From the NCBI RefSeq assembly GCF_900167555.1, contig NZ_FUYF01000020.1:1-37929 (forward strand): DNA of 37,929 nucleotides, given 5' to 3'. The DNA is from Gemmiger formicilis (GTDB taxonomy: Bacteria > Bacillota > Clostridia > Oscillospirales > Ruminococcaceae). This document shows, piece after piece, positions 1-37,929 of this stretch. Below the pieces are notes generated by a model. The model saw only the letters and a program-made list of their open reading frames with translations, did not search any database and was not told the DNA's origin. How positions within the stretch are numbered: position 1 is the stretch's first letter; the number at the start of each line of letters is the position of its first letter. The position numbers and the translations under genes are program-made.

Positions 1-9
1 GCTGGGTAT

Positions 10-86
10 GGCCCGGTAGTTCAGTTGGTTAGAACGCTAGCCTGTCACGCTAGAGGTCGTCAGTTCGAGCCTGATTCGGGTCGCCA
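10..86 (+). tRNA. tRNA-Asp (GTC)
   Basis: The sequence folds as a complete 77-nt cloverleaf. A 7-bp acceptor stem with two G-U pairs closes 10-16 with 76-82, the anticodon loop CTGTCAC gives anticodon GTC, a TTCGAGC T-loop is present and CCA is encoded at 84-86. It is the first of three closely packed tRNAs on the + strand, only 3 nt before the next, so they are probably processed from one transcript. Confidence 0.96.
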
Positions 87-89
87 TAC

Positions 90-165
<76 letters not shown>

Positions 166-170
166 GCGCT

Positions 171-205
171 GATGCCCACAGTGCAAGATACGCATTGTGG
201 GCATC
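171..205 (+). other. spacer hairpin between tRNA-Thr and tRNA-Trp
   Basis: A 10-bp perfect inverted repeat (GATGCCCACA at 171-180, TGTGGGCATC at 196-205) lies in the 48-nt spacer between two tRNAs. There is no T-tract after it, so it is more likely an RNA processing or stability hairpin than a terminator. Confidence 0.5.
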
Positions 206-213
206 ATTAGTAT

Positions 214-289
214 AGGGGCATAGCTCAGTTGGTAGAGCAGCGGTCTCCAAAACCGCGTGCCGAGGGTTCGAATCCTTCTACCCCTGCCA
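214..289 (+). tRNA. tRNA-Trp (CCA)
   Basis: This is a complete cloverleaf with anticodon loop CTCCAAA (anticodon CCA), T-loop TTCGAAT, discriminator G and encoded CCA at 287-289. The acceptor AGGGGCA (214-220) meets TACCCCT (279-285), leaving a C-A mismatch at pair 6-67 where a C-G pair is normal for this tRNA. It is the last tRNA of the cluster and is followed directly by a terminator. Confidence 0.94.
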
Positions 290-290
290 A

Positions 291-332
291 AAGCCGCTTA
301 TCTCGTTTGAGGTAAGCGGCTTTTTGTTTTTT
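291..332 (+). terminator. intrinsic terminator of the tRNA cluster
   Basis: A stem AAGCCGCTTA / TAAGCGGCTT with a 12-nt loop is followed by a run of T residues (319-332). It starts two bases after the tRNA-Trp CCA and ends the tRNA operon. The following stretch to about 436 shows no gene or clear signal. Confidence 0.88.
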
Positions 333-436
333 GCTGCGTTGTAGGGACTGGGCATGTGCGGCGGGCGGGTTGGCGGGAGCGACCCGACCACGGCTGGCAT
401 CTGGAATGCCAAACAGGCGTTTACTTACAATGCGCC

Positions 437-470
437 GAAAAAAGAGGATGTGGACTGATCCACATCCTCT
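437..470 (-). terminator. intrinsic terminator of ssrA
   Basis: A perfect 12-bp stem (443-454 with 459-470, loop CTGA) is followed on the - strand by a T-tract (complement of 437-442). It lies 62 nt beyond the 3' end of tmRNA and would terminate ssrA transcription. Confidence 0.85.
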
Positions 471-532
471 AAAACAAAAACAAATCCGAAACAATGCTTC
501 ACAAAGAAGATTGAGTTCGGATTTGCACAATA

Positions 533-885
533 TGGTGGAGCTGACGGGAGTCGAACCCGTGTCCGAAAAGAAATCAGTTAGAGTATCTCCGGGCGCAGTG
601 TGTTTATTAAATTTCCCTTGGTGCGGGCGAGCACACACGCACTACACCTTGGTAGCTTCATAAGTTCATGCCGGGCCGCAAAGCTTAAGCCCGTTCACGT
701 TCAGTACCTAATCGACGCCCTGACCCCATGCGGTACTAACACGGGCAGGACGGCAGCGCCTAATTAGGCAGCTACGGCAACAGGATAATTGTTGTCAGTT
801 AATTTAAGTTGGCGCTTTTATCGTGGGTCACCGCCACGGCCCGCTGCTCACGCCTCTCTCTCCCCGTCGAAACCATTACAGCCCC
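533..885 (-). ncRNA. ssrA: transfer-messenger RNA (tmRNA)
   Basis: The 5' end GGGGCTG (885 leftward) pairs with CAGCTCC just before an encoded ACCA at 533-536, giving the tRNA-like acceptor. The TTCGACTCCCGT T-arm and the conserved 5' segment with GGTTTCGACGGGG are visible. The tag reading frame ends at a stop at 764-766 with a C-terminal tag of about DNNYPVAVAA; the exact resume codon is uncertain. tmRNA with SmpB rescues stalled ribosomes and marks the nascent chain for proteolysis. smpB lies immediately upstream on the same strand. Confidence 0.95.
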
Positions 886-931
886 GTATATTCGGCAGGC
901 AAGCCCACCGGGAAAGTGAAGTAGAAACAAC

Positions 932-1399
932 TTATCGCTGCGTTTTGAGTGCGCGGTCAATGTCGCGCTTGGCGTCGCGCGCCGCAGCAGACGCACGCTT
1001 GTCATACAGCTTTTTGCCCTTGCACAGGCCCAGCTCCAGCTTGACGCGCCCTTTTTTAAAGTAAAGAGAGAGCGGCACCAGCGTGTAGCCCTGTAGCTTG
1101 ATCTGCTGCCCCAGACGGCGGATCTCCGCCTTGTGTGCCAGCAAACGCCGCGGGCGGCGCGGGTCCTTGTTGAAGATGTTGCCCTGCTCATAGGGGCTGA
1201 TGTGGATGCCCTTGGCGATCAGCTCGCCGTCATCGATGTCTGCCCAGGAATCCTTCAGGTTGACCCCTCCGGCGCGCAGGCTCTTGACCTCGGTGCCTAC
1301 CAGCTCGATGCCTGTTTCCAGTGCCTCGATGACAAAGTATTCGTGGCGCACCTCACGGTTGACGGCAATCATTTTTTTCCCACACTTGTCCTCTGCCAT
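932..1399 (-). CDS. smpB: SsrA-binding protein SmpB
   Basis: This 155-residue protein has the full-length SmpB pattern: VNREVRHEYFVIEALETGIELVGTEVKS at the N-terminus, then NLKDSWADI and RRLLAHKAEI motifs, and a basic C-terminal tail (RDAKRDIDRALKTQR) that binds the ribosomal A site. It escorts tmRNA to stalled ribosomes during trans-translation. The ATG at 1399 is chosen because AAGGAGG lies 8 nt upstream; a GTG three codons earlier overlaps that ribosome binding site. It is encoded 46 nt upstream of ssrA on the same strand, and a near-consensus promoter precedes it. Confidence 0.96.
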   Translation of the reverse strand: MAEDKCGKKMIAVNREVRHEYFVIEALETGIELVGTEVKSLRAGGVNLKDSWADIDDGELIAKGIHISPYEQGNIFNKDPRRPRRLLAHKAEIRRLGQQIKLQGYTLVPLSLYFKKGRVKLELGLCKGKKLYDKRASAAARDAKRDIDRALKTQR

Positions 1400-1435
1400 G
1401 GGGCACACCTCCTTTGCTATTATGGTAGGATATTA

Positions 1436-1464
1436 AGTATAGCGCACCTGCGCGGGAAAGTCAA
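1436..1464 (-). promoter_or_regulatory. sigma-A-type promoter of smpB
   Basis: On the - strand TTGACT (1464-1459) is followed by a 17-nt spacer and TATACT (1441-1436), about 37 nt before the smpB start. This is a near-consensus vegetative promoter for smpB and probably ssrA. Confidence 0.8.
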
Positions 1465-1535
1465 GCATCCGCCGTCGGATTTATGCAGCACTTTGCGCGG
1501 AAAAATACAAAAATTATATTTTTTGCAAAACCCTG

Positions 1536-1564
1536 TTGACATTCTCCTCCATATCCGCTATAAT
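1536..1564 (+). promoter_or_regulatory. promoter of chromosomal tRNA-Pro
   Basis: A consensus TTGACA (1536-1541), 17-nt spacer and TATAAT (1559-1564) lie 30 nt before the tRNA-Pro 5' end. The spacer sequence differs from that of the right-hand copy while the two hexamers are identical. Confidence 0.87.
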
Positions 1565-1568
1565 AATA

Positions 1569-1678
1569 AAGCTGATTCGAGATAGCCCGGTTGACCGGGT
1601 GTAGCGCAGTTTGGTAGCGCGCTTGAATGGGGTTCAAGAGGCCGTGAGTTCGACTCTCGCCACTCGGACCAAAGATGG
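1569..1678 (+). repeat. left direct repeat (att site) containing tRNA-Pro
   Basis: This 110-bp segment recurs at 37820-37929 with one difference (T1583 versus C37834); 1584-1678 is identical over 95 bp up to the window end. It includes the whole tRNA-Pro. A direct repeat spanning a tRNA 3' end next to a tyrosine integrase is the usual footprint of site-specific ICE integration. The exact crossover cannot be placed within the identical stretch. Confidence 0.85.
1595..1671 (+). tRNA. tRNA-Pro (GGG), left copy, ICE insertion site
   Basis: This is a 77-nt cloverleaf: acceptor CCGGGTG paired to CACTCGG (one G-U), anticodon stem CTTGA/TCAAG with loop ATGGGGT (anticodon GGG), T-loop TTCGACT and encoded CCA at 1669-1671. 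It stays complete and has its own promoter, so ICE insertion at its 3' end preserved function. The integrase gene lies immediately downstream, converging on it. Confidence 0.95.
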
Positions 1679-1695
1679 CTGTCAAGGTCAGCAGG

Positions 1696-1729
1696 AGCGT
1701 CAAATCCGAAAGGATTTGGCGCTTTTTTG
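1696..1729 (+). terminator. bidirectional terminator between tRNA-Pro and integrase
   Basis: A 12-bp stem (1696-1707 with 1712-1723, one G-T pair, GAAA loop) is followed by a T-rich tract. It ends tRNA-Pro transcription on the + strand. The AT-rich far side and the position just past the int stop (1735) let it also block int transcripts. Confidence 0.8.
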
Positions 1730-1734
1730 TTTTT

Positions 1735-2883
1735 TTACGGCTTCAAACGCGGCAGCGCTTGCTCCAAACCGTTGGCGATGGAACGCTTGCGGCGTATGTC
1801 CAGATGGCCGTAGATGTTCGCGGTCATCTTGATGTCCGAGTGACCGAGCCACTCCTGCACGTCCTTCAGGCCGTAGCCCTCCGACAGCAGCATGCTGGCG
1901 CAGGTGTGGCGCAGGTCGTGGAACCGGATATGGGGCAGGTCGTACTTCTTCAGCAACTTGTGGAAGGTGTGGCTCACATAATCGGGGGAGTAGGGGTGCC
2001 CGTCCTCCCAGGTGAACACATAGTCGTTGTCTATGTAGTCCTTGCCGAAGTGGTTTCGGTAGATTTGTTCCTGTTGAAGCAGGATTTTGAACAGCCGCAC
2101 CGCATCGTCGGTCAGGGGAAAGCTGCGGAAGCTGGATGCGTTCTTCGTCTTGTTCTTCTCCACGACCTTCGTGACCCGGGCCACGGTGTGCCGTATGGTC
2201 AGCGTTTGCATCGCAAAGTTGATGCTGTCCCATTTCAGCCCAAGTACCTCGCTGCGGCGCAGGCCGTACAGCGCGGTGACATAGATGATAGGGTAGAGGC
2301 GCTCGTTTTTGACGGCGGTCAGCAGGTCTCGCATCTGCGCTTCGGTGTAGAACGTACCGGTAAACTGTGCTGCGTGGGGCATGACGACCAAATCGGCAGG
2401 GTTTGTCTGGATCAGACCGTCCCTCTGCGCCAATTTGAGCGTCTGATTGAGCACGTTCTTGTGCTGGCGCAAGCTAACCGCTGACAGGCCGCCATGGCCG
2501 TCAGAGCGCCCGAATTTGGCCTTTACGTTGATGTAGGTCTGCAGCGTCTCGCCGTCAACATCACACAGCCGGATTTGCAGGTCATCGAAGTAGGGGAGGA
2601 TGTGCGCTCGGGCCTGTACCTCGTAGCCCTGATAAGTGACCTCGTCCACACGATGCCGGACATCCTCCAGCCAGCGGCGCACAGCGTCACTGAAAAGCAT
2701 ATCAGGAGGAACTTCCTGTTCAGGCTTTTCGCCGAGCATATCAAGCATGAGCTGCCTGGCTTTGCCCTCGTTTCCTGTTACTGACAGACCTGTGGAAACC
2801 CAGGTCTGATTTTTTTTGCCATCTGTCGTATGCGTGAGCACGACATAATATTTGTCGTTTTTTACGCGCAAGCTGGCTGTCAT
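1735..2883 (-). CDS. int: tyrosine-type site-specific integrase
   Basis: This 382-residue protein has the three-part layout of Tn916-type phage integrases: an N-terminal arm-binding region (SLRVKNDKYYVVL), a SAM-like core-binding domain (about 60-155) and a C-terminal catalytic domain. Catalytic residues are visible: R209 in LYGLRR, H322 and R325 in HDLRHT, H348 in LGHS and Y358 in NIYGH. It should catalyse integration of the ICE into, and excision from, the tRNA-Pro 3' end. The ATG at 2883 follows GGGAGG at suitable spacing; an upstream in-frame extension lacks one and is rejected. It converges on tRNA-Pro with a terminator between. No excisionase gene is seen beside it, which is odd for this family. 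Confidence 0.94.
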   Translation of the reverse strand: MTASLRVKNDKYYVVLTHTTDGKKNQTWVSTGLSVTGNEGKARQLMLDMLGEKPEQEVPPDMLFSDAVRRWLEDVRHRVDEVTYQGYEVQARAHILPYFDDLQIRLCDVDGETLQTYINVKAKFGRSDGHGGLSAVSLRQHKNVLNQTLKLAQRDGLIQTNPADLVVMPHAAQFTGTFYTEAQMRDLLTAVKNERLYPIIYVTALYGLRRSEVLGLKWDSINFAMQTLTIRHTVARVTKVVEKNKTKNASSFRSFPLTDDAVRLFKILLQQEQIYRNHFGKDYIDNDYVFTWEDGHPYSPDYVSHTFHKLLKKYDLPHIRFHDLRHTCASMLLSEGYGLKDVQEWLGHSDIKMTANIYGHLDIRRKRSIANGLEQALPRLKP

Positions 2884-2971
2884 GAGAAGGGCCTCCCAAA
2901 GCGTTGTGGCATAAGACTGCACCTCCAAGATTCGACTGTCGGGACGGGGCGTTTTCCTTGTCCGCAAAACC

Positions 2972-2998
2972 AGTATACTACAATCGTTACGATTTCAA
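2972..2998 (-). promoter_or_regulatory. possible int promoter with embedded operator
   Basis: On the - strand TTGAAA (2998-2993) and TATACT (2977-2972) are separated by a short 15-nt spacer. A 13-bp palindrome AATCGT-T-ACGATT (2982-2994) fills that spacer, as an operator would. The leader to the int start is about 85 nt. The spacer is shorter than ideal, so this is tentative. Confidence 0.4.
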
Positions 2999-3034
2999 AA
3001 ATGTACGAATGGAACCAATATGGCGGCACAGCAA

Positions 3035-3062
3035 TGCCGTGAAAGCAGGTACTTTCACGGCA
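3035..3062 (-). other. perfect 11-bp hairpin at the virB4 truncation point
   Basis: TGCCGTGAAAG (3035-3045) and CTTTCACGGCA (3052-3062) are perfectly complementary with a 6-nt loop. The last three virB4 codons and its stop lie inside the hairpin. No T-tract follows on either strand, so it is not a standard terminator. It marks the junction of the transfer module with the integration module. Confidence 0.75.
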
Positions 3063-5295
3063 TAATCTGCTGGGTGATGGAGGTCAGAATCGCACCCCAC
3101 TTGCGGGCGCGGCTGGACAGCTGAAAGTAAAAGTCCGTGCAGTCCTTGTTGCCCAACAGCTGCTGGAACTCGTCGGTAAACACCCATGTGCGGCGTCCCA
3201 ACACGCGGTTCCGAGTGATGCGGTTCCAAACCTGATCCAGCACTGTCAGCATGCCGATAGACTGCATCGACTTGCCCAGCTTGACCGTATTAAAGCAGAT
3301 GCAATGATTCTGCACGTTCACATTGGTCTGGTGGGCAAACAGGTCCATGGAGCCACTTACATATAGCTTCAACGCTGTAAGCAGTGGCTTGACTTCCTCT
3401 CCCTGTAGCGCAAGATTTCTATAAAAGTCGTGCAGCGTTGGCATTTCCTCGCGCTTGGGATTTGCCATATAGCGCTGGTAGGTCAGGCCGGCAGCTACAT
3501 CAATAAAGGTACGTTCCTGCGGCGACAATTCAGAGCTGTGTAGAATGAGCTGGCAGAAATTCTGCAAGAACTGACTTTTCAGTCGGATGGGGTCCTCGTC
3601 ATCACCGTAATCTTCCGTGATGTCCATGGGATTGATATGGGAGGGGCTGGACGCGGAAATGTCAATCACTACGCCACCCATGGCTGTAACGAGATGCGTG
3701 TACTCCTGTTCTGGGTCGATGAGAACAATATCATCATCTGGCCAGCGAAGCATGATATTGGTGACCATCTGCATTACGGAGAAAGACTTGCCGTAGCCCG
3801 TCATACCCAGTACCATACCGGCAGGGGCGGGCAGCAGCTTGCGGTTACACAGTATCAGATTCTTACTGCGGGCGTTGATGCCCTCGTACAGTCCGCCCGG
3901 CTGGAACAGTTCCTGTGTGGTGAACGGCACATAGATGGCCGTGCTGACGGTTTCCAGCGTGCGCTCCAACCCGAGCCATTTCTTGCCAAGCGGCAGCATA
4001 CTGTTCATGGCGTTGCGCTGCTCATACAAAATGCTGTCAAAGCGGCAGGTCTGTTGCTGTACGGTGCTGCAAATGCGCCGCACGCGCTCGTCCAACTGTG
4101 CATTGGAATCGCCATAGGTGTGAATGAGGATGCAGACTTTGAAGATTTTTTGGTTTTTGGTTGTAATGTCATCCATCATCTGCTCTGTGTGGTGCATTTT
4201 GGATTTCAGATCATAGCTCACGGCGATGCTGGCAGGCATGTTTCGCTCGCGTGCTTTGGCAATGGCATCGTATTCTTCCTTGTGCATATAGGCCAGCTTT
4301 TTCTCAATTTCCTGGACGGCTTCTGCCTGGTCCATAGCGTCAACATGCATTGTGATGACGTGGTCAAACGGAAGCTCGGACAGCATAGAGAACAAACCGT
4401 TCTTCATTTCCGGTGCTATGCCCCGCAGATACATTGTCTTGCCGATTTTGTCGCCAAACTGATAACGGTCACGGTAAACGGCGCGCGAGTCGTCATGCTC
4501 CGGGTGCCAGTTGTAAGAGCTGGGTGAAATAAAATCCTTCGTGGTAAGATCGTCCTCAGCCAGCAGCCAGTCATAGGAAAAGTTCATTTCCTCATTGGGC
4601 CGCATGATGCCTTGTAACAGGCTCAGACGTTCGATGCCGGACAAGATGCGTGTACTGCTGCCCATGCGTTTGAAATGATCGGCAATGTCGGCAGCACGGT
4701 TCTCCAACTGCTCTTTCGCCTGCTGGTAGTTTTCGGCGTGCAGGCTGAAAGTAACATACTTTTCACGAATCAAGCCGTTCTGACCGCGCAGTGCTTTCTC
4801 AGCTACCACTTGGTTCATCTCCTTGGCATACTGGTCACGGTCATCTCCACACAAGGGCAAAAAGGTGTCACAGCGAAACTGCTCCTCGTCCATGCTGCGG
4901 GTGACAAGGTTGATTTCCAGATGCAGCGAGGGATCGAAGTGGTTCAAAAACTCACTGTATTTCGTAAAAATGTTCTTTTGCTCTTCCAACATAGCGATTT
5001 GAAAGTTCACATCGGTGAACGCCATCGTCATCGAGAAAAGCCCCGGCTCCACCTCGCAGATGCCATCCTGCGACATACTCAGGTATTGCAGGCAGTCACT
5101 GGCTTTCTGTGGCGCTTTGCGTGCGGCAATGCGCTTTTTTGCATGTTTTTCGGCTTTCTTTAACTGCTTTGCGTGCTGCCGCAGTTCTTTGGCGGCTTTC
5201 CTTTTTTCTCGTTTTAACGATTTCTCCTGTGCGCGCAAAGACTCCAACACACTCGGCTCGATGGGCAAGTCGGCGTGCTTTTTTGGTAAAAACAT
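3055..5295 (-). CDS. VirB4-type conjugation ATPase, C-terminally truncated
   Basis: This 746-residue homologue of VirB4/TraE ATPases powers assembly and substrate transfer in type IV secretion at the membrane. It has a basic N-terminal coiled-coil-like stretch (about 20-68), a VirB4 N-domain, Walker A GMTGYGKS (497-504), Walker B VLIDPEQE (524-531) and a later VFTDEFQQLL helicase-like motif (about 707-716). The ATG at 5295 has CAGGAG 7 nt upstream although it lies 200 nt inside prgI in another frame. The reading frame stops at SITQQI-MP inside a hairpin. Family members continue for roughly 80-90 more residues after QQ(I/V), including the last ATPase-fold strands, so the protein is probably non-functional. 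It is the last gene of the transfer block, and int follows. Confidence 0.9.
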   Translation of the reverse strand: MFLPKKHADLPIEPSVLESLRAQEKSLKREKRKAAKELRQHAKQLKKAEKHAKKRIAARKAPQKASDCLQYLSMSQDGICEVEPGLFSMTMAFTDVNFQIAMLEEQKNIFTKYSEFLNHFDPSLHLEINLVTRSMDEEQFRCDTFLPLCGDDRDQYAKEMNQVVAEKALRGQNGLIREKYVTFSLHAENYQQAKEQLENRAADIADHFKRMGSSTRILSGIERLSLLQGIMRPNEEMNFSYDWLLAEDDLTTKDFISPSSYNWHPEHDDSRAVYRDRYQFGDKIGKTMYLRGIAPEMKNGLFSMLSELPFDHVITMHVDAMDQAEAVQEIEKKLAYMHKEEYDAIAKARERNMPASIAVSYDLKSKMHHTEQMMDDITTKNQKIFKVCILIHTYGDSNAQLDERVRRICSTVQQQTCRFDSILYEQRNAMNSMLPLGKKWLGLERTLETVSTAIYVPFTTQELFQPGGLYEGINARSKNLILCNRKLLPAPAGMVLGMTGYGKSFSVMQMVTNIMLRWPDDDIVLIDPEQEYTHLVTAMGGVVIDISASSPSHINPMDITEDYGDDEDPIRLKSQFLQNFCQLILHSSELSPQERTFIDVAAGLTYQRYMANPKREEMPTLHDFYRNLALQGEEVKPLLTALKLYVSGSMDLFAHQTNVNVQNHCICFNTVKLGKSMQSIGMLTVLDQVWNRITRNRVLGRRTWVFTDEFQQLLGNKDCTDFYFQLSSRARKWGAILTSITQQIMP

Positions 5296-5608
5296 AATTT
5301 TTCTCCTGACGGGGGCAGACTGCGACCTCGGCGGGGCCGCAGTACCATGCCCAGTAGATTTTTACAAGCTTTTCAAACGGATACCCGTTATGGCTGATAA
5401 AGCCCAGCCCAAGAAAGGGTAAGACTTCTACCATAACAATGTAGGAAACCAGCTGAATATCCAGCTGAAGCCATTGCAGACAAACGAAGCAGCTTGCTAT
5501 GGCCAGCACGGCAGCGACACCAAAGCAGGCCAGCTGACGCAGTGAAAGCCCGAGAAAGAATTTCTCGTGATATTCCGTGATTTCGAGATTGGTTTTTGTT
5601 GAGAGCAT
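5096..5608 (-). CDS. PrgI-family membrane protein
   Basis: This 170-residue protein resembles PrgI of Gram-positive conjugation systems, a small inner-membrane component usually encoded just before virB4. It has the N-terminal motif EKFFLGLSLRQLACFG and two adjoining hydrophobic segments (about 27-46 and 52-75), followed by a long Lys/Arg/Ala-rich cytoplasmic tail. GGAGGAG lies 7 nt before the ATG at 5608. Its final 66 codons overlap the start of virB4 by 200 nt in another frame. Either the tail is a real extension or a mutation removed an earlier stop. Confidence 0.85.
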   Translation of the reverse strand: MLSTKTNLEITEYHEKFFLGLSLRQLACFGVAAVLAIASCFVCLQWLQLDIQLVSYIVMVEVLPFLGLGFISHNGYPFEKLVKIYWAWYCGPAEVAVCPRQEKNYVFTKKARRLAHRAECVGVFARTGEIVKTRKKESRQRTAAARKAVKESRKTCKKAHCRTQSATESQ

Positions 5609-5623
5609 AGGTGAACTCCTCCA

Positions 5624-6445
5624 TTAAATGGCGCTGGTGATGGCTTTGGTGAATCGTCCGCTCATAAACACGGCCACCAGCAGAATAACGGATTTGCCCA
5701 GCATGGCCCAGGCCTGCTCGGTAATGTCACCGCCACTGCCCAATGAAGCTGTCAGGGCAGGGTAGAAGCCAATGACAAGATAGAGAACGGCCCCTTGCAG
5801 CGCCACCGCCATGTAGTTTTTCAGGAAGTTTACAGCAATACCATGTAGCTCCCGATAGCAGAGCGTGGCAATTGGCAGGGAAGCCAGGGCATTATAAACG
5901 TACAGCTCAATGAAGCGGGCCGCAACGATGGTATTGATCACAATGTTGACAAGACGCAGCATCCAGCTTACGACCATAAGCTCCATGGCCACAGGCATAT
6001 TACCGATGCCGCCCGGCAGTGCTCTGATTGCGTTTTCGATGTCGACCTCGGTGTTGACCTGTCCGCTGCCCACATAACCGGCTATGCCGTTTGTCACCGT
6101 AGCCGCTACCTCAAACATCGCATTTAGAATTTCCGTGGAGTGTAGAACAGCCCAGCGGCAAAGCGTGATTTTCAGCATGACCAGCGCCACCTGCTGAATC
6201 GTAAAAGCTGTGCTGCCGCCGTTCATGGCTATGGTCTGGGTGAAATTGTACAGTTCCAAAACCATAAAAAGTGCCAGAACGGTAAGTGCAATCGGCATGA
6301 CTACGCCGGAGCTGATAGAATCTGCATAGCCGGCCAGTGTGCTGTTCCAATCGGTCAGACTGCTCAGCAGACCGGAGTTCTGCCCCATAGCATTTACGGT
6401 GGCCGAAATACCCGCCAGTTGGCTTCGTATCGTATCCTCAAAAAT
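5624..6445 (-). CDS. VirB6/TrbL-like conjugal transfer protein (CD1112-like)
   Basis: This is a polytopic membrane protein of about 273 residues with five or more hydrophobic segments, matching the VirB6/TrbL-like CD1112 family that forms the membrane channel of the type IV system. The first in-frame ATG (6388) would remove the conserved amphipathic N-terminus (FEDTIRSQLAGI). No ATG, GTG or TTG exists upstream in frame, but an ATT at 6443-6445 lies exactly 8 nt after AGGAGG (6454-6459). I therefore place the start at that ATT, a rare initiation codon; 6388 is the conservative alternative. It lies between Maff2 and prgI, with gaps of about 15 nt. Confidence 0.8.
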   Translation of the reverse strand: MFEDTIRSQLAGISATVNAMGQNSGLLSSLTDWNSTLAGYADSISSGVVMPIALTVLALFMVLELYNFTQTIAMNGGSTAFTIQQVALVMLKITLCRWAVLHSTEILNAMFEVAATVTNGIAGYVGSGQVNTEVDIENAIRALPGGIGNMPVAMELMVVSWMLRLVNIVINTIVAARFIELYVYNALASLPIATLCYRELHGIAVNFLKNYMAVALQGAVLYLVIGFYPALTASLGSGGDITEQAWAMLGKSVILLVAVFMSGRFTKAITSAI

Positions 6446-6460
6446 AGCGCATACCTCCTA

Positions 6461-6667
6461 TCAGCTGACCGTCAGTGTGCCAAAGTAGGTGGCAACGGCA
6501 ATAATCAGAACACCGCCAGCAATCGACCAGGCACCGCTGCTGATGCCGGGGCCGTTATGGTCCTTCAGGTTAGTGCCCAGCGTGACTGCGCCAAACAGCA
6601 GCAGCAGACCACCTGCAAAATTGACAACATTCGTGATAAGAGAAGTGATTGTAGATACCATTTCCAT
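6461..6667 (-). CDS. Maff2-family small membrane protein
   Basis: This 68-residue protein has two hydrophobic segments flanking a GTNLKDHNGPGIS loop, the typical pattern of the Maff2 family found between virD4 and virB6 in clostridial ICEs. Its role is unknown. By size and position it is a candidate pilin-like (VirB2-type) or channel subunit, which is inference. An AGAAGGA ribosome binding site precedes the ATG at 6667. It lies 20 nt after virD4 and 15 nt before virB6. Confidence 0.9.
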   Translation of the reverse strand: MEMVSTITSLITNVVNFAGGLLLLFGAVTLGTNLKDHNGPGISSGAWSIAGGVLIIAVATYFGTLTVS

Positions 6668-6687
6668 ATAGGTTTCCTTCTTTCTGT

Positions 6688-8478
6688 TTATGTGTCAGAC
6701 TCGTCATCGTCGAGTTCTATGTTGTTGATTTCCTGCACATTTTTCATAAAGGCTGCAAAGTTATTTTCTGCGCGCCTCTCGTAGTCGAAGGGATAATACC
6801 CCTCTTTTTCTACCAATGCGTAATTAGGGTGCTTTTTAAGATCAAACTTGTAAGAGTAAAATGGCACAACACCGGAAATCATCAATAAGCAACGATTTCG
6901 CGGCATGGTGCGTATTTCTTCCGGTGTCATCAGATCACGGCTGGCTACTTGATAGTTCTTGGAAAAGGAGCCCTGTGCGCCGAGATTCTCTGTGGTGTTC
7001 AGCACATCGATGGTCCGTTTGCCCAGCTGTTTACCGAAGAACTCCAGCGACTCCGGGTTATTGCCGCCGCCAAGCACAAGCTCTGAATCACAGTTTTCCA
7101 GAATCGTGCCCCAGTCATCACCGTACTGAGATTTTAGCTGTGCGATTGACTGGTAAATCAGGGTACATCCGATATTTCGGCTGCGGATGGTGCTGATCAG
7201 AATCTGGAAGTCCGGAATCATGCCGATGTTCGGAAACTCATCTAAGAGAAACCGCACATGGCGAGGCAGGCAATGATCTTCACGATTGTTTGCGGTATGC
7301 ACAAGAATCTGAAAGCACTGCTGGAACATGACCGCTGCCAAAAAGTTATAGGCTGTGGTGGTGTCTGGTGTGACAACGAACAGCGCCACCTTTTTGTCGC
7401 TGGCCAGCTCTTCCAGGTGAATGGTGTCATCCTCGCAGATCTTCATGATGGAAGGAATATTGAACGCACTCATACGCATACCGAGAGATACATCAATACT
7501 CTGTGCGGTTTTGTCCGGTGCCATATGGTACAGTCCATATTGGCGCGCTGCGAATGACGCAGGCTTTTCCATAGCCAGGTCTTCGAATATATCGTCCAAC
7601 TGGCTGCGTCCCTGTGGTCCGTAACGATGTTGCATCAGCACAAAAAGTTCCATCACGCTGTTCATATTGTGCATCTCAGGTGGTTGCTCAAAATACACAT
7701 AGGCAAGCAGCGCTTCCAGCAGTGAAGTAGAGCCTTCTTCCCATATCGGGTCGGCTGTGTTTTTCTGCCGCGGGTCCTCTTTCATATTTTTGATAAGATT
7801 CTTGGCAACAACCACAATGTCATCCGTGTCATGGATATACGCAAACGGATTGTAGTGGTCGGACTTGTCACGGTCCTTCAGGTTGAACACTTTCACATCA
7901 TACCCTTGCGATAACAGGACATTTCCGTAGGTGTCAAGCAGTTCGCCCTTCGGATCACTGAGTACATAATTGCTGTTAAACTGCAGCAGCTGCGGGCCGG
8001 CTACGCTGTAGCTCTTGCCGGAGCCGGAGGGACCAAACACGATGATATTCTTGTTGCGGTTATAGTTGTTCTCCGCTGTTACCGGCATCTTCATGGCAAG
8101 GCTCAGGGACTCTGTGGCCGTCAGGGGGATGTTCTCACTTGCCTTTTCATGGAGAAACGGCGCAATGTCCGCCGCTGTACCCCAGCGGGCGCTGCCGTAC
8201 TCCTTCTGCGGCACCAGCCGATGACCGCTGTACTTTATGCAGAGGTAAGCAAGACCCGCCAGCAGAATAGCCCCAACACCGCAGCCTACAGGAATCGGCG
8301 CAGAAGACAGTTGCAAGGGATGAAGTACAATTTTGCCAAGATTTACCGCGGCGGCCAGCCTTTGAGTGACCGTTCCGGCAGCCGATACATAGAGAACCCC
8401 AACCCGGTTGCCAAGCCAAAAGCAGCCCAGACTTGCAGCAAGACAGATCAGAATTTGCTTTGTGCGCTGTTCCTTCAT
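6688..8478 (-). CDS. VirD4/TcpA-type coupling ATPase
   Basis: This 596-residue type IV coupling protein has two N-terminal membrane segments (about 9-32 and 63-82), then a cytoplasmic ATPase domain with Walker A GPSGSGKS (149-156), Walker B FLLDEFPNIG (near 410) and a TraG/VirD4 C-terminal region with the LGGGNNPESLEFFGKQLG segment. It brings the relaxase-DNA complex to the secretion channel. The ATG overlaps the PcfB stop (ATGA), so the two are translationally coupled. It appears full length. With no ICE relaxase in the window, its remaining use may be mobilization of other elements, although truncated virB4 argues against a working channel. Confidence 0.95.
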   Translation of the reverse strand: MKEQRTKQILICLAASLGCFWLGNRVGVLYVSAAGTVTQRLAAAVNLGKIVLHPLQLSSAPIPVGCGVGAILLAGLAYLCIKYSGHRLVPQKEYGSARWGTAADIAPFLHEKASENIPLTATESLSLAMKMPVTAENNYNRNKNIIVFGPSGSGKSYSVAGPQLLQFNSNYVLSDPKGELLDTYGNVLLSQGYDVKVFNLKDRDKSDHYNPFAYIHDTDDIVVVAKNLIKNMKEDPRQKNTADPIWEEGSTSLLEALLAYVYFEQPPEMHNMNSVMELFVLMQHRYGPQGRSQLDDIFEDLAMEKPASFAARQYGLYHMAPDKTAQSIDVSLGMRMSAFNIPSIMKICEDDTIHLEELASDKKVALFVVTPDTTTAYNFLAAVMFQQCFQILVHTANNREDHCLPRHVRFLLDEFPNIGMIPDFQILISTIRSRNIGCTLIYQSIAQLKSQYGDDWGTILENCDSELVLGGGNNPESLEFFGKQLGKRTIDVLNTTENLGAQGSFSKNYQVASRDLMTPEEIRTMPRNRCLLMISGVVPFYSYKFDLKKHPNYALVEKEGYYPFDYERRAENNFAAFMKNVQEINNIELDDDESDT

Positions 8479-8921
8479 AGCCGCTCACCTCGCTCCTGCG
8501 CCGGCGGCGGGCGGTGCTGGTTCAGCTCCTTCGTGCGCTGCATAGCCCGTTCGGACAACTCCTGCAGCAGACTGGTGGGACGTTCCTTGCCGCGCGCAGC
8601 AATGCAGTTTTCAATGGCGGTCTGGATGCGGTCCACGTCCTGCCCCTTGAACCACAGGTTCAACTGCCCGGTGTCCTTGTCCTTGGTAATGGCAAAGTCC
8701 ACCGAGTATTCCTTGAGCTGCCGCCTGACATAGGGCAGTGTCTTGTCGTTCAGCTCCACCGAAGCGAGAGCCTGCGACTGCCGGTTCAGTGATTGAATTG
8801 ATTGCTGCCCATACTGCCGCGCTTGCAGCATACTGGCAACCGCCTGCAATATCCCAAAGATGCCCTGCCCGGCAAGCTTGGCTGCGTTGATTTGCACCCG
8901 GATGGCCGTTTCTTCTACCAT
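8475..8921 (-). CDS. PcfB-family (DUF3801) conjugation accessory protein
   Basis: This 148-residue protein begins VEETAIRVQINAAKLAGQGIF and has the YSVDFAITKDKDTGQLNLWFKGQDVDRI core typical of PcfB. In enterococcal pheromone plasmids PcfB is needed for conjugation and is encoded beside the coupling protein PcfC. The Pro/Arg-rich tail is variable. It starts at 8921 after an AAGGTGAT ribosome binding site and its stop overlaps the virD4 ATG, fitting a shared role at substrate recruitment. Confidence 0.9.
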   Translation of the reverse strand: MVEETAIRVQINAAKLAGQGIFGILQAVASMLQARQYGQQSIQSLNRQSQALASVELNDKTLPYVRRQLKEYSVDFAITKDKDTGQLNLWFKGQDVDRIQTAIENCIAARGKERPTSLLQELSERAMQRTKELNQHRPPPAQERGERL

Positions 8922-8961
8922 GCGGTATCACCTTCGCTTTCTCCGCAATAAAATTTCAGCC

Positions 8962-9369
8962 TCACCACGGCAGCGGAACGCCGGTGCGTTGGGCGTATGC
9001 TTCGATTCTTTTTCCCAACCTGTATTGCTGCAAGCGGTCCGGCAGGCTGTATTCCAGTGTGCGGATTTTTACATGGTGATTCATTGCGCACTTGAAAAAG
9101 GCGTACAGGTACCGCTCCTTGCCGCTGATCTGCCGCATACGGCTGACATACACGCAGTCGACCTTGCCGTCCTTGATACTGCGCAGCATACTCTGATACC
9201 CATCACGCAGCGGGCCGTGCCCTTTATAATCGATGCTGCCGCCGACTACCGTCCAGCCGTCGTCACCGGCCTGCCTGCAGCAGGCATCGTAGCTCGCGCG
9301 GGTCGCCGCGCAGTCACCGGGAATGCGCGCATACACCCATGCACGGGGCAATTTTTCTTGATTTGGCAT
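8962..9369 (-). CDS. resolvase-like protein lacking the catalytic serine
   Basis: This 135-residue protein has the N-terminal fold pattern of serine recombinases: WVYARIPGD, CRQAGDDGWTVVGG, YKGHGPLRDGYQSMLRSIKDGKVDCVYVSRM and a long helix before LEYSL. In active enzymes the first motif reads YARxS with the nucleophilic serine; here the position is proline. The usual LDRLSR motif is also altered (SRMRQIS), and no DNA-binding domain follows. It is therefore unlikely to recombine DNA and may be a structural or regulatory remnant adopted by the ICE. Its ATG overlaps the stop of the PP-loop gene (TAATG), so the two are coupled. Confidence 0.7.
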   Translation of the reverse strand: MPNQEKLPRAWVYARIPGDCAATRASYDACCRQAGDDGWTVVGGSIDYKGHGPLRDGYQSMLRSIKDGKVDCVYVSRMRQISGKERYLYAFFKCAMNHHVKIRTLEYSLPDRLQQYRLGKRIEAYAQRTGVPLPW

Positions 9370-10124
9370 TATCTCTCTACCTCCAGCTCTTGGTCATAAA
9401 AACTCAATTGCTCGCCTTCTAAACGGAACCGCAGGTCCAGCTCGGCAAATGTGAAATTACGATTGAAGCGTTCCGTCGCCTTATTTGGTGTATCCTGCAA
9501 TTCCAGCATCAGCTGCCACAAGTCAGGATGCGCCCGGTACAGATGCCGCAGCTCGGTCATGGATGCGTTGGGACAGAACCAGCACCCGCCGCGGTGGCTG
9601 TACTCATACAGCGGCGACAGCAGCCCCTCCTGCCTGCACATGGCAAATGCATCCTGCTCTGTCACGCCGTACTTTGCCATAAGGGAAACCTGGTCAGGCT
9701 TTAGCCGCTCCAGTCTGATCGGTTCATCCGCGGCAAGACCTAAATAGGAAACCGTACCCGGCGGCAAACTCTCTTTATAGGCTTCCAGTGGCGGAACCTT
9801 GCAATCTCGTTGAATTGCACAGCGCCCAGCCAGCGGAAAAGCGGCAAGCTTTCCCTGTGCATTGCCGCGGCTCACCACATGGTAAAAGCAATCCAGATAC
9901 GTCTTTTCAGCGTGCAAAACTCTTGTGGGGATACCGCGCTTTTCAAAGTACGGAATTGCGGTTTCATAGATAAACTGGGTATGCTCGGGCAGCTCGCCGG
10001 ATATCTCCTTGCTGAACATGACCTCAGTGTATATGATTTCGTCCAGCGGTTCGCCATGCTGCAAGGCCAGCAGTGCTGTTGCATTGCTGTCTTTGCCGAA
10101 GCTCGAACAGATGATATGTTTCAT
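9369..10124 (-). CDS. PP-loop ATP pyrophosphatase (PAPS reductase-like) protein
   Basis: This 251-residue protein starts MKHIICSSFGKDSNATALLAL, where SFGKDS is the PP-loop that binds ATP in PAPS reductase, DndC and IbrA-like enzymes. A C-terminal GGCWFCPNA motif (CxxC) could bind a metal or take part in sulfur chemistry. The substrate is unknown. The ATG at 10124 is preferred because GGTGA lies 5 nt upstream; GTG and TTG codons slightly upstream are alternatives. It opens the transfer block after the adhesin terminator and is coupled to the resolvase-like gene, so it may serve the element rather than host sulfur metabolism (inference). Confidence 0.82.
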   Translation of the reverse strand: MKHIICSSFGKDSNATALLALQHGEPLDEIIYTEVMFSKEISGELPEHTQFIYETAIPYFEKRGIPTRVLHAEKTYLDCFYHVVSRGNAQGKLAAFPLAGRCAIQRDCKVPPLEAYKESLPPGTVSYLGLAADEPIRLERLKPDQVSLMAKYGVTEQDAFAMCRQEGLLSPLYEYSHRGGCWFCPNASMTELRHLYRAHPDLWQLMLELQDTPNKATERFNRNFTFAELDLRFRLEGEQLSFYDQELEVER

Positions 10125-10134
10125 GTCATTCACC

Positions 10135-10166
10135 AATAAAAATAGGGCGGCCCGCGAGAGTCGCCC
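10135..10166 (-). terminator. terminator after the adhesin gene
   Basis: On the - strand GGGCGAC and GCCGCCC form a GC-rich stem with one mismatch, followed by a TATTTTTATT tract. It lies 26 nt after the adhesin stop and directly before the PP-loop gene, so it should limit adhesin transcripts entering the transfer block. Confidence 0.6.
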
Positions 10167-10192
10167 ATACCATGTACGTGTTTCATAGATTT

Positions 10193-13100
10193 TTAGTGCT
10201 CGCTCTCATCCGGTTTGGATTTGCGGCGCTTGTATGCAAAAATTCCGAAGCCGACGATAGACCCAAATACCGCTGCCGAAAGCAGCGCAAACGGGAAACC
10301 ATCGCCCGTTTGGGGAATGACCGGCATCGGCGCAGGCGTTGTCGTGGGCGTGCTTGCCGGTGCAGGGGCAGGCGTAGGCGTGCTGTTCGGCGTCGGCTGC
10401 GGCGTATTGCTCGGCGTGTCCTCATGCGGTGTTTCCTCGGGGATGCGTGCATCCTTCATAACGACAGTCTGAAGCTCACCGGTGGGCAGCACGGTAAAGG
10501 CAATGCTTTCCGCAAGCTGATAGCCATTGGGGGCGGCAATCTCCGTCAGCGTATAGTCACCGGCAGGCAGCTTTTCAATATAGTGGGGCTTGTCCTCGGA
10601 AACCCACTGTGCAACCATGTTGCCGTCCGTATCCTTGATGACCAGCTCAGCGCCGGGCAGCTCTTTACCCGTGGCAATGTCAACCTTGGAGATTTGTACC
10701 CTGGTAATGTCATCTTTCATGATCACCGTGGCATCGTCCAGCAGCTCCCATTCCTCCCAGGGAATGATCCAGAGCTTCTTTTTATCCTTCAGATAATAGA
10801 CGTCAGCCTCATCCAGTTCATGGCTGTCAGCATCTGTTTTGCGTTCCAGACGGAACACAATATCGTCTGCAACGGCATACCCACCAGCAGGCCGCATTTC
10901 CGTCAGCGTGTATTCTTCGTCAAAATGCAACCCCGTCACACGGTGCGGCGTGTCGGTGGATACCCAGGTGTCAACAACGTTGTCCTTCGTATCCTTGATG
11001 ATCAGCGTCGCACCGGGCAGTTCTTCGCCGTTGGTCAAATCTCGCTTACTCACCCACATTTCAGTAGGCGTGTTGACGCAGGTGCTGTCCAGCACCTGCA
11101 GGATTTCGCCGTCATAGGTGAAGGTGACATCCATCTCTGCATCGTTGAGATAGTATCCCTGCGGGGCGCGCAGCTCGCGGATAAAGTAATTGCCGCTGTT
11201 GGTCGAGGCATCCAGTCGGTCACTCTGGCCGTACCACTCACCGCGGATGGGAACATCGCAGTTGAAATAGGTGTAGCCGTCCGCAACGGTCTCGGGACTG
11301 GTACAGATCAAATCACCGGCAGAGAACAGCTTGTTACCGTCCATGTCGTAGATGTCATCACGGGTGTACAGGTTGAACACAGCACCAGCCAGATATTTGC
11401 CGGTTTCCTGATTGATCTTGTACACACCCACGCGAGCATGCTCACGGTCATTGTAGAAACCAAGGGTCTGCTGTTCAGCCAGTTCCGCAGAGGCTTCCGA
11501 TGCGCGTACAACATCAAAATACTGTTCATTGTCGCCATTTTTGACGATGCTCTTTGCCATGACTACATCGTTCAGCTGATTATCCCAAGAAAAAGTCACA
11601 TCATAGCTGTCCGTAGTACCAACATAGCCGTAGGGCGGCTTAGTTTCCTCCACATGGTAGCTGCCCAGCGGCAGGGTAATACTGACCTCGCCGAGCGTGC
11701 CGTCGTGGATGGCCGACAGAAAATCATAGGTCGCCTTGGTGCGGGACGGTGCAAACACAGCAGTGTCTGCACTGCCGTCACCGGTGGTAACAACCGCTAC
11801 CACGTCGCCCTTGGCATACCAGAGCGTTCGGCTGCCGTTGGCATCCAGCTGGCGGTCCTGCGTGTAGATGTCCTCGGCAGCCGTAATGGTGTATTCCGCA
11901 CCGGCCAGCGGGCGCAGCGTATAGACAAAGTCGGAATCGGCCTCGCCGGTCATCCAGGGGTCAATCAAATCGTTGGTTTCAATCTTTCCGGTCAAGGTCT
12001 CGCCGGTCTTACGGATAGTCAGTTTGCCCAGCGTTTCCTCATTCCAGTAGTCCTCACCAATGACAAGCGTATCCATGCCGTCCTCATTGTCGTCGACGGT
12101 GGCCTTGTAGATGCGGTCCGTGGAAATATCGAAATCGACATAGTAGTTGCCGCTGTCAGCCCACTCGTTGTAGAATCCGTTCGGACCGACAGTCTCCACA
12201 ATGCGGTATTTGCCCAGTGGCAGCTTTTCAGGCAGGGTCAGGATACCTTCCTCGTTGGTGTAGAAGGTATCCACGTTCTTGGTCAGATGCCCGTTTACCG
12301 TGTCCGTCATCGTGACCAGCTTGGGCTTCCCGTTTTCCAGCCGATAGTTGCCGTTGTCATCCAGCCAATAGATCTGGAAGGCTGTGTTCGGCAGCAGGAC
12401 CGGTTTGCCGGTTTCCGTATCGAGTTTCGTGATTTTTAAATACACTTCAATCTCCTCATCCAGTACCGTAAATTTCTGATAGGAATCCGATGCTTTCATC
12501 ACACTGTCCTTCGGCGTGGCCATCGCGCCCCAGGGGTTGTTGTCCTGCTCGGGGTCGATGCTGACCAGGAACGGCTCTGCCTGGAACAAATCGTGCGGCG
12601 TCGTGGTCTCCACGACCAGATAGGTGCCGTAGGAAAGCCCCTGCACGCGAATGTCGCCGGAATCATTGCTGAAGATCTCGGCCAGCTGATACTCATTGGC
12701 ACGCCCCGTGGGCTGCCAGCCATAACCCTTGCCGTTCTTGTTGTCACCTGACGCGGTCAGCGTCCTGTTATAGGCGGCAATTTCATCGGCGTTGACCTCG
12801 TAGGTCTTGGCAATGGCCTGCGTCTCACCGGAGAAATCCCACTTGGGGTGCTCGTTGTCGTATTCCTTATTGATATAGGCATCCAGAATGCTTTGCAGAG
12901 TGTAGCTTCCGGTGCGGGTCTGGTCAAACTGCTCGACCTTGGACAAGTCGGACACAAGATAGAAGGTGAAGCCTGCGCCCTCCAGCTCCAGTCCATTGGA
13001 CTGCCCGCTGGAGGATACGACCTTGCTGATCTCCACATTGCCCTTCGCGACCTGATCCTGACTTTCGGTCAGGCCGCTGTCCTTATGGATGTGGTAGTTG

Positions 13101-16100
13101 CCGTTGTAGGTCGCGGTATCACTGGCAAAGGTGGTTTTCTCCACATACCAGCCCTCGTCTGCATAGCTGGGCGTGATGTAGTAGTTGTGCTCGTCGCAGA
13201 GATACCCGGGCGCATAGGACAGGTAATAGGCATCGTAGGTCCAGGTGCCGTCCAGAGCCTTGCTTTTGGAGATGGTGCTGAACTGGTTCTTGTATACCCA
13301 ATCTGTATACTGCCCGTTGCTGGCTGCCAGCGCGGCAACCTGCCCGGTAGCTGCCTTGGTGCGGCTGTCCACCGTAGGATAGGTGCCGGAAACAGCAAGA
13401 GCGCCCTCACGCAGCGGAATGACCGTGCCGGTGGAGCGCTCTACTACATAATATTTTCCGAGGTACAGGTTGGAGAAGGTCAGCCAGCCGTCCTCGATTT
13501 TTGCACTGGCTACGAGATTGTCCTTTTTCAGCACGGGTAGATAATCGCTGATCCACTGCCCGCTGTTGTCACGAATCGTAGTGTGCCAGAGGGGATTGCC
13601 GTTGGAATCTATGATTTTGGAATAGTCCACGACGCCGGTCACACCATCAGGGTGGGTAATATCCTCGGCGGCGTACAGGTCGTACACTGCGCCGTCCAGC
13701 ACGGCATTGCCGTGAGCAGCGTCGCCTGTCACATACCGCTGTGCATCCAAATCAACCTTAGAGATGCTGATTTCGCCCAGCGTGCGGTCATTCTTCATGA
13801 TGCCGTCCGCCGCCGTGGTGGTGTAGTCGTCCTCATTGGCAGCCTTGCCGCTGGCATCGGTGGTATAGCTCCGGGAGGCATCCTTGGGGGAGTCATAGAT
13901 GGTGACGGTGGTTTCTACGCCGCCGCTGGTCACCAGCTTTGTGCCGCCCCTATCGCCAGCGGCAATGTCGGCATTGTAGTTACCATTGCCCAACCACAGG
14001 ACAGAATTGTTGTTGTCAGCCGTAATTTCCACATAGTAGGCGCGCTTGCCCAGTGCTGTGCCCGCCGTGCCGGGATGGTCAATGTCTGTCCAGTCGCCGA
14101 AATACCCTGCGGGGGCCTTCGTCTCCACAAGGATGAACCTGCCCTCATTGCGCTGCGTGTAGTACAGTGTATGGCGCATCGTGTCGTTTGTGGCGTAGGC
14201 GGCGCTGTTGATGACGGCATAGGTGCCGTCACCCTGGCGCTGAATGCTGTAGGTGTTGTAGCCGCCCGTGGGCTGGTATTTGCCGGTCACGACGTCCCAC
14301 TGGTAGATTTCATACCGGGCATCGCCTGCAATCTGGTTGCCGGTCTCACTGTCCGTCTTTTTGACGTTGATCTGCAGTGACCACTCAGCATTGCGCATCT
14401 CGTAGGCATTGTTGGAATTGGCCGGTACTGTAATGGTCTGGTGACTGCCGTTGCTGCCCCAGTAGGATTCAAAACCGTAGGGGATGGTGACTTCGTCATA
14501 ACGGAACTGTAAAGATGCAAGCTGTGCCTGCGCGCTGGCAATAGCATTATTTACAGCGCTCTGTGCTTCTGCCTGAATGGCGGCAACCGCAGAATCTCGC
14601 TCGCTGTTGGCGGCTGCGTCTGCAGCTTCTTTCGTAGTATAGGGGCCGACGCTGCCACTGCGGCCATCTACGGTCTTGGATACAGTGTAATGCACAGACC
14701 AGCTGGCAGATGCTGCACCGCCGTTATTCTGGTAATTGTCGTCGTTGGTGTGGCCGCCTGTAGTGACGGTCTGCACACCGGCAGGGGAGATGCTCCAGCT
14801 GCCGCCGTCAATTGTTCCAGACTTGGTGATAGGCTCGATTTCAATCGTGGCACCGTCAACCTTTTCCAGCGTTTTCAGCTGGATCTTATCGGTGGTGATA
14901 CCATAGGTCAGATCTACGGTGCCGCTGGCGGACTGTGCAGGGGCTTCCCAACTGGCATAATACTCCTGTACGACAGGCTTCGGCTCTTCCGTTTCCTCCT
15001 CACTGATTTCAGGGCCAATCAGGGCAACGGTCTGCCAACCGCTGCGCGCAGGGGTATAAATGTAGGTGTAGTAGCCGCGGGGCTTTGCATAGGCAACAGC
15101 GCCGTCCAGCAGGGCCTGCGCGGATTCCAGATAGATTTTTGCAGCAGTGCTCTCGGGATAATTTTCAATCAGCCACAGCTGGGTATCATCATAAATCGTG
15201 TAGCAGAAATCCAAAAGAGAGATTTCTTCAGTATCTTCTGCAGAAAAAGCGACGGGCGTATCGGGCAGCAATTCCATAGAGAGCTGGTCCAGACCGCCCC
15301 AGATGCGGTACTGGTTGCCGTAGTGGTCACCGGGAATGCACTGATCTGCGCTGACCAGAGAAGTGTTCGTATAAGTGTACGGCGGACAACCCTTGGGCTG
15401 GCCGTTGGCACCGTGGGTGCAGCAGTAGGCTTCCTCGCCATTGAACCAGATCAGCCAGGTGCCATTGACCTTCTCGACCTTGGTGATTTTACCGCTGGTA
15501 ACGGCAGGCGTGGGACGCTCGGCGTAGGCGGCGACGTCTGTAGTTTCTGCGAACGGTGCGGCCATGGTGCGGCTGCGGTCAATTACAATGTGCAGCGCTT
15601 TCGTCAGCGTACTGCCATCCGGGGCAGTGTAGACAAGCTGCGCGGAAAAGTCGGCATCTGCCTGTACATACAGACCCATAACCGCGGCGGACGTTTCGGT
15701 ATACTCGCTATGCACAAGGCTGCTGCGCGTAGCCTCATCGGCGGGAGCACCGTAGAAGTCCAGCACCGTCACTTCGTTGGGAAGTACCACATCCAGACTG
15801 CTGCCGTCTGCAGGGTATTCCACCTGTGCAAGAATGGGCGCAACGGTATAGTCGGTGCCCTCCAGCAACGGAGCCATCATCGTCAGGTCGTCGCCGTTCA
15901 GGGTGTCTGCACTCAGGTAACTGTCTGTGCTTTCCTCCAACTGGTAATCCAGCCAGGCGGAAATGCCGATTTTTGTTTCACCCGTGGCAACAGGCAAGCC
16001 CTGGCTGCCCATATAGGAACCAGTCGGCGCATCTGGTAAGTCTGTGTACAAAACAGCGCCGTCGAAGGTATAGTCGGTGGATGTCTCCACCGGCGCATCC

Positions 16101-16351
16101 TCGTCGGCGATTTGGGTAACCATAAGTGTTTCGCTGTCCTCGGGGGTATTTTCACCTGGGTCTGGATCGCTTTCATCAGTTTGCGGTGCATCCGGTGTGA
16201 CGTTTTTGTTGTCCTGCACCACGATAGGCGTACCATCTGCATCGGCCTGTAGTGCCTCCGCAAACGCCCCAGAGGGGAACATGGAACAGCACATCATGGC
16301 TGCCATACATAAGGCTACTACGCGCTGCTTGAGCTTGAACTTGTGACTCAT
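10193..16351 (-). CDS. giant sortase-anchored SpaA/Cna-B adhesin
   Basis: This 2052-residue cell-wall protein has a signal peptide (VVALCMAAMMCCSMFPSGAFA) and an N-terminal region with AYCCTHGANG that could be a Cys-Gln thioester adhesin domain. An Ala-rich helix (AADAAANSERDS onward) follows, then about eight Cna-B/SpaA-type domains. Each Cna-B domain carries the E-box (YxVxE followed by P/G-Y, for example VETKAP, VETVGP, EETKPP, TEIAAP) and most carry an N-terminal xxxKxD/T strand, so internal Lys-Asn isopeptide bonds are expected. The C-terminus has a Pro/Thr spacer, the sorting motif IPQTG, a hydrophobic segment and KRRKSK. The ATG at 16351 follows AAGGA. The in-frame extension to 16804 is only the shadow of the blaI-type gene. 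Such proteins in ICEs probably promote mating-pair or host contact. No sortase is in the window. Confidence 0.92.
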   Translation of the reverse strand: MSHKFKLKQRVVALCMAAMMCCSMFPSGAFAEALQADADGTPIVVQDNKNVTPDAPQTDESDPDPGENTPEDSETLMVTQIADEDAPVETSTDYTFDGAVLYTDLPDAPTGSYMGSQGLPVATGETKIGISAWLDYQLEESTDSYLSADTLNGDDLTMMAPLLEGTDYTVAPILAQVEYPADGSSLDVVLPNEVTVLDFYGAPADEATRSSLVHSEYTETSAAVMGLYVQADADFSAQLVYTAPDGSTLTKALHIVIDRSRTMAAPFAETTDVAAYAERPTPAVTSGKITKVEKVNGTWLIWFNGEEAYCCTHGANGQPKGCPPYTYTNTSLVSADQCIPGDHYGNQYRIWGGLDQLSMELLPDTPVAFSAEDTEEISLLDFCYTIYDDTQLWLIENYPESTAAKIYLESAQALLDGAVAYAKPRGYYTYIYTPARSGWQTVALIGPEISEEETEEPKPVVQEYYASWEAPAQSASGTVDLTYGITTDKIQLKTLEKVDGATIEIEPITKSGTIDGGSWSISPAGVQTVTTGGHTNDDNYQNNGGAASASWSVHYTVSKTVDGRSGSVGPYTTKEAADAAANSERDSAVAAIQAEAQSAVNNAIASAQAQLASLQFRYDEVTIPYGFESYWGSNGSHQTITVPANSNNAYEMRNAEWSLQINVKKTDSETGNQIAGDARYEIYQWDVVTGKYQPTGGYNTYSIQRQGDGTYAVINSAAYATNDTMRHTLYYTQRNEGRFILVETKAPAGYFGDWTDIDHPGTAGTALGKRAYYVEITADNNNSVLWLGNGNYNADIAAGDRGGTKLVTSGGVETTVTIYDSPKDASRSYTTDASGKAANEDDYTTTAADGIMKNDRTLGEISISKVDLDAQRYVTGDAAHGNAVLDGAVYDLYAAEDITHPDGVTGVVDYSKIIDSNGNPLWHTTIRDNSGQWISDYLPVLKKDNLVASAKIEDGWLTFSNLYLGKYYVVERSTGTVIPLREGALAVSGTYPTVDSRTKAATGQVAALAASNGQYTDWVYKNQFSTISKSKALDGTWTYDAYYLSYAPGYLCDEHNYYITPSYADEGWYVEKTTFASDTATYNGNYHIHKDSGLTESQDQVAKGNVEISKVVSSSGQSNGLELEGAGFTFYLVSDLSKVEQFDQTRTGSYTLQSILDAYINKEYDNEHPKWDFSGETQAIAKTYEVNADEIAAYNRTLTASGDNKNGKGYGWQPTGRANEYQLAEIFSNDSGDIRVQGLSYGTYLVVETTTPHDLFQAEPFLVSIDPEQDNNPWGAMATPKDSVMKASDSYQKFTVLDEEIEVYLKITKLDTETGKPVLLPNTAFQIYWLDDNGNYRLENGKPKLVTMTDTVNGHLTKNVDTFYTNEEGILTLPEKLPLGKYRIVETVGPNGFYNEWADSGNYYVDFDISTDRIYKATVDDNEDGMDTLVIGEDYWNEETLGKLTIRKTGETLTGKIETNDLIDPWMTGEADSDFVYTLRPLAGAEYTITAAEDIYTQDRQLDANGSRTLWYAKGDVVAVVTTGDGSADTAVFAPSRTKATYDFLSAIHDGTLGEVSITLPLGSYHVEETKPPYGYVGTTDSYDVTFSWDNQLNDVVMAKSIVKNGDNEQYFDVVRASEASAELAEQQTLGFYNDREHARVGVYKINQETGKYLAGAVFNLYTRDDIYDMDGNKLFSAGDLICTSPETVADGYTYFNCDVPIRGEWYGQSDRLDASTNSGNYFIRELRAPQGYYLNDAEMDVTFTYDGEILQVLDSTCVNTPTEMWVSKRDLTNGEELPGATLIIKDTKDNVVDTWVSTDTPHRVTGLHFDEEYTLTEMRPAGGYAVADDIVFRLERKTDADSHELDEADVYYLKDKKKLWIIPWEEWELLDDATVIMKDDITRVQISKVDIATGKELPGAELVIKDTDGNMVAQWVSEDKPHYIEKLPAGDYTLTEIAAPNGYQLAESIAFTVLPTGELQTVVMKDARIPEETPHEDTPSNTPQPTPNSTPTPAPAPASTPTTTPAPMPVIPQTGDGFPFALLSAAVFGSIVGFGIFAYKRRKSKPDESEH

Positions 16352-16385
16352 TGAACAGGATTCCTTTCTATGTGCAAAATTATCT

Positions 16386-16421
16386 ATATAAAAAGTGCCT
16401 GCCGAACAAACAGCAGACACT
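16386..16421 (-). terminator. terminator or attenuator between blaI-type gene and adhesin
   Basis: AGTGTCTGC and GCAGGCACT form a 9-bp stem with one G-T pair, followed on the - strand by TTTTTATAT. It lies only 35 nt before the adhesin ATG. Either a promoter sits within that short gap or adhesin expression depends on read-through, as in attenuation. Confidence 0.7.
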
Positions 16422-16446
16422 TGAGAGTTTGATTTACCTGTAACGC

Positions 16447-16791
16447 TCAACCGACCTTCCCCTGAAAGAACTCCAAAAATTCCGGCAGCTCCTGGTCCGG
16501 CAGTTCGTTCATGACCTGCATGGCCAGGTATTCTGCGCGACTCACCTTGGGGGCAAACTTGCGGGAATAGGTCTTGCCGGTTCTCACGTACCCAACATCG
16601 TGGATCAGGTCCTTTTCCGAAAGGCTTTTCAGGATGGTAAAGACAGAGCGCGGCTTCCAGGTACAGTTCTGGGTCGGGATCAAATCGGAAACGATCTGGC
16701 TGGCGATGGCAGGCTCCTTGGAATTCCAAAGGTAGGTCATGATCTGCATTTCGGAGGTCGTCATCCGATACAGGGAGTTTTGCTTTTTCAT
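16447..16791 (-). CDS. BlaI/MecI-family transcriptional repressor
   Basis: This 114-residue winged-helix protein has the BlaI/MecI/CopY pattern: LYRMTTSEMQIMTYLWNSKEPAIASQIVSDL, then NCTWKPRSVFTILKSLSEKDLI and a short dimerization tail. Members repress target genes and are often released by a membrane sensor protease (BlaR/MecR), but no such partner is present. The ATG at 16791 lies 7 nt from GGAG; the ATG at 16797 is too close to it. It lies 13 nt after the CAP lipoprotein gene and before the adhesin, so it probably regulates this surface-protein cluster (inference). Confidence 0.88.
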   Translation of the reverse strand: MKKQNSLYRMTTSEMQIMTYLWNSKEPAIASQIVSDLIPTQNCTWKPRSVFTILKSLSEKDLIHDVGYVRTGKTYSRKFAPKVSRAEYLAMQVMNELPDQELPEFLEFFQGKVG

Positions 16792-16804
16792 ATCCATTCT
16801 CCAA

Positions 16805-17527
16805 TCACTGAAAGGTTACGGTCCAGTAAGTGTACTGGCCTTCGGCTGTGCTGCAGAACCAGCAGCCCACACCCATGCTGGTAAAGCTGGGCTCCATAAT
16901 ATTGGCATAGTGGGCAGGGCTGCCCTGCCAGTAGATGCAAACGCTGCTGGCCGAGCCAATCGGACCTGCGGCGCAGATCTCACTGCGGGTCGTCATGCCG
17001 CTGTGGTCGAACGGCCCGCCCGCGACAAAGCTCTCACAGCGTGCATCGGCGGCAGCACTCAGGCCACTGTCCATCGTCAAAGGGGACAGACCAGCTGCTG
17101 CGCGCATAGCATTGATGTTTTCCTGAACAGCCCAGTAGGCACTGTCCGAGCTGTCGATGCTCCACCACTCCTCACTGCCCGCCGCCAGGTCAAAGGGGAC
17201 AACACCGTAGCTCATGCTGACCTGTTCAGGCTGACTTGCTGTTACAGCTGATTCTGTTGCCGGCGCTTCGGTAGGCGCTGCAGTAGGCTCCGGTATGGGA
17301 ATTTCAGTCGGTGCCGGTGTGGCAGTTGGTTCTGGAGTCTGTGTGGACGTTGGTGCCGGGCTTTCCGTGGCAAGCGGCGCAGGTGTCTCAATGGCAGTCT
17401 CTTCAGTAGCAACGGTAAGTTCTACCAGCGTACTGCTTTCCGGCGTTTGCAAGGTGTTATCGGTCTGCTGTGCGCAGGCGCAGAGTAACACCGTAGCTAA
17501 AAGAATGGATAACAGACATTTTTTCAT
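16805..17527 (-). CDS. CAP-domain (SCP/PR1-like) lipoprotein
   Basis: This 240-residue protein has a lipoprotein signal peptide (MKKCLLSILLATVLLCAC, lipidated at the last Cys). A long Pro/Thr/Ala/Glu linker (about 40-110) follows, then a CAP domain (about 125-240) with AVQENINAMRAAAGLSPLTMDSGLSAAADARC, FDHSGM and HYANIMEPSFTSMGVGC. CAP proteins are secreted and often bind lipids or act in host contact; the role here is unknown. GGAG precedes the ATG at 17527, and an N-terminal extension is rejected because the lipobox defines the start. Its upstream region was interrupted by insertion of the IME, which may have separated it from its promoter. The linker resembles the adhesin's C-terminal spacer. 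Confidence 0.9.
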   Translation of the reverse strand: MKKCLLSILLATVLLCACAQQTDNTLQTPESSTLVELTVATEETAIETPAPLATESPAPTSTQTPEPTATPAPTEIPIPEPTAAPTEAPATESAVTASQPEQVSMSYGVVPFDLAAGSEEWWSIDSSDSAYWAVQENINAMRAAAGLSPLTMDSGLSAAADARCESFVAGGPFDHSGMTTRSEICAAGPIGSASSVCIYWQGSPAHYANIMEPSFTSMGVGCWFCSTAEGQYTYWTVTFQ

Positions 17528-17548
17528 ATTATAAATTTCTCCAAAGTA

Positions 17549-17569
17549 CAGTTTACAAGGGACTACACA
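17549..17569 (+). repeat. left boundary inverted repeat of the IME
   Basis: A 21-bp segment starting CAGTTTACAAGG matches the reverse complement of 24601-24621 at 20 of 21 positions. It lies between the CAP lipoprotein start and the serine recombinase stop, where an integration junction is expected. Confidence 0.75.
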
Positions 17570-17601
17570 GGGTAGGTATCTGACGGGAGGGGTTCCGCTC
17601 G

Positions 17602-19113
17602 TCAGATTTTCCATGTGATATTTAAGCTGTCGCTTGTGGCGGCTATGGTGGTAATCATCAAATCCACCACCCGCCGCTTGTCGTCAAAGGATACATTCTC
17701 CCAAGTATCGAGGTAGCCGGAAATCTGGCTGACCTGTTCCGGGCTGATTGCTTCCACCGTCAACTCGGCTATCTGCTTCACAAGTTCCTGTTTGCGCCCA
17801 TCCAGTTCCGCTATCTTTACATTCACATAGGAGAGCAGAACATTGTTTGCACCCGTCAGACTGTCCACCAGCTTTTCAATCTCGCTGTCCACATGGGCAA
17901 GCTCCACTTGCAGGGCGGCGATTTTCGGGTTTGCCTTTGCCGCTTTTTTTCTGCCCGTCAGCGTTTTGTAGCCTGCCAGCTTCTTCACCATCTGCTGATA
18001 AACAACCGCTTCCAGCTCCGAAGTGATGATTTTCCCGCACCCCGGACAACTCTTGTTATCCAGCCGTTTCGTACAGCGAAGGTATTGCTTGCCGGAGGGA
18101 TTGAAGATGCTCATAAGGGCATACCCGCAGTTCCCGCATTTGATTTTTCCCGCCAGCCATGTATGGGTGGCTTTCCGGGCAGATTGGATTTTCATGTTGT
18201 TCATCAGCTTCTTACGGCAGGTCAGCCAGATGTCGGAGGGGACAATGCCCTCATGGGGAGCCAGCACCAGCATTTGGTCTTTCAAGTCGTTCTTTTTGCT
18301 GGGCTTCACATCCCGCCCCTGATACAGATAGCAGCCGTTCATACCCGTAAAATCGGCAGCGTCATTGACCAGGACTGCCCCTTGACTTTTGAAAAACTCG
18401 TACACATCAAGGTCTGCCTGCACATAGACAGGATTGCGTAACATCTGCGCCAGCGTGGGGCGTATCAGCTCTTTGCCATGGAACAAAATCCCCCGTTCCG
18501 CAAAGTACCGGGTAATGTCCCCATAGGAGGTAGTGGGCTGGGCGTACATCTCAAACATCAGCCGGATATTTGCCGCTTCATCTGGATTTACCACCAGCTT
18601 CTTTGTGTTGATACCATCCATCTTGATTGGTTCGGTGTGGAAGCCGTAAGGGGCTTTCCCACCCATCTTGAAACCTCGCTGGCTGCGGGAATAGTAAGCG
18701 TCCGTTACCCGCTTCTGTATGGTTTCCCTCTCAAGCTGGGCGAACACAATACAAATATTCAGCATCGCCCGCCCCATCGGGGTGGAGGTATCAAACTTTT
18801 CCGTAGAGGACACAAACTCTACATTGTACTGTTGGAACAGCTCCATCATGTTGGCAAAGTCCAGAATGGAACGGCTGATACGGTCGAGCTTGTAAACCAC
18901 GACTTTTGCAATTAAGCCCCGCTTGATGTCCCGCACCAGTTCTTGAAACTTTGGACGGTCTGTGTTCTTGCCGCTGTACCCTTTATCTGTGTATTCCTTG
19001 CAGTTACCGCCTTTCAACTCATATTTGCAAAATTCAATCTGGCTTTCAATGGAAATGCTGTCCTTTTTGTCTACCGATTGTCTTGCATAGATTGCGTCTA
19101 TTCGATTGTTCAT
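17602..19113 (-). CDS. large serine recombinase (TnpX/TndX type)
   Basis: This 503-residue protein has a resolvase catalytic domain with YARQS (nucleophile S13), EFCKYELKGG, YSGKNTDRPKF and VYKLDRISRS. It is followed by a recombinase domain with APYGF, a zinc ribbon (CGNCGY, then CTKR and SCPGCGK, about 325-370), a coiled-coil segment (about 395-455) and a C-terminal tail. This is the layout of large serine integrases that insert and excise clostridial mobile elements without other proteins except a directionality factor. AAGGAG precedes the ATG at 19113. Its stop lies 33 nt inside the left inverted repeat, as expected for the IME's own integrase. Confidence 0.95.
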   Translation of the reverse strand: MNNRIDAIYARQSVDKKDSISIESQIEFCKYELKGGNCKEYTDKGYSGKNTDRPKFQELVRDIKRGLIAKVVVYKLDRISRSILDFANMMELFQQYNVEFVSSTEKFDTSTPMGRAMLNICIVFAQLERETIQKRVTDAYYSRSQRGFKMGGKAPYGFHTEPIKMDGINTKKLVVNPDEAANIRLMFEMYAQPTTSYGDITRYFAERGILFHGKELIRPTLAQMLRNPVYVQADLDVYEFFKSQGAVLVNDAADFTGMNGCYLYQGRDVKPSKKNDLKDQMLVLAPHEGIVPSDIWLTCRKKLMNNMKIQSARKATHTWLAGKIKCGNCGYALMSIFNPSGKQYLRCTKRLDNKSCPGCGKIITSELEAVVYQQMVKKLAGYKTLTGRKKAAKANPKIAALQVELAHVDSEIEKLVDSLTGANNVLLSYVNVKIAELDGRKQELVKQIAELTVEAISPEQVSQISGYLDTWENVSFDDKRRVVDLMITTIAATSDSLNITWKI

Positions 19114-19131
19114 ATTGTCGCTCCTTTTCTT

Positions 19132-19180
19132 AAAAAAGAAACGGAGCTGCTGACACCTTTATTATACCGTCAGCAGCCCC
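19132..19180 (-). terminator. terminator upstream of the serine recombinase
   Basis: On the - strand GGGGCTGCTGAC pairs with GTCAGCAGCTCC (one G-T), followed by GTTTCTTTTTT. It ends transcripts from the mobilization genes just before the recombinase ribosome binding site, so the recombinase may need read-through or its own promoter. Confidence 0.7.
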
Positions 19181-19207
19181 GCAAATCAACGATGGCTTTG
19201 GAAAACC

Positions 19208-19399
19208 TTATGCCCCGGCTTCCTCTTTCTGCCGCTTATCGGCATATTTGCGGAACACCTCATAAAGCTGCTGCTCCAGTTCCCGGCGTTTGACCGCTTC
19301 CTGTTCCGGCGTGAACACCGGGGAGAGATTTTCCAGCGTGATTTCCTTTCCTTGAAAAGTCACGACTTCGGTTTCTTTCTTGTATCTGATATGCTCCAT
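19208..19399 (-). CDS. small conserved IME protein of unknown function
   Basis: This 63-residue charged protein (MEHIRYKKETEVVTFQGKEITLENLSPVF, then EQEAVKRRELEQQLYEVFRKYADKRQKEE) has an N-terminal beta-like part and a C-terminal amphipathic helix. GGAGG lies 4 nt before the ATG at 19399, so an 8-codon upstream extension is rejected. It lies between mobV and the serine recombinase, a position common for a recombination accessory or small regulator, but I do not recognise a defined function. Confidence 0.75.
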   Translation of the reverse strand: MEHIRYKKETEVVTFQGKEITLENLSPVFTPEQEAVKRRELEQQLYEVFRKYADKRQKEEAGA

Positions 19400-19469
19400 A
19401 GTACCTCCGTATTTAATTTTCAAAGTGCAGTGCCGCCATGCTGCGGCGTGAAATGTTTTCTGCCATCAA

Positions 19470-20411
19470 TCACCGTTCCTTTGTGTGCCGCTGCTGTCGT
19501 TTCAGTTCTGCCAGCACCTCCGGCGGGATACGGTCAACCAGCCGCTGAATGTCTTTCAATTCGCTTTCCAGCTTTGCCCGTTCCATCGTATCTTTCATCT
19601 TGCCTTTTTCGCTGGCTTTGGCTCTGGCTTCCAACTGTTCATTTTCTACCAAAAGGTCGTTTATCGTGACCTTGTATTTTTTGAGCTGACCGGAGAAATT
19701 CTCCATCTGCGGAAACCACTTTTTCAGCAGGGAGAGGGCTTCCTCTTTTTTCTTTCCGGCGTTGAATGGGGTAATACCGTCCAGCGTGGCTTCAATGGCT
19801 CTTGCCTGTTTGGAGAGATTGACCGCCTGCTTGAACAGACGGGTGGGGATATGCTTCCTGCCTGTCTTGCTGGCACTTTCCCCACGCTCCAAGTCGGGAT
19901 ATTTCTCTACCATGTAGGCGTGAAAATCGTCCTGCCATTTTGTGAGGTTGGCTCTGTTCCCAATAATCTCCTTTGCACACAGGCGGTTGTCCTCTGTCAG
20001 CGGGACAAAGACCAAATGCAGGTGGGGCGTTTTCTCGTCCATGTGTACCACCGCCGACACGATATTTTCTTTCCCTACCCGCCCGATTAAGAAATCAGCC
20101 GCCCTCTGGAAAAACGCCTGTATCTCCTTTGGGGATTTCTTCTTGAAAAACTCCGGGCTGGCGGTTATGAGCGTATCTACAAAACGGGTGCTGTCCCTGC
20201 GGGTACGGCAGCCTGCCTGTTCAATACGGTTCTGTATAAAGTGGTAGTACCTGCCCGACCGCTTGACGATATGGAAATTGTACTTGCTCCGGCTGGCGTC
20301 AATGTCGGGATTGCTGGCGTACTGTTCCTTTTGCCGTTCGTGATGGGCTTCCAGCGGTCTTGCCGGATTGCCCTTGTGTTTTTCAAATCGCAAAATTGCG
20401 TGTTGTGCCAT
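19470..20411 (-). CDS. MobV-family relaxase (Pre/Mob)
   Basis: This 313-residue plasmid mobilization/recombination enzyme starts MAQHAILRFEKHKGN, a MobV motif I, and has the HUH metal-binding motif VHMDEKTPHLHLVFVPL (about 140) and a long C-terminal coiled coil (about 225-300). MobV relaxases nick oriT and stay bound to the DNA during transfer. AAAGGAG lies 4 nt before the ATG at 20411. This is the only relaxase in the window and belongs to the IME, not to the ICE backbone. Confidence 0.93.
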   Translation of the reverse strand: MAQHAILRFEKHKGNPARPLEAHHERQKEQYASNPDIDASRSKYNFHIVKRSGRYYHFIQNRIEQAGCRTRRDSTRFVDTLITASPEFFKKKSPKEIQAFFQRAADFLIGRVGKENIVSAVVHMDEKTPHLHLVFVPLTEDNRLCAKEIIGNRANLTKWQDDFHAYMVEKYPDLERGESASKTGRKHIPTRLFKQAVNLSKQARAIEATLDGITPFNAGKKKEEALSLLKKWFPQMENFSGQLKKYKVTINDLLVENEQLEARAKASEKGKMKDTMERAKLESELKDIQRLVDRIPPEVLAELKRQQRHTKER

Positions 20412-20596
20412 GAAACTCCTTTCCCCATTCCGTTCCTTTCCGGGACTTTTCCACAGGAAAATCCCGCAGAAAATATCTCGGATAGGATAGGAATGGATAA
20501 GATATAAATAAAATCGTTTTAATCTCTGTATTTCTATATACCGTCCGGTTTTCGTACTTCAAGAGGATTGATTATCGTACTTGTGGAGTGCGGTTT

Positions 20597-20992
20597 TCAG
20601 TTCTCCGGCGTTCCATAACCGGATTTCTTGAAGTCGGTGTTTGGAACCGCTTCGTAGGATTTTGGGTAAATGCGGTTGGGTTTTCCACAGCCCTGCTTCT
20701 GGATCTCCACCAATCCGGCATATTGCAGTTCCCGCAGGGTGTTCACCGCCTTTTGCCGCCCACAGTGAAGCAGGGCAACAACCTCGCAGATTGGGTAATA
20801 CAGGAAAATCCGCCCGTACTCGTCCGCCCAGCCGTTCTTCCGGGATAACTCCGTCCGGCGCAGGATAAAGGCATACAGTACCTTTGCTTCGTTGGACAGG
20901 GGTGTGAATGTGGGGGCTTCAAAAAGGAAATTGGGAAGCCGGGTAAAGCTGACCGCCTTTTCCGGCTGATGGATATAAATGGTGTTTGTCAT
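20597..20992 (-). CDS. RepA-N domain protein, C-terminal part missing
   Basis: This 131-residue protein matches the N-terminal winged-helix domain of replication initiator A: FTRLPNFLFEAPTFTPLSNEAKVLYAFILRRTELSRKN, then CGRQKAVNTLRELQYAGLVEIQKQG. Full-length RepA proteins are about twice as long. Here the frame stops after SGYGTPEN and the following 100 nt encode only fragments, so the C-terminal domain appears lost. It is clearly homologous to the ICE protein at 36394-36750. It may bind origin or operator DNA without supporting replication. Confidence 0.82.
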   Translation of the reverse strand: MTNTIYIHQPEKAVSFTRLPNFLFEAPTFTPLSNEAKVLYAFILRRTELSRKNGWADEYGRIFLYYPICEVVALLHCGRQKAVNTLRELQYAGLVEIQKQGCGKPNRIYPKSYEAVPNTDFKKSGYGTPEN

Positions 20993-21103
20993 ATCGTGTT
21001 TTGTGGACGGTTAGAAGACTGTTTCCGGGGGCAGACGGTAGTTTCTATTGCCGGCCCCTGTTCTGTGCTTGCAAAGCCTTGTAAATCAAGGACTTTTCAG
21101 CCC

Positions 21104-21517
21104 CTAACTGTCCACACAAGACCTCCTTTTCCGTTCACTTTCTGTTTTCTGTCGCCTGTGAACTCTGGCGGCACAGCCGGGGCAGTATTTTGCCCGGTTG
21201 GATTTAGGGACGAACACACCGCCGCAGACCGCACAGCGTTTCAAGTCCTTATCCCGGAAAATCTCTGCTTCCAGCGTTCCGATTTGCGGCAAGACCGACC
21301 AGCGGAACCACTTACAGCAGACCGAGAAAGAAGCCGTCTGCGGGCAGGCGCAGGTGTCCCCATCGTCAAGGAGCATACAGTTCCCGTCCTCATAGTTGCA
21401 GCACTCCCGGCGGATCAGGGCGTTTGCCTGTTTCCTCTGTGCCGGTGTCATGCGGTAAAGGGAACCGTCCTGCCTGCGCTCTATGGGCGGCAGTCGTTTA
21501 TATGGGTTCTCTCTCAT
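21104..21517 (-). CDS. cysteine-rich VLP-domain protein
   Basis: This 137-residue protein has many cysteines (ECCNYEDGNCMLLDDGDTCACPQ, SFSVCCKWFRWSVLP) and a C-terminal zinc-ribbon-like CAVCGG...YCPGCA motif. This matches the cysteine-rich VLP family that accompanies MobV/RepA genes in clostridial IMEs; its function is not known. The ATG at 21517 follows GGAGGG at 5 nt. A longer in-frame start at 21682 would cross a 25-nt palindrome and has no support. Confidence 0.85.
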   Translation of the reverse strand: MRENPYKRLPPIERRQDGSLYRMTPAQRKQANALIRRECCNYEDGNCMLLDDGDTCACPQTASFSVCCKWFRWSVLPQIGTLEAEIFRDKDLKRCAVCGGVFVPKSNRAKYCPGCAARVHRRQKTESERKRRSCVDS

Positions 21518-21861
21518 GTGTTCCCTCCATTTTTCCTTTGCCGTTCTCCCCGAAAAGGCTTCCTGCCCCATTCCTGCGGCGTGTTCCGGCGTTGGCACGC
21601 TCCCCGGACTTCGGGACATTTTGTCCCGAAGTGGCTCGTTGCGGTGCTTCCCCTGCCGGGGTATTCCTTTTCGGACGGTCATTCTGTTTTCAAGGTGCAG
21701 CTCATCGATGAACTACCTTAAGTCTACACCTAAAAGACCGCCCGCCCCGTATATCCATAAGGTCGGAAATCAGCCCGGAAAACTCTCTATTTCCACGCTC
21801 TTGGAATTGTGGTAGAATAGAAGAAATAGAATGGCAAATCGAAATTTCACGGAGGTATATT
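21518..21861. other. divergent intergenic region with palindrome and cargo promoter
   Basis: This 344-bp gap separates the - strand mobilization genes from the + strand cargo. It holds the CGGGAC palindrome (21608-21632) and, near 21790-21820, a possible + strand promoter (TTTCCA, 17 nt, TAGAAT) in front of the TPR gene. Base composition changes from GC-rich to AT-rich near 21780, which probably marks the edge of the acquired cargo. Confidence 0.5.
21608..21632. repeat. CGGGAC-type palindrome, IME copy 1
   Basis: Arms ACTTCGGGAC and GTCCCGAAGT are perfectly complementary around a 5-nt ATTTT spacer. The inner six-base arms and the 5-nt spacing are the same as in the palindrome inside the parB paralogue at 37319-37345. 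Confidence 0.8.
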
Positions 21862-22356
21862 ATGGGACTGTTTTCAAAGAAGAAAAATGAAGAAGTGGCT
21901 ATTGATGAACTAACACCACAAATAAAAACTAAGTTAGATGAATTAGCCCAAAAAGGCAATCAGTTTGAGGAAGAAGAACAATATGAGGAAGCTATACAAG
22001 CATGGAAAGAAGCTCTTAGCCTAATCCCAGAGCCACAGCAATTTTACAGTGAAACCATATGGTTTTTAGCTGCCATTGGCGATATTTATTTTCAAAAGAA
22101 ACAATACGAAAAAGCACACGAATGCTTTGACAAAGCAAGGGGGAATTTGAGCGGCGAGGGATATGGAAATCCGTTTGTTATGCTTCGATTAGGTGAATGT
22201 TGTTTAGAAATAGGGGACGAAAAAAACGCCACAGAATATTTGCTTAGAGCCTATATGTTTGAAGGAAGGGAGATATTTGAGCCTGACGAGGACGGTAATG
22301 ATGATGGCAAAAAATATTTTGATTATTTAAGAACTCATGTTGAAAACATTGAGTGA
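21862..22356 (+). CDS. tetratricopeptide-repeat protein, unknown role
   Basis: This 164-residue acidic protein contains at least three TPR-like helix pairs (EQYEEAIQAWKEALSLIPE, IGDIYFQKKQYEKAHECFDKA, LGECCLEIGDEKNATEYLLRAYMF) after a Lys-rich MGLFSKKKNEE start. It has no signal peptide or membrane segment. GGAGG lies 6 nt before the ATG. It is AT-rich compared with the mobilization genes, indicating a separate origin. Similar small TPR proteins serve as immunity or adaptor proteins, but nothing here proves that. Confidence 0.85.
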   Translation: MGLFSKKKNEEVAIDELTPQIKTKLDELAQKGNQFEEEEQYEEAIQAWKEALSLIPEPQQFYSETIWFLAAIGDIYFQKKQYEKAHECFDKARGNLSGEGYGNPFVMLRLGECCLEIGDEKNATEYLLRAYMFEGREIFEPDEDGNDDGKKYFDYLRTHVENIE

Positions 22357-22406
22357 AGATTAAGATAACACAGTTCCCATTTATCGAGCAGACAAGGAGG
22401 GAGAGC

Positions 22407-23207
22407 ATGGAACTATCCATACAAGAACGATTGAAAGATTTGCGTGTGGAGCGTGGGCTGACGCTGGAGCAGCTTGAGGAGCAGGTAAATCTCTCCAAGT
22501 CTGCGCTGGGCAGCTATGAAGCAAAGGATTTTAAGGACATCAGTCACTATGCTATTATCAAGCTGGCGAAGTTTTACGGTGTAACCGCCGATTATCTACT
22601 GGGGCTGTCCCAAACAAGAAATCACCCAAACGCTGATCTTGCAGACCTGCGTTTGAGTGATGATATGATTGAACTCTTGAAAAGTGGGTTGATAGATAAT
22701 TCCCTCTTGTGTGAACTGGCAGTACACCCGGATTTTCCCCGGCTGATGGCTGACCTCGAAATCTATGTAAACGGTATCGCAGGAAAACAGGTGCAGAGTG
22801 CAAATGCCATTATAGATGCTGTGAGCGCAACCATTATGAAGCAGCACAATCCCAGCTTGTCCGACCCGCAGCTAAGACAGCTTATCGCCGCTCATATTGA
22901 TGATGACAGCTTTTGCCGCTATGTGATACAGCAGGACATAAACAAGATAGCCCTCGACCTGCGGGAAGCCCATAAGGACGATTTTTTCAGCGTTCCGGAG
23001 GACAACCCACTGGAAGATTTCTTGCAGACCGCCGAGGAAACTGCCAGTCCAGACAGCGACCCGGAGCAAGCAGCTTTGGCGTTTATCTGTAAGCGGCTCA
23101 AATTGAATTTGAAAAAGCTGTCCGAAGATGAAAAGAAGTGGCTGAAAAAGATTGCACAGAAGTCGGACTTGCTGAAAAATCCAAACCCACAGAGGGGGAG
23201 GAAATAA
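22407..23207 (+). CDS. XRE-family helix-turn-helix protein
   Basis: This 266-residue protein has an N-terminal lambda-repressor-like HTH (about 2-62: IQERLKDLRVERGLTLEQLEEQVNLSKSALGSYE, IIKLAKFYGVTADYLLGL), followed by a helical region ending in LKKLSEDEKKWLKKIAQKSDLL. AAGGAGG lies 6 nt before the ATG at 22407; an upstream ATG overlapping the TPR gene stop is rejected. It probably regulates the cargo or the IME's mobilization genes, which diverge from it. The C-terminal part could sense a ligand or partner, but I recognise no domain there. Confidence 0.88.
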   Translation: MELSIQERLKDLRVERGLTLEQLEEQVNLSKSALGSYEAKDFKDISHYAIIKLAKFYGVTADYLLGLSQTRNHPNADLADLRLSDDMIELLKSGLIDNSLLCELAVHPDFPRLMADLEIYVNGIAGKQVQSANAIIDAVSATIMKQHNPSLSDPQLRQLIAAHIDDDSFCRYVIQQDINKIALDLREAHKDDFFSVPEDNPLEDFLQTAEETASPDSDPEQAALAFICKRLKLNLKKLSEDEKKWLKKIAQKSDLLKNPNPQRGRK

Positions 23208-23247
23208 GAGAGCGATAAATTGGAATGAACTGAGAGGAATTTTGTCT

Positions 23248-24063
23248 ATGAAAATAAATCTATCTAATTTTGAAACATCAGATGTATCTTTGTTTGATGT
23301 TTCAATCGTGCAAAGAGATGTTGGAGGCGGGAAAACGGAGAAAGAGGACATAGATTGTTTAGAGGAATATCCAACAGCAAAATCGTTGATTATATCGGGA
23401 CTAAATCAGGAATGTTTTGAATATTTAATCAAACATTATGGTAGTCAGTTTGAAGCTATTTCCTTTTGGAAAAATAAATCAGTCAGCGACTTGTCACCAT
23501 TAGAGGATTTAACAAATGTAAAATTCATTCATTTTTTCTTTAATCAAAAAGCTACGGATTTGTGGAATATGGAGCGTAATGAGAAGTTAAGTGGCTTGTC
23601 CATTTATGATTTTTCCAAATTACATTCGGTTGTAAAAGTTGCTACCGCACCATATTTGAATTATTTTTCCATAGGAAATCGTGTCTGGCCCAAAATGGAA
23701 ATAGAGAGCCTAAAGCCTTTAATTCATAGTCAAATTACACACTTTGGATGGTGGGGAGCAAAAATTTTGGATAATGATTATCTGTGTTTAGCGGATAGTC
23801 GTATTAAAAAATTAGATATGTTTATTAGGCATTTTACGATAGATGAACTGGCTCGACTGGTTGCTAACATTCCAGATTTAACAGGAGAAATAACGAAACC
23901 TTACAAGGAGTGTAGCATTATTGAAAGCGGGGAAAAAACGACCTATTATCTTCTCTGCAAAGGGAAACGAAAACTAATAAAGGGAAAAGATGATGATAAA
24001 TTAAAAAAGTATTTAGAGGATTACAATAGCTTAGTTGAGAAGTACAAAATAGAATATACATAA
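23248..24063 (+). CDS. unknown protein with leucine-rich-like N-terminal half
   Basis: This 271-residue protein of AT-rich codon use has no signal peptide. The first half shows irregular leucine/isoleucine spacing like a short leucine-rich repeat (KSLIISGLNQECFEYLIKHYGSQFEAISFWKNKSVSDLSPLEDLTNVKFIHFFFN); the C-terminal half is charged (KGKRKLIKGKDDDKLKKYLEDYNSLVEKY). AGAGG precedes the ATG at 23248. It follows the regulator gene by 40 nt and is probably co-transcribed. Such proteins are often found as solitary immunity-like genes, but I cannot assign a function. Confidence 0.82.
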   Translation: MKINLSNFETSDVSLFDVSIVQRDVGGGKTEKEDIDCLEEYPTAKSLIISGLNQECFEYLIKHYGSQFEAISFWKNKSVSDLSPLEDLTNVKFIHFFFNQKATDLWNMERNEKLSGLSIYDFSKLHSVVKVATAPYLNYFSIGNRVWPKMEIESLKPLIHSQITHFGWWGAKILDNDYLCLADSRIKKLDMFIRHFTIDELARLVANIPDLTGEITKPYKECSIIESGEKTTYYLLCKGKRKLIKGKDDDKLKKYLEDYNSLVEKYKIEYT

Positions 24064-24094
24064 CATCGGGGAGATAGCAAAGCCAGCCGAGCCA

Positions 24095-24140
24095 GTCAAC
24101 GGTCAAGATGAACGGTGCATATAAATGCACCGCCGTTGAC
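24095..24140. repeat. nested double hairpin after the cargo genes
   Basis: Outer arms GTCAACGG (24095-24102) and CCGTTGAC (24133-24140) enclose a second perfect stem CGGTGCAT (24113-24120) and ATGCACCG (24125-24132) with an ATAA loop. A 10-nt bulge separates the left arms, while the right arms abut. There is no T-tract, so a plain terminator is unlikely. Confidence 0.6.
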
Positions 24141-24172
24141 AGCCCCGCCCGTCTTTGCTAAAGGGTAATCAA

Positions 24173-24203
24173 GGCGGGAAAGCCCTAAAATGGCTTCCCG
24201 CCC
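24173..24203. other. GC-rich hairpin
   Basis: GGCGGGAAAGCC and GGCTTCCCGCC pair with a single bulged A and a short AT loop. It may end cargo transcription on the + strand together with the preceding hairpin, but no T-tract follows. Confidence 0.45.
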
Positions 24204-24254
24204 ATTTCAATTTTGAGAGAAAAATCTGTCTGCTTTTTCGTGAGTGTGTCCACA

Positions 24255-24279
24255 AGTTCGGGACATTTTGTCCCGAAGT
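24255..24279. repeat. CGGGAC-type palindrome, IME copy 2
   Basis: Inner arms CGGGAC (24259-24264) and GTCCCG (24270-24275) around ATTTT are identical in sequence, spacing and orientation to those of copy 1 at 21608-21632. The outer arms are imperfect by one base. The two copies bracket the AT-rich cargo. Confidence 0.75.
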
Positions 24280-24453
24280 CCGGCGTAGGACGAGGGACGG
24301 GGCTTTCATATACGCCCTGTCTGCTGATGAAACCAGTCCTGCGCTTGCGGCTCCACGCCACGCAATCACAGCCCTGTTTTCCTGCCGTTTCAAATGCCCT
24401 TGCCCTCCCCGGCGGCAACGACATTTTTACGGCAACGCCGACAGAGCGTATAA

Positions 24454-24503
24454 CACACTACACTTTGCAAGCAAAGTCGTGTGCCAAGGGGCAAGCCCCT
24501 TTG
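24454..24503. other. candidate oriT-like inverted repeats
   Basis: ACTTTGC (462-468 of this kilobase) and GCAAAGT (471-477) form a perfect stem extended imperfectly by CACAC/GTGTG, followed by AGGGGC-AA-GCCCCT. On the - strand this ends in GTGTGTTATACGC, an AT-rich step of the kind nicked at oriT sites. MobV relaxases act on such hairpins, but they usually lie near mob, and this one is 4 kb away, so the call is tentative. Confidence 0.35.
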
Positions 24504-24512
24504 GAAACCCCA

Positions 24513-24578
24513 GACAACAAAACAGGCTGAATATCTCGCACTTTCCCGGTGCTTGATATTCAGCCTTTATTTGTTGTC
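24513..24578. terminator. long inverted repeat at the IME right end
   Basis: Two collinear stems, GACAACAAA with TTTGTTGTC and AGGCTGAATATC with GATATTCAGCCT, form a long hairpin with a 19-nt loop. The outer A/T arms give a U-rich 3' side in both directions, so a bidirectional terminator insulating the IME from the ICE is plausible. Confidence 0.55.
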
Positions 24579-24600
24579 AGCAGCCCCGTTCCGTGGTTTG

Positions 24601-24621
24601 TGTGTAGTTCCTTGTAAACTG
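24601..24621 (-). repeat. right boundary inverted repeat of the IME
   Basis: This 21-bp segment is the inverted partner of 17549-17569 (20 of 21 positions). It lies 6 nt from the stop of the neighbouring ICE gene, so the IME inserted just after that gene without damaging it. Confidence 0.75.
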
Positions 24622-24627
24622 ACCTAA

Positions 24628-24942
24628 TCAGTAGTATAAATCATACAGACTACCAGCAAACTCGAGCAGCTTTCTGCCCAACCAGAACAGCACCTGCGGC
24701 GCGCCGTAAGGACTGAGCAAGAATGCCACGATGGCGGATACTGCCGCCTCTTGGTAGCACTTATCGAATAGCGCCAACAGAGCAGCCAGACCGCCCAGTG
24801 CCGCCAAAAACCTGCCGCAAACTCCGCAGATAGCAAACAGCACGATTGCAATCAGGCCCAGTGCAAGAAGTACCAGAATGACAGGCACGAGACTAATGCG
24901 GATACCCCAGGTAAGGAACAGATTTTTACGTTGAATGGGCAT
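24628..24942 (-). CDS. small membrane protein, CD1845-like
   Basis: This 104-residue protein has a long hydrophobic stretch (about 13-55), a second one (about 62-85) and the motif AFLLSPYGAPQVLFWLGRKLLEFAGSLYD, which resembles the CD1845 family encoded after the giant methylase/helicase in clostridial ICEs. Function is unknown. AGGAGG lies 8 nt before the ATG at 24942; a GTG three codons earlier overlaps it. It is the last gene of the ICE maintenance operon before the IME. Confidence 0.75.
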   Translation of the reverse strand: MPIQRKNLFLTWGIRISLVPVILVLLALGLIAIVLFAICGVCGRFLAALGGLAALLALFDKCYQEAAVSAIVAFLLSPYGAPQVLFWLGRKLLEFAGSLYDLYY

Positions 24943-25001
24943 AATGGCCACCTCCTACCTCTATGATACATGGTCTGCGAAATAATGCAAGGCTGTCGAT
25001 T

Positions 25002-28000
25002 TCAGCGTTCCAGTTCGTTTTCCTCTCTAGGCGTTCGCACAGAATCGTCCTCGTTTACGACCTCGGCCTCACTCTCCAGCACCGGGGCATCATTGCCCAC
25101 ATTCAGCAGGGCATCCAGCTCGGCCAGGCGCGCGCTCTTGTCGTTAAGCTCCTGTTCCTGCAGAAAAGGCTGCTGCAGTTCCTCTTTGGCGCTGTCCAAC
25201 TGGACGCGCAGCTGCTGTAGATTGTTGCGCAGACCGCTGACCTCCTGCGGCAGGGCAGCAACAACGTTTTGTAGGCGGACCATATTGCCGGCAGCGTCGC
25301 TGCCCAACTCTGTGGTATGGGTGGCCTGCCCGACCAGATGTGCCACAAACACCTTGGAAAGCGGCACATAGGCAACCGTGACTTCAAAGCCCGCATAGTG
25401 CCCCACCAAAACAGGATGGTCGGCCCGCACGGCAGCACCCACCAGCCCGAGCAGTGCCTTACCGGCATCCTCGCGCTTGTCGTAGGACGTGCCGTCCAGC
25501 TCAATGCTGAAAACCAGCTTGCCGTCCTTGTCATAGCTCTGACTGTCCTTGGCGGTCTGCATATCCTTCTCAAACGCCTGAATCCGGCATTCGGTGCCGC
25601 GGATCTCTCGCAGAAAGATGCCGGTCACGGCGTCCTCCAGTCGGTAGTGCTGGCTGTTGTAGGCGGCCTTCAGCGTGCGAAGCCGCGCAACCTGAATATC
25701 AAGGTCCATCTTTTCTTTGATCATCGGGTTTCCGGCAGCCAGCGCTTTTACCTCAGCGTAGGAGAGCGCAGCCTCGTCTAAATCCTCACAGCTGCGGGCA
25801 GGGGATTTTGACGTCATAATTTGCGAAATAAACTTCTGTTTGTTTTCGACCAACTGATAGCTGTAGGCGTCAAATGTGGCTTCGGTTATATAAATAAAGA
25901 TAGAAACCTCTTTGTTCATGTTACCCTGCCGCACCATGCGTCCATTGCGCTGGGCAATATCGGCTGGCCGCCATGGGCAATCAAGGTGATGGAGTGCACA
26001 CAGCCGCGTCTGTACGTTGGTGCCAGCGCCCATCTTCTGGGTGCTACCCATCAGCACGCGAACCGCACCGCTGCGGACTTTGCCGAACAGCTCAGCCTTC
26101 TTGGCTTCCGTATCGGCATCATGGATGAACTGTACCTCTTCTTTGGGAATGCCACGCGCCACCAGCTTGTCCCGAATATCGTTGTACACATCAAAGCCGT
26201 CCGCACGGGGTGTGCTCAAATCGCAGAAAATCATCTGCGTGGAGCGCTGCGCCTTTGTCTTTTCCCAAATGGTAAAGACCCGCTCCACGCAGGCATTCGC
26301 CTTGCTGTCGGGGTCATCGGGCAGAAGTGGATTCATCAGGCGCTGATCCAGCGCCAGCTTGCGGCCATCATTCGTGATGCGCAGCATGTTGTCCTCATTC
26401 GGGGCTACCAGGCGGTTCCGCACCGCCTCAGCCCGCTCACCCAGCGCCGCCACCATCTGCCGCTGCAGCTCGCTGGGCGGCAGCTTTACAATCGTGGGCT
26501 TGCCGCCCGTGATCTCGGGGACCGGCAGCTTCAGCATATCGGCGGTCTGAATGTCAGCACACTGCTTGAACATATTCATAAGCTCCGGCAGATTGTAGAA
26601 CTTTGCAAACCGTGTTTTAGAACGGTAGCCGTTGCCCTCGGGGGCCAGCTCAATCGCGGTAATGCTCTCGCCAAACGTAGAGGCCCACGCATCAAAGTTC
26701 AGCAGGCCTTCCTGCTCCAAAAGTCCATATTGCAGATACCGCATCATGATGTACATCTCGGTCATCGAGTTGGAAATCGGCGTGCCGGTGGCAAAGACAA
26801 TGCCGTGCCCGCCGGTCAGCTCGTCCATGTACATGCACTTCATATACATGTCGCTGGCCTTTTGGCTTTCGGTCTGTGAGATACCGGCCACGCGGGTCAT
26901 CTTAGTGGTAACCATTGCATTTTTGAAGTAGTGTGCTTCGTCCACCATCAGACTGTCCACGCCCAGCTCCTCAAAGGAGATGACGTCATCCTTGCGGCTC
27001 TGGTCGTTGAGCTTGTCCAGCTTCCGTTGCAGTTGCTTTTTCATGCGCTCCATCTGCTTGATGGTAAAATTCTCGGCGCGCTGGGCCTTCAGTGCCGCGG
27101 TCTGTGCCACTACATCGTCGATTTGCTTTTGCAGGTACATTTTCTGCCGTTCATCGGAAAGCGGTATCTTTTCAAATTGGCTGTGCCCAATTACAATGAT
27201 GTCAAAATTGCCGGTAGCAATGCGGGCACAAAATTTTTTGCGATTGGCCTTTTCGAAATCCGTTTTGCGCGCCACCAGAATTTCTGCGTTGGGGTAAAGC
27301 AACAGCGCCTCGGACGCCATCTGCTCGGTCAAATGATTGGGCACTACGATCAGTGTTTTATTGCAAAGGCCCAGGCGCTTCTTCTCCATAGCGCTGGCGA
27401 CCATCTCGAACGTCTTCCCAGCCCCTACCTCATGTGCCAGCAGTACGTTGTTGCCGTACAGCACATGGGCAATGGCGTTGCGCTGATGTGGCCGCAGCGT
27501 AATTTCCGGGTTCATGCCGGGAAAGCGCAGATTGCTGCCGTCGTATTCCCGCGGGCGGATGCAGTTGAATTTGCTGTTGTACAGGCTTACCAGCGCTTGC
27601 CGCCGCTGCGGCTCCTTGAAAATCCATTCTTCAAACTTGTCTTTTATCAAGCATTGCTTTGCGTAGGCAGCCTCGGTGGCGGCGTGGTTCAGTACGCTTT
27701 TTTTGTTTCCCTCTGCGTCGGTAACTGTATCAAACACCTGCACAGGCCGCAGGTTCAGCGCGGCCTCGGTGATTTCATAGGCATTCTTGCGGTTTGTGCC
27801 GTAGGTGATGGTTGCCTTGATGCTGCCGTTGCCGTAGCGCTTGTTCGTGATATTCCACTCACCGGTGAACGACGCAAACAGCACCTTCACGGAAAGTCGT
27901 GTAGACAGCGGCGGTTCCAAAAGCTCCATGAGGAAATCCTTAATATATTCAGGCGGTATCCAGGTAGCACCCAGACGCACCGCAATCTCGCTGGCGTCGA

Positions 28001-31000
28001 GGTCCTTCGGCTGTACCTGCTCCAGCGCCTTCACATTGACCTGATAGTCCGGGTCGGACGCTGCGGCCAGCCGGGCAACAGCCAGCTTTTGTCGCACATT
28101 GCCGGAAAGATATTCGTCAGCCGGCAGATAGACCGGCTCGGATTGCTCCGGGTCACTGAAGATAACGCCGGTCAAATCGCGTATAATTTCGTCCTGCGAT
28201 TTTCCCGTGACCTGTGCCATGTAGGTAAGGTCCACACGGGCCTTCTCGGTCAGGCTCAGCACCAGCGCTTCATCGGCGGTGTCCACATGGTCCACCACCT
28301 GGGCCGGGCGGATGGTCCGCTTCGTGAACATATCCGTCTTGCCCCTGTAATGGCCCTCGCTGTCGATATCCTCCAGCGAGCAGAGCAGGAAATACCCGGA
28401 ATCCTCACGAAACGCCGAAGCCGTGCCGCGGCTGTTGATTAGCCCATACGTATCGTGGTAGGAATCATACTGGGCGGTCAGCTGCGCTTGCAAAGCGGCA
28501 ATCGTTTCATCGGGCAGATTGTCCAGCTGTGCCCGAATCAGCTCCCGGCAGGTATCCCGCAGAGGAACCAGCGCCTTGATGCGGGCTAACGCGGAGGTGC
28601 TGGCCTTCACGGCGCGCATTTTGGAATTTTCACGGTAATAAACTGTGTCGTCTTTAACAACATAGCTGAAATTTCGTGAGCCGAGGTCAGCGCCGAGCGT
28701 GACGCTTTCCTCCTGCGCGTCCTCCCGGTCATCTGCCAGCGTGTACTCGGCCTGTAAATTGGCAAGGGCCGTGTCAAGCTGACCTTCCAGTGATGTGCCA
28801 TTTTCCAGAGGTGCGCAGGTGGGTCGCTGCCCGTAGGGGCCGCTGACCATCTGCATCTCGCCGCAGATCATCTCGGGATGGTCGATGAAATACCGGTTCA
28901 GCGGAATGCCGTCGGCAGTCTCGCCCACATGAATCCATGGCGCGTCCTGCTCCAAAACCCGCCCACGCTTTTGCAGAAACAGAATGTCCGAGGTAACGGT
29001 TGTACCTGCCTGTGCGGTAAAGGTATTGTTGGGCAGCCGCACCGCGCTGATCAAATCACAGCGGGCGGCCAGATACCGGCGCACGCCTTCGGACTTTTTA
29101 TCCATCGTGCCGGAGGTCGTTATAAACGCCATAATGCCGCCGACGCGGAGTTTATCTACGGTTTTGGCTAGAAAGTAATCGTGAATTTGAAAGTGCAGCT
29201 TGTCATATTGACGGTCCGTAACCTGATACTGTCCAAACGGAACATTGCCGATAGCCAAATCAAAGAAGCTGTTCGGCAGGTCGGCCTTTTCGTAGCCGCA
29301 GATTTGAATTTTGGCTTTCTGGTATAACTGCTGCGCGATGCGGCCCGATACACTGTCCAACTCGACGCCGTAGAGTTTTGCATTGTTCGTATCAAAGCTG
29401 CCGCTGCGGTGCCCAAAGAACGCACCTACACCCATGCTGGGCTCCAGCACATTGCCGCCCACGCAGCCCATGCGTGTCAGCGTGCGGTACATGGCATGGA
29501 TGACGGCAGGCGGGGTATAAAACGCTGTCAGCGTGGATTCCTGCGCGGCGGCGTATTCCTCCGGCGTCAGCAGTTCTTTCAGCTGCGTGTACTCGCTGTG
29601 CCAGTTGTCTTTATTAGGGTCAAAGGCATCGGAAAGACCGCCCCAGCCGAGATACCCGGCCAGAACATCCTGCTCGGCCTCTGTGGCCGGTGTGCCGCGC
29701 TGCTCGATTTGCTTGAGTGTCCGAATTGCGTTCAGATTGGCAACAAACTTGGCCTTTGCCCCTGTGGGAATCTCCGGCTCATAGGGTGCAAGGTAGTTGG
29801 TGGGGGCTTGCGCGGCGGTCTCGTCGGTAGGAAGGGCGTTTTCCTGCGGCTCGTGTTCTTCCACCTCGTCGAGGTCTATTTCCATGAGGCTGTCAAAATC
29901 AAGATTGGAGAGAACCGCCTGGTTCAGATCATCGAGCGAGCCATACCGTTCCTGCGCGTAGAGAGTGTCGTCCACCAGCTTGGTGACAGTGCAGTGCTCC
30001 AAATCAGCATACACCTGAATGACGTGCTTCTCATCCTCAGTGGTGGTATAGCCCAAATCGATTCGTGTCAGGTCGGAAAAGTCCGGCTCGGTGATTTCAA
30101 ATTCGTCCTTGAGATAATCCTCAATGTAGGATAGCGCCTGTTCCGTCTGCGCTTGCACAAGAGCTTCGTGCTGCTGCTCGGAGAGCATCATGCCGCCGTT
30201 GCGCGGGTTGGCGTCCAGCTGCCGCTGAAACTCCTCCCGGCTGATGGCGCGTCCGATCAGGGGGACTTCCTCATCCCGTAGATGCACCTCAAACTGCCCG
30301 ATGCGCTCAACGGTGAATCGGTGGTCATCCTCCAAGTAGACAACGCTGCCCTCGGCGCAAATCGGTCTGGTATCCGGTACGTTGCCGGGCTCATCGCGCA
30401 CCACACTGGCAACTTTACGCTGCTCGGCAGCCCATGCGGGATACTGTTCCAGCTCCTGCGGCGTCAGAAAGCGCTGCATCTCGATCAGATAAGCAATGCG
30501 CTTGGCTGCGGCCCGCCATAGCAGCCTGCGCTCAAAGCGTCCTTCCTCATTTGTCAAAATCAACTTCAATCCGGCAGGGCCGTGGTCCACCCAGCCGTGC
30601 GCACCATTTTGGTAGTCCCATGACCTGCCGCCACTGCCGTATTCCTTCTTCAAAAAAGCGGCGTGGTCGTCCTGCGTGGTGGTGAACTGCTGATAAATGC
30701 GAAATTTGCTGTTTTCAAAATTGCTGCCCACTGCCAGAGCCAGGTTAATTTCCTCGTCCGTGATAACGCTGCCGTCATCCATCTGCGGGGCATTGTACTC
30801 TGCAACGGGCAGGGCAGAGCGAATGACGGTTTCCTGCTTTTCCGGGGTGAGAAAATCATCCTTTTCCAACCTGTCATCTTCCGCGCTCGTCGGCGAACCG
30901 TCAGTCAGTTCAAAGGAAAGCTGTTCCTCTACCTGCGGCAGTTTCTTCGGGTCTATGGTCGCAATCAGCTCATGCTGTTCAATCAAGTCGTTCAGCGCAT

Positions 31001-32462
31001 TGGCCACGGCACGCCACGACAGCAGCGTTTCCGCGCTGCGGGTCAGATACGCGCCCTGCCAGACAAGCAGGCCATTGTTCTGCCTGTGAAAGCCCACGCG
31101 GGTATCATCGGCCAGCAAAAGCTCTGTAAAAATATCCTTGTAGCTTTCCCGCACAAAGCGCAGCCGGTCAATGAGCAGGGGATTCTTATTATAAAAAGTA
31201 AGATACTCGGCGTTATCTGCCCGGGAAGAAGTCTCTGCCGCCAGCAGCTGCGGCAGTAGGTCAGCCGGAAATTCAGGCAAAGCAAAAGCGGAGGGCGATT
31301 GCTCGCTCTCCGCCTGTGCGGGGGATTCTGTCAGATTTCGTACAACATCGGAAGGACTGCTTCCTCCGCCTGCTTCTTCAGACTGTTGGTCAGCTGTGCC
31401 CAGCCCAGCGGGTTCGTCCTGCGGTCCGGCATCGGGGTGGTCTGCATCAGCTCGCGCAGGGTCTTGTCCACCATCCGCTGTGCTGTCCGTCCGATTCGGC
31501 TGCAGCTCGTCAGCAGCGTGCCCTCCAGCATCAGCTGGTCGCAGAGCGTCGGCTCGTTCTGTTCCAGATATTCCAGACGCAGCCTCGCGTAGCGGTTCAG
31601 GTACGGGTTCGGCTGGTTCGGCAGGGAAAGGCTCGGAATCAGGTAGCCTTCGCGGTTCTTCGTGTACGTCATGAGTAACGGCCTCCTCTCGGCTGTTCAA
31701 TTGTGTTGGTGTGCTTTCATTATGAACTGGTTCGTGCGGTATTGCAATGCTGTCACGGTTTAGTCGCAGCGCCCCGCGCCCAATGTCATTCAGCATCGGT
31801 TCTGCGGCGGCCTGTACATAGCCGCCCAAGCAGAGTGAAATCTGACAGGTGTCGAACTGGCTGACGCTTTGAAATGCCGGAAAATCCTCGTCCTGCACCG
31901 GCAGCCCGATTCGCAGCAGTGCCATGTAGACAGCGCTTTGTGTGACCAGTGCCTGCAAGAGCTGCATCTGCTCGTCAGGCTGCGCCCATTGCAGCGTGCT
32001 GTCCGGCACATTGCGTTCCAGCATACGGCGGGCACGATCTGCATCGTTGGAGACGCCATCCTGCGCCAGCGCCGTCAGCCAGTCATCGGGTTTGCCTTGC
32101 AGGAGCAGCGGGCGCGTTGTGTCCGTGACCTCCCACGGCCCGCCGGTGCGCGTCTGGCTCAATGGTGTGGTATCGCCGATGGCAAAGACCGGCTTTGTCA
32201 CCGCCACGCCCTGTCGGCGCTGCAGCACGGTGATGCATCTGCTGCCGCGCATGACCAGCCGGTTCGCCTTCGTATTCCAGTATTCCATGCTGGCACAGGC
32301 TGCGGCGTCGGGCCGCTGGGCGTGAATCAGCAGTTGGTTCAGATAGGTGGTGTGATAGTTGTGGGCGGCAGTGTACAAAAAGCTCTGCCACGCCTGCGGC
32401 GATGCTGTGACCCGCACGGCCTCCTGCCGAGCCAGCTGAAATATATCCTGCGGTTTCGGCAT
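25002..32462 (-). CDS. giant polyvalent DNA methylase/SNF2-type helicase (LtrC-like)
   Basis: This 2486-residue protein has an N-terminal ArdC-like antirestriction/ssDNA-binding region (about 1-230) and a low-complexity Glu/Ala/Pro/Asp linker (about 230-400). Middle domains follow, then an N6-adenine methylase-like domain ([33 protein letters not shown] near 1075). The C-terminal part is a superfamily 2 helicase with HEVGAGKT (near 1690), VDEAHYFKN (near 1840) and [10 protein letters not shown] (near 2170). The catalytic NPPY/F motif reads NVPF, so methylation activity is uncertain. Such proteins are thought to protect or process incoming ICE DNA. The ATG at 32462 is preceded by AGAAAGGTAGG from the end of the YodL-domain gene. 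The linker overlaps a tnpV-like gene in another frame. Confidence 0.92.
31331..31672 (-). CDS. TnpV-like protein overprinted inside the giant gene
   Basis: This 113-residue protein has the TnpV pattern: [45 protein letters not shown], then [11 protein letters not shown] and [25 protein letters not shown]. TnpV-type proteins accompany clostridial transposons; their function is unknown. GAGGAGG lies about 9 nt before the ATG at 31672. The whole gene is on the same strand as the giant methylase/helicase but in another frame, matching that protein's low-complexity linker (about residues 264-377). Both frames look coding: TnpV by family resemblance, the giant by domains on either side. Confidence 0.75.
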
Positions 32463-32470
32463 CTTGACAC

Positions 32471-33532
32471 CTACCTTTCTAATTCATCTAAATTGTGCTC
32501 CTGCCGCTCAACTTCCATATCATGAAGCTCCGGCAGCAGTCGGCTTACATCTTTAAAGCCAACGGCATCCACATACAGGGCTTCGGCTTTATCACCGCGC
32601 TCCATGACGATCAGATCACTGACGGACAAAGACGGCATACTGTTGGCGCAGGGGCGGTCATCATAATTAAAATCCCGGAAGCACTTGTCCGGTGTGTAGT
32701 CCCGGGGCATGTTTGCCACATAGGCACAGCGGTAATCGGTGGCCTTCAGCTTGTTTTGGGCGTAGTCATAATCCGTAAAGCGATATTCGCAAGTGTAATG
32801 TGGAATTTGATATATCAGCAGTCTGTCCAACTTGTCACCCGGCTGCGGATGCTCCGGCTCAACATAACAGCCTCTTTTGAAGCACTGATTTGCATACTGC
32901 TGGATGTGGCAGAAACGACTACCTACGTAAAAGTGTGTATCGTCAACTGTCTGCACATCTTTCACCAGCTGTGAACCATCCGCGTAGTTTTCAATAATGC
33001 GCTGACCATTGCGCACCTGAAACAACTGCTGCCCATCACGGTTCAGAAAACGTGAGAAGCGAAGTGCGCTGCAAAGCTCCGGTGCATTGGCCCACTCGGT
33101 TATGTGGATGTCTTTACCAACATGTACCTTTGTGTGACCATTTTCTTCCGTGTAGTAGTGAGGCCGGATACGATCTACGCCAACTGCCGTCACAAGCTGC
33201 TTTGCCATTTCAATGAGCTGCTTGTCATTGCGATCTGCAAAGGGACCACGGTAATCATCACACAGGTAATTGACGCCGTTCCGCACCTGTATGATGGTTA
33301 CTGCGCCATCCGGGTTACGGCGGTCAATTCCAACAGTCAGGCGCGGGTAGGGAAGATTGGTGCGCTCGTTCCAGGTGTACTCGTTGTTGTATGGCATTTC
33401 TCTCAACTGCTTGTAGCGCTTCATCAAATCAGCAGTATTGGAAAAGAACTCCGTCGGAGCTTGTTCTTCAAACTGTTGCGGAAAGACGTGCGACATGAAA
33501 TCGGGAATCAGGTAATATCTGTACTCTGCCAT
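32471..33532 (-). CDS. YodL-domain ICE protein
   Basis: This 353-residue soluble protein ends with a YodL-type segment (about 295-345: [38 protein letters not shown]). The rest ([18 protein letters not shown] onward, with many Tyr and Arg) is conserved-looking but not recognised. YodL domains occur with LtrC-like proteins in clostridial ICEs; no activity is known. The ATG at 33532 lies one base after the parB stop, and the codons for the last residues of ParB (CTGGAGCG) supply the ribosome binding site. Its own tail does the same for the next gene. Confidence 0.8.
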
Positions 33533-33533
33533 T

Positions 33534-34490
33534 TCAACGCTCCAGACTGGTTTGTTTTTCCGGCATAAGATGGCGGGAGTTTCGTTCCAGAAGCTGCATG
33601 ATGATTCCTACCATCTGTTCTTGTGTGCAGCCGGCGGGAAAGTAGCGGGCAATTTTGCTGATGCTGATGGTCAGCGTAGGGTCGCGGGGTGGTACACTGG
33701 GCTTTTTCGAACCCATGATTTCCAGCAGCTTGCCATGATCCAGCGCACCTTCCTTGCTGGCGGCCTTGAGCTTCTGTGCTTGTGATAACGACGGTGAGCA
33801 GGACTGAGATTCAATGTAATCGAGGAAATCATTCTGCTCGGAGGGGGAAAGGTAAGAAAGCTCGACGGCGGGGTTGAACTTCAGGCTACCGTCGTCGACT
33901 TTCTTTTGCAGGTCTGGGACGAGGCTATTTAAGCGAATATACCGTCTAACTTGCATACGACTATCGCCAGCTTCTTTACCCACGATGTCAGCGCTTTCCA
34001 ACTTCCGCCCAACTTGGGCGGAAGTTAAATCTTGTCGTGCTCCTTGGCGACTGATAGCTTCCAGCTTCATCGCATACGCCCTGGCCTTCTCCATCGGGCT
34101 GATATGCTCTCTCTGAATATTTGAATCGACCATATCAATAATCGCCTGGTCATCATCAATATCCCGCACCTGAACCTTGACCCTATCCAGCCCGGCTCGT
34201 TGTGCTGCGTGGAACCGCCTGTGCCCACTGATGATCTCATACCCGCCCTCTGCGCGGCGGCGCACGGTCAGGTTGGTGAGCACACCGTTCTCCCGGATGC
34301 TGTCCACCAGCTTCTGCATGTCCTCATCGTCACGCACCTCAAACGGATGCCCAACGAACGGATGCAGCTCGGAAAGCGGCACCTCTGTGACCAAATCGCC
34401 GCTTTCCCGCTGCCTGTCAGCCTCCGAGGAAAACATATCATCGATTGAGGGCATCTTCATCGCGTTCAAAAACTTGTTCTTCGCGGCCAT
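33534..34490 (-). CDS. ParB-family partition protein
   Basis: This 318-residue protein has a ParB N-domain (about 30-130: PLSELHPFVGHPFEVRDDEDMQKLVDSIRENGV, IISGHRRFHAA, SNIQREHISPMEKARAY) with the GHRR and NxQRE motifs of the CTP-binding pocket. A central HTH with VRRYIRL and a C-terminal domain follow. It should bind a centromere-like site and work with ParA to keep the excised ICE. The ATG at 34490 follows GGAGG and lies 53 nt inside parA. A perfect 27-nt palindrome is embedded at codons for TSAQVGRKL. It has a paralogue at 36850-37716. Confidence 0.93.
   Translation of the reverse strand: MAAKNKFLNAMKMPSIDDMFSSEADRQRESGDLVTEVPLSELHPFVGHPFEVRDDEDMQKLVDSIRENGVLTNLTVRRRAEGGYEIISGHRRFHAAQRAGLDRVKVQVRDIDDDQAIIDMVDSNIQREHISPMEKARAYAMKLEAISRQGARQDLTSAQVGRKLESADIVGKEAGDSRMQVRRYIRLNSLVPDLQKKVDDGSLKFNPAVELSYLSPSEQNDFLDYIESQSCSPSLSQAQKLKAASKEGALDHGKLLEIMGSKKPSVPPRDPTLTISISKIARYFPAGCTQEQMVGIIMQLLERNSRHLMPEKQTSLER
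34000..34026. repeat. intragenic palindrome in parB (CCGCCC type)
   Basis: Arms CCGCCC (34005-34010) and GGGCGG (34016-34021) are flanked by AACTT and AAGTT and separated by AACTT, giving 11-bp perfect arms and a 5-nt spacer. It lies at the same codons as the palindrome in the paralogue at 37319-37345. Confidence 0.85.
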
Positions 34491-35274
34491 AGCCGGATAC
34501 CTCCTTCGCAAATTCAATATAGGCCTTTGCACTGTTGCTTTTCGGGTCGTACAGAATCGTCGGCTCTGCATTGGCCTGGCTCTCCTGTACCTTCACGTTT
34601 CTGGGAATCTCCGTTGTGAAAACGTGAATCTTATTGCCGTAGGTGCTGCGGACCTGCCCGCAGTAGTGGTCGGAAACGTTCGTGTGCTCGGTCATTGTCA
34701 GCAAGATGCCCTTCACGCGCAGCCCGGGGTTGATCTTACGCTGCACATTGGCAATGGAGGACGTCAGCTGCGACATGCCCACAACGGAGAATGGCTGTGC
34801 CTGCATCGGAATAATGATTTCATTCGCGGCGGCCAGCGCATTGGGCAGCAGCAGGCCAACAGAGGGGGAACAGTCGATCAGACAGTAGTCGTACTGATTG
34901 TTGTACTGCTCCAGGCAGGATTTCAGAAGCACCTCGCGGCACATCATCGTGCCCATGGCCAGCTCAAAGCCCGCCAGCCGTAGGTTGGACGGGATAAAAT
35001 CCACCCGTGCGGCAGCCTCCTTGCGTCCGGTCTGGTAGACACACTCCCGATTTCCTATCGGCTTTTCACAGGAGGTCTTCATCAGCAGCTCCGTAATGGT
35101 TTGGTCAAGGTCCTTTTCCGGTGGGATACCGCAGTAGCAGGAAAGATTGCCCTGCGGGTCAAAGTCCACCATCAGGACGCGGTAGCCCTGCTGGGTCAGG
35201 GCAATGCCGAGGTTATACGTTGTGGTCGTTTTCCCCGTGCCGCCCTTCTGGTTTGCGATTGCGATTGTTTTCAT
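34438..35274 (-). CDS. ParA-family partition ATPase
   Basis: This 278-residue Walker-type ATPase has the deviant Walker A KGGTGKTT (10-17), VDFDPQGN (about 37-44) and CLIDCSPSVG (about 132). It drives segregation of ParB-bound DNA along the nucleoid. It has no N-terminal HTH, so it is unlikely to repress its own promoter. The ATG overlaps the stop of the TOPRIM gene, and its 3' end overlaps parB. The stretch before residue 278 (REEQVFERDEDALNR) is fitted to encode the parB start region. Confidence 0.95.
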   Translation of the reverse strand: MKTIAIANQKGGTGKTTTTYNLGIALTQQGYRVLMVDFDPQGNLSCYCGIPPEKDLDQTITELLMKTSCEKPIGNRECVYQTGRKEAAARVDFIPSNLRLAGFELAMGTMMCREVLLKSCLEQYNNQYDYCLIDCSPSVGLLLPNALAAANEIIIPMQAQPFSVVGMSQLTSSIANVQRKINPGLRVKGILLTMTEHTNVSDHYCGQVRSTYGNKIHVFTTEIPRNVKVQESQANAEPTILYDPKSNSAKAYIEFAKEVSGYGREEQVFERDEDALNR

Positions 35275-36245
35275 CTTGTTTCCTCCAAAATATCATCCAT
35301 GCTGATGCAGTGCGCGCGGTATTCCTGCATGTACTGCACCAGCGTGTCGTTGTAATCCTTGCCCACCGGCGGCGGGCGGTCCTCTACAGCTTTGCCGCTG
35401 CCCGCAAGGTGCGCAATAATATCCTGCGTTCGGGTCCGCCCTGCGTTGTCGTTGTCCAGACAGAGGACGATTTTGCGGACTGACGGAAAATACTTCAAAA
35501 ACGCATCCAGCGCGGCATAGTCTGTGCCGCCCAGCGCCAGATAATGGACACTGCGCCATGACCTCGTGTGCTGTATGAGCTTTAGAGACGCACCGGACAT
35601 AGCGTCAATGGGGGCCTCGTATACCTCAACCGTGTCGGCCTTAGTGCTGGCCTGTATGTAGAACGGGTAAATTTTCTTGCTTCCGGGAATATCGCGCCGG
35701 AATTGCAGCTGCGTACAGCCACGCAAGCTGCCGCCTTTCGCAACGCCCTCACCATCACGTCCAACAAATACGCAGTTCGGGTGATTTTTGAAGCTAGTTT
35801 GGTACAAAATGCCCTCCTTGCGGCAGAACGCTAGTACATTGGGGTGGATACAGCGCCAACGCAGATACGCCATAGCGGAATAGCTGTTTGTGTCCGGCTC
35901 GGGCAGCTTGAAATCTCGCGGCGCTTCCGGTTCAGCGCGTGGCTGCGGCAGACTTACAGGTTGGGAAGAATGAACCACGCCGCCTTGGATGCGGTTGATT
36001 TTCCGCACGGCCTCCACATAGGGCACCTTCTCGACGTCGATCAGATACTTCAGCGCCGTGCGTCCGCGCAGGCCGATGCAGTGCCAGCACCAAAGGCTGT
36101 CTTTGCTGATGGTCAGCGAACTGTGTACCTTGTGGCGGTATTCCTTGCCCACGAGCTTCAGGTTGCCTGGCTCAACGAGTTTGAAGTAGGTCAGCAGGTC
36201 CAACTCCTTCGCCCGCGCGATTTCTTCCTTCGTCACCCCGGCCAT
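35271..36245 (-). CDS. TOPRIM-domain primase-like protein (DUF3991 type)
   Basis: This 324-residue protein has a degenerate DnaG-like zinc-finger region (LTISKDSLWCWHCIGLRGRTALKYLI), a DUF3991-like middle part (LRWRCIHPNVLAFCRKEGILYQT) and a TOPRIM domain with the acidic residues in VYEAPIDAMS (near 215) and CLDNDNAGR (near 263). Related proteins prime or process ICE DNA during replication. It is the first gene of an operon running through parA, parB, yodL-type and giant genes. The three-palindrome array lies upstream. Confidence 0.88.
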   Translation of the reverse strand: MAGVTKEEIARAKELDLLTYFKLVEPGNLKLVGKEYRHKVHSSLTISKDSLWCWHCIGLRGRTALKYLIDVEKVPYVEAVRKINRIQGGVVHSSQPVSLPQPRAEPEAPRDFKLPEPDTNSYSAMAYLRWRCIHPNVLAFCRKEGILYQTSFKNHPNCVFVGRDGEGVAKGGSLRGCTQLQFRRDIPGSKKIYPFYIQASTKADTVEVYEAPIDAMSGASLKLIQHTRSWRSVHYLALGGTDYAALDAFLKYFPSVRKIVLCLDNDNAGRTRTQDIIAHLAGSGKAVEDRPPPVGKDYNDTLVQYMQEYRAHCISMDDILEETR

Positions 36246-36294
36246 ACTCTACACCCCGTATTCTGTTTTTCAATCTGTTTTCTGTATCGTTCTA

Positions 36295-36321
36295 ATCAGT
36301 CTAATTACTATCAGTCTTATT
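36295..36321. repeat. two 12-bp direct repeats upstream of the TOPRIM gene
   Basis: ATCAGTCTAATT (36295-36306) and ATCAGTCTTATT (36310-36321) differ at one position and are 15 bp apart. They lie between the palindrome array and the operon start, so they could be part of the promoter or of an origin. Confidence 0.55.
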
Positions 36322-36325
36322 TGCG

Positions 36326-36391
36326 TGTGATAATCACATCTCCAGAAGTGTGAAAATCACACTTCAAGAAATGTGATTTTCACATTTCTTG
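36326..36391. promoter_or_regulatory. array of three TGTGA-N3-TCACA palindromes at 23-bp spacing
   Basis: Three 13-bp palindromes with core TGTGA-N3-TCACA lie at 36326-36338, 36349-36361 and 36372-36384. Their centres (36332, 36355, 36378) are exactly 23 bp apart. The second and third have longer perfect arms (9 and 12 bp). The array fills the gap between the RepA-N gene and the primase-parA-parB operon. It could be an operator set, a ParB-binding centromere or RepA iterons; the sequence does not decide which. Confidence 0.8.
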
Positions 36392-36393
36392 AT

Positions 36394-36750
36394 TTATGAC
36401 GAAACAGCAAAGTTTTTCACATAAATCAAGCTGGGCTTTCCCAGCCCCTGGCGCTTGCGCTCAATCAGACCTGCATCCTTTTCCAGCTCGAGCATCAGGC
36501 GGCAGGCCTTCTGGTTGGCACAGCTCAGGGCCTCCATGATTTCCTCGGTTGTGAAGATGATGTAGACCCGGCTCTGTTCATCCAGCCAGTGATTCTTGAC
36601 CGACAGGCTCATGCGGTCCAGCAGGATACCGTACAGGACCTTGGCGTCGGTGGACAGCGGCTTGAACTGCGGGTCTGTGAACAGCACCTTGGGGATGCGA
36701 TAGAATGAGAACTGCTCGGCCTGACTGCCGTAAAAGTAGTCAAATTGCAT
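36394..36750 (-). CDS. RepA-N domain protein (short)
   Basis: This 118-residue protein equals the N-terminal winged-helix domain of replication initiator A: FSFYRIPKVLFTDPQFKPLSTDAKVLYGILLDRMSLSVKN, then CANQKACRLMLELEKDAGLIERKRQGLGKPSLIYV. The usual C-terminal half is absent. The stop lies 3 nt before the third palindrome of the 23-bp array, so this protein is a candidate binder of that array. GGAG precedes the ATG at 36750. It is homologous to the IME protein at 20597-20992. Confidence 0.87.
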   Translation of the reverse strand: MQFDYFYGSQAEQFSFYRIPKVLFTDPQFKPLSTDAKVLYGILLDRMSLSVKNHWLDEQSRVYIIFTTEEIMEALSCANQKACRLMLELEKDAGLIERKRQGLGKPSLIYVKNFAVSS

Positions 36751-36849
36751 GGTTGCTTCTCCAAAAAGCGCGCACTCGAATAAGCCTGACAGAATACCGT
36801 GTTTTTGGCATCCTAACCGGGCCTTATAAATAAGGTTGTGTGTGGCATT

Positions 36850-37716
36850 TTACCGTTCCAGTTCCTGTTGGCTCTGAGTATGCTCGTGGGCATGGCCCCA
36901 GGTTTTCAGCAGGGAGAATATCGTGTTCTGCATCTGCTCGGGCGTATAGCCGGGAGGGAAGAACCTCTGTACGTCAGATTGATTCAAGAAAAACTTCTGC
37001 CTTTGATTGGGCTTCTGCTCGGTGAGCAGGGTATGCAGGTAGTGCTCCGTCAGTGTGCCGCTATGGCTCATCTCCTTAAGGCGGCGGGACTGCACCAGAG
37101 AAGGTGTGGCCTCGCAAAGCTCCATCTCGGCCTGCAGCCACCGCTGGTGCTCAGGCGTCATGTAGGAGATCTCTACCGCGGGGTTGAACGCCATGCGGGA
37201 TTCATCGACCATTTGCAGGATGGGGGAGATGAGATGCGTTAGTCGAATATAACGTTGCACCGTCTTATAGCTTTCGCCGGATGACGAACCAATTTGAGAA
37301 CCTGTTCGACGGTCATCTAACTTCGGGACAACTTGTCCCGAAGTTGCCCGTCCCTGATGCTTCATCGCATCCATCTTCATTTTATACGCAAACGCCTTCT
37401 CACTCGGTAGTACATGCTCGCGCTGGATATTGCTGTTCACCATTAAAATGGTAGCTTCATCATCCGTCAGCTCCTGCACGCGGACCGGCACCTTCTCAAT
37501 GCCCAGCTCCCGGCAGGCCTCACATCTGCGGTGTCCGCTGATGATCTCATAACCACCCTCGGGTCTGCTGCGCACGATCAGCGGAACAATAACGCCGCTT
37601 TCCCGGATGCTGTCCACCAGCTCATTCATCTCCATATCCTTGCGGACATGGAACGGATGGTTGGCAAAGGTATGCAGCAGCGCAGGGGAGACGTTCAATT
37701 CCAAGCTATTCGGCAT
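36850..37716 (-). CDS. second ParB-family protein
   Basis: This 288-residue paralogue of the ParB at 33534-34490 has the ParB N-domain (VDSIRESGVIVPLIVRSRPEGGYEIISGHRRCEA, NSNIQREHVLPSEKAFAYKMKM), the HTH region (VQRYIRLTHLI) and a similar C-terminal part (FNPAVEISYMTPEHQ, FFPPGYTPEQM). No ParA is next to it. It is the ICE gene nearest the right attachment site, a place where factors acting early after transfer or controlling excision often lie. A perfect palindrome is embedded at codons for TSGQVVPKL. GAAGGAA-type purines precede the ATG at 37716. Confidence 0.9.
   Translation of the reverse strand: MPNSLELNVSPALLHTFANHPFHVRKDMEMNELVDSIRESGVIVPLIVRSRPEGGYEIISGHRRCEACRELGIEKVPVRVQELTDDEATILMVNSNIQREHVLPSEKAFAYKMKMDAMKHQGRATSGQVVPKLDDRRTGSQIGSSSGESYKTVQRYIRLTHLISPILQMVDESRMAFNPAVEISYMTPEHQRWLQAEMELCEATPSLVQSRRLKEMSHSGTLTEHYLHTLLTEQKPNQRQKFFLNQSDVQRFFPPGYTPEQMQNTIFSLLKTWGHAHEHTQSQQELER
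37319..37345. repeat. intragenic palindrome in second parB (CGGGAC type)
   Basis: Arms CGGGAC (37324-37329) and GTCCCG (37335-37340) are flanked by AACTT and AAGTT and separated by AACTT. Frame, flanks and spacer equal those of the first parB palindrome; the arms differ at three positions with matching changes on the other arm. Confidence 0.85.
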
Positions 37717-37786
37717 GATTTATTCCTTCTTTCCTTCCTTTATCAGTCACAAAGCAAAATATATTTATAAAATTCGTACATTTCTA

Positions 37787-37815
37787 TTGACATTCTCGGT
37801 ACAGTCAGTTATAAT
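37787..37815 (+). promoter_or_regulatory. promoter of right-hand tRNA-Pro
   Basis: TTGACA (37787-37792), a 17-nt spacer and TATAAT (37810-37815) lie 30 nt before the tRNA. The hexamers and distance equal those of the left copy, but most of the spacer differs. Confidence 0.85.
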
Positions 37816-37819
37816 AATC

Positions 37820-37929
37820 AAGCTGATTCGAGACAGCCCGGTTGACCGGGTGTAGCGCAGTTTGGTAGCGCGCTTGAATGGGGTTCAAGAGGCCGTGAGT
37901 TCGACTCTCGCCACTCGGACCAAAGATGG
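37820..37929 (+). repeat. right direct repeat (att site) containing tRNA-Pro
   Basis: This is the right copy of the 1569-1678 repeat with a single difference at 37834. The window ends inside it, so the true end of identity is not visible. Confidence 0.85.
37846..37922 (+). tRNA. tRNA-Pro (GGG), right copy
   Basis: This 77-nt gene is identical to the left tRNA-Pro, with anticodon GGG and encoded CCA at 37920-37922, and it has its own consensus promoter. If the crossover is at the tRNA 3' end, this copy and its promoter belong to the ICE and would stay on the excised circle. Confidence 0.94.

What the first reader, a model, noticed from the sequence alone, without database searches (positions are those of the whole stretch)
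34000..37345. Covarying palindromes at homologous codons of two parB paralogues
Both ParB genes contain a perfect 27-nt palindrome at the same place in the protein (TSAQVGRKL and TSGQVVPKL). The flanks (AACTT/AAGTT) and the AACTT spacer are identical, but the six-base arms are CCGCCC/GGGCGG in one and CGGGAC/GTCCCG in the other. Three arm positions differ, and each change is matched on the opposite arm. Amino-acid constraint alone does not predict this, so a selected DNA or RNA structure is likely, for example a ParB-specific binding site inside its own gene or an mRNA control hairpin. Different arms could give each paralogue its own site.
Basis: partly seen in the sequence, partly recalled or inferred. 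Interest (0 to 1): 0.78.

Follow-up and report, generated by a model that had tools for sequence, protein, structure and literature searches.

The report
ParB genes carrying their own address
Two DNA-partition genes on a bacterial mobile element each seem to carry, inside their own coding sequence, the DNA site that their protein reads, and in related genes the site changes in step with the amino acids that read it, so each gene appears to travel with its own address label.

Summary
In detail: perfect 27-nt palindromes lie at homologous codons of two parB genes, and their arms differ at three matched positions. It is not peculiar to these two. Of 164 unique ParB homologues, 148 carry a palindrome in the linker between ParB_N and the HTH, with 69 different 6-nt arms; among homologues found by protein search it is 131 of 152. 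Synonymous randomisation gives 4.5 of 10 pairs against 9.2 observed, and mismatches are not enriched for G·U in the mRNA.

Decisively, arm bases covary with a few HTH residues (165, 167, 178, 179, 182 of ParB1) far more than with any of 231 columns outside this region. A rule built on one set predicted 76 of 88 arm bases in 22 new ParBs. Best reading: each palindrome is the cognate, parS-like site of the ParB encoded around it, and site and reader form one exchangeable cassette.

ParB2's arms recur twice in a nested mobilizable element with no ParB of its own, which suggests hitch-hiking. Binding and partition remain untested. It works like repABC RepB/parS but is not a member.

The parts
34000..34026 (.). 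27-nt palindrome (arms CCGCCC) inside parB1: proposed cognate site of ParB1
   Evidence: homologues; its variable bases predicted at only 2 of 4
37319..37345 (.). 27-nt palindrome (arms CGGGAC) inside parB2: proposed cognate site of ParB2
   Evidence: variable bases predicted at 4 of 4
33534..34490 (-). parB1 (318 aa): ParB_N and HTH_ParB domains; follows parA
   Evidence: model pLDDT 88
33933..33998 (-). codons 165-186 of parB1: HTH with the covarying residues E165, A167, R178, M179, R182
   Evidence: covariation; structure; coordinates counted from the start codon
36850..37716 (-). parB2 (288 aa): ParB_N domain; nearest parA is that of parB1, 1.6 kb away
37246..37311 (-). HTH codons of parB2 (RRTG... 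to ESYKTVQRYI) with the reading residues
   Evidence: coordinates counted from the start codon
34438..35274 (-). parA (278 aa ATPase), overlapping the start of parB1
21608..21632 (.). free-standing palindrome with ParB2's arms (CGGGAC), in the nested mobilizable element
   Evidence: a CGGGAC palindrome at the same place in relatives L504 and L505
24255..24279 (.). second free-standing CGGGAC palindrome of the nested element (one outer mismatch)
   Evidence: a form with one CGGGAC and one GTGGAC half at the same place in L504, L505, L508
17602..24522 (.). nested mobilizable element (approximate bounds): serine recombinase 17602-19113, Mob_Pre relaxase 19470-20411, RepA_N 20597-20992, Cys_rich_VLP 21104-21682
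   Evidence: relatives elsewhere; ends not mapped
1595..37922 (.). the ICE-like element: two tRNA-Pro genes (1595-1671, 37846-37922) with a tyrosine integrase at 1735-2967
   Evidence: integration itself not tested

Best explanation
Each palindrome is the specific DNA-binding site (parS-like, about ACTTYNNNNCANNNTGNNNNRAAGT) of the ParB encoded by the gene that contains it. It lies in the DNA for the poorly ordered linker just before the HTH, where the peptide is free to vary. Residues at the start of one HTH helix (165, 167) read arm base p6; residues at the start of the recognition helix (178, 179, 182) read p3-p5. The ParB dimer would load on this site and, with ParA, act on the excised or replicating element; autoregulation is also possible. 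Because site and reading helices lie within about 35 codons, one recombination event can exchange both and keep them matched. Shown by sequence: the palindromes, their conservation, the covariation, the prediction of new sites, near-identical genes that differ in site and reader together. Inferred: binding, loading, partition or regulation, the recombination step, and the use of ParB2 by the nested element.
For: Palindrome in 148 of 164 unique ParBs, 147 of these 148 in one codon phase, 69 arms; within the 148, half-sites match at .78-.95 for p3-p7 against .33-.43 from base composition. 131 of 152 in homologues found by protein search. 9.2 of 10 pairs against 4.5 with synonymous codons. Covariation in 134 non-redundant of 180: p3-179 z 31, p4-179/178 z 20/16, p5-182 z 18, p6-165/167 z 26/15; 231 columns outside residues 154-186 reach at most z 5.0; many residues go with one base (179: N-C 33/34, D-G 24/24, E-A 12/12; 165: R-G 35/38, K-T 14/14, E-C 12/12, Q-A 5/5). 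New-data prediction 76 of 88 bases, 0 of 20,000 shuffles as good. Leave-one-out with relatives of 60% flank identity or more removed.86/.76/.78/.91 for p6-p3 against .38/.26/.36/.39 for the nearest remaining relative (n 148). Of 93 pairs over 85% identical on both flanks, 65 differ in arms, with HTH identity .55 against .97 when arms agree. Three ParBs below the linker threshold have palindromes 2.5-4 kb from the gene start whose half-sites match the predicted bases at 3 or 4 of 4. parA beside 95 of 161 ParBs with room upstream. Residue 178 aligns with the R of GKSR in Spo0J, which I equate with R173 of Caulobacter ParB, a known specificity residue (PMC7383237, passages).
Against: No binding data. 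ParB1's own arms were predicted at only 2 of 4 bases (M179 is rare). Some residues do not go with one base (R179 splits A/C, K179 and A167 are mixed), and 171, 180, 181 also covary with p3 (z 7-11). In 130 of 133 cases no second site with the same arms was seen in the flanks held, whereas plasmid centromeres often hold several. No avoidance of shared arms within genomes. Of 24 ParBs below the linker threshold, 21 showed no substitute site in the stretch held (13 of these stretches under 5 kb) by the criteria. No parA within 2 kb for 59 of 161. Linkage inside an exchanged cassette could inflate covariation, though the variable neighbours 168-169 and 172-176 show z of 3.7 or less for p3-p6.
Confidence: 0.87

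Rival explanations
1. An mRNA hairpin in the linker controls translation or folding of ParB; compensatory change keeps the stem.
For: A perfect hairpin is possible on either strand, and pairs covary.
Against: Mismatches are not enriched for G·U in the mRNA (19 of 119, against 50 A·C); A·C would be G·U in an antisense RNA, which this test does not exclude. A stem alone does not predict covariation of arm bases with HTH residues. Free-standing copies with the same arms occur outside parB genes.
Confidence: 0.04
2. Palindromes are kept perfect by template-switch (quasi-palindrome) correction during replication, without function; the cassette is hypervariable for other reasons and linkage does the rest.
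For: Such correction makes matched changes in one event (general knowledge, no call). Site and HTH are close, and differ together between near-identical genes.
Against: It does not explain why particular residues go with particular bases, also among ParBs under 60% identical on the flanks, or the matching free-standing sites.
Confidence: 0.05
3. The palindrome is read by ParB, but as an operator of a transcription regulator (KorB-like), not as a centromere. This shares the reading step with the best explanation and is not exclusive of it.
For: ParB2 has no parA beside it; no parA within 2 kb for 59 of 161 ParBs with room. KorB is among the structural relatives.
Against: The site lies mid-gene, not at an evident promoter. 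parA is adjacent in 95 of 161, as in a parAB operon.
Confidence: 0.25
4. Dispersed palindromic repeat (REP-like or inserted palindromic element) that landed in parB.
For: Similar palindromes occur outside parB in other genomes.
Against: Only two exact pattern hits in this genome, both in parB. In the linker and in one codon phase in 147 of 148 homologues, with different arms.
Confidence: 0.02

Closest known systems
RepB/parS of repABC plasmids (Alphaproteobacteria)
   Same: ParB-family protein with palindromes of fixed flanks and variable arms, consensus GTTNNNNGCNNNNAAC, often several copies (PMC9040568, passages); one parS lies within the repB coding sequence in a Rhizobium leguminosarum plasmid (PMC4492784, passages).
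   Different: Other consensus and spacing (ACTTYNNNNCANNNTG...), no RepC seen; here most genes have the site in the same linker beside the reading helices, and near-identical genes differ in both together.
Chromosomal ParB/Spo0J and Noc with parS/NBS
   Same: ParB_N and HTH architecture; recognition-helix residue R173 and others set specificity (PMC7383237, passages). That B. subtilis spo0J contains a parS site is recalled; search 115 for it returned nothing.
SGI1 hijacking of IncC parABS
   Same: A mobilizable element carries two parS-like sites read by another element's ParB (PMC10954446, passages).
   Different: Different families; here only sequence evidence, in a serine-recombinase/Mob_Pre element nested in the ICE.
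KorB of RK2
   Same: ParB-fold protein (structure match) with 12 palindromic operators (stated in passages of PMC10954446).
   Different: KorB sites serve mainly as transcription operators (general knowledge); here the main site is inside the gene.

Membership tests
ParABS (type Ia) partition system | ParB_N (CTPase-fold) domain | tested here: met
   PF02195 in both, E 1.6e-18 and 1.1e-17; model of ParB1 matches ParB/Noc structures
ParABS (type Ia) partition system | HTH DNA-binding domain | tested here: met
   HTH_ParB in P0001 at 26 bits, cut-off 22.6; not reported in P0002 but aligned there; helices 166-174 and 178-189 in the ParB1 model
ParABS (type Ia) partition system | ParA ATPase encoded beside ParB | tested here: met
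   for ParB1 (P0003) and 95 of 161 homologues with room; not for ParB2
ParABS (type Ia) partition system | cis palindromic site read by the cognate ParB | tested here: inconclusive
   strong covariation and prediction; no binding measured
ParABS (type Ia) partition system | stabilises the replicon, exerts incompatibility | not testable with these tools
   needs experiment; within-genome arm sharing shows no avoidance
repABC RepB/parS | parS consensus GTTNNNNGCNNNNAAC | tested here: not met
   sites here are about ACTTYNNNNCANNNTGNNNNRAAGT; consensus
mRNA hairpin element | G·U tolerance in the transcribed strand | tested here: not met
   19 G·U of 119 mismatches, 50 A·C
REP-like dispersed palindromic repeat | many copies of one sequence per genome | tested here: not met
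   exact flank pattern found only twice in 3.24 Mb, with different arms
SGI1-type parS hijacking | satellite carries sites for another element's ParB and has none itself | tested here: inconclusive
   two CGGGAC sites in the nested element; relatives L504, L505 and L508 keep one or both and show no ParB in the 16-20 kb held; function untested

The most novel reading that the evidence does not exclude
In this clade of mobile-element ParBs the gene is self-addressed: a roughly 35-codon cassette encodes the reading helices and is itself the site they read, so a single recombination event creates a new, already matched ParB-site pair and a new partition type. Satellite elements without a ParB carry free-standing sites, sometimes arrays of different sites, to use the ParBs of whichever conjugative element is present.
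Probability: 0.55. Interest if true: 0.9.

Novelty: new variant of a known kind. Interest (0 to 1): 0.82.

Why it matters
ParB-site specificity has been dissected in depth for the ParB/Noc pair (PMC7383237, passages). Here nature supplies 180 ParBs (134 non-redundant), each with its probable cognate site written in the same gene, so a protein-DNA recognition code can be read from sequence and tested at once. It suggests a simple answer to how a binding protein and its site can change together without a mismatched intermediate: they are the same stretch of DNA. It would give predicted centromeres and partition types for a little-studied set of ICEs and plasmids, and predicts which satellites can use which helper. 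It also offers many candidate orthogonal ParB-site pairs for DNA labelling.

Tried and rejected
mRNA hairpin: tested by G·U versus A·C mismatches, not supported. Peptide motif as the selected feature: rejected, because ParBs with a different linker (KENxxQVGxN type) keep palindromes with other flanks and synonymous randomisation destroys pairing. Dispersed repeat: rejected. Orthogonality inside one cell: 22 genomes, 48 pairs, 4 shared arms against 1.53 expected; no avoidance, so not claimed (genome labels typed from the call tables). Many same-arm copies around each gene: 9 sites in 3 of 133 cases, swap control 0.07 (flanks held were often only 1.5 kb a side); one more lies 30 kb from its gene, outside the flank scanned (G009:C5). 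The first protein scan of viral contigs with P0001 found no relative; that with P0002 found 2. p7 was dropped from the code: its strongest partners are palindrome-encoded residues.

What was left out before counts: one search listed more matches than I fetched; I took 100 regions, mostly the best-scoring, so the sample leans to closer relatives. Of 11 plasmid and 22 phage records with a match, 8 and 7 were fetched. ParB ORFs under 200 aa (first set) or 180 aa (new set) and duplicates by their last 200-250 aa were removed. 16 of 164 were below the hairpin threshold; at least four of these (L405, L406, L420, L289) still pair at 9 of 11. The half-site match rates are for the 148 that passed that threshold. 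In the new-data test 8 of 40 without a palindrome and 10 of 40 at 85% or more flank identity were set aside; majority-base baselines were .50/.50/.36/.68 for p3-p6. In covariation, columns under 80-85% occupancy were left out. In one search, 'protein search' means loci numbered L269 on, after removal of duplicates of pattern-found genes. The weights of the predictor were written by hand from the covariation, in the same script that scored it; the new DNA had been fetched but its arms not examined. Pairs are not independent.

Papers: searches gave no description of this arrangement in Clostridia elements; passages of PMC7383237, PMC9040568, PMC4492784, PMC10954446 and PMC12207404 were seen, the rest only as listings. 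The library lacks most subscription papers and all preprints, so absence there is weak evidence.
Full report
What is there. Both palindromes are as described. They lie in parB1 (33534-34490, minus strand, after a parA) and parB2 (36850-37716) of an ICE-like element with a tRNA-Pro gene at each end and a tyrosine integrase beside one of them. In the predicted structure of ParB1 (mean pLDDT 88) the palindrome encodes residues 156-164 of a linker (151-165; block means 53 and 73) between helix 132-150 and HTH helices 166-174 and 178-189.

It is general. A pattern scan across genomes returned a two-humped set of 270 matches: arms 0-2 of 6 complementary (156) or 4-6 of 6 (95), with 19 at 3. Protein searches gave a sample not chosen by the palindrome. 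Of 164 unique ParBs from all sources so far, 148 have a linker palindrome, 147 of them in one codon phase, with 69 different arms; within the 148, half-sites agree at p3, p4, p5, p6, p7 in 95, 91, 88, 94, 78% against 35, 41, 33, 37, 43% from base composition. In the sample from protein search: 131 of 152. ParBs with another linker peptide also have palindromes, with other flanks. Randomising synonymous codons gives 4.50 of 10 pairs, observed 9.20; in 75% of genes none of 200 randomisations pairs as well. So the DNA dyad is kept beyond what the peptide requires. Mismatches are not biased to G·U in the mRNA (19 of 119; A·C 50; other 50), which speaks against an mRNA stem.

What reads it. Mutual information between arm bases and alignment columns singles out residues of the HTH. 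In 109 non-redundant ParBs, again in 134 of 180, and in 93 from protein search: p3 with 179, p4 with 179 and 178, p5 with 182, p6 with 165 and 167. Columns encoded by the palindrome itself (157, 158, 161, 162) covary trivially and are not counted. Residues 171, 180 and 181 also covary with p3 (z 7-11). Outside residues 154-186, 231 columns reach at most z 5.0. Many pairings are nearly exclusive and chemically ordinary (Arg with G and Gln with A at 165-p6; Asn179 with C, Asp179 with G, Glu179 with A at p3); others are mixed (Lys179, Ala167, Gln182). Residue 178 aligns with the R of GKSR in Spo0J, which I equate with R173 of Caulobacter ParB, a residue that sets ParB/Noc specificity; counting back from that anchor puts 167 at the DNA-contacting Q162 (PMC7383237; this last alignment is my inference).

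Prediction. A simple rule using these five residues was applied to ParBs fetched afterwards from viral, plasmid and phage records. Of 40, 32 had a palindrome and 22 of these were under 85% identical to training on the flanks: p3, p4, p5, p6 were right in 91, 86, 77, 91%, against 55, 68, 45, 50% for the nearest relative and 50, 50, 36, 68% for the commonest base; 76 of 88 bases, 14 of 22 fully right, 0 of 20,000 shuffles as good. Leave-one-out with relatives of 60% flank identity or more removed gives .86.76.78.91 for p6, p5, p4, p3 (nearest remaining relative .38.26.36.39). For the window, ParB2 is predicted 4 of 4 and ParB1 2 of 4.

Exchange as a unit. Among 93 pairs over 85% identical on both flanks, 65 have different arms; their HTH identity is .55 against .97 for the 28 pairs with the same arms. 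Site and reading helices thus differ together inside otherwise near-identical genes; recombination is the simplest cause but was not tested as such.

Natural exceptions. 24 of 204 ParBs are below my palindrome threshold; L405, L406, L420 and L289 among them still pair at 9 of 11. Where longer flanks were held, three of the 24 (L452; L376 and L459, which share one linker and one site) have a palindrome 2.5-4 kb from the gene start whose half-sites match the prediction at 3 or 4 of 4 bases. L413 has two, one in and one just after the gene, matching at 3 of 4 by my reading against the prediction. For the other 20 none was seen, in mostly short stretches.

Free-standing sites. ParB2's arms recur at 21608 and 24255, inside a nested mobilizable element (serine recombinase, Mob_Pre, RepA_N). 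Relatives of this element in other genomes keep sites at the same places: both in L504 and L505, the second only in L508 (the stretch around the first is not matched there); the second has one changed half. None shows a ParB in the 16-20 kb held. Three further partial relatives (L506, L507, L509) do not cover the site positions. The sites thus belong to the passenger, which could use the ICE's ParB2, as SGI1 uses IncC ParB (PMC10954446). This step is inferred. Elsewhere, four loci in three genomes carry 3-4 different palindromes mostly 54-68 bp apart; in L487 they lie beside a TnpV gene and near a serine recombinase, and the other three have frames of like size in like places that I did not scan.

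Mechanism and limits. The simplest mechanism is a parS-like site loaded by the ParB it sits in: parA is adjacent in 95 of 161 cases with room, absent within 2 kb in 59. Partition and regulation cannot be separated here. A second same-arm site was seen in only 3 of 133 cases in the flanks held. There is no sign that co-resident ParBs avoid shared arms. No binding has been measured.

Compared with the known. repABC plasmids have variable-arm parS palindromes, and one is reported inside repB, so the kind is known. Different here are the near-constant place in the gene beside the reading helices, the readable code, and the joint change of both as one cassette. Ten library searches found no description of this, within the limits of that library.

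Noticed in passing
L487 8568-8771, L488 3570-3707, L489 8383-8573, L490 7983-8117: Arrays of three or four different palindromes (TCCGAC, TCCGCC, TGTGCC, CAGACC cores) mostly 54-68 bp apart, in three genomes; in L487 beside a TnpV gene and near a serine recombinase (the others not scanned). Three of the four cores match ParB cores. Possibly landing arrays for several ParBs.
   Followed up: partly
L260 1002-7848; L492 1970-4143; L377 7553-8640: Stretches with several copies of the CGGGCC palindrome spread over kilobases; L492 lies in conjugation genes (PrgI, TrbL_2). Some ParBs of this group may use many sites.
   Followed up: partly
L029 (G009:C5 40041) and L491 9409 (G009:C5 70407): The same palindrome, with the same single mismatch, occurs in a parB gene and 30 kb away on one contig.
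   Followed up: no
window 36326-36399: Three overlapping inverted repeats of a TGTGA...TCACA type at the 3' end of the RepA_N gene (36394-36750): iteron-like, perhaps part of a replication origin.
   Followed up: no
window 20597-20992 and 36394-36750: Two RepA_N initiator-like genes, one in the nested element and one in the ICE.
   Followed up: no
L493 406-2442: A single 678-aa frame joins a TrbL_2 and a relaxase domain, unusual for conjugation genes; may be an assembly error or a real fusion.
   Followed up: no
L191 2255-2448, L201 5755-6107: Clusters of several different palindromes in MAG contigs, with no relative of these ParBs found in the stretch.
   Followed up: no
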